Assembly (NCBI GenBank): GCA_030430575.1
Contig: JAUIKF010000022.1
Location: 1-64,000 of the forward strand
Direction: 5' to 3'
Length of the DNA stretch: 64,000 bases
DNA from: Bacteroidia bacterium
Lineage (GTDB): Bacteria; Bacteroidota; Bacteroidia; J057
Shown here: positions 1 through 64,000 of the stretch, piece after piece
How the letters are laid out: each line of letters starts with the position of its first letter
How positions within the stretch are numbered: position 1 is the first letter of the stretch
Notes under the pieces: model-generated
Databases searched by the model: none
The model's input: only the letters and a program-made list of their open reading frames with translations
What the model was told of the DNA's origin: nothing
Made by a program: the position numbers and the translations under genes

Positions 1-69
1 AACAAGTGAACTCACTAAACCCAGATGATCCATCCGCTCGGTAGTGTATTTTGATGTTTCTGGTTCCAT
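1..69 (-). CDS. Transposase N-terminus (IS1634/DUF4277-like), truncated by window edge
   Basis: An ATG on the minus strand at 67-69 opens a frame that runs off the left edge and encodes 23 residues. The stretch TERMDHLGLVSSLV resembles the N-terminus of DUF4277/IS1634-type transposases, which typically read ..LDHLGIVAG... These enzymes carry out cut-and-paste transposition of an insertion sequence. Only the first residues are visible, so integrity, family and the rest of the element cannot be judged. I could not recognise a terminal inverted repeat between this start and the nitroreductase stop at 114. Confidence 0.45.
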   Translation of the reverse strand, partial: MEPETSKYTTERMDHLGLVSSLV

Positions 70-113
70 TGAAACACAAAGTCCGAAATAATTCACACTT
101 TTGACAATTCACC

Positions 114-785
114 CTAGGAAGACGGGTCATAAAACACCCCTACCTCCTCCAAGGGCTTGCGCCCTATATCAGGGACCCTCACTTCATCCGCAGGATATCC
201 CACAGGGATCAGTAGAAAGGCACGTTCGTTTTCTGGGCGCCCAAGGGTCTTTTGGAGGAATTTCATGGGGCTAGGCGTATGCGTGAGCGAAACCAGCCCA
301 GCCTGGTGGATAGCCGTCAATAGCATGCCCGTGGCGATGCCTACAGACTCGTTGACATAATAATTGTTCCGCTTTTCCCCATCTACTCGCTCGTACGACC
401 GACTAAACACCACGATCAGCCAAGGCGCGATTTCCAAAAAGGGCTTCTCCCAGTTGGTTCCAAAAGGCGCCAAATCCTCCAACCAACGGTCAGACATCCG
501 CCCGTGATAATTGGTGTATTCCTCTTTCTCCGCCGCTTCGCGGATTTTGGTCTTCATCGCAGGGTCGCTGACCGCACAAAAGGTCCACGGCTGCTTATGC
601 GCGCCCGAAGGGGCCGTAGAGGCCGTAAGGATCAATTGCTCGATGAGCGCTTTGGGGACAGGTTTATCAGAAAAATCACGAACCGTGCGTCGTTTGTCCA
701 TTAAGGCATAAAAATCTTGACTGCGCACCAACATTTCGCTTTCTGGGTAGGTTTTGGGAATAAATGGGATAAAAGTATTTTCCAT
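114..785 (-). CDS. Nitroreductase-family flavoprotein, iodotyrosine deiodinase-like
   Basis: A 223-residue FMN-dependent oxidoreductase of the nitroreductase fold. The FMN phosphate-binding motif RRTVRDF lies at residues 32-38 and the active-site loop APSGAHKQPW at about 58-67. The segment YYVNESVGIATGMLL and the C-terminal PVGYPADE..VPDIGRKPLEE strongly resemble the iodotyrosine deiodinase (IYD) branch rather than NfsA/NfsB. Bacterial IYD-like enzymes are cytoplasmic homodimers that reductively dehalogenate tyrosines or reduce other small substrates; the substrate here is not known. It is a single gene, divergent from the downstream oxidase gene. The family is clear, the substrate is inference. 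Confidence 0.85.
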   Translation of the reverse strand: MENTFIPFIPKTYPESEMLVRSQDFYALMDKRRTVRDFSDKPVPKALIEQLILTASTAPSGAHKQPWTFCAVSDPAMKTKIREAAEKEEYTNYHGRMSDRWLEDLAPFGTNWEKPFLEIAPWLIVVFSRSYERVDGEKRNNYYVNESVGIATGMLLTAIHQAGLVSLTHTPSPMKFLQKTLGRPENERAFLLIPVGYPADEVRVPDIGRKPLEEVGVFYDPSS

Positions 786-965
786 GCTAACATTGTAAGG
801 GAGTACTGTGAGGAACTAATTTTGAATGATTGAATGACTAATTTTGAATAATCATCCTGAAGGTATAGTCACTGCACCTACAAATTTACATAGTTCAAGG
901 TATTTCTAGCAGAAAGAACCCCAAAACTCTAAACCTTAAACCCAAAACTCAAAACCACCCTACCC
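786..965. other. Divergent spacer with partial ATTCAAAATT-family arm and C/A-rich tract
   Basis: The spacer between the nitroreductase and coxIII-like gene starts. At about 821-850 it has two half-copies of the AATTTTGAAT repeat arm found elsewhere in the window, without a full opposite arm. From about 908 to 963 it is a purine-poor A/C tract (repeated AAACC/AAAACTC words) leading into the oxidase start. No TAnnTTTG box was found for either gene. Confidence 0.4.
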
Positions 966-1544
966 ATGCGTATATCGGGTCCTGCCAATGCAAACTCCAC
1001 CATGATCGGCAAAACAGGAATCTTCTTCCTGATGCTTAGCATCATTGTGTTGTTTGGAGTCCTGAGTCTGATGTTCATTCTCACGCCTGAGAAAGTGATA
1101 GAACCCTTTCAGGTTCAGCCGCTATTTTACCTGAATACCCTCTTGCTGGTGGCTAGTAGCATGGTATTGCATATGGGGTGGCGGCGTCGGCGCTATGCGG
1201 ATGCCCGGCCATTTGTCCTGTGGGCATGGCTGTTAGGCATTGCCTTCTTATTGGCACAGACTTATGCCTGCTATGAGGTTTATGCTTATTATACAGACCT
1301 ACAACAAGTGAATATCTCTCAACAATTGGAAGGCGCACTGGCTAGCAATGCAAAACGAGATTACCTCTACCTGCTCAGTGGTGCCCACGGATTTCACCTG
1401 ATTGGAGGGATCTTATTCCTGGCTTATGTATGGAAAGGATTCCGCAAGCGCGCCAGAAAGCACTTTGAACTGTCCGTCTATTTTTGGCACTTCCTGGGCG
1501 TTTTGTGGGTATATCTCCTGCTGGTATTGACCTTTGCTAGGTAG
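966..1544 (+). CDS. Cytochrome c oxidase subunit III (heme-copper oxidase)
   Basis: A 192-residue integral membrane protein with about five transmembrane helices (roughly 16-38, 46-64, 77-98, 130-154 and 168-190). The signature GAHGFHLIGG at about 138-147 and the closing WHFLGVLWVYL are diagnostic of heme-copper oxidase subunit III, which stabilises the catalytic subunit I of the terminal oxidase. At 192 residues it is the short five-helix form, lacking the first two helices of the seven-helix version. No other oxidase subunit is next to it, so it may be an extra stand-alone copy. An alternative ATG lies at about 1002; the first one is used here because it gives a plausible cytoplasmic head. 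Confidence 0.85.
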   Translation: MRISGPANANSTMIGKTGIFFLMLSIIVLFGVLSLMFILTPEKVIEPFQVQPLFYLNTLLLVASSMVLHMGWRRRRYADARPFVLWAWLLGIAFLLAQTYACYEVYAYYTDLQQVNISQQLEGALASNAKRDYLYLLSGAHGFHLIGGILFLAYVWKGFRKRARKHFELSVYFWHFLGVLWVYLLLVLTFAR

Positions 1545-1657
1545 GAAGGTTCAGACAAGGGTGGAAGTCTTTGGTCTGTAGTTTGTTGTCTGTTGTTGTA
1601 CTTTTCCACAAACCACAAACCACAAACCACAAACCACAAACCACAAACCCCAAACCC
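1545..1657. repeat. Convergent spacer: (CACAAAC)6 tandem repeat within imperfect palindrome
   Basis: Six perfect copies of the 7-mer CACAAAC occupy 1607-1648, followed by one degenerate CCCAAAC unit. The G/T-rich stretch at about 1572-1599 is roughly the reverse complement of this tract, so the spacer can fold into one long imperfect hairpin. It separates the convergent oxidase and metalloprotease genes, which fits a bidirectional transcription terminator. The terminator role is inference. Confidence 0.6.
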
Positions 1658-4600
1658 CTACTCATAAACAATCTCCTTACTGAAAGTCCCTTCTCCATCT
1701 GTAATCTGCAAGACATAGGTACCTTTTGGGAAAAAGCTCAAGTCGAAGGATTGGGTAAAAGTGCCTTCTGGTACTTCCAATAAGTCATGTAGAACGATAG
1801 AGCCTTCGGTATTGAGCAATCGGAATTTGAATAACAAAGGCTGGGATGCTTCTATTTCTAGGGTTACAGCCCCAGTAGTCGTTTTGGCAGGAAAGACACG
1901 AATACCACTTTCGTCCACCAGCTCTTCGAGATCACTGGAATTCGTGACTTTGAGGGTTTGGGAGAATTCATCTGTGCATACGCCGTTGGAGACCGTGAGG
2001 GTCACTTCGAAAGTTCCTTCTTGCGTGAAGATATGGACAGGATTTTGTTGGCTAGAATTTCCTCCGTCCCCAAATTCCCATTCCCAGGCAGTCGCCCCAC
2101 CTTCTGATCGATCGGTAAAGTTCACTACCCCATCTTCCATAGCGAGGTCCACTTCGTCAGAAGAAGAAATAAAGCCTGGCTGAATCTCCGTTACATGTAC
2201 TTCCAGGGCCGCTGTGTCCAGGCATCCTGCGTCGTCTTTCCCCACCACTTTGTAGGTGGTGGTGGCGGTAGGCCTTGCCAATGCTTGAGGCCCCGCCGCT
2301 CGCGGATCTAGGCCAGCTACTGGCAACCATTGGTACTGATCTCCACCAGAAACATTCAGCGTAAGGTCATCGCCTGTACAGACACTGGCGGCAGAGGCTG
2401 CTAGGGTGAGGCCATTTCCTGCTTTGACACTAATAGTGGCAGAACCTTCCATCAGGCATCCCAGAGAGTCCGTGCTCCGGACCGTGTAGATGGTTGTGGT
2501 GGCAGGATTAACATTTGTTTTAGCGCCTGAAGCGTTGAATGTGCCTGCCTCGGTGGTCCATAAATATTCTCCCGTAGCTCCAGATGCTGTGAGTTCTAGT
2601 GAGGTGCCTGGGCAAATCTCCTGTGTCAAAGGAGTAATTACCAACGGTTTTGGGGGACTGACTTCTATGGTAATATTGGCAATCGCTGGGCAAGAGGCGC
2701 GGTCAGTACTGGTGACTGTATAGGTAGTGGTGACCGTAGGAGAAGCCATGACCCGAAAGCCTTCGGTTGTATCTAAACCGATGGCTGGGGACCATTGGTA
2801 GGTCTCTCCTCCACTGACGACAATCTTGGTCCGTTCTCCTGCGCACAAAGTAAGCTTGTCAGCATCTATGAACAGCGACTCCCCAGAACTCACTTGAACG
2901 GTGGCTTCTGCATATGCCTCACATCCAAACCCATCAATTCCCAACACCTTGAAGGTGGTAGTCTTGTCTAATTTGGTGGTCACAGACTCCCCCGTAGGAT
3001 TTTCAAATAGGTCAAAAGGCTCCCACTCGTACTCCAATGCCCCTGAAGCAGTAAGCGTAATTTCCTCATCTTGGCAGACCATGGTCGCCGATGTTTGGAG
3101 ACTCACAACGGGGGCGTCTTTGACAGCGACGGTGACATTGTCAGTGCTGCTACAGCCGTAGGCGTCTTTGGCTTCCATGCGGTACGTAGTGGTTTGGTCT
3201 GGAGAAATAATGACTTCTTCTCCTACGCCTACGACCTCGCTTCCTATGCCGTACCAGACATAATCTTCTGCACCTCCTGCTTTGAGGCGGATAGATTCAC
3301 CGGCACAGATGCTAGAAGTCATGCTTCTGATGCGGGCCTCTTGGCCGGTTCCTCGTACCGTTACACGTACCTTAGCCGCTTGCTGGCAGCCATTTTCATC
3401 TATTCCTTCTACCGTATATGTCAATCCCTCCAATGGACTGGCAGCCACCTTTGCCCCGACAAACGAATTCAGCCCCTCTATGGGCGTCCAGCGGTATTCC
3501 ATCAGCCCAGAAGCTGTTAATATGGCGGTATCTCCTTTGCAAATAGTCAATACACTGTCTGCTATCTGTAAATTGCCAGGGCGTACGACTTGAATATACC
3601 CCGCACGGAAGACTTCGTCTATCCCTGCACAGCCTTCAATCCGAAGCATGACATCATACCTGCCAGGCTGGGAATAGATGACTTTAGGTCGCTGTTCGGT
3701 AGACGTCGAAGGCGTGCCGCCAGGGAAAGACCATGAAAAATTGGACGCACCCCTGGAGCGGTCTACAAACTGGATCACTTCTCCCGCACAGACCGTTTGC
3801 TGCGCCACAGCAAAATTGGCGATGGGCGGCTGATTGCTCCCTACAAAAACAGTCACTTGCTGGCGCGCTTTGCATCCAAAGTCGTCTGTCGCTGTTAGCG
3901 TATAGGTCGTGCTTTGCGTAGGTCGAGCAATGACTTCCGCAGCGCGATTGCTATTCAGCCCAAAACTCGGTGACCAGTAGTAGCTTGTGGCGCCTTCGGC
4001 AGATAGAACTGCCTGCATGCCCGGGCAGATGGTAGGGTTCGACACAGAAACGGAGAGATCAATGGGCTTGGACACAGTGACTTTAAAAGTGGCTGTATCC
4101 GTGCAGCCTTCTCTATTATGCCCGATGACTGTGTATAGGGTGCTTTGACGAGGACTTACAGGTACTGAAGCGCCTTTGCGGATGAGCAAACCAGGCGCAG
4201 GCAGCCACTGGAACTCCGCAGCTCCTGTGACATGCAGGTCAATGGTGCTCCCCAGGCAGACTTGGTAGCTATCTTTGAGGCTTTTGATAGCGGGTTTGGG
4301 CTTAACGGAAACTTTTACCTTGGTGGAAGCATTACAGCCGATAGGGCCCGCACTGACGGTATAGGTGGTCGTTTCAATTGGGGTAACCAGCAATTCTTCT
4401 CCTTCAAATGTTTCGTTGCCTACATCGGTCGTCCACTGAAAATTATTCGCGCCTACGGCGTGAATTCGCACTTCCTCCCCAGGACAGATATTGTTGCGCT
4501 CTGCCTGAGCAAAGACCTGAGGCGCATCCTCTACTTTGACCATGACACTCTTGGTAAATTCACAGCCATCATCATTTTTTCCGATCACCGTGTAAGTGGT

Positions 4601-7189
4601 GGTTTCTGTGGGTTTTGCCGATACTTTGGCGCCTGTGGTTTTGTTCAGGCCCGTCGCAGGCGACCAGGTATAGCTGCCCGCGCCAGCGGCGGTGAGTTCG
4701 ACGGCTTGACCGTCGCAGACGGTCGCTGTGGCAGGAGAGACTTCGAAGCTGGAGGCTTCATTGACTTGCACCTTCACGGTGCGGGTGGAGGCGCAGCCTG
4801 CGGACCCTATGGCCGTGAGGGTATAGGTGGTGCTCACTTTGGGCGAGGCAGTTACCCGCTCCCCGATATGGACGTCAAGGCCCTTTTTCGGCGCCCACTC
4901 ATAAACCAAGGCTCCTTTGGCCGTTATTTCTTTCGAATTTCCTTTACACATATTGACCACCTTTGGCACCTCTACTGCTGGCCCTTCTTTGACCGTAATT
5001 AGGCCTTCCCGAACGAGTGTTTTATTGCCTGTGGCATTGGTGGCGGTGAGGATGACGTCGTAGATGCCTGCTTTGGGGTAGGTAATCTTGGGCGATTTGT
5101 CCGTGCTAGATGCTGGAACCCCCCCAGGGAAAGTCCAACTGAGGCTTTTAACGGCATTTTTGCTGAGGTCTTTGAATTGGATGGTGTTGCCTTCACAGAC
5201 GACGGGGTCTAAAGCTATAAAGTCTGTTGCGGGAAGGGGTTTCGTCTTGGCAGCGATGCGGATATTGTCTAGGTATAAATTATTGCCGTAGCCAGAGATG
5301 TTGACAAAGGCGATTTGGACAAATTCTTCCCCGTCATATTTTTTGAGATCAATCACTTCTGTACGCCATTCATCCGGGAAGGGCGTATAGGGACGATTGA
5401 AGGCCTCGGCCGTCGCTAACTGCTGGCCGCCTCGGCGGTAAATGGTTTGGTATCTTGTGCCACAATCCGTGTTGATCATGACGAGCAGGGTATCTGAATA
5501 TGTTTCGCTAAAGGTGGCATAAGACACGTCAAAAGACAAAATCGTCTTTTCACTCTGTGAAAGGTCGATCACAGGGCTGATCAGCCAATCATGGCTTCCC
5601 AGTAAATTATTGTCATAATTATCAAACCAAAAAGCCCCTGTACTGGCCCCTTTTCCCCCCACACGCTGGGTGTGCGCCCAGCCCTTTTCCCCTTGTGGAT
5701 CAAACAATAGAAACTGCGTAGGTGGCACCTCATTAGTTTCAAAATCAGCAGCGACGGGTACGGTAGCTCCTTCAGTGGTCACCTTGATATATCCCTCACG
5801 TAGCAAGGCAGGGCTTTTCCCCGCTTTATTTCCTACCACCAGACTCACGGGGAAAACTCCCGCTGTAGCATAGGTGATCCGCGGATTGCGATCGCTGGAG
5901 GTCGCGGGTGTTCCGCCAGGAAAAGACCAGGTAAACTCATTGGGGTTTCCTTGGGCCATTTCTGTGAACTGGACTGAAAGTGGTCCGCAGCCAAACGTGA
6001 TGTCTGCTTTGAAGGCCGCTACAGGCAGGGAATTCTCGGTGCTGCAGACATTGGATCGCAAGAGGCTAGCGCGGCGGGGAGCGCTTTCCAGGACCGCCCG
6101 CATGCGGCGACGTTGATCTTTGGTGAAAATATTCATGCAGGCATCGTCGGTATAGTCCATGAAGTTCTGAATCATGGCTTGCCCAAAACACCCGGTACGA
6201 CCCGTAGGACAGTTGAAATTGGGGTCGCTGGTCTGTGGCGTATCGCCGCAGAAGTCATCGACATCACAGGGACCGTCGCCCCAGACATGTCTGAGGCCCA
6301 GCCAATGCCCCACCTCATGGGTCGCCGTCCGCCCCCGGTCAAAAGGCGCTGACGCCGTCCCCGTAGTTCCAAAGGCATTGTAATGGATGACCACCCCATC
6401 TGTATTTTCTGCGCCTGGGTCATTGGGAATGCCTGATAGGCCTGATGAACTCGGAAACTGGGCAAAACCCAAAATGCCCCCGGCGATATTGCATACCCAG
6501 ATATTCATGTAGCGAGTAGGGTCCCAAATGGTATTGGGCTTGATAACTTCGTTGATGAAGCGGTCGCGAAATGGCGCACCAGCTATCGAAATACGGTCTA
6601 TACCGTTAGTGGGCCGGCCTTCTGGATCTATGGAAGCCAGACAAAATTCAATTTGGCAATCTGCGGCTACGCCTGCAAAGGCGGCTGGCGTATTGACGGC
6701 GTCGGGATTTCGACGGCGATAGTCTTGCGTGAGAGAGGTGATCTGGGTTTCTATCTGTCCTTTGGAAATATTCTCAGTGGAATTGCTATAGATGACATGG
6801 ACCACCACTGGAATGACATGGATGTCGTTGATGCCTTTGATCCTGAGGTTACGACCGACTTGGGTGCGCTGCCCGATCCATCGCTCAAATTCTTCTCCAC
6901 TCTCGCCGCCATGCTTAGCCTTGCGATCTTCTTCCATTTCTATCGTGCTACACTTTCGCTTCAAAGGCACCGTACTCCGAAACCTCGGATTGAACTTCAC
7001 AAAGTCGTAGACAGGTATCCGCTTGAGGGTGCCCGGCTGGCCCTGACGGACGTCAAGGGTAAGGTTGGCGTCGGCCCCAAAAGCGCTAGGTGCTTTGGCA
7101 GGAGGTAGCTCATTCTGTGCTTGAAGGTAGGCATTTCCCCCAATACACAAGAACAGGGAAATGATCATTCGGGTGACTAAAGGTTTCAC
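1658..7189 (-). CDS. Secreted M43 (pappalysin-type) metalloprotease with PKD/Ig-like array and T9SS C-terminal domain
   Basis: A very large extracellular protease of about 1843 residues. From the N-terminus it has a signal peptide, a pro-region, and an M43 catalytic domain with zinc motif HEVGHWLGLRH (residues 291-301 from the GTG) and Met-turn NFMDY. These are followed by a PKD domain, a jelly-roll (choice-of-anchor J/MAM-like) domain, a second PKD, five Ig-like repeats, a third PKD, six more Ig-like repeats, a fourth PKD and a type A T9SS sorting domain ending KEIVYE. The Ig-like repeats share the pattern C.G....L.ASGA..Y.WSP..GL....TTTYTV....GC. The frame is open to an ATG at 7243, but a -7 box at 7221-7228 lies inside that extension. 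The GTG at 7189 (MKPLVTRMIISLFL) gives a classical signal peptide; ATGs at 7216 and 7168 are alternatives. The role is likely degradation of extracellular protein. Confidence 0.9.
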   Translation of the reverse strand: MKPLVTRMIISLFLCIGGNAYLQAQNELPPAKAPSAFGADANLTLDVRQGQPGTLKRIPVYDFVKFNPRFRSTVPLKRKCSTIEMEEDRKAKHGGESGEEFERWIGQRTQVGRNLRIKGINDIHVIPVVVHVIYSNSTENISKGQIETQITSLTQDYRRRNPDAVNTPAAFAGVAADCQIEFCLASIDPEGRPTNGIDRISIAGAPFRDRFINEVIKPNTIWDPTRYMNIWVCNIAGGILGFAQFPSSSGLSGIPNDPGAENTDGVVIHYNAFGTTGTASAPFDRGRTATHEVGHWLGLRHVWGDGPCDVDDFCGDTPQTSDPNFNCPTGRTGCFGQAMIQNFMDYTDDACMNIFTKDQRRRMRAVLESAPRRASLLRSNVCSTENSLPVAAFKADITFGCGPLSVQFTEMAQGNPNEFTWSFPGGTPATSSDRNPRITYATAGVFPVSLVVGNKAGKSPALLREGYIKVTTEGATVPVAADFETNEVPPTQFLLFDPQGEKGWAHTQRVGGKGASTGAFWFDNYDNNLLGSHDWLISPVIDLSQSEKTILSFDVSYATFSETYSDTLLVMINTDCGTRYQTIYRRGGQQLATAEAFNRPYTPFPDEWRTEVIDLKKYDGEEFVQIAFVNISGYGNNLYLDNIRIAAKTKPLPATDFIALDPVVCEGNTIQFKDLSKNAVKSLSWTFPGGVPASSTDKSPKITYPKAGIYDVILTATNATGNKTLVREGLITVKEGPAVEVPKVVNMCKGNSKEITAKGALVYEWAPKKGLDVHIGERVTASPKVSTTYTLTAIGSAGCASTRTVKVQVNEASSFEVSPATATVCDGQAVELTAAGAGSYTWSPATGLNKTTGAKVSAKPTETTTYTVIGKNDDGCEFTKSVMVKVEDAPQVFAQAERNNICPGEEVRIHAVGANNFQWTTDVGNETFEGEELLVTPIETTTYTVSAGPIGCNASTKVKVSVKPKPAIKSLKDSYQVCLGSTIDLHVTGAAEFQWLPAPGLLIRKGASVPVSPRQSTLYTVIGHNREGCTDTATFKVTVSKPIDLSVSVSNPTICPGMQAVLSAEGATSYYWSPSFGLNSNRAAEVIARPTQSTTYTLTATDDFGCKARQQVTVFVGSNQPPIANFAVAQQTVCAGEVIQFVDRSRGASNFSWSFPGGTPSTSTEQRPKVIYSQPGRYDVMLRIEGCAGIDEVFRAGYIQVVRPGNLQIADSVLTICKGDTAILTASGLMEYRWTPIEGLNSFVGAKVAASPLEGLTYTVEGIDENGCQQAAKVRVTVRGTGQEARIRSMTSSICAGESIRLKAGGAEDYVWYGIGSEVVGVGEEVIISPDQTTTYRMEAKDAYGCSSTDNVTVAVKDAPVVSLQTSATMVCQDEEITLTASGALEYEWEPFDLFENPTGESVTTKLDKTTTFKVLGIDGFGCEAYAEATVQVSSGESLFIDADKLTLCAGERTKIVVSGGETYQWSPAIGLDTTEGFRVMASPTVTTTYTVTSTDRASCPAIANITIEVSPPKPLVITPLTQEICPGTSLELTASGATGEYLWTTEAGTFNASGAKTNVNPATTTIYTVRSTDSLGCLMEGSATISVKAGNGLTLAASAASVCTGDDLTLNVSGGDQYQWLPVAGLDPRAAGPQALARPTATTTYKVVGKDDAGCLDTAALEVHVTEIQPGFISSSDEVDLAMEDGVVNFTDRSEGGATAWEWEFGDGGNSSQQNPVHIFTQEGTFEVTLTVSNGVCTDEFSQTLKVTNSSDLEELVDESGIRVFPAKTTTGAVTLEIEASQPLLFKFRLLNTEGSIVLHDLLEVPEGTFTQSFDLSFFPKGTYVLQITDGEGTFSKEIVYE

Positions 7190-7220
7190 CCCGCAGAAGT
7201 AGGAAGAATCATACATAAAA

Positions 7221-7228
7221 CAAATATA
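7221..7228 (-). promoter_or_regulatory. -7 promoter box (TATATTTG) of the M43 protease gene
   Basis: On the minus strand these eight bases read TATATTTG, an exact match to the Bacteroidota -7 consensus TAnnTTTG. No TTG was found at the expected 19-21 nt upstream. Transcription would start near 7214-7216, which excludes the upstream ATG at 7243 as the translation start. Confidence 0.5.
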
Positions 7229-7263
7229 GCATTTATCCATCAACGCGTGCTTTAAGAATTATA

Positions 7264-7366
7264 TATTGATAAATTGACTAATTATTGATTAAAATTTCAT
7301 CATTACCTACTGATTACCAATCAATTGCAATAAATCAGTCAATCAATAATCAATCAATTAATAATT
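7264..7366. repeat. Palindromic spacer repeat, AATCAATAAT family (divergent spacer)
   Basis: Left arm at about 7264-7291 and right arm at about 7333-7366 are built from the words ATTGATTA and AATCAATAATCAATC and are largely complementary. The same family occurs at 22550-22668, 30782-30817, 39011-39089 and, as half copies, near 46770 and 58365. Here it lies between divergent promoters, so it cannot be a simple end-of-gene terminator. Confidence 0.55.
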
Positions 7367-7369
7367 CCC

Positions 7370-7377
7370 TACTTTTG
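7370..7377 (+). promoter_or_regulatory. -7 promoter box (TACTTTTG) five bases before the YdjM-like start codon
   Basis: An exact TAnnTTTG match whose last base is only 4 nt from the ATG at 7382. Transcription would begin at or within a few bases of the start codon, so the mRNA would be leaderless or nearly so. No clear -33 TTG is visible. Confidence 0.45.
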
Positions 7378-7381
7378 CCTT

Positions 7382-7907
7382 ATGCCCACTATCTTTTCAC
7401 ATGCTGTGGCCTCACTGGCCATTGGAAGTGTTCACCCCGCCAAAGAGCGACCCTGGAAGTTCTGGCTGCTAGGTATGCTCTGCTCCATTATCCCCGATGC
7501 TGATGTGATCGGCTTTCGCCTCATCGCTTATGATTCTTTCTGGGGGCATAGAGGATTTACGCATTCCCTCTCATTTGCCTTGGTTTTTGGGCTAATCATC
7601 ACCCTGATTTTTTATCGAAAAACGCCGCTTCTCAGCAAACAGCCTCTTTTTTGTGATATGCACAGCTTCGCACGGCATATTAGATGCCTTCACGACAGGC
7701 GGTATGGGCGTCGCATTTTTTGCGCCGATTGAGAATAAGCGCTACTTCGCGCCAGACATCTGGCGCAAGGTCAGGGTATCGCCTATTGGGGCACGTGCCT
7801 TCTTTAGCGAATGGGGCATGAGAACCATGAAAAGTGAATTTCTATGGATTTGGCTGCCGAGTGGGGTAGTGATTTTCTTGTCAGCTATTTGGCGAAAAAT
7901 GAGGTAA
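7382..7907 (+). pseudogene. YdjM-family (DUF457) membrane metal-dependent hydrolase, frameshifted
   Basis: The first half (from 7382) reads MPTIFSHAVASLAIGS...PDADVIGFRL...HRGFTHSL, the N-terminus of the YdjM/LexA-regulated inner-membrane hydrolase family with its HRGxTHS metal motif. The second half continues in the +1 frame (RRFSANSLFFVICTASHG, then ILDAFTTGGMG..FFAPIENKRYFAP), ending at 7907. The switch must occur near the homopolymers T6 (7608-7613) and A5 (7618-7622); removal of one base there would restore one protein of about 175 residues. Both halves are otherwise well conserved, so this is either a recent inactivation or a sequencing/assembly indel. The role of the family is poorly defined. 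Confidence 0.75.
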
Positions 7908-7927
7908 TAGGGGAAAACCCTTATTTA
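7905..7927 (+). terminator. Short hairpin overlapping the YdjM-like stop codon
   Basis: TAATAGGG and CCCTTATTTA form a short stem with a GAAAA loop, with the stop codon in the left arm and a weak T-rich tail. It is a possible Rho-independent terminator before the Rpn-like gene. Confidence 0.3.
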
Positions 7928-7953
7928 CAAGCGAATATTTTTTTGCTAACTTT

Positions 7954-9030
7954 ATGAGCATGAAGAACAAGAAACTCATACGATTTGACTGGGCTATTAA
8001 GAAATTGCTTCGAGACAAAGCAAACTTTGATATTTTAGAAGGCTTACTGAGTGTTTTGCTAAATGAAGATATTCTGATTCAGCAAATTCTAGACAGTGAA
8101 AGCAATAAAGATGATGCGGATGATAAACACAATCGGGTAGATATTCTCGTCGAAAATAGCAAAGGAGAGTTGGTTATTGTAGAGGTGCAAAATAGTAAGG
8201 AATACGATTATTTTCATCGCATCCTCTATGGAACTTCAAAAGCTATTGCTGAACATATAGGGGAAGGAAAGCCTTATGCAGAGGTGAAAAAGGTGATTTC
8301 AATTACCATTGCTTATTTTGACCTCGGGCAAGGGGAAGATTATGTCTATCATGGTACGAATACTTTCAAAGGCATTCACAAAGGAGATATTCTCACCCTG
8401 GCAAGTCGTCAAAAAGAATTGTACGAAAAGGAAGCGGCCTATGAGATATTTCCTGAATACTGGTTGTTGAAAGTGGATAAATTCGATGATCAAGTCAGAG
8501 ATAAATTAGATGAGTGGATCTATTTTTTGAAGAACGGAGAGGTACAAGAAAGCTTCTCAGCAAAGGGATTGGAGGCTGCGAGTCAAAAACTAGATTCGAT
8601 GAACCTGACTGAAGAAGAGCAGAAGGATTATCAAAGATATCTAAAACACCTACGTGATATTGCCAGCATCAACCATACGCAAATGGCTGATATACAGAAG
8701 ATTATTGAGGAGTCGGAGAAAAAAGTACAGGAATCAGAGAAAAAAGTACAGGAATCAGAGAAAAAAGTACAAGAATCAGAGAAAAAAGTACAGGAATCAG
8801 AGAAAAAAGTACAGGAATCGGAGAAAAAAGTACAGGAATCGGAGAAAAAAGCAGAAGAATCAGAGAAAAAAGCAGAAAAAATGCAGCTTCATATAAAGGA
8901 ACAGGAAGAGCAGAAAAAACAAGCAATCCTAGGGTTTTATCAAAATGGGATTCCCATCTCAATCATAGCCAGTTCAATGAATCTATCTGAAGAAGAAGTC
9001 GAAGCAATTGTCAAAAATTTGTTGAGATAA
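7954..9030 (+). CDS. Rpn/PD-(D/E)XK nuclease family (putative transposase-type) protein with heptad repeat
   Basis: A 358-residue protein of the Rpn / PD-(D/E)XK nuclease 'family transposase' group. The nuclease core shows RVDILVEN (catalytic Asp, near residue 68) and IVEVQNSKEYDYFHR (E-x-Q) within the first 100 residues. Known E. coli Rpn proteins promote RecA-independent recombination; some relatives act in phage defence. Residues 253-308 are eight in-frame copies of a seven-residue unit (ESEKKVQ x6, ESEKKAE x2), a strong heptad coiled coil, followed by a short C-terminal helix-turn-helix-like tail (LSEEEVEAIVKNLL). The DNA is clearly more AT-rich than flanking genes, suggesting horizontal acquisition. 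Start chosen at the first ATG (MSMKNKK). Confidence 0.8.
   Translation: MSMKNKKLIRFDWAIKKLLRDKANFDILEGLLSVLLNEDILIQQILDSESNKDDADDKHNRVDILVENSKGELVIVEVQNSKEYDYFHRILYGTSKAIAEHIGEGKPYAEVKKVISITIAYFDLGQGEDYVYHGTNTFKGIHKGDILTLASRQKELYEKEAAYEIFPEYWLLKVDKFDDQVRDKLDEWIYFLKNGEVQESFSAKGLEAASQKLDSMNLTEEEQKDYQRYLKHLRDIASINHTQMADIQKIIEESEKKVQESEKKVQESEKKVQESEKKVQESEKKVQESEKKVQESEKKAEESEKKAEKMQLHIKEQEEQKKQAILGFYQNGIPISIIASSMNLSEEEVEAIVKNLLR
8710..8877 (+). repeat. Eight 21-bp tandem repeats inside the Rpn-like gene
   Basis: Eight consecutive 21-bp units, each encoding ESEKKVQ or ESEKKAE. The first six units are almost identical at the DNA level and the last two differ at the Val/Gln codons. Because the unit is a multiple of three, copy-number change by slippage would keep the frame and only lengthen or shorten the coiled coil. 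Confidence 0.9.
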
Positions 9031-9078
9031 ATTTTATTGCTACGTCTCATGAGGGTGAACTTATAAAGAGAACCCCCA

Positions 9079-9459
9079 ATGAGCCCTTCTTCAACCAACG
9101 CCTGCAAGGTATTCCTATACCTTGTCATCCAGTTAGGCCTGAACAGCCTGACAGCCCAGCTCGCAGCGCCGCCTGCAACGATTCGGATCCAATCCGAATA
9201 CTTCCTGGGAACCAATTCCCTCAAATGTAAATACGAGTACTACTACCATGCCTGGTCTGAACAGAAGGTCCGTCATGGGCGCTTTTCTGCATGGGATACG
9301 AAAGGCCGCCTCCGGCAAAAGGCGACCTATCTGCATGGAAAGCTGGATGGAATTGTGCTGTATTATAATAAGCGAGGCAAGGTCGTGAAGCAGGTCACTT
9401 ACCTCCTGGGAGGAAAGGTCAGTGCCTTTCGACCCAAGAAAGGAGGGCAAAAGTCATGA
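9079..9459 (+). CDS. Small exported protein with MORN/YwqK-like repeats, head of the T2SS-like operon
   Basis: A 126-residue protein with a plausible signal peptide (hydrophobic segment 10-25, cleavage after LTAQ). The mature part contains YYYHAWSEQKVRHGRFSAWD, RLRQKATYLHGKLDGIVLYY and GKVVKQVTYLLGGK, which resemble the MORN-like repeats of YwqK 'antitoxin-repeat' proteins. Such repeats are common in exported Bacteroidota proteins and their function is unknown. It overlaps the secretin start by 4 bp (ATGA at 9456-9459), implying translational coupling. A pilotin-like or secretin-accessory job is possible, but it has no lipobox and this is inference only. Confidence 0.6.
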   Translation: MSPSSTNACKVFLYLVIQLGLNSLTAQLAAPPATIRIQSEYFLGTNSLKCKYEYYYHAWSEQKVRHGRFSAWDTKGRLRQKATYLHGKLDGIVLYYNKRGKVVKQVTYLLGGKVSAFRPKKGGQKS

Positions 9460-11501
9460 AAACACTTTCCTTTTGTACCCAATTGATCATCAGTATATTA
9501 CTGTTCGTCGGAAGCCTCACTTCTGTGCAAGGCCAAACCGCTGAAGATGTATTGACGAAGCAACTCGATTCTCTCGTTCACGTCATTCCAGGGCTCAACG
9601 AGCGAACGACCCTGTCGCTCCGCGACGTGCCGCTGCACGAGTACGTGCGCGCCATCGGCATGGCCCATCATATCAACCTCTTCATCGAAGATACGCCCCA
9701 CCTGCGCATGACACATAACCTCAAGGACGAACCTATCCGGTCTGTGATTCAGTTTGTCTGTACCCATTTTCACTACAAAATAACAGTTGTTGGTACGATC
9801 ATTAACTTTGTCCCCAATCCTCCACCCGCCCCACCACAGCCCTTGCCAGTTGCCAAAATCCCTGACATCCAGTTTGCAGATGGGAAGCTTTCCATGGACC
9901 TTCAGGCGGATAGCTTATTTCAGGTGGTCCGGGCCATTTCGGCCCTGACGGGCCAGAAAGTCATCATTCGTGCGGGCACGGATCGGCTGGTGCGGCTGTT
10001 CACGCCGCCGACAGAGCTGGCGCTGGCGCTTAAGCTCTTGGCTGAGGCCAATGACCTCACCTTGCGCCAGACGCGCAAAGGGTATTATGTCTTGGATGCC
10101 CTGCAACCTTTCGTCAACGGCGGCGAATCTGTGCCGCGGTCTGCAAGTCAAGGCTCATTATCCGTGGAGGCGTTTGTGGATGGAGAGAAGCGATATGTGC
10201 AAATGGCTGCGCAGAAAGCGGACCTGGGAATGCTGGTACAGGCATTGTTTGAAGAAGCGAATGCAGACTTCTTGGTGTTTGGGGAATTGCAAGGGCAGGT
10301 GAGTATGCAGTTGGAAGCGATGACCCTTGACGAAGTGCTCCGCTACCTCTTTCAAGGCACTGATTTTACCTATCGCAAAGATGTGGATCTCTACTTGATA
10401 GGCCCCAAGGACTTGCCGGGCCTTCAAAAAGTGGAGATTGTCAAGCTGCGCTTTCGTCCAACAGACCAAGCTCTTTCCCTCATTCCTGGCGGCAAAATGA
10501 CTGCGCAAAGCAATTCCGCTCGCCCTTCTGCTCGCGCCCCGATTCAATCTCCCTCCAACAATAATTCCCCTTTTTCCTCCCGACAATCTACGAATAGCCC
10601 ATCAGGGAACTATTTCACCCAAAACCAAGCCGCTCGCATGACGGTTCGGGGCGTAGAACTGGTGGAATATCCCGAATTGAATCGGATCATCCTGAAAGGC
10701 CCTACAGATGAAGTGGAAGCCCTTGCGAGCTTTTTGCGGGAGATCGATCAGCCGATTCCGATGGTCAAGGTGGAGATGATTGTGGTGGAAGTAAATAAAA
10801 ACCAATCCTTGCAAACGGGCCTTCAGGCGGGCATCGGCGGTACGCCTGACTCTTCGGGCACCAGTCTTTTTCCTACCCTTAATACCCAAGTTAATGGCAC
10901 CCAACTCAATGAGGCCATGCAATCATCTGGCATTCCGTTTTTGCAATCTCTCGGAACGCTAAGTCCGAATTTTTACCTGCGCTTGCAGGCGCAAGAAGCA
11001 CGCGGAGATGTCCAGATCCGGATGCGGCCAGTATTATCTATGCTAAATGGAAGAGAAGCTTCCCTCACGATTGGTCAGACCCAATATTACCTGTTGGAAA
11101 CCACGACAAACAGCTCCGGCGCGGTCAATAATTTCCAACAATTCTCTCAACAATTTACCGAAATAGAGGCCAATGTGACCCTGACGATCAGGCCCTTTAT
11201 CTCGGAAGACAATATGGTGACCCTAGACGTCGCCCCTGACTTCAGTACGCCCGTCGGCACCTTCAGTGCCAATACCCCGCCTACCATCGCTACCCGCCGA
11301 TTTGACTCTAGCATCCGTGTCAAAAACGGCGAGACTTTTGTCCTCGGTGGACTCACTCAGGAAGAAAGCAGCCGCAGCAATAGCGGGGTGCCTTTTCTGA
11401 GTCGATTGCCCATTCTGAAGTGGTTTTTGGGCAATAACCAGCGCAGTCGGAGCGAATCCTCCTTGATGATTTATATCACGCCCATCATTTATTATCACTG
11501 A
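9456..11501 (+). CDS. Type II secretion/type IV pilus secretin (GspD/PilQ-like)
   Basis: A 681-residue outer-membrane secretin. It has a signal peptide (ending SVQGQ), three STN/N-domain-like units (about 45-115, 145-215 and 240-320), a Ser/Asn-rich linker (about 345-385), an N1-type domain with VEYPELNRIILKG, and the C-terminal secretin beta-barrel domain. The latter includes VEMIVVEVNKNQ, the VKNGETFVLGGLTQEE signature and the terminal P(F)LSRLPILKWFLGN. Secretins form the double-walled gated channel through which pseudopilus-pushed substrates or pili exit. It is translationally coupled to the gene upstream and 2 bp from the gene downstream, forming the first core gene of the cluster. Confidence 0.92.
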   Translation: MKTLSFCTQLIISILLFVGSLTSVQGQTAEDVLTKQLDSLVHVIPGLNERTTLSLRDVPLHEYVRAIGMAHHINLFIEDTPHLRMTHNLKDEPIRSVIQFVCTHFHYKITVVGTIINFVPNPPPAPPQPLPVAKIPDIQFADGKLSMDLQADSLFQVVRAISALTGQKVIIRAGTDRLVRLFTPPTELALALKLLAEANDLTLRQTRKGYYVLDALQPFVNGGESVPRSASQGSLSVEAFVDGEKRYVQMAAQKADLGMLVQALFEEANADFLVFGELQGQVSMQLEAMTLDEVLRYLFQGTDFTYRKDVDLYLIGPKDLPGLQKVEIVKLRFRPTDQALSLIPGGKMTAQSNSARPSARAPIQSPSNNNSPFSSRQSTNSPSGNYFTQNQAARMTVRGVELVEYPELNRIILKGPTDEVEALASFLREIDQPIPMVKVEMIVVEVNKNQSLQTGLQAGIGGTPDSSGTSLFPTLNTQVNGTQLNEAMQSSGIPFLQSLGTLSPNFYLRLQAQEARGDVQIRMRPVLSMLNGREASLTIGQTQYYLLETTTNSSGAVNNFQQFSQQFTEIEANVTLTIRPFISEDNMVTLDVAPDFSTPVGTFSANTPPTIATRRFDSSIRVKNGETFVLGGLTQEESSRSNSGVPFLSRLPILKWFLGNNQRSRSESSLMIYITPIIYYH

Positions 11502-11503
11502 TC

Positions 11504-12598
11504 ATGAAATGGCTATCCTATATCGGCTGGTTTGGGCTGAATCGACTGCTCGTGGTTGCGCCAGATACGAATGGTGGCGGTTACCATCTAGGCATTTGTC
11601 ATAAGCGAAAAAATGCCCTTTCCGTCTCAGAAATGACCTTTTGTGAAGCTGAAGCATTGCCCAAAAAGCTGGATGCGTTTGGCGATCTACCCATCGTTTT
11701 GCGGGTGGATTCGGAGGAAATTATCACGGGGAAGATTAGGGAGGACGAAGATCCGCTGTTCGCAGTATTAGGCGTGAAGGTAGATGCGCCCAAAGCATTT
11801 TGGGTGCAGAAGCTACCGCAAGCCGATGGCTCGGTACATGTCGCGGTGGCGCGTCGCGATGCACTAGCTGAATGGGCAAAGCCCTTCGCACAAGTCGCGG
11901 AACGCGTAGTGTTTTGGAGCCTGAGTGACGTGGGGATGCAGTATGTAGCAGGGGCGGAGGAAATGGATGAAAACGAAGCGAATCTACTAGGTACAGCCAT
12001 CCATGCTCACCTCGGCCTGGCCGAAGGGGCGTATGCGAAGCGGGCTACCGACTTTCATGCTAATCATCTGTGGGTCAGACGATTGGTGATCACTTTGGTC
12101 GTGCTCTTGGGACTGTTGTGTCTAGGATTTGTCGCTGACAAAGCTTTGGGGCATCAGATAAAATCGGAGAAAGCGCGGCTGAGTGAGTCGGCCCCTGATC
12201 GTCAGAAGCTTGACTCCCTGGAATCGGCGATTGCTGATGTGGAAGAAGTGCTGGCGACTTATGAAGCATTTGACCTGAATCCCAGCCGCCATGCTTACTG
12301 GCTCGACCAGATTGCTCGTAACTGTCCCCCCTCCGTTCATCTCCAAGGCTTGTATCTTTTCCCCAATGAACAACGCCTCAAAAAGTTAGACCGGACGCTA
12401 CTGGATGACCCACCAGCGATGGCTATTTCAGGCAGGACAACCGCCGCAGAAGATGTGGCGCTTTTGCTCCAAAACCTTCAATCCCGTCCCTTTTTTTCAA
12501 GAATCGAAACCCTTAAGAGTGAATATAACCACCCCAAACAGGCTTATGAATTTGTCTTGCTGGGATGGATGGGAATTATTGATGGAGTAATGGATTAA
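11504..12598 (+). CDS. PilM-PilN/GspL-like inner membrane assembly protein
   Basis: A 364-residue bitopic protein with an N-terminal cytoplasmic part of about 185 residues, one transmembrane helix (about 191-212, LVITLVVLLGLLCLGFVAD), a coiled coil, and a periplasmic PilN-like domain (NCPPSVHLQGLYL...AISGRTTAAEDVALLLQNLQ). The layout matches GspL, or a fused PilM+PilN, which link the GspE ATPase to the platform. Position directly after the secretin (2-bp gap) and before a PilO-like gene supports this. The cytoplasmic domain is weakly conserved, so the assignment rests on the C-terminal half, topology and context. Confidence 0.7.
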   Translation: MKWLSYIGWFGLNRLLVVAPDTNGGGYHLGICHKRKNALSVSEMTFCEAEALPKKLDAFGDLPIVLRVDSEEIITGKIREDEDPLFAVLGVKVDAPKAFWVQKLPQADGSVHVAVARRDALAEWAKPFAQVAERVVFWSLSDVGMQYVAGAEEMDENEANLLGTAIHAHLGLAEGAYAKRATDFHANHLWVRRLVITLVVLLGLLCLGFVADKALGHQIKSEKARLSESAPDRQKLDSLESAIADVEEVLATYEAFDLNPSRHAYWLDQIARNCPPSVHLQGLYLFPNEQRLKKLDRTLLDDPPAMAISGRTTAAEDVALLLQNLQSRPFFSRIETLKSEYNHPKQAYEFVLLGWMGIIDGVMD

Positions 12599-12610
12599 TT
12601 ATTGATTGTT

Positions 12611-13153
12611 ATGCATGCCAAACGTTTACATATGCTGATTATCTGCCTGACTGCCATGGTGTTAGCTTCTCTATGGGTGGGCTTCAATTTGGGAAAAGGA
12701 GGGATAGAAAAGGTTAATCAATTGCAAAAAATACAGGCGCTTTCGAGCAATGCATCGCTAGTTCCTTCCCAACTCAAACAGCAGGAAGCACACCTAGCTA
12801 GCCTGGAACAGCAGGTAGATAGTATCCGCCAAAAGTGCGAGGCGCTTGGAAGTCCCATTGCCTTTGCGAGTTACCTGGAAGCGGCCTGCCGTAAGCACGA
12901 GGTACGACTGGTGACTATGCCTGGCATGCACCACACAGCAGAAACCCAAGCGAACCGAAAAGAGGAACGCTTCAGCCTGCAAGGCGATTTTCACAAGATA
13001 CTTCGGTTGTTATTTCAAGTGGAGCAAAAGGACCAGCTTGGAAGCGTAACGCGAACTTCCTTCACCTTACAGCAAGTTCGAGCAGGACATCTCAAGCGCC
13101 AACTGCTGATAGCAGACGTGGTGATGGAGCGGCCTGTAACGAAGTCGGATTAA
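12611..13153 (+). CDS. PilO/GspM-like inner membrane protein
   Basis: A 180-residue bitopic protein with an N-terminal membrane helix (residues about 5-25), a coiled-coil stalk (QLKQQEAHLASLEQQVDSIRQK) and a small ferredoxin-like periplasmic domain. This is the architecture of PilO/GspM, which dimerises with PilN/GspL under the pseudopilus. Translation is placed at the ATG at 12611; the frame also opens at a TTG at 12602, which is less likely. The assignment rests on fold pattern and gene order. Confidence 0.65.
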   Translation: MHAKRLHMLIICLTAMVLASLWVGFNLGKGGIEKVNQLQKIQALSSNASLVPSQLKQQEAHLASLEQQVDSIRQKCEALGSPIAFASYLEAACRKHEVRLVTMPGMHHTAETQANRKEERFSLQGDFHKILRLLFQVEQKDQLGSVTRTSFTLQQVRAGHLKRQLLIADVVMERPVTKSD

Positions 13154-13157
13154 GAGA

Positions 13158-13225
13158 AACCATATAAGAAATATAAGGGCATTTAAGCGACTTTACTTAT
13201 ATGATCTTATATGCCTTATATGGTT
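13158..13225. repeat. Palindromic spacer repeat, CCATATAAG family (copy 1, inside T2SS operon)
   Basis: Left arm AACCATATAAG... and right arm ...CTTATATGGTT are complementary over about 30 bp with small mismatches, with a short loop around 13190. Two more copies lie at 38128-38205 and 42586-42661 with nearly the same arms. It separates the PilO-like and PilP/GspC-like genes, and its right arm contains a spurious upstream ATG (13211). Confidence 0.8.
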
Positions 13226-13240
13226 CAAAAAATAAACAAA

Positions 13241-13726
13241 ATGAAACCCAAACGATCCCATAAACTCCTCATTCCAGCAGTCTTGCTGATCTGGGCGGGT
13301 GTCATCTTTAACTTGACTGATGGCTGTGAAAAGCACGTTGAAGCAACTCAACCTGTGGTTTCGGCCAGTCAACAATCTCTTGGTACCACTAGTGATAGCC
13401 TGACCTTATCACTCAATTACCCCGATCCATTCCTCAAAAACAACCCTTCTTTTTTCGCTAAAAATACCTCTTACACTAAGCCTCAATCAGCATTATCTCT
13501 TGGCGAAATTCACCACCAGAAAGAAGCACTTGTCCTCCCAGAGATGACCTTCCTGGGGGCCGTAGCGTCTTCGACACAGATCAGAGGCCTTTTGCAATTA
13601 GAAGGGTACCTCTATGATGTTGTAAAAGGGCAATCCCTCGGACATCTAACAGTGTTAGATGTGGAGCTAACCGCTATCTCTCTTCAGTATAAAGATTCCC
13701 TGATTTTATTAACCCAAGACCCATGA
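13241..13726 (+). CDS. PilP/GspC-like periplasmic protein of the T2SS-like cluster
   Basis: A 161-residue protein starting MKPKRSHK at 13241 (the in-frame ATG at 13211 lies in the palindrome and is rejected). One N-terminal membrane helix (about 8-24) precedes a Ser/Thr-rich linker. The compact C-terminal beta domain (LPEMTFLGAV..STQIRGLLQLEGYLYDVVKGQSLGHLTVLDVELTAISLQYKDSLILL) has the pattern of the PilP/GspC homology region. That domain contacts the secretin N0/N1 domains and couples inner and outer membrane parts. It overlaps the next gene by 4 bp (ATGA). Confidence 0.6.
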   Translation: MKPKRSHKLLIPAVLLIWAGVIFNLTDGCEKHVEATQPVVSASQQSLGTTSDSLTLSLNYPDPFLKNNPSFFAKNTSYTKPQSALSLGEIHHQKEALVLPEMTFLGAVASSTQIRGLLQLEGYLYDVVKGQSLGHLTVLDVELTAISLQYKDSLILLTQDP

Positions 13727-14949
13727 AACTCCCAGGTGGCGCCATGTTGTATTGTTTGATGATCTCCCTGGTCAGTGGTGGCCTGATGGGCAGTTATCTC
13801 TTGTTGAATTCCCTTCAGCAGCGCTTTCTCGACCGTGAACATGCGATGGTAATTGCGCAGGATAATTTGCATTCAGGCTTAACCTTGTTCCGAAGTACAC
13901 CTGAAGCTACCTACATGACTGACAGCCTTTTTGGCTCTGTCACAGATAGTTTTGAAGTGACCAGCGAGCCTTGGGGACTGTTCCAATTGGTATATGCCAA
14001 GGGCGTTCACGGAACGACTACTATAGGCCGAAGCGCATTGCTGGCCCAACAACCAACGGGACTCTGGAAAGCAGGGCTTTTTCTCGCAGACCAAGGGTTC
14101 CCTTTGTTGATAGCTGGGGACGTTCATCTATCAGGAGATCTCTATCTGCCGCGAGCGGGCCTTCAGACAGGCTACGTGCATGGCAAAGGGTTTTCAGGAC
14201 AACAGACTTATCACGGAACTTTGCACAGCAGTTTCCTCAAGGAAATAATGGCGCATTCTTCCTGCTTGCAGTCCATCCGAGATAGCCTGACACAAATTTC
14301 CCAGGAAGTACCTGACAAAGAGCAGGTTGTATTGAGAAATGTGAATCAAAAAAACGATTGGAACGAATCTGCTTTTTGCCTTCAATCTCCTTATCGACTC
14401 GAAATAGAAGCCTCCCTATTTGCAGGAAAATGCATTCTCCATAGTTCCCATGAATTGATCATCGGTGCTGACACGGAAATAAACCACGGGATATTATTTG
14501 CCCGAAAGATCACTTTTCAGTCTGGGTTTCAAGGGCGCGTGCAAGCATTTGCCACAGAATCTATTACCCTCGAATCAGGGGTAGAACTCGCTTATCCGAG
14601 CGTCCTGTATGTGGCAGGTGGGCGAATAACCCTTTCAGAAAATTGTGACATTGAAGGTGCTGTTTTACTGGATCACGCGATTTCGTCAAGCACAAATCTT
14701 CAACAAGCATTTTGCCATGTGGCAAAGGGTACCCAAATCACAGGGCATTTGCTATGTCAAGGCGCACTAGAACTGCGAGGCAGTGTTAAAGGTCATGTGA
14801 TGACTGATCAATTTATCCTAAAAACACCAGCAACTACTTTTCAAAATTACATGCTGGATGCGCGGATCGAAGGGGGAACCCTCGGCCCCAGTTATTTGAT
14901 GCCTTTATTACAGGAAAATGCGCCCTTAGAAATATTAGAATGGCTATGA
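13723..14949 (+). CDS. GspK/PilX-like minor pseudopilin with a beta-solenoid C-terminal domain
   Basis: A 408-residue protein. The N-terminus MKLPGG followed by a hydrophobic helix (AMLYCLMISLVSGGLMGSYLL) has a possible prepilin-peptidase site after Gly6 but no Glu at +5, as is usual for GspK, the tip pseudopilin. Residues from about 245 to 385 form successive short beta-rich turns (HELIIGADTEINHGILFA, ITLESGVELAYPSVLYVAGG, TLSENCDIEGAVLLD, TQITGHLLCQGALELRG) reminiscent of bactofilin/polymer-forming right-handed solenoids. I know of no named family with this combination. It overlaps both neighbours by 4 bp, so it belongs to the operon. The tip-cap role is inference. Confidence 0.55.
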   Translation: MKLPGGAMLYCLMISLVSGGLMGSYLLLNSLQQRFLDREHAMVIAQDNLHSGLTLFRSTPEATYMTDSLFGSVTDSFEVTSEPWGLFQLVYAKGVHGTTTIGRSALLAQQPTGLWKAGLFLADQGFPLLIAGDVHLSGDLYLPRAGLQTGYVHGKGFSGQQTYHGTLHSSFLKEIMAHSSCLQSIRDSLTQISQEVPDKEQVVLRNVNQKNDWNESAFCLQSPYRLEIEASLFAGKCILHSSHELIIGADTEINHGILFARKITFQSGFQGRVQAFATESITLESGVELAYPSVLYVAGGRITLSENCDIEGAVLLDHAISSSTNLQQAFCHVAKGTQITGHLLCQGALELRGSVKGHVMTDQFILKTPATTFQNYMLDARIEGGTLGPSYLMPLLQENAPLEILEWL

Positions 14950-15281
14950 AAGTAAAAGGAAATACCCTACTGGAGCTCGTCATGGGCATGGGCATTTTGG
15001 CCTTGGTATTTGTCCTGGGGATGGGAAGCCATCATCAGTTGGCAGGCATTTACTCGTCGCCCCAGCGCTTTCAGACGCAGGTGATCTTGGAGGAGATGCT
15101 GCAAGCCCCCTTTTCGGAGCTGTCGCCAGCAGATAGTGTGGTGGAATTGAGGGGGCGCGAGGTAAGGCGCCATTTGAAGGCCTTGGATGCCGAAGGCAGC
15201 CTGTGGGAAGTGACGGTGATGGCGCTTTGGGAGGGGCGGGTGTTGGGGGTGAGGAGGAGGATTGGGGAAATGATAGAATGA
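14946..15281 (+). CDS. Minor pseudopilin (GspI-like)
   Basis: A 111-residue protein with a class III prepilin signal: MKVKG then NTLLELVMGMGILALVFVLG, with cleavage after Gly5 and Glu at +5. The rest is a short domain, consistent with a GspI-type minor pseudopilin at the tip complex. The start at 14946 makes an ATGA overlap with the preceding gene; an ATG 6 bp upstream is also in frame. It is probably processed by the peptidase encoded at 17719. Confidence 0.7.
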   Translation: MKVKGNTLLELVMGMGILALVFVLGMGSHHQLAGIYSSPQRFQTQVILEEMLQAPFSELSPADSVVELRGREVRRHLKALDAEGSLWEVTVMALWEGRVLGVRRRIGEMIE

Positions 15282-15338
15282 GTGAATGATAGAATGATAG
15301 AATATAATGAGAAGATGAGTAAATGATTAGATGATAAA
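15282..15338. repeat. GATAGAATG-type simple repeat between pseudopilin genes
   Basis: This short spacer is composed of repeated ATGATAGAATG/GAATGA words. A related stretch lies at 56073-56110. No strong hairpin is visible. Confidence 0.5.
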
Positions 15339-15761
15339 ATGAAAAGACTTGCTGGTTTTACCCTTGTTGAGCTGATTGTGTCGATGGCTTTGATCGGTAT
15401 GATCTTGTTAATGGGGCAATATGTCTATATGACGCTGACGCGCTTCCATGTACAGTTTGTCGAGCGGATCGATACGACGTATGACAGCGGGCAGGCTGCG
15501 GCCATGTTGCGCTGGGATTGTTGGCGAGCAAGTGATGCGACGATGGAAGAAGGGGAGTTGGCCTTGTGGAATGCTGATGGGAACCTTCAGGCCAGGTATG
15601 AATTGGCAGATACGTTGCTGATTCGAAAAAAGGGTTCCTTAGCAGATACGCTCCGCTTTTATGGCTATTGGATGCCGTTACAGCCGGGGAAGATTCAGCT
15701 ACGAGATAGCCTGCTTCACCTCCAAATGAACTTTGAGATTGGCAGCGGAGCCATGCCTTAA
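15339..15761 (+). CDS. Minor pseudopilin (GspJ-like)
   Basis: A 140-residue protein with a textbook prepilin leader: MKRLAG, then FTLVELIVSMALIGMILLMGQYVYMTL, with cleavage after Gly6 and Glu at +5. The globular part (YDSGQAAAMLRWDCWRASDATMEEGELALWN) resembles GspJ, which forms the tip complex with GspI and GspK. It lies between the GspI-like and GspF genes in the same orientation. Confidence 0.75.
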   Translation: MKRLAGFTLVELIVSMALIGMILLMGQYVYMTLTRFHVQFVERIDTTYDSGQAAAMLRWDCWRASDATMEEGELALWNADGNLQARYELADTLLIRKKGSLADTLRFYGYWMPLQPGKIQLRDSLLHLQMNFEIGSGAMP

Positions 15762-15794
15762 TTTTCTGTAATTACCTTTAATAGCCTTCATATC

Positions 15795-16940
15795 ATGAAA
15801 ACGATTCCTCTTCCCCCCATTTCTACAAAATCACCTAAGGCGAAACCCCATCTACCCGCTGATCCTCAGGCTTCTATATGGAATAGAGAGCTAAGGTTGG
15901 GCCCTATGCTATCGATGAAAGACCGCCAACTCTTTTACCAGCAATTGGCAATTTTGCTAGATTCAGGCCTTGGGATTATTGACTGTCTGGAAGTGATGAT
16001 CAGCCAATACCGCAAAAAGCATTTAAAGGCTTTACTTCAGTCCCTCATTGACGGGCTGCAGGAAGGATTTGCGCTTTCAGAGGTGTTTTTGGAGAAAAAG
16101 GCTTTTTTCAGCGAATTCGAAGTGCATTCTCTTAGGGCTGGCGAGCAGTCCGGCCAGATGACAACCGTGTTGACTTCTTTGGCAGAGATGTATGAAAAGC
16201 GTATTCGCCTCAAGCGTAAGCTAGTCCAGGCGATGACCTATCCCATCGCTGTGATCGGCGTAGCAGGGCTGGTACTGGCGTTTATGTTGACGTTTGTTGT
16301 CCCCATGTTTGAAGATATTTTCCAGCGATTTGATGCGGAATTGCCCGTGCTGACGCGTTGGGTGATGGCGGCTTCTACTGCGTTGCGAACCCATAGTTTA
16401 TGGTTATTGGGCGTTTCTGTGGGGCTGGTGATGTTGGGGATCAAGCTTCGAAAGTTGCCGCGAATGCGTCAGGGTTGGAGTACCTTTTTACTCAAAATAC
16501 CCCTTCTCGGAAAAGCTATGCTCAAACTCCAACTGGCGCGATTCTGCCATAGTTTTGCCCTGCTACTCACGGCTAAGGTACACCTAGATCAGGCGCTGGA
16601 CTTGATGACGCAACTTTGTCGTTTTTATCCCTTACAAATGGCGACCCAGGAGATTCGGACGGCGGTGATTGAAGGAGAAAGTCTATACGATGCGGTAGCC
16701 AGTCAACCGATCTTCCCTGCATTTTTTGTGCAGATCATCCGCGTAGGCGAAGCCAGCGCACGCCTCGGCGAGATGCTCGAGACCATGGGCGAAAACCTCG
16801 AAGAGGAGTCCGAAACGGCTGTTCAGCAGCTTACGCAACTCATTGAACCTGTGCTGATTATTGCCCTAGGATTAATGGTCGCACTGATTTTGGGCGCGAT
16901 GTATTTGCCGATGTTTGAGTTGGGAAAAGCGGTGGGATAA
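15795..16940 (+). CDS. gspF: Type II secretion inner membrane platform protein GspF/PilC
   Basis: A 381-residue polytopic protein with two T2SF domains (about 44-165 and 245-370) and three membrane helices (about 152-175, 203-220 and 350-372). Motifs include LAILLDSGLGIIDCLEVM, LRAGEQSGQMTTVLTSLAEMYEK and, in the second repeat, VGEASARLGEMLETMGENLEEE, with the final LIEPVLIIALGLMVALILG typical of GspF/PilC. It transmits ATPase motion to pseudopilin assembly. The first 38 residues are Pro/Lys-rich and probably disordered. Confidence 0.92.
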   Translation: MKTIPLPPISTKSPKAKPHLPADPQASIWNRELRLGPMLSMKDRQLFYQQLAILLDSGLGIIDCLEVMISQYRKKHLKALLQSLIDGLQEGFALSEVFLEKKAFFSEFEVHSLRAGEQSGQMTTVLTSLAEMYEKRIRLKRKLVQAMTYPIAVIGVAGLVLAFMLTFVVPMFEDIFQRFDAELPVLTRWVMAASTALRTHSLWLLGVSVGLVMLGIKLRKLPRMRQGWSTFLLKIPLLGKAMLKLQLARFCHSFALLLTAKVHLDQALDLMTQLCRFYPLQMATQEIRTAVIEGESLYDAVASQPIFPAFFVQIIRVGEASARLGEMLETMGENLEEESETAVQQLTQLIEPVLIIALGLMVALILGAMYLPMFELGKAVG

Positions 16941-17085
16941 AAAAGTTGAAAAAACTGCTGAGATAAAATGGCGGATTACGTCTTATTAGAATGAAAAATA
17001 GGTAAAGCGTAAGTAAGCATGCAGGGCGATCATTAATCCTCGCTTTTGGTCCAACCCTGTGTGCTTTTTTAACCCCCCTAATATC

Positions 17086-17511
17086 ATGAAACCTACTACA
17101 CATTTCAGGGCAAATGCCCGTGTCAAAGGCATGACCTTGACAGAACTTCTTGTTGTACTCGCCATCCTCGGCGTGCTATTGCTCCTCGCCATGCCAGTCC
17201 TCACGCCCCTCTTTTCCATGACACACGCCATGGAAGCCAAAAACAACCTCAAATACCTGGCAGAGCTTGAGGAGTTGCATTACCTCAGTCATGCGCGTTA
17301 CACGGATGAATTTGAGGAACTTGCCTTTGTTCAACCCAAACTCGTCTCCGAACCCGATGGCACCGCCCATTATCAAATTGAGATCGTTAAGTTGAGCAAA
17401 ACCGATTTTCTGGCGCGCGCCACGGCCATCACAGATTTCGATAGAGACGATGTGTTCAATATCTGGGAGATCGATAAGCGTGGTATTCCGAGGGAAGTGG
17501 TGAAAGACTGA
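17086..17511 (+). CDS. Major pseudopilin GspG/PilA-like
   Basis: A 141-residue pseudopilin. Start MKPTTHFRANARVKG at 17086 gives a 15-residue leader, with cleavage after Gly15 before MTLTELLVVLAILGVLLLLAMPVL (Glu at +5). The mature domain begins with the usual long amphipathic helix (AMEAKNNLKYLAELEELHYLSHARYTD) followed by beta strands and DFDRDDVFNIWEID, an acidic loop like the calcium-binding loop of GspG. The ORF is open upstream to 17059, but the ATG at 17086 fits prepilin leaders best. The probable major subunit of the pseudopilus. Confidence 0.8.
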   Translation: MKPTTHFRANARVKGMTLTELLVVLAILGVLLLLAMPVLTPLFSMTHAMEAKNNLKYLAELEELHYLSHARYTDEFEELAFVQPKLVSEPDGTAHYQIEIVKLSKTDFLARATAITDFDRDDVFNIWEIDKRGIPREVVKD

Positions 17512-17718
17512 AACAGAAGAATAATCTTGATTTTATCCTTTGTATTGTCACTTTTTTTAGAAAAAAGTAACCAAAAAATCGAAACGGGCCAACCAAGGCC
17601 AACGCTACAATCCGTCCGCCCACGCCCGTTTCATCCCAGCCGCACTTTCTTTCAATAGCGCTTTTGATTGGCGGATTCATTCTCCATTTTTAATTCTCCA
17701 TTATTCATTTTTCCCCCA
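17512..17718. other. Intra-cluster spacer with two hairpins
   Basis: The spacer contains CTTTTTTT/AAAAAAGT arms at about 17551-17570 and AAACGGGC (about 17581) facing GCCCGTTT (about 17624). It also has a run of TTCTCCATT/TTATTCATT words just before the prepilin peptidase. No ORF with coding character was found. One of the hairpins could be an attenuator or processing site between gspG and the peptidase gene. Confidence 0.4.
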
Positions 17719-18168
17719 ATGTCTTTCTTCATCGTCATAGTGACTTGCCTACTCATCGCCTGGCAGGACTTCCGGACGCGCGAGATTCACATCGCCCCGC
17801 TGATCCTGCTTGGGGTCACAGGTCTTATGACCATGTGGCGGGCTGAAAGTGTAGGGTTTTTGGTTAATGGAGGTATAATAGGTGCATTGCTCCTGGTAAT
17901 TCACCTTGTCTATTTCCTGAAAGGAGAACGCCAAGTGATGAACCGTCTGCTCGGCTGGGGTGATGTGTGGGTGCTGGTGGCTGTGGGCTGCTGGCTGGAT
18001 CCTCAAGGTTTTGTGTGGTTCTATTGCCTGGCGTCAGCTTGGATCGCCCTCGGTACCTTGACGTTATTGAGGCTCAAGCGAATTGACAAGAATTATCTCA
18101 TCCCATTTGCTGGCTGGCTGTGTATTGCTTTTGTTCCTTATTTTGCTGTGTATCAGTGGATTAGGTGA
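17719..18168 (+). CDS. Prepilin peptidase (A24, GXGD type), short form
   Basis: A 149-residue polytopic aspartyl peptidase. The two catalytic aspartates lie in WQDFRTREI (near residue 18) and LLGWGDVWVL (the G-x-G-D motif, near residue 76). It lacks the N-terminal zinc/methyltransferase domain of bifunctional PilD/GspO and resembles short archaeal-like or TadV-like enzymes. It would cleave the leaders of the four pseudopilin-type proteins encoded upstream. Start at 17719 (MSFFIVIV) chosen because the open frame upstream of it is not membrane-like. Confidence 0.85.
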   Translation: MSFFIVIVTCLLIAWQDFRTREIHIAPLILLGVTGLMTMWRAESVGFLVNGGIIGALLLVIHLVYFLKGERQVMNRLLGWGDVWVLVAVGCWLDPQGFVWFYCLASAWIALGTLTLLRLKRIDKNYLIPFAGWLCIAFVPYFAVYQWIR

Positions 18169-18175
18169 GGGACGC

Positions 18176-18257
18176 TAATTTTGAATTTTGAATGAAGGAA
18201 TTTTGAATAAAGAAAGCCTCCCCCATTCAAAATTCAAAATTCAATCATTCAAAATTA
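18176..18257. repeat. Palindromic spacer repeat, ATTCAAAATT family, 5' of the S23 gene
   Basis: Left arm at 18176-18208 (TAATTTTGAATTTTGAATG...) and right arm at 18224-18257 (...ATTCAAAATTCAATC) are complementary with a short loop. The right arm ends 5 bp before the S23-type start codon. A second palindrome of the same family follows that gene at 18641-18773. Confidence 0.8.
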
Positions 18258-18262
18258 ATCCA

Positions 18263-18637
18263 ATGAGAACAAATAGCGAAAAAGAAGCATTTATAGGTGA
18301 ACTTAAAAAACGAATAAAAACCTGGGTAGTTAGGGTTTTGAATCTGTGTGAAGATCTTCAACGAAATCCTGTCACACGGGTAATCAATTTTCAACTAATA
18401 AAATCTTCAACCTCTACAGGAGCTAACCATCGAGCAGCATGTAGGGCACGATCTGACAAGGAATTTTATTCAAAAATAAGCATAACTGTAGAAGAAGCTG
18501 ATGAGTCACTGTACTGGCTCGAAATCATAGAAGCGAAGGGAATTTCATGTGATAGAAATGAATTAAAATGGTTATTAAAAGAGAGTGATGAAATCGTCAG
18601 AATTCTTGCAAAAGCCAGATTTACAGCGAAGGGCTAG
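18263..18637 (+). CDS. Four-helix bundle protein of the S23 (23S rRNA intervening sequence protein) family
   Basis: A 124-residue helical protein. NFQLIKSSTSTGANHRAACRARSDKEFYSKISITVEEADESLYWLEII matches the S23/bAvd-like four-helix-bundle family, first seen encoded in intervening sequences of 23S rRNA in Leptospira and Coxiella and also linked to diversity-generating retroelements. The function is unknown. Start at 18263 (MRTNSEKEAF) chosen over an upstream ATG inside the palindrome. The gene is AT-rich, lies between the prepilin peptidase and gspE, and is flanked on both sides by the same palindrome family, which suggests insertion into the operon. Confidence 0.85.
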   Translation: MRTNSEKEAFIGELKKRIKTWVVRVLNLCEDLQRNPVTRVINFQLIKSSTSTGANHRAACRARSDKEFYSKISITVEEADESLYWLEIIEAKGISCDRNELKWLLKESDEIVRILAKARFTAKG

Positions 18638-18640
18638 TGG

Positions 18641-18773
18641 TTAATTTTGAATGCTGAATGAAGGAATTTTGAATGAAATGCAACTCCCCTCATTCAAAAT
18701 TCATCATTCTCTCATTCAAAATTAATCCCCTTCCCCTCATTCAAAATTCACCATTCAATCATTCAAAATTAAT
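18641..18773. repeat. Palindromic spacer repeat, ATTCAAAATT family, 3' of the S23 gene (double right arm)
   Basis: Left arm at 18641-18676 is complementary to two successive right arms, 18690-18725 and 18738-18773, so the right half appears duplicated. It lies between the S23-type gene and gspE and ends about 7 bp before the gspE start. Confidence 0.8.
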
Positions 18774-18779
18774 TCGCCC

Positions 18780-20162
18780 ATGCCCTCCATCGACTATAAA
18801 CTCATCAGCCTGCTGACAGCTTCGCAAGCACACGCTTTTCGCGTAGTGCCCGTGGCGCTAGAAGGCCCTACCTTGACTGTCCAAGGGACAGAAAAGGCGG
18901 CAACCCTTAAGCCCAAGCTACGCTTGGTCCTGGGCAAGCAAATCGACCTTCAGGTCGTCCCTGAAAAAGAGGTCGAGCGACTCTTGGCGACGTATTATCC
19001 TTTTGAACAAAAGGCGACAGGAGAAGGACCCAAGCATGCGGATGCCGATGCGGTGAAGTGGATCGATCAAGTGATCCAAGAAGCGGTAGAGATGGGTTCC
19101 AGCGACATTCACCTGGAGCGTTATGAGGAGGAAGCGCGGGTACGATTTCGCTGGGAAGGGCAATTGGTGGAAAAATATGAAATCCCCCTGGACCAGTACA
19201 ATGCGCTGATCAGTCGGATCAAGATCCTGGCAGCATTAGACATCTCAGAGCGTAGACTCCCCCAAGATGGGCGCATTCATTTTTCCACCCAATCAACCAA
19301 AATAGACCTCCGTGTATCTACCATTCCAGGGAAATACGGCGAAAAGGCCGTCTTACGACTCCTCAGTCGCGATGCCAGCCGCCTGAACCTGGCAGCCGTA
19401 GGCTTCCAACCAAAAGAATTGGTCCACTACCAAACCGCGATCCAGCATCCCAATGGGATCATTCTGATCACGGGCCCTACGGGAAGTGGCAAAACCACTA
19501 CCCTTTATGCGACCCTCCATACACTCAATGAGCCATCAACCAATATTCTCACCGTCGAAGACCCCATTGAGTATACCCTTAGTGGGATCAACCAGGTCCA
19601 AGTCAAAGAGGCTATCGGCCTGACATTTGACGCGGCGTTGCGTGCATTTCTGCGACAGGACCCTGACGTCATCATGGTCGGCGAGATTCGCGACCTCCCA
19701 ACGGCCCAGATTGCCATCCGCGCTGCCCTGACAGGGCATTTGGTCTTCTCGACCCTTCACACCAATAGCGCCTGGGATGCCATTGCCAGGCTTACAGATA
19801 TGGGCATAGAACCTTACTTGATCGCTTCCGCGCTACGCTTGGTTGTCGCGCAGCGACTGGTTCGTTTGTTGTGCCCACACTGCAAAAAGGAAGAAATGAC
19901 ACCTGTGACTTTTCGGGAGGAAAAAGTTACAGGTCACTTCACGCCTGTGGGCTGTCCCAAATGCTTTTATACAGGCTATAAGGGCCGAAAGGCCGTTTTT
20001 GAGCTATTGCCTATTACCCCTACGCTCAAAACATTTATCAAAAATGCGCAAACCCTAGATGCGGATTCCCCTCCCATGGAGATGCCCAGTTTGATAGATA
20101 ATTTGAAGCGGATGGTGGAAGAAGGGCAAACTTCTTTTGAAGAGGCGAAGAGTCATTTATAG
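18780..20162 (+). CDS. gspE: Type II secretion/pilus assembly ATPase GspE
   Basis: A 460-residue hexameric secretion ATPase. It has a short N-terminal domain (1-80), an N2E linker with SSDIHLERYEEEARVRFRWEG, Walker A GPTGSGKT at 232-239, Asp box LTVEDPIEYTL, Walker B DVIMVGEIRD at about 296-305, and His box LTGHLVFSTLHTN. The zinc-binding tetracysteine motif is C365/C368 and C392/C395. It powers pseudopilus assembly through GspF and the GspL/PilM-like protein. At 460 residues it is shorter than most GspE (about 500-570) because the first N-terminal domain is reduced. It is the last gene of the cluster. Confidence 0.93.
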   Translation: MPSIDYKLISLLTASQAHAFRVVPVALEGPTLTVQGTEKAATLKPKLRLVLGKQIDLQVVPEKEVERLLATYYPFEQKATGEGPKHADADAVKWIDQVIQEAVEMGSSDIHLERYEEEARVRFRWEGQLVEKYEIPLDQYNALISRIKILAALDISERRLPQDGRIHFSTQSTKIDLRVSTIPGKYGEKAVLRLLSRDASRLNLAAVGFQPKELVHYQTAIQHPNGIILITGPTGSGKTTTLYATLHTLNEPSTNILTVEDPIEYTLSGINQVQVKEAIGLTFDAALRAFLRQDPDVIMVGEIRDLPTAQIAIRAALTGHLVFSTLHTNSAWDAIARLTDMGIEPYLIASALRLVVAQRLVRLLCPHCKKEEMTPVTFREEKVTGHFTPVGCPKCFYTGYKGRKAVFELLPITPTLKTFIKNAQTLDADSPPMEMPSLIDNLKRMVEEGQTSFEEAKSHL

Positions 20163-20167
20163 GAAAA

Positions 20168-20239
20168 GTTCAAGTGTCAAGCGCAAGTTCAAGTTCAAAA
20201 AAAACAATTGAGTTTGAGCTTGAATTTGTATTTGAACTT
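20168..20239. repeat. Palindromic spacer, TTCAAGTTCAA family, between convergent genes
   Basis: Left arm 20168-20199 (CAAGTTCAAGTTCAAA words) pairs with right arm 20208-20239 (TTTGAGCTTGAATTTG... words). It separates the convergent gspE and epimerase genes and is the likely bidirectional terminator. Half copies of the same family occur at about 50593 and 58078. Confidence 0.65.
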
Positions 20240-20249
20240 TCTCCTACTT

Positions 20250-21131
20250 TCACACCAAATCCACCAACGCTTCCTTCACCGTCGGGAATTTGAATTCAAA
20301 GCCCAGAGATTGCAGCTTTTTTGACGAAACGGTTTGCCCACCCCAGAGCAAAATGGAACGCTCGCCGAGCAACATTTTGAGCGCAAATTTAGGCACGGTC
20401 CAAATGTCCATGACATTAAGCGCTTGGGCATAGGTATCGGAGAAAGTCTCTTGATTTACGATTTCTGGAGCACAGAGATTGTAGGCACCTTCGGCCGATT
20501 CATGGTCCATGAGGAAACGAATGGCGGCAATTTCGTCATCGAGGTGAATCCAAGGAAAGCCCTGCTTCCCACTTCCCAACTTCCCGCCTAACCAGAACTT
20601 ATAGATCGGCCGTAGCTTGGGAATCACCCCTCCTTCATTCCCCAAAACCACCCCTGTGCGCAAGATAATCGTGCGACATTTTGCTTCCTGAGCAGCAGCT
20701 TCCCAGCGTAGGCAGAGATCAGCCATGAAGTCATCCGCAGGCGCAGAAGTCTCTGTCATTTCGCCTTCGCGAAATCCCCCATAATACCCGACGGCCGATC
20801 CAGAGATGAACAAGGAAGGGGGCCTGGTACTTTTATTGATAAATTTTACACAGGCGTTGGTCGCATCCAGACGACTGGAAACCATCTCCTGCTTGGCTGA
20901 TTCGCTCCAGCCCGATTCACCGATCGACGATCCCGCCAAATTGATGACGACGTCATAAAACCCCATCGCAGGCGGCATCTCCTTGCCATTCCATTCGATG
21001 TAGGATACCTGTCGATTTTTTGACGTACGCTTACTGCGCGTCAAAACGCTGATGATATGACCGTCTCCTGCGAGTGCCTCCACAAGGGGAGTCCCTAAAA
21101 AGCCTGTGCCACCAGTGATAAGAATATTCAT
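20250..21131 (-). CDS. TIGR01777-family NAD(P)-dependent epimerase (YfcH/SulA-like)
   Basis: A 293-residue short-chain dehydrogenase/epimerase. The NAD(P)-binding motif GGTGFLGTPL lies at 7-16, VVINLAGSSIGESGW at about 62, the SGSAVGYYG active-site region at about 111 and the C-terminal DUF1731 part includes GERSILLWGGQTVSSKKLQSLGF. TIGR01777 proteins are widespread in bacteria and plants, with no agreed substrate. It is a single gene, convergent with gspE. Confidence 0.88.
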   Translation of the reverse strand: MNILITGGTGFLGTPLVEALAGDGHIISVLTRSKRTSKNRQVSYIEWNGKEMPPAMGFYDVVINLAGSSIGESGWSESAKQEMVSSRLDATNACVKFINKSTRPPSLFISGSAVGYYGGFREGEMTETSAPADDFMADLCLRWEAAAQEAKCRTIILRTGVVLGNEGGVIPKLRPIYKFWLGGKLGSGKQGFPWIHLDDEIAAIRFLMDHESAEGAYNLCAPEIVNQETFSDTYAQALNVMDIWTVPKFALKMLLGERSILLWGGQTVSSKKLQSLGFEFKFPTVKEALVDLV

Positions 21132-21485
21132 TTTGATAAAAATTAGGTGCTTTTAACTTAAAATGCACTTGAAGGTATTTTAGTTGAAAAGCCCTGTTAT
21201 TTGGAAATAATAAAGGAGAAATAGGGCATTTTTTCAAAAAAACAGTAAACTCCCCCCTCAAACCCAGAACCTAGTGTTTATTCAAGATTGAAATGTCGGG
21301 TTAAGTAAAAATAAAAAACAAGGAACAAGGAAGTGAAAAGTATTCCTCTGTTATGGATAGTTAGTTTTCTCTTCCCTTTTTAGTTTATTATTTCTTGTTT
21401 CCTTATTTGTACTTATTGACGATTGAGAATAGTAAATGACTTCCAACTCCACTTTTCAAAATTGAAAGACAACCTAGAACTTCTC
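21132..21485. other. Spacer with AACAAGGAA-family palindrome, no gene
   Basis: The 354-bp divergent spacer between the epimerase and aminotransferase starts has no coding frame. At 21191-21227 GCCCT faces AGGGC followed by T6, a weak terminator-like stem. The main feature is the AACAAGGAA-family palindrome at 21303-21414 (own entry). No exact TAnnTTTG box was found for either gene. Confidence 0.5.
21303..21414. repeat. Palindromic spacer repeat, AACAAGGAA family (copy 1)
   Basis: Left arm at 21303-21340 (AAGTAAAAATAAAAAACAAGG...) is complementary to the right arm at 21371-21414 (...TTTCTTGTTTCCTTA...). Other members are a half copy at 51497-51538 and a full copy at 62974-63069. The left arms share AACAAGGAAGTGAAAAG or close variants. 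Confidence 0.7.
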
Positions 21486-22550
21486 ATGCACCTCCTCACC
21501 CCTGGTCCCGTCCCGATTCCCGATTTTGTGCAAGAAGCCCTTGGCCAGTCAGTCATTCCGCATAGATCAGCCCAGTTTGAGGCTTTTTATGCCAATATAC
21601 TCGACGGCCTACGATACCTTTTCCAGACTAAACAAACGGTCTGTACGATGGCCAGCAGTGGAACTGGTGGGGTAGAAGCAGCCATGTATAGCCTCTTCAA
21701 ACCAGGAGATCGCGTTTTGGTTTTGGACAATGGAAAATTTAGCGGGAGATGGGCTACGTATGTGAATGTGCTGGGCCTTGAGTTGATATATCTAAAAAAG
21801 TCCTGGGGGGAAATCGCCACGCCAAAAGAGGTGCTGGCTGCTATGGAAGAAGGAGGAAAAGTAAAAGGCGTCGTGCTGACCCATTGTGAAACGTCTACAG
21901 GAGCGTATCTGGATTTGGAGGAAATAAGCTATTTACTTAAACAAAAACATCCCGAAACGCTCATCGTCGTTGACGGCATCGCTAGCATAGGCGCTACGCC
22001 TTTTTACTTCGATGCCTGGGGCATCGACTGTGCCGTGGTCGCTAGCCAGAAAGCGCTTATGAATCCCGCCGGCGTAGTCGCCATCGCGTTGAGTGAAGGC
22101 AGCACAGCTACCCTCCGAGCTACCGACCCCGGCGACTACCAAAACCTGTACAATTATGTACAGTGGGCAGAAAAGAGAAATTATCCCTTTACCCCTCCTT
22201 ACTCCCTCCTTTCTGGACTTTTGGCTGTCTTGAACCACTATCAAGAGAAAACCCTGCCTGTCATCTGGAACCAAGTCCACCAGTCCGCTCAATATTTTCG
22301 GCAACGCCTTAAATCGCTCAAAGGAAATTCTTTTACCCCCTATCTTTCCGATAGCATGACTGCTTTTCAGTTTGAAGGCAGGGACCCTGAAAGTATCCGA
22401 TCTCAGCTCGAAGCCCAAGGCTTCTGGCTCTCAGGAGGCCAAGGCCCCCTCAAAGGTCAAATCCTGCGGATTTCACACATGGGCCTGGCAGATCAGGTAG
22501 CGATGGAAGCGTGCTGTGATGCCTTGGCGGAAATCCTGTCGAAGAATTAA
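21486..22550 (+). CDS. Class V PLP aminotransferase (alanine-glyoxylate/serine-pyruvate type)
   Basis: A 354-residue fold-type I, class V aminotransferase. LTPGPVPIP at the N-terminus, MASSGTGGVEAAMYSLFKPGDRVLVLDNGKFSGRW and HCETSTGAYLDLEEI are hallmarks of the AGXT/SPT family, and VVASQKALMNPAG carries the Schiff-base lysine near residue 197. The reaction is probably transfer of the amino group from alanine, serine or phosphonate-type donors to glyoxylate or pyruvate. Start at 21486 (MHLLTPGP) chosen; the upstream frame is AT-rich spacer. A stand-alone gene, so the pathway is not evident. Confidence 0.87.
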   Translation: MHLLTPGPVPIPDFVQEALGQSVIPHRSAQFEAFYANILDGLRYLFQTKQTVCTMASSGTGGVEAAMYSLFKPGDRVLVLDNGKFSGRWATYVNVLGLELIYLKKSWGEIATPKEVLAAMEEGGKVKGVVLTHCETSTGAYLDLEEISYLLKQKHPETLIVVDGIASIGATPFYFDAWGIDCAVVASQKALMNPAGVVAIALSEGSTATLRATDPGDYQNLYNYVQWAEKRNYPFTPPYSLLSGLLAVLNHYQEKTLPVIWNQVHQSAQYFRQRLKSLKGNSFTPYLSDSMTAFQFEGRDPESIRSQLEAQGFWLSGGQGPLKGQILRISHMGLADQVAMEACCDALAEILSKN

Positions 22551-22668
22551 AAATTGATTGATTGACTGATTATTAATTGGGTACCTTTGCCTAGCCTATT
22601 GACTATCAGTTAATTGAATGAATTATTCTCCAATCAATAATTTATCAATCAATAATCAGCAATTAATC
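22550..22668. repeat. Palindromic spacer repeat, AATCAATAAT family, containing the queA promoter
   Basis: Left arm 22550-22580 (AAAATTGATTGATTGACTG...) is complementary to right arm 22631-22668 (...TTATCAATCAATAATC). The loop, about 50 nt, contains a -7 box and the probable transcription start of queA. The element therefore lies between two co-directional genes and spans a promoter. Confidence 0.65.
22582..22589 (+). promoter_or_regulatory. -7 promoter box (TACCTTTG) upstream of queA
   Basis: An exact TAnnTTTG match with a TTG 21 nt upstream (22558-22560), giving a reasonable Bacteroidota housekeeping promoter. The leader to the queA ATG would be about 80 nt and would contain the right arm of the flanking palindrome. 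Confidence 0.5.
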
Positions 22669-22674
22669 CTCCCC

Positions 22675-23907
22675 ATGCACGAGCTTTCTCCCATTAGCCT
22701 TTCTGATTACCACTATGACCTGCCACACGACCGCATCGCTAGTGAACCGCTGGAGCGTAGAGATGCTTCCAAATTACTTGTCTATCAAGCGGGGGACATC
22801 ACACATACCCAATTTGCCCGCATAGAGGATTGGCTATCAGCAGGCGACTTGGTGGTGTTCAACGACACCCGTGTGATTCCTGCGCGGCTGTTTATGTACC
22901 GCGCGACGGGCGCTAGAATTGAACTATTACTTCTCAACCCTGTAAGCCCAAAAGAAGTGCATAAAGCGATGGTTGCCAAGGCATACTGTAGCTGGGAGTG
23001 TATGATTGGTAATAAGAAAAAGTGGAAGGATGGGGAAACCCTAACGATGAGTCTCGTGATAGACGGCGTCCACACGCATCTTCATGCTGCGCTCATCGAC
23101 CGCGAAAGGCAGTGGGTCGAGCTGAGCTGGGATCAGCCAGAACTGACCTTTGCGGAGCTAATCCGTGCTGCTGGGGCCTTGCCCTTGCCACCGTATCTCA
23201 AGCGCGAAGCGCGTGAGGAAGACTACTGGCAATACCAAACGGTCTATGCAGAACATGAAGGGGCAGTAGCTGCGCCGACGGCAGGGCTTCATTTTACCCC
23301 AGAAGTCCTGCAAGCATTGGAGAAAAAAGGCGTAGCCAAAGACTTTGTGACCTTGCATGTAAGTGCAGGTACTTTCCAGCCCGTAAAGGAAGAAAATGCC
23401 TTGGACCATGATATGCATGCGGAGCAACTTAGCATCACTCAAGTAGCTATCAAGCAGTTATTGGAACATTTTCCGAAAATCACAGCCGTAGGAACCACTT
23501 CCTTACGCCTGTTGGAAAGTCTATACTGGTTTGGGGTGGAACTCCATGAAGCAGGCGGCGAACTGTCAGCCAGCCATGCTTTTCGCTTGGCAAAGCTTGC
23601 GCCTTACAGTTTTGAGCCTCAGGACCTTCCTGATCCACAGACTGCCCTTCAACTCGTCCTGGACCACATGCAACGCCATGAATTAGAACAATTGGTGGCG
23701 GAGACTTCTATCTTCATTTTCCCCGGCTACGACTTCAAAATGTGCCAAAACCTCATCACCAACTATCACATGCCTGAGACGACCCTCATTTTGCTGGTAG
23801 CTGCTTTCATCGGTGAAGACTGGCGGAAGGTCTATGAGGAAGCCATGGACAATGACTATCGTTTTTTGAGCTATGGAGATTCGAGTTTATTAATGGCTAA
23901 TGGTTAA
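22675..23907 (+). CDS. queA: S-adenosylmethionine:tRNA ribosyltransferase-isomerase QueA
   Basis: A 410-residue cytoplasmic enzyme that transfers and isomerises the ribosyl moiety of SAM onto preQ1-tRNA to form epoxyqueuosine. Diagnostic segments are YDLPHDRIASEPLERRDASKLL near the N-terminus, VVFNDTRVIPARL, and GAVAAPTAGLHFTPEVL near residue 200. It is longer than the E. coli enzyme (356), as is usual for Bacteroidota. Start at 22675 (MHELSPISL) chosen; an in-frame ATG at 22618 lies in the palindrome. The stop codon lies in the next hairpin. Confidence 0.93.
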   Translation: MHELSPISLSDYHYDLPHDRIASEPLERRDASKLLVYQAGDITHTQFARIEDWLSAGDLVVFNDTRVIPARLFMYRATGARIELLLLNPVSPKEVHKAMVAKAYCSWECMIGNKKKWKDGETLTMSLVIDGVHTHLHAALIDRERQWVELSWDQPELTFAELIRAAGALPLPPYLKREAREEDYWQYQTVYAEHEGAVAAPTAGLHFTPEVLQALEKKGVAKDFVTLHVSAGTFQPVKEENALDHDMHAEQLSITQVAIKQLLEHFPKITAVGTTSLRLLESLYWFGVELHEAGGELSASHAFRLAKLAPYSFEPQDLPDPQTALQLVLDHMQRHELEQLVAETSIFIFPGYDFKMCQNLITNYHMPETTLILLVAAFIGEDWRKVYEEAMDNDYRFLSYGDSSLLMANG

Positions 23908-23965
23908 TTGTCAATGGTTAATAGAAACCTTTCTTCATTAACAATTTACCATTGACAATTAACCA

Positions 23966-23967
<2 letters not shown>
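23899..23967. terminator. Bidirectional hairpin terminator between queA and glpK
   Basis: Left arm 23899-23922 (AATGGTTAATTGTCAATGG...) and right arm 23937-23967 (...CCATTGACAATTAACCATT) pair almost perfectly. The queA stop codon lies in the left arm and the glpK stop codon at 23966-23968 at the end of the right arm. Position between convergent genes supports bidirectional termination. Confidence 0.75.
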
Positions 23968-25474
<1,507 letters not shown>

Positions 25475-25576
25475 TTATGCTAATATAAGGGCAAATTTTC
25501 AATTGTTGGTGGGCTGACATTTTCCTAATTTATTCCTACCTTCATTCAACATTCAAAATTCAACAGTAGTCTTAGC

Positions 25577-26389
25577 ATGGATAGGCGATACATATATAAT
25601 GAAGATGAATTGCGCTTCGAGAATGAGGTGAAAAAGCTCAAGCTCAGGGCCCAATTTGGTATGCTGCTCGATGATGACCCCGAAGGATGTCCTAGGCGAG
25701 AAAATGAATGGCTCAATCATTTAGAGGCGTATGAGCAGGAATATGCAGATTATAACCGTGTAAAGGTGTATAGCTATATCGGCGAGCCAAGAGGAATCAA
25801 GCCTGCTGAATTGATCTCTCGGTATGAAATAGAGAAGGAGTTGGGCTATTTGACTGAATTATTGGCCTGTCATAATATCGAGGTGAGTACGATCTGTGAT
25901 GTGAATGAGAGAGAGTTTTATCGTTTTGTGACAGAAGATGTCATGCGGACAGAAATCCCCAATGTGCATGGAAATGGCCATGTTAGGCGGTTTGTCTATG
26001 AAGAATATTATCCCAATGACGTCTATGATGTCCAGGTCACGATAATAGATTTTTTCCAAAAATCCTTTAAAGGTGAATGGAAACTTCTTGAAGGTAAATT
26101 GGCCCCCAAAGTCCAAACCATCAAGCGTACTACGCTCCGCCGCACCAAGGTGCTCAACCGCCTCCGGAAATGGCTCGCTTTCTATGAGGAGATAGACCTC
26201 CATGATATCCGCTTTCAGAAAATTGAAGTGGAAGGACGGAAGGCCGTCGTTTCAGCCTATGTGCAGTATGATGCGGCCCTCGCAGTCGCTGGAGAATCTC
26301 ATGTAGGAGAGTGGTTTGCCAATTTTCAGCTCGCCCACGACGGGTGGGGGTATTGGTATATTACTGGGGTGTTTATTCCTGGGTTGTAG
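25577..26389 (+). CDS. Unrecognised 270-residue protein
   Basis: Not assigned to a family. The protein has no signal peptide or membrane helix and is acidic in its first third (MDRRYIYNEDELRFENEVKKLKLRAQFGMLLDDDPEG). A middle segment (EYYPNDVYDVQVTIIDFFQKSFKGEW) precedes the C-terminal part (DIRFQKIEVEGRKAVVSAYVQYDAALAVAGESHVGEWFANFQLAHDGWGYWYITGVFIPG), whose strand pattern could be an NTF2/SnoaL-like domain. It is a single gene between glpK (divergent) and a convergent protease. Codon use looks like the genome average, so it is probably a lineage gene rather than a recent arrival. Confidence 0.7.
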   Translation: MDRRYIYNEDELRFENEVKKLKLRAQFGMLLDDDPEGCPRRENEWLNHLEAYEQEYADYNRVKVYSYIGEPRGIKPAELISRYEIEKELGYLTELLACHNIEVSTICDVNEREFYRFVTEDVMRTEIPNVHGNGHVRRFVYEEYYPNDVYDVQVTIIDFFQKSFKGEWKLLEGKLAPKVQTIKRTTLRRTKVLNRLRKWLAFYEEIDLHDIRFQKIEVEGRKAVVSAYVQYDAALAVAGESHVGEWFANFQLAHDGWGYWYITGVFIPGL

Positions 26390-26419
26390 GAAGAAACCAT
26401 CTGGTTTTTGGTAATTTTG

Positions 26420-26511
26420 ATTGACGAATATCGAACAAGGATTGAAGAATTTAGATGGAAAAAGAAGCCTTCCCTTCAAAAATCCTTGTTTTCCAATCCT
26501 TGTTCTGCAAT
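26420..26511. repeat. Palindromic spacer repeat, ACAAGGATTG family, between convergent genes
   Basis: Left arm 26420-26452 (ATTGACGAATATCGAACAAGG...) pairs with right arm 26479-26511 (...CAATCCTTGTTCTGCAAT). Related copies occur at 43663-43755 and, as a half copy, at about 58325. Here it fits a bidirectional terminator. Confidence 0.65.
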
Positions 26512-26514
26512 CTC

Positions 26515-28590
26515 CTAATACAACTGCACCTTCTGCACATACTGACCACCTTCAAAGAGCCAGTGAACGAGGTATACCCCTGGAGGTGTGGCCTCCGTCC
26601 TGCGCCAGGTGTGTTTGAATTCTCCCCGCGCCGCTACTTCATGATACACCTGCCCCACCAGCTTGCCGCTGATGTCATATACAGCAATGCTCATCATCCC
26701 AGAACGCGCTAGATCTGCACTGAAGTAAACCAAGTCTTTGGCCGGGTTAGGATGGGGAAGGTTGACCACCCCCCAGTCATAGTCAAATGCTTCATCAATG
26801 GCGACGCCATTGGTACCAGGTATGGTCACCTTGATGATATCTGATTTGGAGCATCCAAAGGTATCTGTCCCTGTAACCATGTAGGTCGTGGTCTGCATAG
26901 GACCTACTATAGGATTCTGAACAGTGTCAGGGGAATTAAAGCCCGTATTAGGCGTCCACTTCCAGTAAACGGCTGTATTGGTGACGACATTGAGTTGAAC
27001 CGTTGTGTTAGGCGGGTTGATCGTCACATCGGGACCCGCCGATACGAGGGGAGGGATGACCACATTCACTGTAATGGTATCTTGCGCTGTACAGCCAGAA
27101 GTGTCGGTAGCTGTGACAAAGTACGTCGTTGAATTTACCCCAAAAAAGGTTGGATTGGCTGTATTGGGATTGGTGAGACCAGAAGTAGGTGACCAGCGAA
27201 TATCGGTACTTGGATCACTAGAGGTTGCATTCAATTGCGCACTGGTACCTACACAGGCATTGACATCTGGTCCCGCTGTGACCGTCCCCGCAGCGCTGAC
27301 GATAATGTTGACTTGCTTTGAGAATTGATGCGTACCAAAAGAATTATTGGTGATCAACGTCACCGTATATGTCCCAGAAGCAGCATACTTATGGATGGGG
27401 TTTCTGGTACTGGCCGACCCTCCGTCCCCAAATGTCCAAAACCAAGTACTAGGAAGGTTTTGGGAGTTGTCGAGGAAACGAATGTTTCCATCACAACTGA
27501 AGGTATCTTCTAACACGAAATCACTGATCGGTGCTGCCGTAGGCGCAGCACACACAGTAGAATTCAGTAAATTGGCTCTCCGGGTAGCATTGGCGAGGAC
27601 AGCCTTCATCCGTGTTTTCTGATCCTGGGTGAAAATATTGAAGCAGGCATCATTCGAATAATCCATGTAGTTCTGCACCATGTCCACAGTGTTACATGAT
27701 ACATGCGTAGACGGGCAGCCATAATTGGGATCATCTGATGCAGGGGTATCCATACAGAAATCATCTATTCCACAACCTCCATCTCCCCAAATGTGGATCA
27801 AGCCCAGCCAGTGACCTACCTCATGGGTGGCTGTACGGCCCAGATGGAATGGAGAACTCACTTGTCCTACTCGGCCAAAATAGACTGGAGCGATTACTAC
27901 GCCATCTGTAGAAGCTCCGCCCCCTCCTCCAATACCTGGAAGGCCAGAACCACTTGGCGGTTGGGCAAATCCCAAAATCCCACCAGTAATAGGGGCGACC
28001 CACATGTTGAGGTACCGCTCTGGGTCCCAGTAGGTCTGGGGTTTGATCTGATTATTGATCTGGTTGATTCGCCATGGCGGTGCAGGAGCACCAATGGAAT
28101 TGCGATCCACGCGGTTAATGCCTAATTCTGGAAGCACATTCCCTGCTGTATCAAAATAAGCCAGACAAAATTCGATTTCTACATCCGCCCCGTCGGGGTG
28201 GTTGTTGAAGCCTGCTGTACCTGCCATGCGGCGATAGTCCTCATTGAGGATATCAATCTGCGAGTGAACTTGAGCCAGAGATATATTGTTTCCTGTCCCC
28301 ACAGCTTCGCCGTTGTGGATGACATGTACAATGACGGGAATCGTCTCGACTACACGGGCTCCAGTCTGCGGCGTCCGCTGTTGCTCGGCGATCTTGTCTT
28401 GAAGCCAAGCTTCAAATTCCTCGCGGGTCTCCATATTGGGGTACTGCTGTCGCCGCATCGCCTCAGACTGCTCCGTCGCGCACCGGATCGTGCCGTCATT
28501 GGGATTTACTTCAAAAGGGGGGATCGTTTGTTGTGCAAGCAAAAATGGCCCTGTAATAAGCAAGAGCGCCAAAAACGTAAAAAGTCTCAT
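26515..28590 (-). CDS. Secreted M43 (pappalysin-type) metalloprotease with PKD, Ig-like repeats and T9SS C-terminal domain
   Basis: A 691-residue exported protease. Signal peptide 1-20 (MRLFTFLALLLITGPFLLAQ), pro-region, M43 catalytic domain with HEVGHWLGLIH (His256, Glu257, His260, His266), acidic calcium-site-like DDFCMDTP and Met-turn NYMDYSND. These are followed by a PKD domain (about 350-430), two Ig-like repeats ending in TTTYMVTGTDTFGC, and a T9SS type A domain (HPNPAKDLVYFS...PGVYLVHWLFEGGQYVQKVQLY). Its catalytic domain is clearly paralogous to that of the giant protease at 1658-7189. It belongs to the M43 family, whose members include cytophagalysin and ulilysin. It forms a tandem with the following subtilase gene. 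Confidence 0.92.
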   Translation of the reverse strand: MRLFTFLALLLITGPFLLAQQTIPPFEVNPNDGTIRCATEQSEAMRRQQYPNMETREEFEAWLQDKIAEQQRTPQTGARVVETIPVIVHVIHNGEAVGTGNNISLAQVHSQIDILNEDYRRMAGTAGFNNHPDGADVEIEFCLAYFDTAGNVLPELGINRVDRNSIGAPAPPWRINQINNQIKPQTYWDPERYLNMWVAPITGGILGFAQPPSGSGLPGIGGGGGASTDGVVIAPVYFGRVGQVSSPFHLGRTATHEVGHWLGLIHIWGDGGCGIDDFCMDTPASDDPNYGCPSTHVSCNTVDMVQNYMDYSNDACFNIFTQDQKTRMKAVLANATRRANLLNSTVCAAPTAAPISDFVLEDTFSCDGNIRFLDNSQNLPSTWFWTFGDGGSASTRNPIHKYAASGTYTVTLITNNSFGTHQFSKQVNIIVSAAGTVTAGPDVNACVGTSAQLNATSSDPSTDIRWSPTSGLTNPNTANPTFFGVNSTTYFVTATDTSGCTAQDTITVNVVIPPLVSAGPDVTINPPNTTVQLNVVTNTAVYWKWTPNTGFNSPDTVQNPIVGPMQTTTYMVTGTDTFGCSKSDIIKVTIPGTNGVAIDEAFDYDWGVVNLPHPNPAKDLVYFSADLARSGMMSIAVYDISGKLVGQVYHEVAARGEFKHTWRRTEATPPGVYLVHWLFEGGQYVQKVQLY

Positions 28591-28671
28591 GTTTAGAATA
28601 GAAATAGTTAGTTAAGTAAAAAGTGTAGCTGTAATATATTTGGATGCTAAAGGGGACAAAAACTTTTACCC

Positions 28672-30759
28672 CTATCGATAAATCGCCATTTTTTGTGCCC
28701 ATCGTTCCCTCCCCATTTCCCAAACAACGATATATATCCCGAAAGGAAGTGTCGCGGGTGCGTCAGATGACACGTTAAATTGGCCTGGGAATATTTCTCC
28801 TGAGAAAATAGACTGAATGCGTTTACCTTCTACTGAATACAAGGAAATATCCATTTCCCCTACTTTATGAACTGTTGCATGTAAGTGCCATACTTGCCGT
28901 TGCTGATCGTAGCGAATCGGTGCCACTGCTACTAGCGAAGAAGCCAAAGCATGTTCTATGGAAATCGTATTTAACACCTTTACCAAGACACTATCTGAAT
29001 GGGTACATCCTTCTACACTTTTTCCTGTCAAAACATACCAGGTCGTACTATCGGGACTGGTTTTGGGATTTAGGATAAAAGGGTTGGGAAATAAATCGTT
29101 TCCTGGGGACCAAGTGTAGTTCAACGCATTTCCACTACCTCCCAAAGTGGCAGAATCCCCTACATTGATCGTCTGGTCAAGGCCTGCGTTTACAAGGGGA
29201 CTGGGTGCCAAAGTGACTTGTAATTGCTGGCTACTAGAATCTCTGCCAAAAGCATTTTCTACCACCAACGAAATCGTATAGCTTCCCGATGCCCCAAAAT
29301 AAAAAATAGGGTCCGGGAGATTGGATTGCTGCCCATGACTGGTGGTCCAACTCCAGGTATCTGGGCAGGCTGTGAGGCTGTCTCTCAGATAAATAGCTGG
29401 CAGCCCCACACTGTCACAGGCGACGGTGTCTGCCATCAGAAAATTGGCATGCGGCGCAGCCGTTTGTTGTAACAGCGCCAATGTCGCCGCAGCATCTATG
29501 CGCCCAGCGCCTAGTCCTCCTGCAGCCGCTGGATTCAGGGCGTCGATATTGACACATCCTGCTTTTAACAAAGTTTCTGCTTCAGATGAAGTAAGACAGG
29601 GATTGGCGGCAAGCATAAGCCCTAGCAAGCCCGAGACGATGGGCGTAGCCTGGGAACTCCCGCTCAGGAGGCTATAGCTAGATTTCAGTGTCACGCTAGG
29701 GACTGTACTGCGAATGCTCAAAGCTGGCGCGCATACGTCCACATGGCGATTGTGGGTACAGATACTGGCTTTTAGGTCATTGGCATCTGTGCCTGCGACA
29801 CTGATGACGTGGGCAAAAGAGGCAGGATACTCATACGTCGTATCGTTGGTGGCGGGGTTGGTATCGCCGGGGCCGTTGCCTGCGGCAGCGACGAGGAGGA
29901 TGTCCAGCTCATGAGCGACTCGCATCAGGGCTTCGCCTGTAGCCAGATACTCTGTCCCGCCAAAGGACATATTGATGATGTCAGCGTGGTTGATGATGGC
30001 GTAGTCTACGGCTCGGAGGGCCGTACTGAAGGGGTAGCTATCACTCCCCCCGATATCTGAAGCCGCCTTGACAGGCATCAGTTGACAGGTAAAGCCGAGA
30101 CTCGCAATGCCTTTGGCATTGTGGGTAGTGGCTGAAGCGCAGCCAGCGACATGACTTCCATGACGGAATGTGCGGTGGATGGGATTGGGGTCATTGTCAT
30201 TGTCGCCGATATCCCAACCCTGCCAGTCGTCGACAAAGCCGTTGCGGTCATTGTCGATGCCGTCATTGGGAATCTCGCCTGGATTCTCCCAAATATTGTC
30301 TGCCAGGTCTTCATGAGTGGTCAATACGCCATTGTCGACAATCGCAATGACGACGTGATCGGCGCCTTGACTCAGGTCCCAGGCTTCGGGGGCACGGACG
30401 ATATTGAGGTGATATAAGGCGGTGCTGTCATAATCATCTGGGACAAAATGGCTGTAGACAAACGGGATTTGCTCTACATACACTACCTCTGGTAGGTGGA
30501 CTAGCTTTTCCACTAATTCCCCTGTAAGGGTAATTTCTCCAAAGGTCAATTCATATATGTCATCGAGTAGCGGATGTTGAGTAATAAATGCAGGAGAAAT
30601 GCGACTTACTTCATACCTTGTGACGAGGTCATCAAGGGCGTCAATAGTCTCCCCTGGTTGAAATTTAAGGTATAGTCTTCCTGGTACATAGGGTTGCTGT
30701 CCCAACAAATTGGCACAACACATAAATCCGATAATTACTAACCAGAAAAACCGTTGCAT
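28672..30759 (-). CDS. Secreted subtilisin-like serine protease (S8) with PKD-type domains and T9SS-like C-terminus
   Basis: A 695-residue exported subtilase. Signal peptide 1-21, inhibitor-like pro-domain (GRLYLKFQPGETIDALDD) to about 110, then the catalytic triad Asp142 (IAIVDNGV), His200 (RHGSHVAG) and Ser369 (LSGSSQATP). An acidic Asn/Asp insert (NDGIDNDRNGFVDDWQGWDIGDNDND, in parts) between Asp and His is typical of Bacteroidota subtilases. A PKD domain, an Ig-like domain (NAGLDQTINVGDSATLGGSG) and a C-terminal beta domain ending WAQKMAIYR follow; the last resembles a T9SS sorting domain, although less canonical. It probably acts with the adjacent M43 protease in extracellular proteolysis. 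Confidence 0.9.
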   Translation of the reverse strand: MQRFFWLVIIGFMCCANLLGQQPYVPGRLYLKFQPGETIDALDDLVTRYEVSRISPAFITQHPLLDDIYELTFGEITLTGELVEKLVHLPEVVYVEQIPFVYSHFVPDDYDSTALYHLNIVRAPEAWDLSQGADHVVIAIVDNGVLTTHEDLADNIWENPGEIPNDGIDNDRNGFVDDWQGWDIGDNDNDPNPIHRTFRHGSHVAGCASATTHNAKGIASLGFTCQLMPVKAASDIGGSDSYPFSTALRAVDYAIINHADIINMSFGGTEYLATGEALMRVAHELDILLVAAAGNGPGDTNPATNDTTYEYPASFAHVISVAGTDANDLKASICTHNRHVDVCAPALSIRSTVPSVTLKSSYSLLSGSSQATPIVSGLLGLMLAANPCLTSSEAETLLKAGCVNIDALNPAAAGGLGAGRIDAAATLALLQQTAAPHANFLMADTVACDSVGLPAIYLRDSLTACPDTWSWTTSHGQQSNLPDPIFYFGASGSYTISLVVENAFGRDSSSQQLQVTLAPSPLVNAGLDQTINVGDSATLGGSGNALNYTWSPGNDLFPNPFILNPKTSPDSTTWYVLTGKSVEGCTHSDSVLVKVLNTISIEHALASSLVAVAPIRYDQQRQVWHLHATVHKVGEMDISLYSVEGKRIQSIFSGEIFPGQFNVSSDAPATLPFGIYIVVWEMGRERWAQKMAIYR

Positions 30760-30968
30760 AAATATTTACTTAGGAAATAAAAGATTATTAATCAGTCAAT
30801 TTATCAATCAATAATCTCTAAACTTGCAACCTCGTCATTTGTCTATAAGTCTGTAAATATAGGTATTCTAATTTTGAATGATAGGACAGCTTTTTATTCA
30901 AAATTCCTTTATTCAAAATTCAACATTAGCTATTCCTCATTGATCATTCAAAATTCATAATTACCCCA
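30760..30968. other. Divergent spacer with two palindrome families
   Basis: The 209-bp spacer between the subtilase and ABC ATPase starts holds an AATCAATAAT-family hairpin at 30782-30817 (AGATTATTA facing its complement) and an ATTCAAAATT-family palindrome at 30869-30962, whose right side is duplicated. The latter ends 6 bp before the ABC ATPase ATG. No gene was found. Confidence 0.6.
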
Positions 30969-31676
30969 ATGGCAGATCCAATTATCAAGCTTGAGCATCT
31001 TCGTCGGACCTACAAGATGGGTTCAGAAGTCATCAACGCCCTCAATGATGTCTCGCTGGACATTTACCCCAACCAATACCTAGCGATCATGGGGCCATCA
31101 GGCTCTGGTAAGTCTACCCTGATGAATATATTGGGCTGTCTCGACTCTCCTTCCAAAGGGAGGTATTACCTTAATGGAGTAGAGGTGAGCACAATGGGGG
31201 ATGCAGAACTGGCGTACACCCGCAATAAGGAAATTGGGTTTGTCTTTCAGACATTTAACCTGCTCTCGCGGTCGACAGCACTTGAGAATGTGGCGTTGCC
31301 ACTTGTGTATGCAGGGATGAGCAAAAATGCACGCCTGGATCGTGCGGCTGAAGTCCTCGAAAGCGTTGGTCTTGGCGACCGGATGGACCATAAGCCCAAT
31401 GAACTCTCTGGGGGGCAGCGCCAGCGCGTGGCTGTAGGCCGTGCCTTGGTAAATAGCCCTTCCATCATCTTGGCAGATGAGCCGACTGGAAACCTCGACT
31501 CCAAGACTTCATATGAAATCATGGCCCTTTTTGACGATTTGCATGCGGCGGGGAATACGATTATCTTGGTGACACACGAAGAAGATATCGCTCAGTATGC
31601 ACAGACAATTGTGCGCTTGAGAGATGGCGATATCGAAGTCATCGAAACCAATGAAAATCGTCGAGTCACTAAATGA
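30969..31676 (+). CDS. ABC transporter ATP-binding protein (MacB/LolD type)
   Basis: A 235-residue nucleotide-binding protein with Walker [10 protein letters not shown] (42-50), a Q-loop VFQTFNLL, signature [15 protein letters not shown] (about 144-158), Walker [13 protein letters not shown] and H-loop [21 protein letters not shown] at the start and the [10 protein letters not shown] form place it in the MacB/LolD/FtsE-like group that drives macrolide/lipoprotein/peptide export permeases. No permease gene is adjacent, so its partner must be elsewhere. It overlaps the next gene by 4 bp. Confidence 0.9.
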
Positions 31677-32413
31677 TCCGCTCCAGTAAAAAGCCCCCAA
31701 CATTTATTGAAGTAAAAGGAATCCAAATTCCATGCAGGTGTGTCGCTGCTAAAAATAGGCAGATTCGCCTTTCTTTTCCGCCAAATTTTTCTGGGGTTCA
31801 GTTGTCCCTACCTGGCGGTAAGTTCACAGTTGACGCGCAGGCATTTGTGCGTGAAAAAGCGAATTGGATTCACAAACACTATATGGCCCGGATGGCGCAT
31901 GAGAATCAACGCCACCAATTTTTCCAACAGCTTGACGATCACGAAGTGCTGTATATGGGGAAAAGGCTGAAGCTTGTTTTCAAAGAAGGGCGGAGCCGAA
32001 AAGTACAGCTTGACGGTCAGCAAATTGTCATTCAGCATTTGGCAGGGGATATGGCCAATGGACATCACCAACTGGTGTATAGCGGATTTCGCACCTTAGC
32101 CAAAAATCATCTCCATAACCGAACCATTGAACTGGCCGAGGCTACAGATTCATCTATCAAAGCCATTCGCGTCAAAGACCTCAAAAGTAAATGGGGGAGT
32201 TGCAGTTCATTAACCAATATCAACCTGAATTGGCACCTCATTTTTTTGCCTACTGAACTGATTGACTATGTCATCATTCACGAGCTCATGCACCTTCGTG
32301 AAATGAACCACAGCCCAGCTTACTGGGCGGAAGTGGCGAAATATTGCCCCGACTATAAGGTCAAGCGAAAGCAGGTCAAGGAATATGGATGGGTGATTGG
32401 AATTTTTGGCTAA
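31673..32413 (+). CDS. YgjP-like (DUF45) M48-type metallopeptidase domain protein
   Basis: A 246-residue cytoplasmic protein of the YgjP/DUF45 family. The zinc motif [16 protein letters not shown] begins near residue 203, preceded by the family signature [26 protein letters not shown]45 proteins are SprT/WLM-like putative metallopeptidases, often found with restriction systems or on their own. It starts inside the ABC ATPase gene (ATGA overlap), so the two are co-translated, but no functional link is known. Confidence 0.88.
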
Positions 32414-32585
32414 AGTAGGGAGGTTAGGGTTCTACCCTTTATCATCCGTTGCGCCTAAATTTTTGAGTTACGCTTTGAGCCGCTCAATTTCTTGGAGGGT
32501 CATAGTTGTTTTTCCTTATTCAATATACGAACGAAACGCCTTTAGGCCAAATTCTATTCCCAGATAGTATGTATATTGGGCCCCT
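32414..32585. other. Short spacer, no gene recognised
   Basis: The 172-bp spacer has a small AGGGT-TCT-ACCCT hairpin at about 32428-32440 after the DUF45 gene. On the minus strand around 32465-32510 there is an 11-codon frame (MTLQEIERLKA) ending in a stop, which looks like a gene remnant at most. Confidence 0.3.
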
Positions 32586-33701
32586 ATGAACGAATTTGAC
32601 GAAATACGTCCTTATCGTGACCACGAAGTACCGGAAGTGATGGCGCGCTTGATGAGAGAACCGCTCATTTTCAAGTTGATGGATTATTTGTTTCCCGAGC
32701 TGAGTGAGGTAGAATTGATCAAAATGGCGAAGCAAGTCAAAACCATCCGTGACTTGCAAGTCATCTTTTCTCGTCGGGCGATCAAGAACATCACAGCACG
32801 TACCTCAGATGGTATTACCTGTAGCGGATTTGAACATTTTTCCAATACCTCTCAATCCCTCATTGTCTCCAACCATAGGGATATCATCCTCGATTCTGCC
32901 TTGCTTAATGTAGCCCGAATAGACTATGGCTTGCAGACACTGGAATCAGGCACGGGAGATAATTTGATGATGTCGCCAGTCGTTGCAGCGTTGATGTTGC
33001 TAAATCGGACATTTGTCATACACCGTAGCCTGAGTGGCCGCAAGCTAGTCACCTATTCTCAGCGCCTATCTCGCTATATCCGCTATCAGATTACCCAAAA
33101 CAACACCTCCATCTGGATTGCCCAGCGCAATGGTCGCACCAAAGACGGGATCGATCAAACCGATACGGCATTGCTCAAATTATTTAACATGTCAGCGGAT
33201 GATTTTGTAGAAGGGTTTTTGGAATTAAATCTGCTGCCCATGGCCATTTCCTATGAATATGATCCTTGTGATACATGGAAGGCATATGAGCGGTATTTGA
33301 AGGCGACAGGTGGGTATGAAAAAAATAAGAAAGATGATTTCAAAAGTATGATGGCGGGTGTGACTGATTATAAGGGGAAAATGCATATCGCTATCGGTGA
33401 GCCTATCAAGGAGGAGCTATATACATTGGGAGAAATCGTGAATAAAAATGAGCGTTTTCGCGCCTTCGCTGACCTGATGGATCAGCGCATCCATTCCCTC
33501 TACCAAAAGCACCCAGTTCACTATATCGCAGCTGATATTCGGGCGAATACCGCTCAATATGAAGCACATTATTCTGCGGATGAAAAGGCTGCCTTTGAAG
33601 CCTATATCCAGAAGCGGATAGGTCCGCTAGCAGGCGACCAAGATCACATCCGCTCACTATTCTTGGACATCTATGCCAATCCTGTGGCAAAATTATCGTA
33701 A
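32586..33701 (+). CDS. Glycerol-phosphate acyltransferase family protein (PlsC/PlsB-like)
   Basis: A 371-residue acyltransferase. The four family blocks can be read: SNHRDIILDS (catalytic-motif variant in which the Asp falls six residues after His rather than five), NRTFVIHR, WIAQRNGRTKDG and LLPMAISYEY. Such enzymes acylate glycerol-3-phosphate or lysophospholipids at the cytoplasmic face of the inner membrane. It has no transmembrane helix. The gene ends 9 bp before a giant AsmA-like gene, indicating a two-gene operon for envelope lipid synthesis and transport (inference). Confidence 0.78.
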   Translation: MNEFDEIRPYRDHEVPEVMARLMREPLIFKLMDYLFPELSEVELIKMAKQVKTIRDLQVIFSRRAIKNITARTSDGITCSGFEHFSNTSQSLIVSNHRDIILDSALLNVARIDYGLQTLESGTGDNLMMSPVVAALMLLNRTFVIHRSLSGRKLVTYSQRLSRYIRYQITQNNTSIWIAQRNGRTKDGIDQTDTALLKLFNMSADDFVEGFLELNLLPMAISYEYDPCDTWKAYERYLKATGGYEKNKKDDFKSMMAGVTDYKGKMHIAIGEPIKEELYTLGEIVNKNERFRAFADLMDQRIHSLYQKHPVHYIAADIRANTAQYEAHYSADEKAAFEAYIQKRIGPLAGDQDHIRSLFLDIYANPVAKLS

Positions 33702-33710
33702 TATCGATAT

Positions 33711-36700
33711 ATGGCGCTTAGCAAACCTTGGCGACGCGTATTTTGGATAGCTGCTGTTATCCTGTTGATACTATTAAGTGTTCAGGTGTATGCCTTCTTT
33801 TATTTAGGCCCTACCCTGGCAGGCCGCCTCAGTAAGCAGATTCACGAGGCGAGCCAAGGTGTCTATTGGGTTGAAAGTAAAGATGCTAACCTGAACCTGT
33901 TCAACGGGTCACTTGTGCTAAGGGATTTTAGCATGAAGCCCGATACCTCCCGTCACCAACAGCTCTCCCAGGAAGGTAAGGCTACTGCCAACCTCTATCA
34001 TGTCGAGATTCCTCGCCTCAGCATTCAAGGGATGAGTGTATATGATGCACTCAAGACCAAAAAGCTGGACATCACCAGGTTGCAAGTGGAAAGACCAGAG
34101 ATCCAGCTTGTCCACCAGCCTCTCCTAAAACGAGCACCTACCGATAGCTTCCGCATAAAAAACCTCTACTCTCTTACCAATGGGTACCTCACCTCTCTGA
34201 GCATTGCCAGCCTCGAAGTCCGCCACGGTACCTTTCGCTTCAATCCCCAACGCCAGTTCAGCCAAAATGCCTTTGCTGCGCGGGAGATTTCTCTTAAAAT
34301 CAAAAACTTCCAGCTAGACTCTGCGGCGAGCTTTCAAGTAGATAGGTCATTTTATGCAGAAGAAATAGAATTAGGGGTCGACATTCGCAATTATTCTTTT
34401 GTGACACCAGATAGTGCTTATGAAATCCGAATTGGCAATATCGGCTTATCGACGACAAAAAATGAGGCATTTGCGTCCAATATTCATGTAAAACCCAGGT
34501 TTCAGAAATTCGCGACGTACCGATTTGAAGGCAAGTCCATTCCTCCAACGGCAGAACTTGAAGTGCCCAAACTGCTGCTTACAGGCGTAGATTTTGGGGA
34601 AATATATTTTGATCGGGTAGTCAACCTGGATGGGCTAAAGGTCGATCAACCCAGGCTTCGGCTTACGGGTACCCAGAAAGAAAAGCCTTTTGCCACGAAC
34701 CGCCGCCCACCCAGCCTATATGAGCTGTACCCCAAACTTAAACCCTACCTAAAAGGCATTTCTGTAAATGAGGTGGAAGTATCTCAAGGAGAGATTTGGA
34801 AGAAAGCGATGATAGATGACACTTTGCACCAGGCGTCGCTGCAAGGCATAGAAATTTCCCTCCGAAATTTTCAACTCGACTCTATCGCAAAGCAGCGGCT
34901 CTTGCAAGCTGAAGATATACGCCTTGAAGTCAAGAAATATGACTTCCGTGTAGGCGATGATGCCTACCGCATCAATGGCAAGAACCTATGGCTTTCCACC
35001 CAAAGTCAATTTCTCCTCGCAGACAGCCTTCGGCTTATCCCAGGCCCTAATGCCATGCGTGCCAGCCGTGGCAAGCCCCAAGTCTATGAAGCATTTCTCC
35101 CGATGTTTGTGATCGAAGGAGTCGATGCAAGCCGTACCTACTTTGAACGGGTGTTGGATGTAAACAAAATTCACTTAGGGGGGCCTACGTTTAAACTCAC
35201 CAACTATCCGCACGTCGAACGCGAGCAGGTAAGTGAATTGGCTCAAGCAGACTTTTATGACCTGATCTCTTCTTCACTCAATTCACTTCTTGTCAGAGAC
35301 TTGGAGCTGGAGGAAGGGGAGTTCCTATTTAACCTAGACAATGATCGCAGTCGCAATGCCTTTGAAGCAAAGGACATATCTGTCCAGGTGATCAACTTTC
35401 GCCTGGACTCTACTACCCGCAAGCTGGCCCAACAGCCCTTCTACGCTGATGACATCAGCGTTCAGATGAATGTCCAGGACTATTCCATTATGGCCCCCGA
35501 TAGCAACCATCAGATGACCATCGGGAAACTAGGGATTTCTACCCAGGACTCTGTCATCTTCGCTGAAGGGATTTCCGTGCGGCCTACGCCAAGGGCCAGG
35601 GCAATTCCCGATAGCCTCAAGCCAAATCTCTACGAGATGGACGTTCCCAAATTTCAATTGAAGGGCCTCAGTACGTTGGAGCTTTATCTTGAAAAAACAC
35701 TTTCTCTCCAGGAAGTCCGGATAGAACGCCCACTGGTTCGATTTGATACGTATGCTGCTTATCGGAAAGACACGTTCGCTTTTCAACCCGAAAATTTACA
35801 CCAACTTATAGTTGATTACATTTCCATTTTGTCAGTCGATCGATTGGTATTGGAAAATGGGACTTATCATCAAACGATTCACAGCCCTGATACAAGTTTG
35901 GGAATCACCTTGCCAGCCGTCTGGCTGGAACTGACGGAGTTTTGGCTAGACTCGATGACGGTCATGGGACCAGACAACCTTTTATTCGCAAAAGAAATTC
36001 AAGCGAAAGTAAAAGGGATTCAACAAAACCTGGATAGCCTATACGTCTTGCAGATAGGCGAATGGGGGCTGTCAACCCAGGAGCGTACCTTCTACATGAA
36101 TGGGGTAGAGCTCTACTCAGAAGATGAGGATTTCATCCTTGACAATATGTACGAGGCGACTATCCCTCATTTGCGTATCGCGGGGATGGAAGCCTACGAA
36201 GCGATCGTAGACCGCGAGTTAAATGTCGACAGCATTCTCATTCAGCGACCCGAGCTGATGATGACCAATTATCCGGTGGTTCAGAAGGAAAAACTGGACT
36301 CCCTGGCGCAGTCAGATTTGTATAGCTTGATTTCTGGTTACCTGAAGTCTCTTCAGGTAGGGAGCCTCCAAGTGGCAGATGGGAGCTTCAAGTTTCGCGA
36401 TGAAGCAGAAGGGCTAGACCGTGACTTCACGGCAGATGAGCTATCTGTCCAGATCTCCAACTTTCGCCTCGACTCTGCCGCTCAGCGTCAGACAAATAAT
36501 CCTTTCTACGCCGATGATATTGCCGCCAACCTCAATATCAATCATTATCAATTTATCCTACCTGATAGCAGTTATATTTTTCAGGCAGGCCGTATCGGGG
36601 TCTCAACAGGCGGTGCGGGCATTGAGGTGGATAGTATTCGCCTCATTCCCCTAAAAGTTGAAGGGCAAGGAGCGGATGTGTTGATCCCTCGATTGCAATT

Positions 36701-38084
36701 GGCAGGGGTAAATATTCCTGATATTTATTTTGGGAAAACTGCCACCCTCTCATCCATGCGGCTGATTGACCCGAAAGTGAAATTGCTTCAACCCCTTTAT
36801 CAGGAAGGAGATTCTTCCCAGGGGAAGGATATAGCTCAATTGCTCAATCCGCATATTTACCCCTTGATCTCTTCTTTCCTGACATATCTCCATATTGAAG
36901 AAATCGAGGTGCAGGATACCCAAGTAGATGCCATGCTGAGGGATCAAGTCCCGCTTAGCTTGGGAAGCATTAACCTAACATTGAAACACTTCGAACTCAA
37001 GGAAACCTATACCGCAGGAGACCGAAAGTTCTTCCATTCGGAGCATGTAGAACTCAGGGCAAAAGATTGGCGCTTTGGATTGCCTGACAGCATGTATTGG
37101 GTGGAGGTAGATGAAATGGGCTTGATGTCGTGTGAAGACAGTTTTTTTGTGAAAGGGATTTCGCTGATCCCTCGATATGGCATGTACGAATTTGGGCGAG
37201 CGTATGGAAAAGTGACGGATCGGATCGAGATGGAAGTGGACTTAGTGGGAGGAAAGGGCTTGGATATTTGGCGGGCACTAACTGAACAGCGCTTCCGCGC
37301 CTCCCGCTTCCACGTCGACGGCATGGCCTTCGACATCTTTCGGGATAAGAAACTGCCGCCTGACGTTTTCTACCACCGCCGTTTGCCACAGCGTCTTGTG
37401 CGAGAGTTCCCTTATTACATACATGTGGATTCAGCCTTTGTAAACGACGGCAAAGTCACCTATCGAGAACGCGCAGAGGATGGAGATATTCCAGGGGTAG
37501 TCGACCTGACGCATATGTGGGCCACAGTATCCAACATTTCCAATGATTCCCTTTTTCTCAGTCAAAATATAGAAACAGTCATTGATGGTCAAGCACGTAT
37601 CATGAAGTCAGGTAATATGCGGACACGGATACGAATGGTCATTAGCGATACATCGGATACTTTTTCCTATACGGGGATTTTGGGCAAAATGGACTTCACT
37701 GAGTTTAATCCTATGGCCGAGCCCGCGTTAAATATTTCCATTAAAGACGGCCTTGTCAAGAAGGTATTGTTCAATGCCACTGCGAATCGCCATGAAGTGC
37801 GCGGACGCATGCGCTTTTATTATAATGATCTCCGGATCAAGGTCCTCAAGAAAAATAAAGACCGCTCCCGTGGATTTACTTCCTTCTTGGCGAATTCCTT
37901 TGTCGTCCGTGGCGATAACCCCAATAAACGCTTTTTGCGCATTGGCAAAATCTATTATGAACGAGATTCTGGTCGCTCTATCTTCAACTACTGGGTCAAG
38001 GGGCTGCTCAGTGGGGTGAAATCTAGTGTCGGTACAACTAGTAAGCTGGACCGGATCAAGAATCTGTTTAGAATGCCTGAGTAG
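33711..38084 (+). CDS. Giant AsmA-like inner-membrane-anchored repeat protein
   Basis: A 1457-residue protein with one N-terminal membrane helix (about 10-30) and a long periplasmic part. The first block (GPTLAGRLSKQIHEASQGVYW then LNLFNGSLVLRDFSMKPD) is typical of AsmA-like proteins. The body is a tandem array: a header of the form LYSLI..YL.SL.V..LEV..G.F recurs near residues 152, 337, 516, 696, 870, 1050 and, degenerate, 1240, a period of about 180. Each unit continues with ..ISV.I.NF.LDS....FYADDI.V...Y....PDS.Y....G..G.ST. AsmA-like/TamB/YhdP proteins form hydrophobic grooves that move phospholipid across the periplasm. The pairing with an acyltransferase gene supports that role, which is inference here. 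Confidence 0.8.
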   Translation: MALSKPWRRVFWIAAVILLILLSVQVYAFFYLGPTLAGRLSKQIHEASQGVYWVESKDANLNLFNGSLVLRDFSMKPDTSRHQQLSQEGKATANLYHVEIPRLSIQGMSVYDALKTKKLDITRLQVERPEIQLVHQPLLKRAPTDSFRIKNLYSLTNGYLTSLSIASLEVRHGTFRFNPQRQFSQNAFAAREISLKIKNFQLDSAASFQVDRSFYAEEIELGVDIRNYSFVTPDSAYEIRIGNIGLSTTKNEAFASNIHVKPRFQKFATYRFEGKSIPPTAELEVPKLLLTGVDFGEIYFDRVVNLDGLKVDQPRLRLTGTQKEKPFATNRRPPSLYELYPKLKPYLKGISVNEVEVSQGEIWKKAMIDDTLHQASLQGIEISLRNFQLDSIAKQRLLQAEDIRLEVKKYDFRVGDDAYRINGKNLWLSTQSQFLLADSLRLIPGPNAMRASRGKPQVYEAFLPMFVIEGVDASRTYFERVLDVNKIHLGGPTFKLTNYPHVEREQVSELAQADFYDLISSSLNSLLVRDLELEEGEFLFNLDNDRSRNAFEAKDISVQVINFRLDSTTRKLAQQPFYADDISVQMNVQDYSIMAPDSNHQMTIGKLGISTQDSVIFAEGISVRPTPRARAIPDSLKPNLYEMDVPKFQLKGLSTLELYLEKTLSLQEVRIERPLVRFDTYAAYRKDTFAFQPENLHQLIVDYISILSVDRLVLENGTYHQTIHSPDTSLGITLPAVWLELTEFWLDSMTVMGPDNLLFAKEIQAKVKGIQQNLDSLYVLQIGEWGLSTQERTFYMNGVELYSEDEDFILDNMYEATIPHLRIAGMEAYEAIVDRELNVDSILIQRPELMMTNYPVVQKEKLDSLAQSDLYSLISGYLKSLQVGSLQVADGSFKFRDEAEGLDRDFTADELSVQISNFRLDSAAQRQTNNPFYADDIAANLNINHYQFILPDSSYIFQAGRIGVSTGGAGIEVDSIRLIPLKVEGQGADVLIPRLQLAGVNIPDIYFGKTATLSSMRLIDPKVKLLQPLYQEGDSSQGKDIAQLLNPHIYPLISSFLTYLHIEEIEVQDTQVDAMLRDQVPLSLGSINLTLKHFELKETYTAGDRKFFHSEHVELRAKDWRFGLPDSMYWVEVDEMGLMSCEDSFFVKGISLIPRYGMYEFGRAYGKVTDRIEMEVDLVGGKGLDIWRALTEQRFRASRFHVDGMAFDIFRDKKLPPDVFYHRRLPQRLVREFPYYIHVDSAFVNDGKVTYRERAEDGDIPGVVDLTHMWATVSNISNDSLFLSQNIETVIDGQARIMKSGNMRTRIRMVISDTSDTFSYTGILGKMDFTEFNPMAEPALNISIKDGLVKKVLFNATANRHEVRGRMRFYYNDLRIKVLKKNKDRSRGFTSFLANSFVVRGDNPNKRFLRIGKIYYERDSGRSIFNYWVKGLLSGVKSSVGTTSKLDRIKNLFRMPE

Positions 38085-38127
38085 GGGAAAGAAGAATGAA
38101 AAATTAACAATGGAGAATGGAGAGATG

Positions 38128-38205
38128 AACCATATAAGACATTTAAGGGCATATAAGGTCCAAAAAGCCTGTTTCCTTAAATGTTCTTATATTCCTTATA
38201 TGGTT
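38128..38205. repeat. Palindromic spacer repeat, CCATATAAG family (copy 2)
   Basis: Left arm AACCATATAAGACATTTAAGG and right arm ...CTTATATTCCTTATATGGTT pair imperfectly around a loop near 38165. It follows the AsmA-like gene by about 45 bp and precedes the ECF sigma factor gene; it could end transcription of the lipid operon. Confidence 0.8.
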
Positions 38206-38315
38206 CAATAAATATGCTTTTTCATCCATTTCAAAGATCCATGTCCCTCCAAAATAATTCACGCAAGTTTTTCCATCACTTGACATCTAATGTAGGAGTC
38301 AAGATGATTTAATCA

Positions 38316-38906
38316 ATGTTAACCTCAATCCGCTTGAAGCATTCGGATCAGCAATTGGCGCAGCGCTTGGGCGTGAAAGACGAAGGCGCATTCAAAGCCT
38401 TAGTGGATCGCTTTCAGGAGAAGGTGCTCAATACCTGCTTGGGATTTGTGCCCAATAGAGAAGATGCTGAAGACTTGACCCAGGAGGTTTTTTGGGAAGT
38501 ACATCGGTCGATCGAGCAGTTTCGTGCTGAAGCAAAACTCTCTACCTGGATTTATCGGATAGCGGTAAATAAGTCTCTGGAACATATCCGAAGAAATAAA
38601 CGCCAAAAGCGGCAGAGCCAATTGCAATCCCTGTTTGGGATACGGGATGCTGCGGCTCCACATGCTTCGCGCCTGGATCATCCAGGCCTTAGCCTGGAGA
38701 ACAAGGAAAGAGCAGAAGTGCTCTTTGGCGCCATAGATAAATTGCCTGAAAATCAGCGTATTGCATTTACCCTAGCGAAGGTGGAAGGCCTGAGCTATCA
38801 AGAAATCGTGGAGGTCATGGGCGTGAGTTTGGGCTCGGTAGAATCCTTGGTATTTCGCGCAAGAAAAAAGTTAAAAGAACATCTATACGCATACTATAAG
38901 GAATGA
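38316..38906 (+). CDS. ECF-subfamily RNA polymerase sigma factor
   Basis: A 196-residue ECF (sigma-70 family) factor. Region 2 is at about 25-95 (LVDRFQEKVLNTCLGFVPNREDAEDLTQEVFWEVHRSIEQFR, with KLSTWIYRIAVNKSLEHIRR), and region 4 at about 135-190 (LPENQRIAFTLAKVEGLSYQEIVEVMGVSLGSVESLVFRARKKL). It directs RNA polymerase to a stress or envelope regulon. A small membrane protein gene likely to encode its anti-sigma factor follows, and a Spy-like periplasmic protein comes next, an arrangement typical of envelope stress modules. The start at 38316 has no clear ribosome binding site, as usual in this phylum. Confidence 0.92.
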   Translation: MLTSIRLKHSDQQLAQRLGVKDEGAFKALVDRFQEKVLNTCLGFVPNREDAEDLTQEVFWEVHRSIEQFRAEAKLSTWIYRIAVNKSLEHIRRNKRQKRQSQLQSLFGIRDAAAPHASRLDHPGLSLENKERAEVLFGAIDKLPENQRIAFTLAKVEGLSYQEIVEVMGVSLGSVESLVFRARKKLKEHLYAYYKE

Positions 38907-38967
38907 ATAAAAATTAAAATGAAAGTTAAAATCAAAGTATGAACTGATTTTCAGTGAGTTATAGATG

Positions 38968-38989
38968 AATAACTGAAGAGTTATTTTTT
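38968..38989 (+). terminator. Rho-independent terminator downstream of the ECF sigma gene
   Basis: AATAACT-GAAG-AGTTATT forms a perfect 7-bp stem with a 4-nt loop followed directly by T4. It lies about 60 bp after the sigma factor stop and before the anti-sigma candidate, so that gene may be transcribed partly from its own promoter or by read-through. Confidence 0.5.
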
Positions 38990-39010
38990 CTTCATTCCTA
39001 AGAAGAATTT

Positions 39011-39089
39011 ATGATTGACCAATTATTTATTCTTGATTGACGACTGACAAAATGGAATCAATAATCAATCAATGTATCAATCAATAATT
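39011..39089. repeat. Palindromic spacer repeat, AATCAATAAT family
   Basis: Left arm about 39011-39041 (ATGATTGACC...TTGATTGAC) and right arm about 39055-39089 (AATCAATAATCAATCAATG...). It lies immediately before the anti-sigma candidate start codon (39092), so translation would begin next to the base of the stem. Confidence 0.5.
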
Positions 39090-39091
39090 TT

Positions 39092-39412
39092 ATGGACACA
39101 CCTAAACACATTGACCAGGAGGTAGAAAAGACCTTAGGCGTCTTAGACGAGCTAGAGCGGGTGGAGGGAAATCCCTTTTTGTATAGCCGCTTGGAGGCCA
39201 AGCTGGCCGCTGAAAGCCAGGCTGTCAAGAAGCCCTTTCTGGCACCTGCCCTTCGCTGGGCAGCTATGCTGATTATCTTGATCGTCGCCAATATTTTCAC
39301 CTTTACCCAACTGACGCCTACAGATCCCCAAATGACTGAGCTAGCCGCCCTGGCTAGTGACTATGCATGGGATAGCAGTACACAGTCTTATTATGAAAAT
39401 TGGAGTGAGTAA
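39092..39412 (+). CDS. Small membrane protein, probable anti-sigma factor
   Basis: A 106-residue bitopic protein: soluble acidic N-terminus of about 50 residues (MDTPKHIDQEVEKTLGVLDELERVEGN, in parts), one membrane helix at about 53-74 (RWAAMLIILIVANIFTF) and a short periplasmic tail. It directly follows the ECF sigma gene and has the topology of small anti-sigma factors, although no ZAS zinc motif (HxxxCxxC) is present. The assignment therefore rests on topology and gene order only. Confidence 0.55.
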   Translation: MDTPKHIDQEVEKTLGVLDELERVEGNPFLYSRLEAKLAAESQAVKKPFLAPALRWAAMLIILIVANIFTFTQLTPTDPQMTELAALASDYAWDSSTQSYYENWSE

Positions 39413-39420
39413 AAAAAGAA

Positions 39421-39469
39421 AGACCTCGGAGGCTTTTAACACGATTTGCTGATTAAACCTCCGAGGTCT
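39421..39469. terminator. GACCTCGGAGG hairpin between anti-sigma and Spy-like genes
   Basis: AGACCTCGGAGG (39421-39432) and CCTCCGAGGTCT (39458-39469) form a perfect 12-bp stem. The inner TTTAA/TTAAA can extend it. No T-tract follows on the plus strand, but an A-rich run precedes it, giving T-tract termination on the minus strand and perhaps attenuation on the plus strand. The downstream gene starts 10 bp later. Confidence 0.6.
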
Positions 39470-39479
39470 CCACAAAACT

Positions 39480-39986
39480 ATGAATCACTTTAACCATCAA
39501 CGGAGCAACTGGATCATCGGAATTCTAGTGGTCTTGAACCTAGGGACTCTGTTGGCCATTTGGCTGACGCGAGCGCCAGAACCGGCAAGACCTGATATGC
39601 CACATCGGGTAGATCGCTTTCTGGAAAAGGCGCTAGAACTGACCCCAGAACAAGCCGCGCAATTCGAAGACTTGCGCTCCGGACATCATCAGACCATGCG
39701 CCAGTATTTCGACACTCAGCGCGACAATCGCCAATTGATGCTCAAGAAGTTGACTGCCAGTCCTCCTGACACGGCTGCCGCACATCGCATCGCTGCGCTC
39801 ATCGGCGAACAACAAACAGCGCTTGAAGAGCTGATGATCGGGCACTATTCCCAGCTTCGGCAAGTCTGTACACCCGCTCAGCAAGAGAAGCTTGGGGAGG
39901 TATTTATGAAAGCTCTTATGCGACGGGGACCAGGGGGCAGGCCAGGAGGTGGTCCGCCGGGGAGAGGGCGGAGGAGACACCCTTAG
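39480..39986 (+). CDS. Spy/CpxP-like periplasmic (LTxxQ / heavy-metal-sensor type) protein
   Basis: A 168-residue protein with an N-terminal membrane helix (about 11-29), then a helical domain beginning ALELTPEQAAQFEDLRSGHHQTMRQYF and repeating CTPAQQEKLGEVF, the LTxxQ hallmark of the Spy/CpxP/CnrX family of periplasmic chaperones and metal/stress sensors. The C-terminal tail is a Gly/Pro/Arg-rich low-complexity stretch. Proximity to an ECF sigma factor and anti-sigma suggests an envelope-stress or metal-response module similar in logic to CnrX-CnrY-CnrH, although that parallel is inference. Confidence 0.75.
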   Translation: MNHFNHQRSNWIIGILVVLNLGTLLAIWLTRAPEPARPDMPHRVDRFLEKALELTPEQAAQFEDLRSGHHQTMRQYFDTQRDNRQLMLKKLTASPPDTAAAHRIAALIGEQQTALEELMIGHYSQLRQVCTPAQQEKLGEVFMKALMRRGPGGRPGGGPPGRGRRRHP

Positions 39987-40075
39987 GGAAAAATTAAGGC
40001 CTTTTATCAATACCAAAAAACCTGTCAAAATGTGGGAAACTTTGTGTATTTTAAGGCCATTAAAATGGTTAGATT

Positions 40076-40378
40076 ATGAAGGGAGATACAAAGCCTATGA
40101 TTTCAAAACGTGTCTTTTGGGACATTGATTATGAGTCTTTAGACTATGAAAAAGACCAATTTTTTATTATTGATAGAGTGATGAATTATGGCCTTTGGGA
40201 TGATTTTATAGCGATTATGAGGTATTATGGGAAAGAGGTAGTTAAAAAAGAGATTGTCAAATCACCTTACCTCAAAAAAAAGGTACTCAATTTTTTATGT
40301 TTTTATTTTGGGCTTAGTTTAATTGATTTTAAATGTTATTCACAGAGACTGTCACAGGAGCAACACTGGAGCTTTTAA
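40076..40378 (+). CDS. DUF6922 family protein, probable antitoxin of the AbiEii pair
   Basis: A 100-residue protein. RVFWDIDYESLDYEKDQFFIIDRVMNYGLWDDF at the front and RLSQEQHWSF at the end fit the DUF6922 family, which in Bacteroidota regularly precedes nucleotidyltransferase toxins. It overlaps the downstream toxin gene by 46 bp, a tight coupling typical of toxin-antitoxin pairs. It would act as the antitoxin or a DNA-binding regulator. The DNA is markedly AT-rich, so the pair is probably a mobile accessory module. Upstream at about 40033-40060 the AT-rich leader shows no exact -7 box. Confidence 0.7.
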   Translation: MKGDTKPMISKRVFWDIDYESLDYEKDQFFIIDRVMNYGLWDDFIAIMRYYGKEVVKKEIVKSPYLKKKVLNFLCFYFGLSLIDFKCYSQRLSQEQHWSF

Positions 40379-40959
40379 GAGATTTAATGTTAAGACCTGA
40401 ATTGAAACAGTTTGGATTAGTGGGGGGGACAAATCTTTCGTTGAGGTTAGGGCATCGCTTGAGTATTGATTTGGACTTGTTTACCAATGAGCCTTTTGAT
40501 ACAGAACAGGTTTACATTGCACTAGAATCAAATTACTCCAATATTATACAGGCATCTCAAAGTGATTCAATGCTGTTTCTTTATATCAATGATGTGAAGA
40601 TTGATATGGTTTTATTGCCCTACCCTTATTTGAAGCCAGCGGAAGAAATAGATGGAATCCGCCTCGTTTCTATTGAAGATATTGCTGCGATGAAGCTGAG
40701 TGCTATTGCTAGGAGAGGAGTAAAAAAGGATTTTTGGGACATTGCAGAGCTTCTTGATATTTTCAGTATAGAAGAAATGATAGAGCTTTATAAAACGAAA
40801 TATAGCTCTCGCGATATTTTCTATCTTTTAAGATCATTGGTGTATTTTGAAGATGCAGAAGCTCAAAAGGACCCAGATGTGCTTAAAAAAGTGACTTGGA
40901 AGCAAGTAAAAGAGAAGGTGAAAATGGCTGTAAAAATGTATCTAGATGCTCAAGCGTAG
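40333..40959 (+). CDS. AbiEii/AbiGii-type nucleotidyltransferase toxin
   Basis: A 208-residue nucleotidyltransferase. The core signature LVGGTNLSLRLGHRLSIDLDLF (about 35-56, split here as GGTNLSLR and SIDLDLF) supplies the GG/S and D-x-D catalytic residues, and DVKIDMVLLPYPYL gives the third acidic residue. ARRGVKKDFWDIAELLDIFSIEEM is the helical motif typical of AbiEii toxins. In characterised systems such toxins modify RNA, including tRNA 3' ends (MenT), and some confer abortive phage resistance. Start ATG at 40333 lies inside the preceding gene; no closer start preserves the N-terminus. Confidence 0.85.
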   Translation: MLFTETVTGATLELLRDLMLRPELKQFGLVGGTNLSLRLGHRLSIDLDLFTNEPFDTEQVYIALESNYSNIIQASQSDSMLFLYINDVKIDMVLLPYPYLKPAEEIDGIRLVSIEDIAAMKLSAIARRGVKKDFWDIAELLDIFSIEEMIELYKTKYSSRDIFYLLRSLVYFEDAEAQKDPDVLKKVTWKQVKEKVKMAVKMYLDAQA

Positions 40960-40972
40960 AAAATTTTTCCAC

Positions 40973-42508
40973 ATGAAATTCCTCTCCTCCTTTCTCCTCC
41001 TTACCCTCATTTTTTCGCTCCCTACGATTGCTCAACAGCCCAATATCTTGCTGTATATCGTCGATGACGTCGGCGTAGACCCTATCCCCAATTATGCTGC
41101 GGGCAGTCAAAAAGCCCACATGCCAACCCTGGAAGCCCTGATGGATTCAGGACTTACCCTTGACAATGCATGGTCCAGTCCGCTTTGCTCACCGAGCCGT
41201 GCAAACATTTTGACAGGGAAATATGGCTTCCGGACCAATGTGCTGAGCCCAACCACATTTAGCCAATTAGATACTGCAGAAACTACCCTACATACTTATC
41301 TGGACCAAGTTTCCAATGGGATGTATAGCAGTAGTTTAATAGGTAAATGGCATTTGTCAGGACAAATGAATCCCGATAAAAACTATCCCGCAAAATGTGG
41401 GATTCCCCATTACGCTGGGAACTTGGGCGGAGCGGTTCAGGACTTTTGGGACTGGGATTTAGCCGTAAATGGGACGGTAACGCCTGAGGTGAGTTATCTT
41501 ACCTCCACCTATACGGATCTGGCTATTAATTGGATCAACCAACAAAACCAGCCCTGGTTCTGCTGGCTAGCCCATAACTCACCGCATGAACCGCTACATG
41601 TGCCGCCAGCACATATGCATGCGCAAGGCAATCTGCCCGCCGATCAGGATTCCATAGATGCGAATCCTTTCCCCTATTTTCAAGCGATGCTGGAAAGTAC
41701 AGATTATGAGTTGGGGCGGCTGCTTGATAGCTTGCCGCAAGCTGTGCGAGACAACACAGTAGTCATATTCATCGGCGACAATGGGACGCCTCGAAATGTA
41801 TTGCAAAGGCCTTATGCTGGCAAACAGTCGAAGTCTAGCCTCTATCAAGGAGGTATCCATGTGCCGATGGTCATAGCTGGACCTGGGATCACGAGGCAGG
41901 GGGAGAGAGAGGATGCTTTGATCAATTTTACGGACCTGTTTACTACAATAGTCGAATTGGCAGGATATCCTTTGCGTGAATATCACGATAGCAAGAGCTT
42001 TTGGCCGCTGCTCACTCAGGCAGGACCGAGTATCAGAAAGTGTGCTTATACGGAGAAGATAACAGACAATAACTCTGTCGCTGGATGGACGACTCGTGAC
42101 GAGACCTATAAATTGATTCGCTTTAGCGATGGGGTAGATGAGTTTTATGATTTGATCGCTGATCCATATGAAAAGAATAACCTGCTTTCAGGAACCCTCA
42201 CCCCCCAAGAACAAATGGCTTTTGACAACCTGGTGATCTGCAATCCCCAAGACGCTACTTCCATAGATGATTTACAGGCTGAAACCTCTTTGTTTCACCT
42301 TTACCCCAACCCTACTCGTTCAGCACTGTTTATTTCCCTCTCTACCAGGGCTCCTCAACCCTTCCAAATCATTACTCTGACAGGAAAAACCGTAATGAAA
42401 GGCCAGTTGGCGTTTGGAGAAAATCGTGTAGCGATTGAGCATCTACCCAATGGAATCTACGCGGTACAATTGGGAACAGAAGTGAAGCGATTTGTGGTAA
42501 ATGACTAA
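40973..42508 (+). CDS. Secreted sulfatase with T9SS C-terminal domain
   Basis: A 511-residue exported sulfatase. Signal peptide MKFLSSFLLLTLIFSLPTIAQ, metal ligands in YIVDDVGVD (about 30), and the formylglycine site C72-S-P-S-R in SPLCSPSRANILTGKYG, so a Cys-type sulfatase that needs a maturase. TVVIFIGDNGTPRNV supplies further metal ligands. The last 75 residues (LYPNPTRSALFISL...PNGIYAVQLGTEVKRFVVND) are a T9SS type A sorting domain. It probably desulfates an algal or animal polysaccharide outside the cell. The start at 40973 is taken because the upstream in-frame ATG at 40946 lies inside the toxin gene and spoils the signal peptide. Confidence 0.9.
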   Translation: MKFLSSFLLLTLIFSLPTIAQQPNILLYIVDDVGVDPIPNYAAGSQKAHMPTLEALMDSGLTLDNAWSSPLCSPSRANILTGKYGFRTNVLSPTTFSQLDTAETTLHTYLDQVSNGMYSSSLIGKWHLSGQMNPDKNYPAKCGIPHYAGNLGGAVQDFWDWDLAVNGTVTPEVSYLTSTYTDLAINWINQQNQPWFCWLAHNSPHEPLHVPPAHMHAQGNLPADQDSIDANPFPYFQAMLESTDYELGRLLDSLPQAVRDNTVVIFIGDNGTPRNVLQRPYAGKQSKSSLYQGGIHVPMVIAGPGITRQGEREDALINFTDLFTTIVELAGYPLREYHDSKSFWPLLTQAGPSIRKCAYTEKITDNNSVAGWTTRDETYKLIRFSDGVDEFYDLIADPYEKNNLLSGTLTPQEQMAFDNLVICNPQDATSIDDLQAETSLFHLYPNPTRSALFISLSTRAPQPFQIITLTGKTVMKGQLAFGENRVAIEHLPNGIYAVQLGTEVKRFVVND

Positions 42509-42585
42509 ACAAGCGGCGAAAGAAACCGTTTTTCCTTTATCTTTAGCCATTGAAAGCTTATAGTGAGCCAGCAATTCCCCATTTG

Positions 42586-42661
42586 AACCATATAAGAAAT
42601 ATAAGGGCATATAAGCAAAGAGAAAAACAACCTTAAATGAACTTATATGCCTTATATGGTT
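42586..42661. repeat. Palindromic spacer repeat, CCATATAAG family (copy 3)
   Basis: The left arm shares AACCATATAAGAAATATAAG with copy 1, and the right arm ends CCTTATATGGTT. It lies between the co-directional sulfatase and lipid kinase genes, 31 bp before the latter. Confidence 0.8.
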
Positions 42662-42692
42662 TAATCCAACATTACTTCCGAAACCGCCTCAC

Positions 42693-43598
42693 ATGCACAC
42701 CTTATTTATTACAAATTCACGCTCTGGAAGAAAGAAACGTGCCAATGAAATCGCAGACCGCGTGAATACCTATTATAAGGATGAGCTTGAAGCGGTGGAG
42801 GTCTGGGAAGTGGATTTTGAACAATTGGATCAAAAGCTGGTGGATTTTATCGCTGGTGGCGGGAAAAACATCTACGCCGTAGGCGGAGATGGGACGGTGA
42901 ATGCCATCGGTTCGCGACTTATTGGCAGCCCTATCAATTTTGGGGTGATCCCCACAGGTTCGGGCAATGGCTACGCTCGAAATTTGGGCTTCTCCATCAA
43001 AACGGCGCTCGCTGTGAAACAGACCAAAGAAGCGGAACCCATCCTGGTAGATGCTGCGAAGTTCAATGATATTCCCTTTCTCAATATTGCCGGCGTAGGC
43101 ATCGGCGCTGAAGTCGCCAAGAACTATGCCTCCACCCAGCGACGAGGACTGGCTCCTTATGTGAAAAAATCCGCTGCCTCTTTCCTTTCCTATAACCCCC
43201 AATCCTACGATCTCTACCTAGACGGTGAGCACCTTCACCTCGATCAGATTATGGGCATCGAAATTGCCAACGGCACCCAATGGGGCTATGAGGCCAAAGC
43301 GGCCCCGCTGGCAAGCTTGACAGATGGCCTGCTGGACGTGGTGGTGATCAAACAGATTCCATTGATTGAGGTGGCAGGCGTAGTGGCCAAATTATTCAGG
43401 GGAAAAGTAACCCGTTCCAAGCACATCGACATCTATCGCGCCAAGGAAATCCGCATCATGAGAGCCGAAGCAGGCGCCGCCCAAGTAGACGGAGAACCTT
43501 TTGAAGCAGGCCGTGAAATAGTGGTGAAAATCCAGGAAAAAGCCCTCAATCTCTTATTGCCGAATACGCTGACAGCGAAGAAGGTGGCGTCGTTGTAA
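42693..43598 (+). CDS. Diacylglycerol kinase-family lipid kinase
   Basis: A 301-residue cytoplasmic/peripheral kinase of the DAGK/YegS/sphingosine kinase family. Nucleotide-binding motif YAVGGDGTVNAIGSRL (about 61-76), the second block GVIPTGSGNGYARNLGF, and the C-terminal DGLLDVVVIK and AQVDGEPFEAG complete the DAGK catalytic fold. It would phosphorylate diacylglycerol or a related lipid with ATP. Not in an obvious operon. Start MHTLFITNSRSGRKK is the normal N-terminus of the family. Confidence 0.9.
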   Translation: MHTLFITNSRSGRKKRANEIADRVNTYYKDELEAVEVWEVDFEQLDQKLVDFIAGGGKNIYAVGGDGTVNAIGSRLIGSPINFGVIPTGSGNGYARNLGFSIKTALAVKQTKEAEPILVDAAKFNDIPFLNIAGVGIGAEVAKNYASTQRRGLAPYVKKSAASFLSYNPQSYDLYLDGEHLHLDQIMGIEIANGTQWGYEAKAAPLASLTDGLLDVVVIKQIPLIEVAGVVAKLFRGKVTRSKHIDIYRAKEIRIMRAEAGAAQVDGEPFEAGREIVVKIQEKALNLLLPNTLTAKKVASL

Positions 43599-43775
43599 GG
43601 AGGAAGCGTGCATTAATTAATGCCCGAATGTTTATTTACCCTAAAGTCAAATCAGAGGGAAAGATTGCAGAATAATGATTGCGGAACAAGGATTGAAGAT
43701 GGCCAAAAATTCATAACTTCTCCGATCATCACTCCGTGTTCGATATTCTGCAATCAAACGGGCCTAAAAAGGGAA
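43599..43775. repeat. Convergent spacer with perfect 14-bp palindrome and ACAAGGATTG-family repeat
   Basis: GCATTAATTAATGC at 43610-43623 is a perfect 14-bp palindrome. At 43663-43755 an ACAAGGATTG-family palindrome has outer arms GATTGCAGAAT and ATTCTGCAATC that pair exactly. It separates the lipid kinase (plus strand) from the CHAT gene (minus strand) and is the probable shared terminator. Confidence 0.65.
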
Positions 43776-46664
43776 TTAACTTTTCCTTCCTCCCTTACGG
43801 CTTTTCCAGACGTAAGCAATCAACAACAGCAAAACAGCTCCTCCCCCCATCCAGCCCCAAGGCAAGCCTTGCCGCAACGAAACCGCCTCCACATCGCCTA
43901 CTACAGCCCATCCCGCCCAGAAATACGGATGCTGACGCTCCGGAAGGCTCTGCTCAATATAGGCCATTTTAGCTGCCTGCATCGCCAGGTCGGCGGTCTG
44001 CCCTTGCTGAAGCCCCGCATAATAATCCACCATCAACTGAGCCGTTTCCTCACTCGGCACGCTCCATAGGCTGGCCACCATCGAGGGACATCCTGCAAAA
44101 GCAAATGCCCGCGAAAGACTCATGATGCCTTCTCCTCGCTGAATATCGCCGATGGCGGTATTACAAGCACTGAGGACCACCTGCGCTGCGCTGAGGCGCA
44201 AACCGTAAATGTCTGCGATCCGCAAATGACGATCTGCCGTATCCTCTACAGAAAATACCAGGCTCGACAGCAAAGGCGAACGGTCATTGACCAGTCCATG
44301 CATGGCCAAGTGTAAAATGCCTGCAGAGCTTGCTGTTTCAAGGAAACGAGTCTTCGTAGCTTGAGCTGCCGTATCAGCCACGCCTTTAAGCATCTCAGCG
44401 ATCTGCACAGTCGCGTTCCGCGCCGCTGGCAGGTCGCCCAGGTTTCCTTGATCGAATACATATTTGGGCGCATAACCTCTGAAAGGATAAGGGGGCGTTG
44501 ATTGACGGGAAGAACCTGCAGGGGAAAAGGCCAGCGCTGCCGCATAGTCATACCGCAAGCGATAATGCTTCAATAAATAGGCATCTATGTCACCAGGGTG
44601 TGTAGATGGCTGTACCAGGAAAGTGCCAAAAGGCAGATAGGCCAATGGCCCGTCAGGCAGGACAATAAGCTCTTTGTGCTTGTCTTTGATTACAGGGGCT
44701 AATAAGACTTGATATAAATGGTGGGCTTGCTCTGCAAAAGCTGCCCAAGGCTGCGCCTGATAGGCCCTTAGGGATTCGCGAAATCCACGAATAGAAGCAA
44801 TGAGGCTATCTGTCAGTTGCAGGCTGTGCATAGCCATGCTTGTTTGGGTACAGGCAAACACATAAAGCGACTCATTCCCCCAAAAATATGCGATCATTTG
44901 GGATTCACTCCCAAGTTGCGCCTGGATGGCCTTCAGGTCCGGGGACTTCTGCTCATAGGCCAGCTGATAATATTGCGGGTATTGCCGCTCGATCTCTGCC
45001 AATCGCTGTTCATAGCGATTACGAAGCGCGAAACGTTCACGTTGAAGCGATTGCATCGCTTCGGGAGAAGTCTCAGCAGCTTGCTGGGCTTCAAATACCT
45101 GCTGCTCAGACTGCGTGATAGCAGACTTCAAGGTGAGTAACTGATCGATCAGGCTGTCAGGAACGGCAGCAAGCTCAGCTGCATTCAGTCTACGGCGCGT
45201 CTCCAGCAAGATGCGCGCTTTGCTTTTCTCCGAAAACCCAAAAGCCGTTTCCAAAAACCGATCTTCCTGCGTGCTTTCATACAACTGCTGCGAAAGCTGA
45301 ATGGCAAGTTCGTAAAGGGGAAAAAGCTCTTCTAAGAGCAAATATTTGGAAGCGTCCACTTGGAAGGAACGCTGCTGGGCAGCGATGAGGGTATCAGCTA
45401 TTTGTAGGGCTCGAAGGGCTGTTTCTAGCTGGGAATTGTCATCTGTCTCAATAGCCATTTTATCCCAACATTTGGCCTTGGCCCATAAGGCGCGGACCAG
45501 CGTGACATAATCGCCAATCGTATGATGGGTGGGGCTGGGAAGTGCTGTAACCGCTTCATCGCGAAAGTCAGGTACCAAACTGAGGATGGCTCGGTGGTAG
45601 TGTTCCAAGGCGGTTTCCCATTTTTTTTGCGCAAAATAAATATCCCCCAAATTATCATAACTCCGCGCCACATCAGGGTGAAATGGACTGAGGTCTTTTT
45701 GTAATAAGGACAAGGCTTCTTGGGTTCGGCTTTCGGCTTTGCCATATTCCCCCAAATGCTTATACACCATCCCCAAATTATCGAGGTTTCCACTGATGGC
45801 GAGTCGGATTTCTGTGACATCGTCGGCTTGCTGAAGGGTTCTGTAGCCACCTAGAGATCTTTCTAGGTAGTTGAGGGAAAGGGTATATACGCCTGAATCC
45901 ATATACGCCAGCCCTATGTTTCGCTCACAATTGACCGCCGCGAACTGGTCAAAAGGATCAGGGGATTGCTCATAAATGGCTAAGCCTTTTTGGGTGTGGT
46001 CAATCGCCGTTTGGTAGCGCCCCCAAAGGGTGTATAAAATGCCCAGTTCTGTGTGGGTGTCAGCCACTTCTAAGGCATCAGAACCAAGTGTATTTTGGTA
46101 CAAAAACAAGGCTTCACGAAAGTACTCTTCTGCCTTCACGCGCTCCAAAGAGCGGTTATACAAGTCTCCTAGTTCATGGTAGTAATCTGCCAGTTGAAGG
46201 CTGTCAACGGGCTGTGTGCCTTTGCGGATGTCAAGGGCTTTGAGGAGGTGGCTGATCGCTTTGGGCAAAAAGCCTTGCTCTTTGTAGACGACAGAGATGA
46301 CATAGTAGGTATTAGCGAGATCAGGGCTATTATGCCCTTCAAGCTGTAGCCACAGGTTCTTTGCAGTGTCTAGGTAGGTTTGGGCTGTTTCGTACTGGTA
46401 GAGAAAATAATGGATAACGCCCAATTTGTGGTGAAGCGTGGCGAGCTGCTGATCCGCAGGTACTTGGGTACGATGTGCCCATGCTTTGACCGCCTCCAGG
46501 CTGTCAAGCGCAGCGTCAAATTCATCGAGTTCTATTTGACTATCTACAAAATCAAATAGCTGCTCAGTCCGTATGGCCCATTCGCTTTTATCAGCGTTTT
46601 GGGAAAAACTGAGGCTGATACTCAACAGGCTGACAAGCAAAACACACGGATACAGGTTTAGCAT
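43776..46664 (-). CDS. TPR-CHAT protein with signal peptide and C-terminal membrane anchor
   Basis: A 962-residue protein. Signal peptide (MLNLYPCVLLVSLLSISLSFSQ), a long array of tetratricopeptide repeats over about residues 50-420 (for example ATLHHKLGVIHYFLYQYETAQTYL), a helical linker (500-570), then a caspase-like CHAT domain with catalytic His in LHLAMHGL (near 788) and Cys in VLSACNTAIG (near 831). A final membrane helix (GGGAVLLLLIAYVW) and a basic tail (KSRKGGRKS) close the protein. CHAT domains are caspase-fold peptidases; fused to TPRs they respond to partner proteins, as in Craspase. The signal peptide and terminal anchor place the peptidase outside the cytoplasm. Its start codon abuts the T-tract of a terminator hairpin. 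Confidence 0.88.
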   Translation of the reverse strand: MLNLYPCVLLVSLLSISLSFSQNADKSEWAIRTEQLFDFVDSQIELDEFDAALDSLEAVKAWAHRTQVPADQQLATLHHKLGVIHYFLYQYETAQTYLDTAKNLWLQLEGHNSPDLANTYYVISVVYKEQGFLPKAISHLLKALDIRKGTQPVDSLQLADYYHELGDLYNRSLERVKAEEYFREALFLYQNTLGSDALEVADTHTELGILYTLWGRYQTAIDHTQKGLAIYEQSPDPFDQFAAVNCERNIGLAYMDSGVYTLSLNYLERSLGGYRTLQQADDVTEIRLAISGNLDNLGMVYKHLGEYGKAESRTQEALSLLQKDLSPFHPDVARSYDNLGDIYFAQKKWETALEHYHRAILSLVPDFRDEAVTALPSPTHHTIGDYVTLVRALWAKAKCWDKMAIETDDNSQLETALRALQIADTLIAAQQRSFQVDASKYLLLEELFPLYELAIQLSQQLYESTQEDRFLETAFGFSEKSKARILLETRRRLNAAELAAVPDSLIDQLLTLKSAITQSEQQVFEAQQAAETSPEAMQSLQRERFALRNRYEQRLAEIERQYPQYYQLAYEQKSPDLKAIQAQLGSESQMIAYFWGNESLYVFACTQTSMAMHSLQLTDSLIASIRGFRESLRAYQAQPWAAFAEQAHHLYQVLLAPVIKDKHKELIVLPDGPLAYLPFGTFLVQPSTHPGDIDAYLLKHYRLRYDYAAALAFSPAGSSRQSTPPYPFRGYAPKYVFDQGNLGDLPAARNATVQIAEMLKGVADTAAQATKTRFLETASSAGILHLAMHGLVNDRSPLLSSLVFSVEDTADRHLRIADIYGLRLSAAQVVLSACNTAIGDIQRGEGIMSLSRAFAFAGCPSMVASLWSVPSEETAQLMVDYYAGLQQGQTADLAMQAAKMAYIEQSLPERQHPYFWAGWAVVGDVEAVSLRQGLPWGWMGGGAVLLLLIAYVWKSRKGGRKS

Positions 46665-46711
46665 AAAAAAAGGCTGAAAGTCACCCTAAACAAGTTGGTA
46701 ACTTTCAGCCT
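46665..46711 (-). terminator. Rho-independent terminator abutting the CHAT gene start codon
   Basis: On the minus strand AGGCTGAAAGT (from 46711) pairs with ACTTTCAGCC(T) down to 46672, an 11-bp stem, followed by T7 at 46671-46665. It lies downstream of the peroxiredoxin gene and ends exactly where the CHAT ATG (46662-46664) begins. It looks like a true terminator of the upstream gene, and read-through or a very short leader would be needed for CHAT expression. Confidence 0.75.
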
Positions 46712-46805
46712 GAGATGCAAGGACCTCACGCTATTATTGGTGCAAATAACTCAAGATCAGCTATTTACAATTAATCAATCAATAATCACTAATAAATATT
46801 CTACG
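46712..46805. repeat. Spacer with half copy of AATCAATAAT family
   Basis: ATTAATCAATCAATAATCAC at about 46770-46790 is a half copy of the AATCAATAAT family, just downstream of the peroxiredoxin stop at 46806. The opposite arm is weak. Confidence 0.4.
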
Positions 46806-47276
46806 CTAATTGAGGTTATTCAATGCCGCCTGAACCGCATCGAAATCGGGCATATCACCCGCGCTTTCTAGCACTTCTGCATGCTGCACGATCCCATTGC
46901 CATCAATGACAAAAGCGGAGCGCTTTGCTACACCTTTTAATCCTAGTACCCAATCTTCATAAAACGCCCCATAAGCGGGCGCTGCCACTTTGTTGAAATC
47001 AGAAGCGACAGTGAAATTGAGGTTGTTTTGTTCTTTGAATACGCCCAAGGTAAAAGGCAGATCTACTGACACAGCCAGTACCTCAGCATTGGCATTTTCA
47101 TAAACAGCGATATTGTCTCGCGTACTGCACAGCTCAGCCGTACAAACCCCCGTAAAAGCGGCAGGAAAAAACAACAATACGAGGTTTTTGCCTGCATAGT
47201 CACTGAGGGAAACGGGTTGTTTATCTGATGAAAGGAGCGTAAAATCTGGAGCTGCTTGTCCTACTTGAACTGACAT
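46806..47276 (-). CDS. Peroxiredoxin (AhpC/TSA, Bcp/AhpE type)
   Basis: A 156-residue thiol peroxidase that reduces peroxides in the cytoplasm. PDFTLLSSDKQPVSLSDYAGK and FFPAAFTGVCTAELC give the peroxidatic Cys45, with a possible resolving Cys50 in the C-x4-C spacing of PrxQ/Bcp-type enzymes. RSAFVIDGNGIVQHAEV is the conserved late strand. Length matches the family. A TAnnTTTG box lies about 80 bp upstream (47356-47363) and a strong terminator follows, so it is probably a single-gene transcript. Confidence 0.9.
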   Translation of the reverse strand: MSVQVGQAAPDFTLLSSDKQPVSLSDYAGKNLVLLFFPAAFTGVCTAELCSTRDNIAVYENANAEVLAVSVDLPFTLGVFKEQNNLNFTVASDFNKVAAPAYGAFYEDWVLGLKGVAKRSAFVIDGNGIVQHAEVLESAGDMPDFDAVQAALNNLN

Positions 47277-47355
47277 GGTTATTTAATTTAGAATGGAGAA
47301 TGAATAATTAAGAATGAAGCATAAAAACTGTGCAACTTCTCTTTTGTTTGAGGCG

Positions 47356-47363
47356 CAAAAATA
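47356..47363 (-). promoter_or_regulatory. -7 promoter box (TATTTTTG) for the peroxiredoxin gene
   Basis: The minus strand reads TATTTTTG, an exact TAnnTTTG match, 80 bp ahead of the peroxiredoxin start in the spacer after the methyltransferase gene. No convincing -33 element is seen. Confidence 0.4.
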
Positions 47364-47393
47364 GGGAGTGGACAGTAGGAATAAAAGGGGAAT

Positions 47394-47915
47394 TCACCCC
47401 TTCGTCAAATGATGCATGGCAATTCCCGCAGCCACAGAGACATTCAGGCTGTGTTTGGTGCCGAATTGAGGGATCTCTAGACACGTATCGGAAAGGTCGA
47501 TCACAGCCTGCTGCACGCCCTCTATCTCATGACCGATGATCAAAGCATACTGATCACCTGTTTGGGTCTCAAAGGCATCGAGCTGCGTGCTCCCCGCTGC
47601 TTGCTCCAGCGGTAGCAATTGATAGCCATCGGCTTTCAGCGATTGAGCCAAAGGGAGAATATCCGCATGATATTCCCAGTCGACGCTTTCTTCGGCCCCT
47701 ATCGCCGTTTTGCGAATCTCCCGATGGGGCGGACGCGGCGTGATCCCACATAAATAGACTTTTTCTATGCAAAAAGCATCAGCCGTTCGCAGGACAGCAC
47801 CGACATTGTGCATGCTCCGGACATTGTCCAGGACCACCACAACGGGTCGCTTGTCGGCGGCCTTGAAGTCAGCTAAGCTAAGGCGATTGAGTTCTTCTAT
47901 GGTGAGTTTGCGCAT
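47394..47915 (-). CDS. TrmH/SpoU-family RNA 2'-O-methyltransferase
   Basis: A 173-residue SPOUT-fold methyltransferase. Motif 1 VVLDNVRSMHNVGAVLRTADAF (about 26-47, in parts), motif 2 ALIIGHEIEGV and motif 3 LEIPQFGTKHSLNVSVAAGIAMH form the SAM-binding knot and carry the catalytic Arg and Asn. It methylates a ribose 2'-OH in tRNA or rRNA using SAM; the target is not predictable. It is short (173 residues) without an N-terminal substrate-binding domain, like TrmH-group proteins of the cytoplasm. Confidence 0.88.
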   Translation of the reverse strand: MRKLTIEELNRLSLADFKAADKRPVVVVLDNVRSMHNVGAVLRTADAFCIEKVYLCGITPRPPHREIRKTAIGAEESVDWEYHADILPLAQSLKADGYQLLPLEQAAGSTQLDAFETQTGDQYALIIGHEIEGVQQAVIDLSDTCLEIPQFGTKHSLNVSVAAGIAMHHLTKG

Positions 47916-47920
47916 AAAGA

Positions 47921-47993
47921 AATGTTGAATTTTGAATGGGGGAATTTTGAATGGGGGATGAGTTTATTCAACATTCATTCATTCAAAATTAAT
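47921..47993. repeat. Palindromic spacer repeat, ATTCAAAATT family
   Basis: Left arm 47921-47952 (AATGTTGAATTTTGAATGGG...) pairs with right arm 47966-47993 (ATTCAACATTC...CAAAATTAAT). It lies between two co-directional minus-strand genes and ends at the stop of the pRiA4b-like gene. Confidence 0.75.
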
Positions 47994-47996
47994 CAT

Positions 47997-49391
47997 TTAC
48001 CATTCCTCCTCCTCATCCCAGTCAGGATATTGCTCAGGCGCTTTGCCCTTAGACTCCACGATCTGTGGAGCCAGGACTAGCGGACTTTCCTCATCAATCT
48101 TTTCAAGAGTGATCTGAAACTCCCAGTTATCGCCAAAGTCGAAGACATAGGCGAGGCGATGTTTTGGTTCATAATAAAGGCCACTGATGGGTACATCATC
48201 GGTGTAGGGAGGCTCAGCCCCTTCATAAGGGGATTCAATGGATTGATTGCTATAGGGTTTGCCGTCAGCATAAAAGGCATAGAGGTGATCGTTAGCAAAG
48301 CCTATAGCCCGCTGGATCGCCAGATGAAAGTCTTCAAATGTATGATGTGGAGCCAGGACGATGCGTCGCCAGATCTTTTTGTCGTGGGCAAAAGCTACTT
48401 TGAAATGATAATTTCCCTTGATTTCTTCCTCTTCATCAACGATTTCTATGTCGAGCCTTTGAGAGACAGGAATCATCATTTTAAAAGCTGATTCAAACCC
48501 TGCCTTGCGCATTTCGACGCTGGTAGTCATTTCCGCCTTCAGTTGATCGATAGATATATTTGGCAAATTCTCTATGTCAAATCCCATTTCTGCCCCCGCT
48601 TCAAGCATGGTTGCTAAAAAAGCCTGCTGGCCTTTTTTATCCATGGTGTTGAGGAGATTGAGCATTTCCTCATCTGCCACAGCTGGGGCGCCTCCATTGG
48701 CATAATTATTCCAAACAAATAGCGGGGTTTTAGCATCTAAAATCGACAAAAGTCCCATCCCTAGTTCAGTGAAGATGAAGGTTTCTATTTGTCGATAGCG
48801 CGCTCCATCGCGATTCTTTGCTTGCAATTTCAATTTCCAAAAGCCCATTTGCTCCATAAAATGCAAAATGGGTTTAGCTTTGATTAAGGCTAAAGATATT
48901 TCAAAGTCTGGTATTCCTCTGACATTAAGTTCTAGTTCCCTTTGGTCACAGGCATAGCTAATAAAATTCGCCAATAAATCTGCCGTAGCATACACCCCAA
49001 ATTCCTCTCCCATTTCCTCAAAATCAAGATGACACCAGAATACTTTTAGCAAAAATAGGTATTGGGCAGATGGCTCCATTCGCCTAAAAAATGCCAAGCG
49101 ATCCATATGAGGATGAAGCTCGAAGTTAGATTTGACGACCTTTTTTTCAAATAACTGACCTTGAATCGCCAATGCCTGAAAGAAGTTGAGGGTATTGTAT
49201 TGATTTTGAGGAGATTTGGGTTTTACCGTGTTCAAGGGGGTAGACATCTTTCCATTCATCTCAAAAAGGAGACTGGGCGGAAGTGTCTTAAGTTTTTGGG
49301 AAAGCTTAGGCCGTTTTGCTTCTACGATTCCACAAAAAGTGAGGAAGTCACTCAGGAAGGGAACAGGATGGGAATGCGTGATCTGAATCAT
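47997..49391 (-). CDS. Plasmid pRiA4b ORF-3-like protein
   Basis: A 464-residue cytoplasmic protein. The C-terminal third (from about 320: YHFKVAFAHDKKIWRRIVLAPHHTFEDFHLAIQRAIGF, in parts, with HLYAFYADG and YVFDFGDNWEFQITLE) is the pRiA4b ORF-3 domain, formerly annotated as the passenger protein of IS1096. Its function is unknown. The N-terminal two thirds are helical with no recognised domain. The last residues DWDEEEEW are very acidic. Despite the name there is no IS next to it, so mobility is not indicated. Confidence 0.8.
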   Translation of the reverse strand: MIQITHSHPVPFLSDFLTFCGIVEAKRPKLSQKLKTLPPSLLFEMNGKMSTPLNTVKPKSPQNQYNTLNFFQALAIQGQLFEKKVVKSNFELHPHMDRLAFFRRMEPSAQYLFLLKVFWCHLDFEEMGEEFGVYATADLLANFISYACDQRELELNVRGIPDFEISLALIKAKPILHFMEQMGFWKLKLQAKNRDGARYRQIETFIFTELGMGLLSILDAKTPLFVWNNYANGGAPAVADEEMLNLLNTMDKKGQQAFLATMLEAGAEMGFDIENLPNISIDQLKAEMTTSVEMRKAGFESAFKMMIPVSQRLDIEIVDEEEEIKGNYHFKVAFAHDKKIWRRIVLAPHHTFEDFHLAIQRAIGFANDHLYAFYADGKPYSNQSIESPYEGAEPPYTDDVPISGLYYEPKHRLAYVFDFGDNWEFQITLEKIDEESPLVLAPQIVESKGKAPEQYPDWDEEEEW

Positions 49392-49413
49392 GGCGCAAAA
49401 CTAGCATTTTCTG

Positions 49414-50583
49414 CTAATTCCTCACCCATCTGAGCGGATTCTCGAATACGTTGGGAATGCGGTAAATCATGAAATTGAGAATGGTCTCATTGGTGCGGGG
49501 GTCGGTGCGTACGGTACCGATTTCTTGGCCCATGGTGATGGCAGCTCCTTTTTTTACCGAAACTTTATCCAAATTATCATAGACCGTCCGATAAATCCCA
49601 TGCTCTACGATGACGACATAGCCGCTGAGGGGGACTTTCTGCACCCCTGTGACTTTGCCTTGGAAAACGGCCTGGACTTTTTGCCCTTTGGGGGTACGGA
49701 TGTAGATGCCATCATTGGTGATGCGGTTGCCAAAAGGATCTTTAGTGACGCCGTATTTTCCTACGACAATGCTATTGCTGGCACTTACGGGCCAGCCAAG
49801 TTTGCCACGCTGCTGCTTGAATGATTTACCCGTAGCATTGTTTTTTCCTGTGGCCTTGACGCCATAATTTCTATCGATGCGCTTGATGATGGATTTAAGT
49901 GCTTTGCGCTGCTGAGTCAAGCGGACACGATATTTATTTTCCTTTTCTTTTAAGGTGAAAAACAGGCTATTCTGCGTCGCCTTGGTGTTTTTAAGGCGAT
50001 TAAGCTCATCTTGCTTTTCTTGGATGAGCAATTCCCTTGCTTGAATAGCTCCTTGGAGTTCCGCTGTTTTTTGAAGGAGAAATGCCTTGGTTTTGCGCAG
50101 TCGTCGTAGTTGGGTGCGGCGATAGGTCGTAAACTGCTGGAGGTATTGGGTGCGGTAGTAGGCTTCCGCAAATGACTCAGCGCTGAAGATGGCCAATAGC
50201 CAATTGTCACTTTCTAGGGTTTTGTAGGTGGTCTGTGCGGTGAGGGCATATTGCTCTTTTACATCTTCGATGTCTTCTTCCATCGCACAGATGATCGCGT
50301 CCAGATCCGTGATTTCATTGCCCAGGTCATCGATTTCGATGTTGAGGCGGCGAATAAGCGCTTCTCTGGCCTTGATCTGCTCGTTGAGCAATGATAGTTC
50401 CACCAGGGATTTGTCGCGCTGATAACTCGTCTCAGCCAGCAACTGGCTACTTAAGCGAATTCGGTCTTCCAGTTTTTCCCGCTCTTTTTTGAGATCGGTA
50501 CGGCTCGTCCGTTGGCCCTGGGCATTCAGGCCAAGTATGAGCAAGCTCATCACGAGAATAATATATGCGAGTGGGCGGGACAT
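49414..50583 (-). CDS. EnvC-like murein hydrolase activator (coiled coil + degenerate LytM/M23)
   Basis: A 389-residue exported protein. Signal peptide (ending LNAQGQ), a long coiled coil (about 27-240) and a C-terminal LytM domain (LGWPVSASNSIVVGKYG, VIVEHG, WVRN end). The catalytic M23 residues are largely missing: the expected H-x(n)-D is GNRITNDGIYI and the HxH motif is TILNFMIYR. This matches EnvC-type proteins, which do not cut peptidoglycan but activate amidases at division. Its place after the DUF4292 and TPR genes is a conserved Bacteroidota arrangement, to my knowledge. Confidence 0.85.
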   Translation of the reverse strand: MSRPLAYIILVMSLLILGLNAQGQRTSRTDLKKEREKLEDRIRLSSQLLAETSYQRDKSLVELSLLNEQIKAREALIRRLNIEIDDLGNEITDLDAIICAMEEDIEDVKEQYALTAQTTYKTLESDNWLLAIFSAESFAEAYYRTQYLQQFTTYRRTQLRRLRKTKAFLLQKTAELQGAIQARELLIQEKQDELNRLKNTKATQNSLFFTLKEKENKYRVRLTQQRKALKSIIKRIDRNYGVKATGKNNATGKSFKQQRGKLGWPVSASNSIVVGKYGVTKDPFGNRITNDGIYIRTPKGQKVQAVFQGKVTGVQKVPLSGYVVIVEHGIYRTVYDNLDKVSVKKGAAITMGQEIGTVRTDPRTNETILNFMIYRIPNVFENPLRWVRN

Positions 50584-50592
50584 AGTAAAAGA

Positions 50593-50685
50593 TCAAATTC
50601 AAACTCAACCTCAAATTCAAAATTTTATAAATGGCTGAATTTTAGTTCTTTATTCAAAATTCACCATTCTCTCATTCAAAATTAT
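50593..50685. repeat. Composite spacer repeat (TTCAA-type and ATTCAAAATT-type arms)
   Basis: A TTCAAACTCAACCTCAAATTC-type arm (about 50593-50621, 20 nt shown in part) is followed by ATTCAAAATTCACCATTCTC-type arms to 50685. A GAATTTT stretch at 50636 supplies a partial opposite arm. It lies between the EnvC-like start and the DUF4292 stop. Confidence 0.55.
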
Positions 50686-50689
50686 TTCC

Positions 50690-51454
50690 TTATTTGGCGA
50701 CGCGCTCATAACTGTCTGGGACATTAAATTTGAAGGATATTTTATTGGGGTTGAGGTTTACCTTATGGTGTTTGAAATCAAAGCCTGCTTGTTCTGGTGC
50801 CTTGACAATAACAGCCCCTTCATTGGGAATCTTTTGCCCATCTACCTCTTCAAATTCAAGGTATTGAATAACCGTATGCTGACTGAGCAGTTCATTGACC
50901 GCTTCTAATTCCATTAACTTCAAGAGGTTACGGCTTATTTTATAAGCAAAATCTGTACCCCCTGCGATTCCCTTGAATACTTGTGGATTCGCTTTTTTAT
51001 TTTCTAGCTTTAGCTGATCAGGGATAGGGGAAAAATCTCCAAGAATCAATGCTTGCACCATGGCAAAGTCCGCATCCAATCCTGTGAACTTCTTCGCAGG
51101 AGTATAGTCAGATACAGTGTAAGTTTTATTGAGACGGTCAAGGACGTAGATAGAATCCTGAGTGATTAGGATGCGCGCCCCTTCCAAGCCTAGCTTGGTC
51201 ACGCGGATGCGGATCAGGCTATCGGCATATAGATCAATCTTATAGGTCATCCCTATGCTAAAATCGGCCTTCTCCATTTTGGCTTTCCCTTTTCCACTAA
51301 TGCTCAAGGTCGTGAAATCGAGGTTATTGCCTTCCAGCGCTTTTAAGGTTGCAGCTTCTCCTTTTGCACCACTGCCCAAGTCCTTCAAGGACTTGCAGGA
51401 ACTGAGGCTGAGCACTAAGGCTAATCCGAGGATAACTATGCGATAGATGTTCAT
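50690..51454 (-). CDS. DUF4292 lipoprotein
   Basis: A 254-residue lipoprotein of the DUF4292 family. Signal MNIYRIVILGLALVLSLSSC with lipobox LSSC and acylated Cys20. The mature domain (TTLSISGKGKAKMEKADFSIGMTYKIDLYADSLIRIRVTK, in parts) is a LolB/LolA-like half-barrel, suggesting handling of lipid or lipoprotein in the periplasm or at the outer membrane. Start at 51454 avoids the MHM extension. Between TPR lipoprotein and EnvC-like genes on the same strand. Confidence 0.85.
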   Translation of the reverse strand: MNIYRIVILGLALVLSLSSCKSLKDLGSGAKGEAATLKALEGNNLDFTTLSISGKGKAKMEKADFSIGMTYKIDLYADSLIRIRVTKLGLEGARILITQDSIYVLDRLNKTYTVSDYTPAKKFTGLDADFAMVQALILGDFSPIPDQLKLENKKANPQVFKGIAGGTDFAYKISRNLLKLMELEAVNELLSQHTVIQYLEFEEVDGQKIPNEGAVIVKAPEQAGFDFKHHKVNLNPNKISFKFNVPDSYERVAK

Positions 51455-51603
51455 ATGCATTAATTAGGATTCTGGAGTGAAGAAGAGATAGGAGAAAGTA
51501 AAAATAAGTAACAAGAAACAAGGAAGTGAAAAGTGAAGAACTTCTTAGATAAACAAATATGAGAACTCATTCAAAATTCACCATTCAATCATTCAAAATT
51601 AGC
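51455..51603. repeat. Spacer with half copies of two repeat families
   Basis: A left-arm half copy of the AACAAGGAA family (51497-51538, AACAAGAAACAAGGAAGTG) is followed by ATTCAAAATT-family arms (51570-51601). Neither has a full opposite arm here. The spacer lies between two co-directional genes. Confidence 0.5.
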
Positions 51604-53316
51604 TTACGGCTGCCGTATCTTCTCATCAATCCGAAGGTCTGTTGCTCCTTCTTGGATGGCTTTATTCCACTGAGCGATGGCCTGATCCTTCCGGCCTAGT
51701 TTCAACAAGATGTCTCCATAATGCTCATAGAAAACCGCATCTCTGCCGTGTTCTAGTGCCTTGAGTGCCCATTTCTCCGCCTCCTCATACTGGCCCATCT
51801 GATAGAGTACCCACGCATAGGTGTCTTCAAATGCAGCTTCATTGGGCTGGAGCGCTACTGCCTGAGCGATCAGTTCTTTGGCCGTTTCGAGTTTCGACTT
51901 ACGCAAAGAGAGGTGATAGGCATAACTATTCAGAATATAAGGATCTTCAGGATTAGATTTTCGTGCCAATTCAAAGTTCTCGTCCGCTTTTTCATGCTGA
52001 TCATTCTTCTGATACACTTCTGCTAATTGAAGATAGGCCAAGGCCAGCATATCGGGGCTGTCGGCGCCTAGTTTTTTGATCTTTTCGAGGGCATAGATGG
52101 CCTTGTCATGATCTCCTAACTCTCCACTAGATAGACCATAGAAGAACAAGAAAGCTGCGCGGTTAGGGAAAAATTCCAATGCCTCTTCGGCATCTTTTTG
52201 TAAACGCTCAAAATTATCCTCCTGGTATGAGGCGGAGAGTAAAGAGAGCCAGAGTTCTTGGTCCGAACCATCACGATCGAGTGACTTGCGGTAGTAAATA
52301 GCGGCGGAGTCCGCTTGGCCAGACTTGGCATATAGATCGCCTTTGAGGGTATAGATGCCTGCAGCATCTGGATGAGCGCCTTCGATGAGCCTCACCAGTT
52401 TGTCTACCCTAGGTCGTACTTCAGGCTGACGGTCATAAAATTGCATGAGGCCCTGGGTGATCCGCATTTTCTCACTGAGCGCAACTGTTGGAAGAGCAAA
52501 TGCTTTGAAGAGGTATTCATCTGAAATTGCGACTTCTCCTCTTTTTTTATAGACTTCTGCAAGATTGAGCAGGGCAAAGCTATTGTCTGGGTCTTGGTCG
52601 AGGAGTCGTTCCAATGTCTTGATCGCAGGGATTTCCTGGCCTAATTGCTTATAGGTCTCATATTGCAATTCGTAATAGCGACTGTTGGTAGGACTCAGGC
52701 GAATAAGTTGTTCTGTGACTTCTACAGCCTGCTGATTCTGATCTGTACGGACGTAGAGTTTGAGCTTTTCGAGGAGAGTTTCCTCATTAGGGCCTATCTG
52801 CTGCTCGATGTAAGTGAGCTGCTCGACTGCTTCATCAAATCGCTGGTTGCGCAGATAAAGCTCCGCAAGCTTAAGGCGCTCGTCGAGCTTTTCTGAAAAT
52901 CGTTTGACGATTTGCTCCTGGATGGCGACTGAGTTGGCGAAGTCACCTTTTGCTTCATAAGCTTCGGAGGTGATTTTGTAGTACCAAATATTATCGGGGT
53001 CGCGTTTGATGGCATCTTTCCCAAAATCGATGGCTTCATTGAATTTCCGCTGCTCTACTGCCAACCGGGCAATATTGTACATCGCAGCATGGTTGGAAGG
53101 ATCGAGCTTCAATACTTGCCGAAACTTGGCCTCCGCATTGGGGTAATCACCGCGCATCATGAAAGTACACCCTTCCACATAGTGAAAGTCGACCTGCCGG
53201 CGAAGGTCCGTATTTAAGGCCGAACCATTGTCCGGTCCCGTGGACCCAGCTTTTTGGGTGGTCTTACAAGCAGCTAGTGAAGCAAAAATCAAAAGCCAGA
53301 CAACAAAGCTCCTCAT
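51604..53316 (-). CDS. Tetratricopeptide repeat lipoprotein
   Basis: A 570-residue lipoprotein with lipobox LAAC (Cys17). From about residue 45 to the end it is a continuous TPR superhelix with at least ten repeats (for example GDYPNAEAKFRQVLKLDPSN, KRGEVAISDEYLFKAF, EKADENFELARKSNPEDPYI, GQYEEAEKWALKALEHG). TPR arrays bind proteins or peptides; here the protein would sit in the periplasm or outer membrane inner leaflet. Gene order with dut, nucleotidyltransferase, DUF4292 and EnvC suggests an envelope role. The family is clear, the partner is unknown. Confidence 0.88.
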   Translation of the reverse strand: MRSFVVWLLIFASLAACKTTQKAGSTGPDNGSALNTDLRRQVDFHYVEGCTFMMRGDYPNAEAKFRQVLKLDPSNHAAMYNIARLAVEQRKFNEAIDFGKDAIKRDPDNIWYYKITSEAYEAKGDFANSVAIQEQIVKRFSEKLDERLKLAELYLRNQRFDEAVEQLTYIEQQIGPNEETLLEKLKLYVRTDQNQQAVEVTEQLIRLSPTNSRYYELQYETYKQLGQEIPAIKTLERLLDQDPDNSFALLNLAEVYKKRGEVAISDEYLFKAFALPTVALSEKMRITQGLMQFYDRQPEVRPRVDKLVRLIEGAHPDAAGIYTLKGDLYAKSGQADSAAIYYRKSLDRDGSDQELWLSLLSASYQEDNFERLQKDAEEALEFFPNRAAFLFFYGLSSGELGDHDKAIYALEKIKKLGADSPDMLALAYLQLAEVYQKNDQHEKADENFELARKSNPEDPYILNSYAYHLSLRKSKLETAKELIAQAVALQPNEAAFEDTYAWVLYQMGQYEEAEKWALKALEHGRDAVFYEHYGDILLKLGRKDQAIAQWNKAIQEGATDLRIDEKIRQP

Positions 53317-53331
53317 AGGGGTATTTATTTA

Positions 53332-54342
53332 TTATGATAAAATTTTAGAATAATCTCCGATATCAAGCGCTGCGGCTCTTAACTTACAGGCTGCGTGGCT
53401 GCCTATCATAGCGCGATGAAGCACCGCATTCTCAATGATGGTGTCTTCACGTATGGAGGAGTTCTTGATGATGGAGTTATTCACTTGGGTATTTTCGCCG
53501 ATAAAGACATAAGGTCCAACAATAGAATTGCTCAATTTGGCACCTGCACCTATAAAGCAGGGAGGGATAATGACGGCATTTTTGGTAACAACAGAATCCG
53601 CAATGAGTTGTTTCCCACTCAGGTAATCAAAGGCAAGGACTTTCTCTGTCGTATCCAGCACAGCGTGCTTATTGCCACAGTCCATCCACTCTCTTACTTC
53701 TCCTGGTACAAATTTCGCGCCTTTTGCCTTCATATTCTCCAGCGCATCTGTCAGTTGGTACTCTCCTTTGACCATGACTTTATTGTCTAGGAGATATTTC
53801 AACTCCCCTGCGAGCTGCTGGCCGTCCTTGAAATAATAGATGCCTATAATAGCAAAGTCAGAGACAAACTCTTTAGGCTTTTCCACAAACTCTTGGATGA
53901 TGCCTTGATCATCAAGTGTCACGACGCCATAGCTACTCGGGTCTTCGACCTTTTTGACCCAGATGACACCATCTTTGGTTCTATCGAGTTTGAAATCCGC
54001 CTGAAACAGCGTATCTGCAAATGCGACGATGACTTCGCCGTCCAGGCTTTCGTGCGCCTGCCAGATGGCATGTGCGGTGCCGAGCGCCTCGTCTTGGTAA
54101 TAGATTTTCCCTACCGTGCCGAGCCCTTCGGCAATAGCTAATAATTGGTCTTCGACTTCTTTGCCAAAACTCCCAATGATAAAAGCGATTTCTTCTATTT
54201 TACCCTCATAAATCCCTACAATATCTTCTACTAAACGATGTACAATGGGCTTCCCTGCTACAGGCACCAGCGGTTTGGGTGTCAGAAGGGTATGAGGCCT
54301 CAGCCGGCTTCCTCTGCCAGCCATTGGGACGATTATCTTCAT
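53332..54342 (-). CDS. Sugar-phosphate nucleotidyltransferase (NTP transferase, RmlA/GlmU-like)
   Basis: A 336-residue protein. MKIIVPMAGRGSRLRPHTLLTPKPLVPVAGKPI is the nucleotide-binding signature (G-x-G-x-R-L-x-P-x-T..PK), EVIVAFADTLF holds the metal-binding Asp, and EFVEKPKEF the sugar-binding Glu. The C-terminal 80 residues are left-handed beta-helix hexapeptide repeats (IIPPCFIGAGAKLSNSIVGPYVFIGENTQVNNSIIKNSSI, in parts). The product would be an NDP-sugar for cell-surface glycans. The C-terminal helix distinguishes it from short RmlA. Fifteen bp from the TPR gene, so probably co-transcribed. Confidence 0.88.
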   Translation of the reverse strand: MKIIVPMAGRGSRLRPHTLLTPKPLVPVAGKPIVHRLVEDIVGIYEGKIEEIAFIIGSFGKEVEDQLLAIAEGLGTVGKIYYQDEALGTAHAIWQAHESLDGEVIVAFADTLFQADFKLDRTKDGVIWVKKVEDPSSYGVVTLDDQGIIQEFVEKPKEFVSDFAIIGIYYFKDGQQLAGELKYLLDNKVMVKGEYQLTDALENMKAKGAKFVPGEVREWMDCGNKHAVLDTTEKVLAFDYLSGKQLIADSVVTKNAVIIPPCFIGAGAKLSNSIVGPYVFIGENTQVNNSIIKNSSIREDTIIENAVLHRAMIGSHAACKLRAAALDIGDYSKILS

Positions 54343-54464
54343 GAAAGTTTGTGTGTTTAAAAATTAAAAATGGAGGAGGGAGAAGAGAACAGAGAGTAGA
54401 GAGAAGAAAAGGAATCTTATGTTGTTGTCTCTCTTCCCTTTTCTCTGAGTGAAACGGTCTCTTA
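54343..54464. repeat. GAGAGAAGAAAAGG/CCCTTTTCTCT palindrome in spacer
   Basis: Left arm about 54384-54413 (purine-only, GAGAGAAGAAAAGG) pairs with right arm 54428-54446 (pyrimidine-rich, CTCTCTTCCCTTTTCTCT). Purine/pyrimidine arms of this kind could also form triplex DNA. It lies between dut and the nucleotidyltransferase gene, both on the minus strand. Confidence 0.55.
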
Positions 54465-54896
54465 TCAGCCCGTGTGTCCAAACCCTCCAGATCCTCGGAC
54501 AGTCTCTGAAAGCGCTTCCGCTACGCGCCAGTTGACATGTTCATGTTTCGCGACGACCATCTGAGCAATACGCTCTCCTTGTACGATGGTAAAATCAGTC
54601 TTGCCGAGGTTGACAAGCAGTACCTGGACTTCTCCACGATAGTCTGCGTCGATCGTCCCAGGAGAGTTGAGGATGGTGACACCATGACGTAAGGCGAGGC
54701 CAGAGCGCGGGCGTATCTGCGCTTCATAGCCTTCTGGCAATTCGATGAAAAGCCCTGTCGGGATGAGTTTTCGCTCCCCTGGCCCCAAAATGATGGCTTC
54801 TTCATTATTGGCGCGAATATCCATGCCAGCAGACGCTGAGGTAGCTTGTACTGGCAAAGGATTGGGGGATGTGTTGATGATGTTTACGTTTAGCAT
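54465..54896 (-). CDS. dut: dUTP diphosphatase
   Basis: A 143-residue trimeric dUTPase that hydrolyses dUTP to dUMP and pyrophosphate. All five motifs are present: [30 protein letters not shown] (catalytic Asp), GERIAQMVV and the C-terminal [10 protein letters not shown]. Length is standard. It lies 3 bp after the pterin dehydratase gene on the minus strand, so the two form an operon. Confidence 0.95.
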
Positions 54897-54899
54897 TGT

Positions 54900-55181
54900 T
54901 TATTTCAATAGTCTTTCAATTTGGCCGGCGAGTGAAAAGTCTTTATCCGTAAGCCCCCCAGCATCATGGGTGCTGAGACGGAGCTTCACTTTGTTATAGA
55001 CGTTAAAAATCTCTGCATGGTGGTTGGCTTTCTCCGTTAATATTGCCAATCTGGTCAGAAATCCCATGGCATCAACGAAGTCCTGAAAGAGATATTCTTT
55101 CTCTATCCCCTGATCCTGATAGGCCCATCCAGCTAGTTCTGCCAATTTTGGCGTTGCCTCTTCCAGTGTATAAGTTTTCAT
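54900..55181 (-). CDS. phhB: Pterin-4a-carbinolamine dehydratase
   Basis: A 93-residue dehydratase that recycles the 4a-hydroxy-tetrahydropterin produced by aromatic amino acid hydroxylases. The active-site motif KANHHAEIFNVYNKVKLRLSTHD (His54, His55 and downstream His) is diagnostic. No phenylalanine hydroxylase gene is nearby, so its partner is elsewhere, or it acts in molybdopterin metabolism. A TATATTTG -7 box lies about 15 bp upstream of the start codon. Confidence 0.9.
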   Translation of the reverse strand: MKTYTLEEATPKLAELAGWAYQDQGIEKEYLFQDFVDAMGFLTRLAILTEKANHHAEIFNVYNKVKLRLSTHDAGGLTDKDFSLAGQIERLLK

Positions 55182-55196
55182 TCCCTACTTTTTCGG

Positions 55197-55204
55197 CAAA
55201 TATA
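55197..55204 (-). promoter_or_regulatory. -7 promoter box (TATATTTG) of the phhB-dut operon
   Basis: The minus strand reads TATATTTG, an exact consensus match, with the phhB ATG (55179-55181) 15 bp downstream. The leader would be about 8-10 nt. The upstream 38-bp inverted repeat begins 18 bp further up. Confidence 0.5.
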
Positions 55205-55221
55205 AGAAGAAGATATGAGAC

Positions 55222-55403
55222 GAGACCGCTCAGGCCGAAGACGGCCTTCGCTGCGGGACCGGTCGCCCTGCGGGCTCCCTGTGAGATCGTTCGCGCCTTC
55301 GGCCCTCACTGCGAGATCGCTCGCCTTTCAGGCTCGCTACGAGATTAAAGGCAGGACTTTTCTTAGTCTCGCAGCGAAGGCCGTCTTCGGCCTGAGCGGT
55401 CTC
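55222..55403. repeat. GC-rich element with 38-bp inverted terminal arms
   Basis: Left arm 55222-55259 (GAGACCGCTCAGGCCGAAG...) and right arm 55366-55403 (...CTTCGGCCTGAGCGGTCTC) are reverse complements with a single mismatch out of 38. Inside are further GC-rich words (GAGATCGTTCGC, GAGATCGCTCGC, TTCGGCC) that repeat each other. The 182-bp element is more GC-rich than any other spacer here and sits between divergent genes, 18 bp from the phhB -7 box. It resembles a BIME/MITE-type element. The in-frame translation through it is not considered coding. Confidence 0.85.
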
Positions 55404-55427
55404 ACTTCTTTTTCTTATCTTAATCCC

Positions 55428-56072
55428 ATGAAACGCTTTGGAATTGTGTTGCTCATATCCTGTCTTTCGCTAGTGTCTAGCGCACAGCGGAACCGAGTTT
55501 CACGGATAGATTTGAGAGATGAAGTATTGAAGGTAGAAATGCTTTCTCCTTGGCTTGGGGGCGTGAGTCTCGGTTATGAATGGATGCTGAAACCAGGCTT
55601 AAATGCCGAAATAGGCCTCTGTGCCATCGGCAATGGGTTTGGGGAACTGGCCCAAGGGGTGCGAGGATTGGCCCTAAAAGCAGGTCCTAAGTTTCTGGTG
55701 GATTACTTCCGCCAGGCCGAAGACATGCAGCGATCCGAGCCCTTTGGAGGCTTATATATACAACCCTTATTGGTAGTGGTACACTTCAGGGGAGAAGGGA
55801 ATTCTGTTACAGGGATGGATTTAGAAAATGGAACTTCTGCGGGGATTCTACTGATTTTTGGGGAGCAATGGGTGATTGGCAAACGATGGTTGCTGGATAT
55901 AGGTGCGGGAGTAGGCGTGGGGACAGGCCGGATTAGGCGGGCATCCTCTCCCAGCCAGCCCGATGGGCGTCGCGACATCGGCTCCAATTATTATTATAGC
56001 CATATTTATCTTGGAAGCCAGCAACCTTTCACTTTTGCGGGGAACTTTTCGCTAGGGTACTTGATTCGGTGA
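55428..56072 (+). CDS. Small outer-membrane-like beta-barrel protein
   Basis: A 214-residue exported protein of unknown function. Signal peptide MKRFGIVLLISCLSLVSSAQ, then alternating strands rich in Gly and aromatics (LGGVSLGYEWMLKPGLNAEIGLCAIGNGFGELAQG, GGLYIQPLLVVVHFRGEGN, WLLDIGAGVGVGTG) ending in FTFAGNFSLGYLIR. The pattern and terminal aromatic/Arg residues fit a small outer-membrane barrel, like many Bacteroidota DUF3575-type proteins. The start at 55428 is preferred over an upstream frame that crosses the GC-rich inverted repeat. Confidence 0.65.
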   Translation: MKRFGIVLLISCLSLVSSAQRNRVSRIDLRDEVLKVEMLSPWLGGVSLGYEWMLKPGLNAEIGLCAIGNGFGELAQGVRGLALKAGPKFLVDYFRQAEDMQRSEPFGGLYIQPLLVVVHFRGEGNSVTGMDLENGTSAGILLIFGEQWVIGKRWLLDIGAGVGVGTGRIRRASSPSQPDGRRDIGSNYYYSHIYLGSQQPFTFAGNFSLGYLIR

Positions 56073-56132
56073 AGAAAATGAGTGGATGATAGAATGAGTG
56101 AATGATAGAGGATTTTGGAGACTTCTCCATTT
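56073..56132. repeat. GATAGAATG-type simple repeat, convergent spacer
   Basis: A short ATGAGTGGATGATAGAATG-like repeat at 56073-56110 related to that at 15282-15338. It separates the convergent barrel protein and PPK2 genes. Confidence 0.4.
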
Positions 56133-57020
56133 TTACCTCTCTTCCTCCAGCATCTTACGGTACTTTTGTAGCTCAACTCGCCGCTTGTCACTTACCCTGG
56201 GATAGTGCATATCCATATTATGGAGTTCGGTAAGGATGATTTGTGAGACCATGAGGCGCATGTTCTTTTTGTCGTCAGCAGGGATGACATGCCAAGGGGC
56301 GAAAGGATTGGAAGTGGCGTTGATAGCTGCTTCATAGGCCTCCATATAGTTGTCCCAATAGCCCCGCTCCTTTATGTCTGCTTCTGAAAATTTCCAGTTT
56401 TTTGCATGCTCGTCTATGCGTGAAAGGAACCGCTGACGCTGCTCTTCTTTGGAGATATTGAGGAAAAATTTCAGGATGCGGAAGCCTTGCCTATGGGCAT
56501 ATAGCTCAAAATTGGCGATATCTTCATATCGCTTCTGGAATAGGCCGTCGAGGTCTTGGATATATTCTTTTGGGATACGTTGGTAGTTTGTTACAATTTT
56601 TGGATGCACCTTTACTACAAGTACCTCTTCATAATAAGAACGGTTAAAAATGCCAATATGGCCTCGTCGGGGCATCCATCGACTCGTTCGCCACAGGAAG
56701 TCGCGATCTAGTTCGTTCTCAGAAGGCTTTTTGAAGGAATGAATCTCAACTCCATGAGGATTGACCCCAGACATCACATGCTTGATGGTCCCATCTTTCC
56801 CTGCCGCATCCATTGCCTGGAATATCAGCAATAGTCCATAGCGGTTATGGGCATACATCATGTTTTGTAATTCATCTATCTCATCATGAAACTCACCTAA
56901 CATGTCCTTATAGTGTCCTTTGTCCTGGTATAAGGGCTTTATCTTTGTAGGCATTTGAGAACGGGAAAAAGGCTTTTCTCCCTTAAATGTATAAGGTTGG
57001 GGGTCAAATGATAGTTTCAT
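56133..57020 (-). CDS. Polyphosphate kinase 2 (PPK2) family protein
   Basis: A 295-residue P-loop kinase using polyphosphate to phosphorylate nucleotides. Walker A region LIFQAMDAAGKDGTIKHVMSGVNPHG (about 65-90, in parts), lid-region arginines WRTSRWMPRRGHIGIFNRSYYEEVLVV and the conserved HVIPADDKKNMR identify PPK2. Single-domain and about 295 residues, it resembles class III or I enzymes that phosphorylate AMP or ADP. The start at 57020 (MKLSFDPQ) is chosen because upstream residues are His/Phe-rich and non-conserved. It follows the DUF4340 gene by 57 bp. Confidence 0.9.
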   Translation of the reverse strand: MKLSFDPQPYTFKGEKPFSRSQMPTKIKPLYQDKGHYKDMLGEFHDEIDELQNMMYAHNRYGLLLIFQAMDAAGKDGTIKHVMSGVNPHGVEIHSFKKPSENELDRDFLWRTSRWMPRRGHIGIFNRSYYEEVLVVKVHPKIVTNYQRIPKEYIQDLDGLFQKRYEDIANFELYAHRQGFRILKFFLNISKEEQRQRFLSRIDEHAKNWKFSEADIKERGYWDNYMEAYEAAINATSNPFAPWHVIPADDKKNMRLMVSQIILTELHNMDMHYPRVSDKRRVELQKYRKMLEEER

Positions 57021-57077
57021 GGATGGGGGATCAAAATGAAAATTAAAATGAAAATAATGTCGCTTGCTTTGCCCCAA

Positions 57078-58049
57078 TTAATAAAAATCTTCCTTCTTCT
57101 TCAAAAACTTATCGATCACAAAGTGCTGAACTGTGAGTAAATCCCCTTCGCCTTCTATCCATCCAAAAAAGTTGTTCAGGTTGTCGGTTCGTTCAAAGAG
57201 GAAAAAACGACGCTGGCTGCCATCCTGATAGCTGAGTTGGAAAGTAATATCAGGAAGCAGGGTTTTGAGGGTATCTATCTTATTGGGGAAATTCTCCTCG
57301 GCAAAAGACTCCCCATATATTTTTCCCTGAAACTGACTCAGGTAAGCTGCTACTTTTGCACTGTCGAGTACGCGCTCCTCTCCTGGTATCTCCCATCCAT
57401 CCCCTTGGCGTTGTAAGGTGAAAGATGCCTCAGGCTCTTTGTAGAGGATCGCTACAGCTTGGAGTGCATCAGGTTTCGCATTGAAAAGCAAGTTTTCCCG
57501 CCAAAGGTTAAAGTCCAAGGAGAAACGCGCATTGAGATACCCTTCCACGCCAGGGATATGGACTACCTGCGGCTGGCCTTCACACCAGGCTGGCAGGTCT
57601 CCAGTCATGCGCATGACCGTCCCAAGGGCATCCTTGGTCTGCGTCCCTATCTGAAAGGATTTGATCATCCCTTTTTCCGAAAATACTTCGACTTGCATAT
57701 GGCTTCGCTTCAGCAAGGCAGTTGCTTTGTCGCGACTCTTTTCAGAGAGGGTGCGGCGGACGCGGATGAGGGCAAATGTTTCCAGCAAGGTTTTGACATG
57801 GCTATCCACGGCTTTATAGCCTCCATTAAACACCCAGTCGCCAGGCCCTCGACGATCTAGCAAAATCTGTTCGCGTGGCTCTCCTTCATAGAAATACTGG
57901 AGGTTGATCCTGCGAATGGAAGCCGTGTCTTTTACGGCAAAGTCAATGGACTCTTTGCATTGACTGCTGTCGCTACGATCGTATAAGAAAGCAAAATATC
58001 CCCCCGCGAGGATAGATAGAATGCCGAGCAGAATTAATGTTTTTTTCAT
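57078..58049 (-). CDS. DUF4340 domain protein (membrane-anchored, periplasmic)
   Basis: A 323-residue protein with an uncleaved N-terminal helix (MKKTLILLGILSILAGGYFAFLYD) and a periplasmic DUF4340 region (IRRINLQYFYEGEPREQILLDRRGPGDWVFNGGYKAVDSHVKTLL, in parts). DUF4340 proteins accompany Gld-type ABC transporters in Bacteroidota and related exporters elsewhere. The gldA gene follows upstream on the same strand after 357 bp of repeats, which supports a gliding/secretion accessory role. The function is unproven. Confidence 0.75.
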   Translation of the reverse strand: MKKTLILLGILSILAGGYFAFLYDRSDSSQCKESIDFAVKDTASIRRINLQYFYEGEPREQILLDRRGPGDWVFNGGYKAVDSHVKTLLETFALIRVRRTLSEKSRDKATALLKRSHMQVEVFSEKGMIKSFQIGTQTKDALGTVMRMTGDLPAWCEGQPQVVHIPGVEGYLNARFSLDFNLWRENLLFNAKPDALQAVAILYKEPEASFTLQRQGDGWEIPGEERVLDSAKVAAYLSQFQGKIYGESFAEENFPNKIDTLKTLLPDITFQLSYQDGSQRRFFLFERTDNLNNFFGWIEGEGDLLTVQHFVIDKFLKKKEDFY

Positions 58050-58406
58050 AAAAATGGGTCAGAAGGAGTTTCAATGAAAGTTCAAGTTCAAACTCAAGCT
58101 CAAAAAATGGTTCATCGAGACTTTTAGTGGAGGAGTTCCTTTACCCCTGAAAATCTGCCACAGATTACACGGATTTATACAGATTAGAGAAAAAAATCCG
58201 TGAGAATCTGTGTAATCCGTGGCTTATTCTTATTGTTCCTCTAAAGTCTTAGATGAGCCATAAAAAATCTAGGTCCCAATTTAGCCACAATGATTGACCT
58301 GGCAACAACAAAATTGGAGTTGGATTACAAAAGATTGCAGAATATCGAACAATGATTGATGAAGTGTAATCAGTAATTAATAATCTATCAATCAATAATT
58401 TCATTA
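58050..58406. repeat. Composite intergenic block with four palindrome families
   Basis: No gene lies in these 357 bp. In order: a TTCAAGTTCAA half copy (58078-58102); a hairpin with outer arms GCCACAGATTACACGG and its imperfect complement (58157-58223); an ACAAGGATTG half copy with ATTGCAGAATATCGAACAATG (about 58325-58350); and an AATCAATAAT half copy (about 58365-58402). The block separates DUF4340 from gldA, both on the minus strand. Confidence 0.65.
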
Positions 58407-59321
58407 TTACTTGGTCAGCTTTCTGAAAGCCTCTTCCAAGCTGAATCGTTCCCGATTCATAGAGAGAATCACATTTTCCTGCGCAACACATTCGCTGAAT
58501 AAGGCAGGACGGATGTCTACATCCGGGGAGGTAAAAAGCTGAAAATTCGTTTCATCCTTTTGCTCCACCCGCTTCCAGCCTTCCGCTTGGGCTAATTCGG
58601 AAAAGTCAAATCCTGGAGATAAAAACTCCACTTGTACGAGGGTCTCGTCATTTGTCAGAAGATCTAGGCCTTCTGTGCTGGAATCAGCTACTATTTTGCC
58701 TTGGTTGATGATGATCACCCGGTCGGCAATGGCTTCTACTTCCGATAGGATGTGAGAGGAAAAGATGACTGTTTTGTTGCTGCCTACTTCACGGATGAGG
58801 TTGCGAATATCTACGATCTGGTTGGGGTCTAGTCCGCTGGTAGGCTCATCGAGTATAAGGACTTCGGGATCGTGAATCAAGGCTTGAGCGAGTCCCACTC
58901 GCTGGCGGTAGCCTTTGGATAGCATGCTGATCTTCTTGTGCTGCTCGCGCCCGAGGCCCGTCATCTCAATGACTTCAGAGATCCGTTTGGTTACTTTTTT
59001 CTTATCTAGCTCATATACTTTTGCCACAAACTTCAAGAACTCATGTACATACATATCCAGGTACAGCGGATTGTGTTCTGGGAGGTAGCCGATCCGCCGA
59101 CGGATTTCGAGGCCATGGTCGACGATATTGTAATCGTCCAAGGTGACGGTGCCTGACGTAGGAGGCATGAAGCAGGTGATAATCTTCATCGTGGTGGTTT
59201 TTCCTGCACCGTTGGGGCCTAGAAACCCCAGAATTTCGCCTGTCGCCACGTCAAAGGACAAGTCATCTATGGCACGTTGTGTGTTATATACTTTGGTGAG
59301 TTGCTGGACAGAGATTGCCAT
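58407..59321 (-). CDS. gldA: Gliding motility ABC transporter ATPase GldA
   Basis: A 304-residue ABC ATPase. Walker A GPNGAGKTT (35-43), signature LSKGYRQRVGLAQALIHDP (about 134-152), Walker B VLILDEPTSGLDPNQI and H-loop FSSHILSEVEAIADR. The sequence, including MAISVQQLTKVYNTQRAIDDLSF and the C-terminal FRKLTK, matches GldA, the ATPase that works with the membrane subunits GldF and GldG in gliding Bacteroidota. gldF and gldG are not in the window; in Flavobacterium johnsoniae gldA is also separate from gldFG. Confidence 0.85.
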   Translation of the reverse strand: MAISVQQLTKVYNTQRAIDDLSFDVATGEILGFLGPNGAGKTTTMKIITCFMPPTSGTVTLDDYNIVDHGLEIRRRIGYLPEHNPLYLDMYVHEFLKFVAKVYELDKKKVTKRISEVIEMTGLGREQHKKISMLSKGYRQRVGLAQALIHDPEVLILDEPTSGLDPNQIVDIRNLIREVGSNKTVIFSSHILSEVEAIADRVIIINQGKIVADSSTEGLDLLTNDETLVQVEFLSPGFDFSELAQAEGWKRVEQKDETNFQLFTSPDVDIRPALFSECVAQENVILSMNRERFSLEEAFRKLTK

Positions 59322-59396
59322 GATTTGATTTTTGATATGTTTAGCCGAAACTAGGAAAGATTTACTAATATTGAAGAAATAAATCCAAACACGCCT

Positions 59397-61133
59397 ATGG
59401 CCCCAAGACTGTTACCCCTTTTTTTTATTGCCATTCTTCTTTTTTCCTGCCAATCTTCTTCTACAGAACCTGCCTCCAGTCAGGTCGTGATTCGCATCGC
59501 TTCAGAGCCCAAAAGCCTGCATCCCGTAAATGGGCAGTCAGGCCTCCGAGTAGAAATACTGTCCATTACTTGTCAGCACCTGGTGCGGCTAGACCCTGTC
59601 ACCCAAGAGCCGACTCCTTTATTGGCCAAGGCATTGCCTACGGTCTCAGAAGATGGGCTTGTCTATACCTATGAATTGGATTCATTGGCTGCATGGGATG
59701 ATGGACACCCCATTCTCGCTACAGATGTAGACTTTTCCCTTAAGGCCGCTGCCAACCCCATCAACACCATTCAGGCCGGTAAAACGGTCTACGAGCATAT
59801 TGAGCGATTGGAACTGCACCCGGAGAACGAAAGAAAGCTCAGTCTCATTATGAAAGAGCGCTATGTCGGGAATCCGTATGTGGTGCATAGTTTCTATATC
59901 ATCGACAAGCGTTTTTTTGATCCTGAAGGGGTATTAGATAGCATTACGATAGAAAAATTGCTGGACCCCAACGGCCCTGTCGTTCAAGATTCGAATGTGA
60001 TCAAGTGGTCTGCTGAGTTTAACGATGCGAAGTATAACCGCGATCCTGCTTATATGAAAGGCACTTCGGGGCCTTATGAAGTGACGGATTGGATTCCCAA
60101 TCAGCAGATTATTCTGTCGCGACGTGAAAATTATTGGGGAAAAAACAGGCCTGAACATTATCATAGCCAACATCCTGACAAAATCATTTTTAAGGCAATA
60201 ACAGATGAAAATTCTTTGGCCCTACAAATCAAACAAGGGGAAATAGATGTAGCTACCCTGTTGCCATCAAGTGTGTATAGGCAGTTGGTAGAAAATGAAG
60301 AAGTGCCAAAATCCTATCATTTGGGGTATAGACATCGTTATTCCTATACCTATGTAGGACTGAACCTACGGCCTGATGGAATCGCACATCGTCCTATTTT
60401 TTCGGATAAAAAGGTACGTCGTGCGCTCAGCTATGTGATGCCCGTTGACGAAATCATTCGGGATTTCTATCACGGGGATGCGAAGCGTGTCGTCTCGCCT
60501 GTAGCTATGTCCAGCCCAGATTATAATCAGCATATCCAACCCCTTCCTTTTTTGCCAGACAGTGCCATCAGCTTGCTAGAAGCTGCAGGGTGGAAAGACA
60601 GCGACGGCGATTTGGTGCGTGATAAGCGCATCTCAGGAGAACTAGTACCGTTGTCATTCAAATTGTCCTATCCTGCTGGGGTACAGTCATTGGTGGATAT
60701 GGTGGAACGCATTACCGATGCTGCCATGAAGGTAGGCATGGAGATCGAGCCTGATCCTGTGAATATGATGGTCCTCCAGACCAAATTGCTCAACCGCGAC
60801 TACGACGCGCTGATGGTAGGGTCTTCAACCACTATTTTGCCCTATGATTTTAAGCAATTGTGGGCAACTGAAAGCATCGCTGCCGGTACCAATTTTTTTG
60901 GGTTTAGTAACCACGAGGTTGACAGCCTCATCGAGGTTTCCAATAGAGCCCTCCACCCCAAACGGCGAAAGGTATTGGTAGACCGCATACAAGAGATCTT
61001 GTATGAGGAGCAGCCGGTAATTTTCTTCTTTAATCCCCCCAATTATATGATCGCCCATAAACGGTTTGACCATGCAGAGATGCATGTCATGCGCCCCCAT
61101 ATTTTATGCAATTATTTGAAATTGAAGAATTGA
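59397..61133 (+). CDS. ABC transporter substrate-binding lipoprotein, family 5 (peptide type), copy 1
   Basis: A 578-residue SBP family 5 lipoprotein. Signal with lipobox LFSC (Cys18). The mature protein has VVIRIASEPKSLHPVNGQSG, YTYELDSLAAWDDGHPILATDVDFSLKAA and KVRRALSYVMPVDEII, all typical of DppA/OppA-like binding proteins. It would bind peptides or similar ligands at the membrane surface. The next gene is a paralogue in tandem; no permease or ATPase gene for a Dpp-type importer is present nearby, so the transport partner is unknown. Confidence 0.88.
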   Translation: MAPRLLPLFFIAILLFSCQSSSTEPASSQVVIRIASEPKSLHPVNGQSGLRVEILSITCQHLVRLDPVTQEPTPLLAKALPTVSEDGLVYTYELDSLAAWDDGHPILATDVDFSLKAAANPINTIQAGKTVYEHIERLELHPENERKLSLIMKERYVGNPYVVHSFYIIDKRFFDPEGVLDSITIEKLLDPNGPVVQDSNVIKWSAEFNDAKYNRDPAYMKGTSGPYEVTDWIPNQQIILSRRENYWGKNRPEHYHSQHPDKIIFKAITDENSLALQIKQGEIDVATLLPSSVYRQLVENEEVPKSYHLGYRHRYSYTYVGLNLRPDGIAHRPIFSDKKVRRALSYVMPVDEIIRDFYHGDAKRVVSPVAMSSPDYNQHIQPLPFLPDSAISLLEAAGWKDSDGDLVRDKRISGELVPLSFKLSYPAGVQSLVDMVERITDAAMKVGMEIEPDPVNMMVLQTKLLNRDYDALMVGSSTTILPYDFKQLWATESIAAGTNFFGFSNHEVDSLIEVSNRALHPKRRKVLVDRIQEILYEEQPVIFFFNPPNYMIAHKRFDHAEMHVMRPHILCNYLKLKN

Positions 61134-61212
61134 GGCCTTCTTCAATATTTACCTATATTTAGGGTGCCAAACTTATTTTATTCCGAAAACAGCTTTCTCA
61201 ATAACTTTCATC

Positions 61213-62946
61213 ATGAGATTTCCTTGCTTCTTGCTCATCATATTGCTCCTACTTTCCTATGCCTGTAATGAGGATAAAAGCACAAGCGATGTACCCAAGA
61301 ACATCGTTGTACAGATTCTCTCTGAGCCACGAAGCCTTCACCCGGTCAATAGTGCCACATCTGGTGCGAGTACCAGCATCCGTTTCTTCACCACCCAAAG
61401 ACTCACCTTTACGGACCCTGTCACAAAAGCATTGACCCCACAATTGGCCGCTGGACTTCCTGAAATCTCTGATGATGGGCTCCGCTATACCTATGAGATA
61501 GATCCCGCTGCAAAGTGGGGAGATGGAGGCCCCATCGTCGCAGAAGACATCTTGTTTTCGATTAAAGCAGCTACTTCTCCCTTAGTAAATTTGCAGACGA
61601 TCCGTTCAGTGGCAGGGAATATAGTAGACGTCGAAGTGGACCCCACCAATGACCGCAAACTGACTCTGGTCATGCGGGAGCGCTATATCGCCAATTCCTA
61701 TATTGTCAATGACATCAGTATTTTGGATAAACGCTTTTTTGATCCTGAAGGGCTTCTGGACAAATTTAGCGTAGCAGAAATCATGAAGGAAGAGACAACG
61801 GTAGGGCAGGATTCCAATATGATTCGCTTTGCCGCGAATTTCAATGATGCCAAATATGGTCAAAACCTTGAATTCCTGGGGGGGACTTCTGGCCCTTATC
61901 AAGTGACCAATTGGATTCCGCAGCAGCAGGTGATCTTGTCAAAGGTGGATAATTATTGGGGAAAAGGGAAAACCAGCCATTTCCACCAACAAAATACAGA
62001 CAAGATTATTTTTAAGGTAATCACAGACGACAATTCGCTTCAGCTGCAGATCAAGCAGCAGGAAATAGATGTTGCTACTCGCATCAACAATCAGAGCTTT
62101 GAAAGCCTCCTAAAAAATGAAACTGCTCCGCAATTTTACGATATTGATGCGCGTCCGCGAAATTCGCAACTCTTTGTTGGGTACAACAACCGTCCGGATG
62201 GCAACCGTGCGCCGATCTTCTCAGATAGGAAAGTGCGCATAGCTTGTGCCTTTGTGTGTCCGATAGAGGATCTCATAGAAGACTTCTATGGGGGACGCGC
62301 GCCTCGCATCAATAGCCCCGTGCCTATCTCTAGTGCAAATTACCACCATGGATTGACGCCCCTCCCATTCAGTGAAGACAGTGCCAAAAAGTGGCTAGAC
62401 GCAGCGGGTTGGGTAGATACTGACAATGATTTGATTAGGGATAAAGTGGTCGCTGGAGAAAAAATCCCGCTCCGCTTCCAGCTTACGTTCCCGGCAGGTA
62501 GCCAGACTGTTCAAAATATGGCAGATTTGGTCATCGCTGCTTATGAGAAAGTAGGGATGAAAGTAGAATCTAATCCAGTAGATGCACGTACCCTCCCAAA
62601 TGTCTTGCGGAATCGTGAATTCGATGCCATTTTGACAGCCTTTCAGTATGGCTATGTGCCCTATGATTTCAAGCAACTATGGACCACAGGAAGCCTGGAG
62701 ACTCGCGACAATTACTTTGGATTTAGCAATTTGGAGCTGGACAAATTGAGTGAAGAGGCGCGTATCGAACTAGACCCTGCTCGCCGCAAAGTGCTCATGC
62801 ACCAGATTCAAGAAATCCTTTACCACGAAATGCCTACCACTTTTATCTGCAATCTCACCACCAACATCGCCATCCATAAGCGCTTCAAAGACGCCCAAAT
62901 GTGCGAAATGAATCCCTATGTGATGGTGAATGCGTTGCAGGAGTAG
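61213..62946 (+). CDS. ABC transporter substrate-binding lipoprotein, family 5 (peptide type), copy 2
   Basis: A 577-residue paralogue of the preceding gene, in the same orientation after 79 bp. Lipobox LSYAC (Cys18). It shares ILSEPRSLHPVNSATSGAS, YTYEIDPAAKWGDGGPIVAEDILFSIKAA, GTSGPYQVTNWIPQQQVILSKVDNYWGKG and PYDFKQLWTTGSLETRDNYFGFSN with copy 1, but most contacts between differ. The pair probably arose by tandem duplication and may bind different ligands. No permease is adjacent. Confidence 0.88.
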   Translation: MRFPCFLLIILLLLSYACNEDKSTSDVPKNIVVQILSEPRSLHPVNSATSGASTSIRFFTTQRLTFTDPVTKALTPQLAAGLPEISDDGLRYTYEIDPAAKWGDGGPIVAEDILFSIKAATSPLVNLQTIRSVAGNIVDVEVDPTNDRKLTLVMRERYIANSYIVNDISILDKRFFDPEGLLDKFSVAEIMKEETTVGQDSNMIRFAANFNDAKYGQNLEFLGGTSGPYQVTNWIPQQQVILSKVDNYWGKGKTSHFHQQNTDKIIFKVITDDNSLQLQIKQQEIDVATRINNQSFESLLKNETAPQFYDIDARPRNSQLFVGYNNRPDGNRAPIFSDRKVRIACAFVCPIEDLIEDFYGGRAPRINSPVPISSANYHHGLTPLPFSEDSAKKWLDAAGWVDTDNDLIRDKVVAGEKIPLRFQLTFPAGSQTVQNMADLVIAAYEKVGMKVESNPVDARTLPNVLRNREFDAILTAFQYGYVPYDFKQLWTTGSLETRDNYFGFSNLELDKLSEEARIELDPARRKVLMHQIQEILYHEMPTTFICNLTTNIAIHKRFKDAQMCEMNPYVMVNALQE

Positions 62947-63183
62947 GAGATTATTCCCCTTTCGCTTTATGATAAAGTAAAAATAATCAACAAGAAACAA
63001 GGAAGTATTAAGGAGAGAGAAGATACTTACTTTTTACTTTTCAATTCCTTGTTCGTTATTTTTACTTTTCTCAAGTATGAATGGATTTTTTCCTTAGAGA
63101 GTTCGAGGGATATGAAAATAAACTAAGGCTAACCCTTTGCGCTTTTCTTCGTTTATCTTAACTTTGAATAACAAAGTACTTTG
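62947..63183. other. Spacer with AACAAGGAA-family palindrome and a perfect promoter
   Basis: The spacer contains the AACAAGGAA-family palindrome (62974-63069), left arm AACAAGAAACAAGGAAGT and a complementary right arm, which would terminate the SBP genes. It is followed by the promoter of the membrane protein gene at 63136-63166 (own entry). No gene is seen. Confidence 0.6.
63136..63166 (+). promoter_or_regulatory. Bacteroidota promoter TTTG-N19-TAACTTTG
   Basis: A -33 element TTTG (63136-63139), exactly 19 bp spacer, and a -7 element TAACTTTG (63159-63166), a perfect match to the published Bacteroides consensus TTTG-N19-TAnnTTTG. The downstream ATG at 63184 is 17 bp away, giving a leader of about 10-12 nt. 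The best promoter seen in the window. Confidence 0.75.
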
Positions 63184-63816
63184 ATGATGAGCGAATATAA
63201 AGATCATTTACAAGACCTATCAGAGATCCGCACGATGATGGAGCGATCGACAAAGTTTATCTCCCTCAGCGGCCTTTCAGGCGTTGGGGCGGGGATCGTG
63301 GCGCTGATAGGTGCTTATATAGCCTATCAATTCCTGGAGGCCGAAGGCCTTTATGGGAATTTGCGTTCTCGCGAGTATAAATTGGTAACCATGCGTCAAT
63401 TATACACGCTGGCGGGACTGGCCATCGGAATCATGACAGTGGCAGGAGGGGTAGCCTCATTCTTTTCGATTCGCATGGCCAAGCGAAAAGGATTGCCCAT
63501 TTGGAATAAATCCGCCAAACGATTGATGCTCAATATGTTGATCCCGCTCACTGCAGGGGGCATTTTCTGTTTGCTCTTGGCCTGGCATGGCTATGGAGCG
63601 ATCACTGCACCAGCGACGCTTGTCTTTTATGGCCTTGCGCTATATCATGCGGGTCAATTTACCTTGGTTGAAATTCGCTACTTAGGCCTGAGTGAGGTAG
63701 TTTTGGGGTTAATAGGGAGTACCATGCTAGGTTATGGCCTGATTTTCTGGGTTATAGGTTTTGGGCTCCTCCATATTATCTATGGCATTGTGATGTACCT
63801 AAAGTACGAGCGTTGA
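63184..63816 (+). CDS. Four-helix membrane protein of unknown function
   Basis: A 210-residue integral membrane protein with four predicted helices (about 28-50, 72-94, 116-138 and 142-164), the C-terminal part being more hydrophobic (GYGLIFWVIGFGLLHIIYGIVMYL). No catalytic motif is seen. It resembles uncharacterised membrane proteins that Bacteroidota often pair with a winged-helix regulator, as here: the next gene starts inside its stop (TTGA). It has a perfect promoter. Function unknown. Confidence 0.75.
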   Translation: MMSEYKDHLQDLSEIRTMMERSTKFISLSGLSGVGAGIVALIGAYIAYQFLEAEGLYGNLRSREYKLVTMRQLYTLAGLAIGIMTVAGGVASFFSIRMAKRKGLPIWNKSAKRLMLNMLIPLTAGGIFCLLLAWHGYGAITAPATLVFYGLALYHAGQFTLVEIRYLGLSEVVLGLIGSTMLGYGLIFWVIGFGLLHIIYGIVMYLKYER

Positions 63817-64000
63817 AGCATATTATCGATCAATTAAATAAGCACTTTGAAAATCGAGTGCGCCTGGGCATCATGTCACTCCTGATGGTCCATGAGTGGA
63901 TGCATTATTCCGCCTTAAAAAATGAACTCAGTAGCCCCGAGAAAAAAATCTCTGATGGCAATCTCGCGAGCCACCTCAAGACCCTCAAGGCCAACGACTA
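63813..64000 (+). CDS. Winged-helix transcriptional regulator, N-terminal part, truncated by window edge
   Basis: Starts with TTG at 63813, overlapping the stop of the preceding gene (TTGA). The visible 62 residues (MKHIIDQLNKHFENRVRLG, ...LMVHEWMHYSALKNELSS, KISDGNLASHLKTLKAND) match the winged-helix DNA-binding domain of MarR/PadR-like regulators paired with a membrane protein in Bacteroidota. NLASHLKTLKAND is the recognition helix region. It is probably an autoregulator or regulator of the membrane protein operon. The rest lies beyond the window. Confidence 0.75.
   Translation, partial: MKHIIDQLNKHFENRVRLGIMSLLMVHEWMHYSALKNELSSPEKKISDGNLASHLKTLKAND

Follow-up and report, generated by a model that had tools for sequence, protein, structure and literature searches.

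The window analysed here covers 64,000 nucleotides of contig JAUIKF010000022.1 from a Bacteroidia bacterium. We focused on two adjacent open reading frames on its forward strand. The first (32586..33701, +) encodes an acyltransferase-superfamily protein of 371 residues, identified by Pfam and a survey of related loci. The second (33711..38084, +) encodes an AsmA-like protein of 1457 residues, a putative long bridge recognised from its reading frame, Pfam, a module HMM, a two-module model and Foldseek. The gap between the genes is 9 bp, as a previous sequence-only reading of this DNA had reported, and both frames lie where that reading placed them. Upstream is an ABC ATPase of the LolD/MacB type (30969..31676, +), assigned using profiles and a homologue in a congener, which we do not claim as part of the system; with every one of the 25 NCBIfam models listed it scores below cut-off. 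Neither the AsmA-like protein nor the acyltransferase matched NCBIfam at E up to 1. Scans for promoters and terminators gave counts at shuffle level (14 against 13.2 and 8 against 7.6, respectively).

The 1457-residue protein is repetitive. Its best ungapped self-diagonal over 40 residues scores 113, compared with 41 or less in 20 shuffles. Offsets are 173–187 residues and multiples of these, with 355, 718 and 363 leading. When the sequence was read by eye, headers were seen at residues 160, 347, 523, 703, 878, 1057 and 1233. The protein runs from an N-terminal anchor, through a half repeat and six full repeats of 175–187 residues, to a C-terminal unit; this makes seven periods. The half repeat (residues 51–156; 33861..34178, +) corresponds to the second half of a repeat and scores 42.7 bits with the module HMM. 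The full repeats, all on the + strand, are module 1 (residues 160–346; 34188..34748), module 2 (residues 347–522; 34749..35276), module 3 (residues 523–702; 35277..35816), module 4 (residues 703–877; 35817..36341), module 5 (residues 878–1056; 36342..36878) and module 6 (residues 1057–1232; 36879..37406). Each scored 39–135 bits when held out of the HMM, and the best of 200 shuffles of each reached at most 6.5. Hence, the repeats of about 180 residues with a conserved header, first noticed by inspection, are confirmed far above the shuffled background. The C-terminal unit (residues 1233–1457; 37407..38081, +) was delimited with its own profile and is conserved across the AsmA-like family. It starts with the seventh header, but the module HMM, whose domains are the half repeat and the six full repeats, has no match there. 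The seven modules proposed earlier are therefore better read as seven periods.

Hydropathy analysis identified one hydrophobic segment only, near residues 10–30. We place the anchor at residues 7–30 (33729..33800, +), where the hydropathy peak over 19 residues is 2.48. This agrees with the inner-membrane anchor predicted before. E. coli AsmA proteins also have an N-terminal anchor. Judged from the sequence, both the anchor and the repeats of the 1457-residue protein are firmly established. Hydrophobicity along the chain alternates with a period of two (0.274, against 0.203 with a standard deviation of 0.010 in shuffles), which is an amphipathic pattern.

We used AlphaFold2 to model modules 3 and 4. 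The input was six unchanged rows, comprising three non-overlapping two-module blocks from each of the 1457-residue protein and one relative. Such blocks were used because, in a three-module alignment of shifted frames, copies aligned onto themselves and fell out of register; that alignment was rejected. In the resulting model (pLDDT 72.9, pTM 0.67), each module comprises roughly eight to eleven strands, and short helices lie in between. The model was compared with 350,542 PDB chains using Foldseek. The first two rows are Vps13 chains (E 3.2e-5, prob 1.00, and E 1.5e-4). Rows 4 to 7, with E from 1.6e-3 to 5.5e-3, include LPD-3 (1.6e-3), which we take to be the BLTP1 protein, TamAB (3.5e-3) and Atg2 (4.4e-3). 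Row 3 is P47, an unrelated beta-rich protein, and row 9 is CETP, another beta-rich protein. Three rows only are under E 0.001, and TM-scores are low (0.26 or less by model length, 0.32 or less by target). With VIA-align, LPD-3 gave Z 9.0 over 276 residues at 6.2 Å, across both modules. The Z scores were 8.1 for Vps13, 7.7 for the TamAB chain and 6.5 for the TamB crystal structure (125 residues, 4.0 Å); beta-barrels (porins) also reached Z 6–7, with an rmsd of about 17 Å, and the program warns that Z under 8 may reflect a common arrangement. When solved structures were searched by sequence with the AsmA-like protein, no match was significant (best E 0.15).

The two-repeat model favours a beta-groove over separate globular domains. 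A beta-groove is well supported by the model for modules 3 and 4 and is extrapolated to the remaining protein. Hence, the AsmA-like bridge fold suggested from sequence is predicted for two modules, with matches to Vps13, LPD-3, TamB and Atg2, but did not extend to a larger model. Residues 1–1200, folded from a two-row alignment, gave pLDDT 33.9; this model was discarded and counts against the bridge reading.

The sole Pfam match of the 1457-residue protein at E up to 1 is DUF748 (PF05359), with 46.6 bits and E 1.8e-12 over three stretches, below the curated cut-off of 50 bits. The source genome has seven DUF748 matches, none over the cut-off. DUF748 is not a specific label, since the same profile scores TamB of the source genome (35.2 bits) and two further frames (32.7 and 28.8 bits) above the best stretch of the 1457-residue protein (22 bits). 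As in the present family, DUF748 proteins of P. aeruginosa include a long and a very short member, PA4735 (1,088 residues) and PA2708 (361 residues). PA4735 is required for growth in the absence of TamB, YhdP and YdbH, and PA2708 is judged too short to cross the periplasm (PMC10900882). We also compared the family with six E. coli proteins of the AsmA type, namely AsmA, YicH, YhjG, YhdP, YdbH and TamB. An HMM of the short forms gave a weak match to YicH alone (15.1 bits, E 0.0012), with YhjG and AsmA at chance level and none of 14 controls listed. Searches with hhalign against single E. coli sequences returned nothing for targets or controls, and so separated neither. A period of 178 residues exceeded shuffles in none of the six proteins, nor in TamB of the source genome. 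In E. coli TamB, self-similarity is weaker and falls elsewhere (offsets of 498 and 113 residues). With a profile of the C-terminal unit, built from 21 proteins, we obtained hits at E ≤ 1e-5 in 73 of 296 class genomes and at E ≤ 1e-20 in 116 of 392 phylum genomes, a sample overlapping that of the class.

The TamAB matches raise the possibility that the protein acts as the TamB half of TAM, a periplasm-spanning scaffold for outer-membrane protein insertion that carries no lipid. This would fit with Flavobacterium johnsoniae, which has seven AsmA-like proteins. In that species neither tamL nor tamB could be deleted, and it was judged that TamL most likely has no role in outer-membrane lipid transport (PMC12045153). 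It would also fit with one relative (G054), where the gene just upstream of the long form encodes a predicted outer-membrane beta-barrel, at the Pfam cut-off (27 bits). However, the 1457-residue protein has no match to the TamB profile PF04357 at E up to 1, and the source genome encodes a separate TamB of about 1511 residues on another contig (C114). All 23 genomes tested contain TamB by this profile; 13 of them hold the long form, and there TamB has its own gene, whose open frame spans 1491–1553 residues. Furthermore, the 10 neighbour proteins scanned included no Omp85-type protein. We give a TamB-like role little credence. Two genomes (G250 and G281) have a second, longer TamB-type frame besides TamB.

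We next consider the adjacent acyltransferase. Searches with the 371-residue protein found matches in 20 of 100 genomes, and 21 acyltransferase loci were examined. Fourteen proteins, from 14 of these loci and including the source protein, were aligned. H97, R98, D99, I100, L102 and D103 are invariant in all 14, within the motif H97-R-D-I-I-L-D103 (32874..32894, +). The catalytic motif of PlsB/GPAT enzymes has the spacing H-x4-D. Hence, the shifted H-x5-D spacing picked out in the sequence-only reading is real but, being present in 14/14 proteins, is the norm for this family rather than an oddity of the source copy. Every one of the 14 has a PF01553 match (E up to 0.1), although the source protein is under the cut-off (19 against 23 bits). 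A profile of the family matches GPAT1 (8e4y) weakly (E 0.042), with the motif H and D aligned and one extra residue inserted between them. Describing the enzyme as a glycerol-phosphate acyltransferase is stronger than this evidence.

The two genes had been proposed to form an operon. In such a unit the acyltransferase would feed new lipid to the groove, and the 9 bp gap is consistent with this, as is the same gene order in a congener (G001), with a homologue of the ABC ATPase upstream of the acyltransferase in both. Conversely, the genes adjoin at only 2 of 21 acyltransferase loci, those of the source and its congener. Four further genomes (G002, G003, G005 and G084) carry both genes, but on different contigs or more than 100 kb apart. 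The neighbours of long forms differ in other lineages and are common only in close groups (four genomes of family f21; source and congener). Other common neighbours belong to widespread families such as ABC ATPases; the ABC neighbour in G077 is an ABC-F protein. A true two-gene unit is thus unlikely in our view. We treat the pair as genus-level synteny, because adjacency is confined to source and congener, and the upstream acyltransferase is probably a neighbour and not a partner.

The AsmA-like family varies in length. We pooled 182 members, comprising 90 from a survey of the class and 92 further places from a survey of the phylum, with lengths taken as the open frames given by the search tool. 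From the class survey we dropped a frame of 295 residues (G152) and one of 187 residues that lies at the end of a contig (G285). Another 26 rows with weaker matches (E 1.3e-14 or worse) were also left out, being either second stretches of counted frames or separate frames of 359–446 residues. Lengths range from 400 to 1489 residues. There are 136 members below 680 residues, 11 of 680–800, 15 of 800–1000, two of 1000–1200, six of 1200–1400 and 12 above 1400. Among the 46 members of at least 680 residues, the phase at a period of 178 residues is non-random (R 0.43, nominal p 2e-4, a value that is too small because members share ancestry). Hence, lengths cluster loosely at steps of 178 residues. 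The 136 members below 680 residues are probably too short to span alone, and this counts against the bridge reading. Six genomes (G112, G140, G247, G250, G281 and G294) hold short and long forms together.

Twelve long proteins (1407–1479 residues) align end to end at 15–55% identity. With the boundaries of the 1457-residue protein carried through this alignment, their modules are 159–187 residues long. The module HMM, applied independently of the alignment, recognises a half repeat and six further ones in 11 of these 12 proteins, and a half plus five in G227; some of these stretches score 1–8 bits only. A thirteenth long protein (G002) lies in two pieces at contig ends, which share an overlap of 115 residues at 99%; the implied length is about 1433 residues. 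In some long and mid-length relatives (G054, G247, G271 and G072) self-diagonals are barely above shuffles, and in several mid-length relatives (G055, G271, G072 and G089) the HMM finds only part of the expected modules. Module number in these was therefore taken from length. Module number does differ between relatives, from about two to seven near-equal cassettes.

To examine how the array grew, we compared modules between lineages. With profiles of three lineages, module 6 was found at the same position in 15 of 15 cross-lineage comparisons. For modules 1–5 the figure was 15 of 75, and 12.5 would be expected by chance. Across all 12 long proteins, grouping by position holds for module 6 alone. 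Within the source lineage, modules 1, 3 and 5 cluster together (support 0.92 in the first tree; one change on the 12-protein tree). The group recurs in a further tree (87/75), with module 5 of G005 outside. Scores between these modules are 111–130 bits. The corresponding scores in other lineages peak at 54, although three lineages in this comparison are represented by single sequences, which lowers their scores. The grouping and the mutual scores suggest that two-module blocks were duplicated, or homogenised, between fixed ends in the source lineage. A parallel exists in VPS13, which is described as having grown through duplicated central units between conserved ends (PMC7613979). We found no report of internal cassette duplication in bacterial AsmA proteins in a literature search that drew mainly on papers outside subscription journals.

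Separate growth of lineages to the same length is a hypothesis. On a tree of C-terminal units, the long class needs five changes (the cut G002 fragment was omitted in the later run and scored as mid-length in the earlier). However, AU tests do not reject a single clade of long C-terminal units, equivalent to one ancestral long form (p 0.187). Similarly, holding module 3 together was not rejected with 12 proteins (p 0.072) or with seven (p 0.17), nor was holding module 1 together with seven (p 0.44). Convergence keeps this status because neither one origin nor common ancestry by position is rejected.

These results bear on whether repeat number is under selection. Repeat number could simply be the outcome of inheritance and of modules being duplicated and lost neutrally, without any selection for length. 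Short members predominate in the family, the lengths 1027 and 1178 are off the 178-residue grid, and a common length may be inherited from one ancestral long form. Moreover, TamB-type frames reach 1792 residues in organisms with the family, so 1489 residues is no hard ceiling. Against this, the 12 longest members all lie at 1409–1489 residues despite identity down to 15%, and none of the 182 is longer. We regard the neutral account as a serious possibility, rated somewhat short of even. The ruler-like length suggested in the sequence-only reading is plausible and compatible with the data, but a single long ancestor is not rejected. In a molecular ruler, lineages would have rebuilt the middle separately, each by cassette duplications of its own, to the same seven periods, with the periplasm setting the span; this is tentative and rather doubtful. 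The same doubt attaches to its further parts, that the span approximates TamB length in the same cells and that the source lineage arrived there via two-module blocks. An equally tentative extension is that two-period short forms encoded alongside the long ones are partners, bridging jointly or acting at one membrane.

The best interpretation of our data, in which we have reasonable confidence, is a bridge of the AsmA superfamily that lengthens in its middle as cassettes are duplicated. The 1457-residue protein would be one of the long forms in a Bacteroidota family that belongs to this superfamily of repeating beta-groove proteins. A single N-terminal helix would anchor it in the inner membrane. 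The seven periods of about 180 residues, each with roughly eight to eleven strands and short helices that cross over, would stack to form one continuous groove into the periplasm. Lipids may slide along this groove towards the outer membrane. Both ends would be conserved, with the initial half module on one side and module 6 and the C-terminal unit on the other, and the middle would be a cassette array changing mostly by whole modules. We infer groove continuity over seven periods, periplasmic location, spanning and phospholipid cargo from the superfamily. Overall, the protein is probably lipid-conducting and belongs to a known superfamily.

The candidate bridge resembles TamB in its predicted beta-groove and, in the best fold matches of modules 3 and 4, VPS13, ATG2 and LPD-3. 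The eukaryotic bridge-like lipid transfer proteins differ in working at cytoplasmic contact sites, not in the periplasm, and the likeness is one of predicted fold. How bridge-like lipid carriers get their length is an open question; in VPS13, how domain number relates to the width of contacts is said to await study (PMC7613979). The bacterial family adds a candidate lipid route in Bacteroidota, where TamL was judged most likely uninvolved in lipid transport (PMC12045153). For us, the interest of the system lies more in its natural series of lengths than in an operon with the acyltransferase. Within one family, differences in repeat number between relatives could show whether repeat number sets bridge reach, and this is directly testable, since the phylum permits deletions and module swaps.

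At L048:5911-10683 in the G077 genome, a locus outside the window, an ABC-F protein is encoded directly after the AsmA-like family member. This neighbour is not an export ATPase; its NCBIfam match, which exceeds the cut-off, is to ribosomal-protection-like ABC-F proteins. Separately, the genome containing the window encodes a 1021-residue protein (L114:4649-7714) with a strong internal repeat (offset 202 residues, score 213). Its gene is near one on C2, a sequence of the same genome, that matches the Pfam profile DUF748.

Several further genes were identified in the window. Two neighbouring proteases of different families are encoded at 26515-30759. One is an M43 metalloprotease with a PKD domain and a Por secretion tail; the other, an S8 subtilase, matches PKD weakly. 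A sulfatase (40946-42508) also carries a Por secretion tail. At 40076-40959, a DUF6922 gene is followed, with a 46-bp overlap, by a gene for an AbiEii nucleotidyltransferase, a member of a type IV toxin-antitoxin family. A 962-residue TPR-CHAT protein is encoded at 43776-46664.

Directly downstream of the AsmA-like gene, at 38316-39986, are genes for an ECF sigma factor, a 106-residue protein and a Metal_resist/LTXXQ (Spy-like) protein. The 106-residue protein contains a hydrophobic stretch and, judged by position only, is anti-sigma-like. An ECF sigma homologue is also found near the long form in the G005 genome. Together, the three genes look like an envelope-stress cassette.
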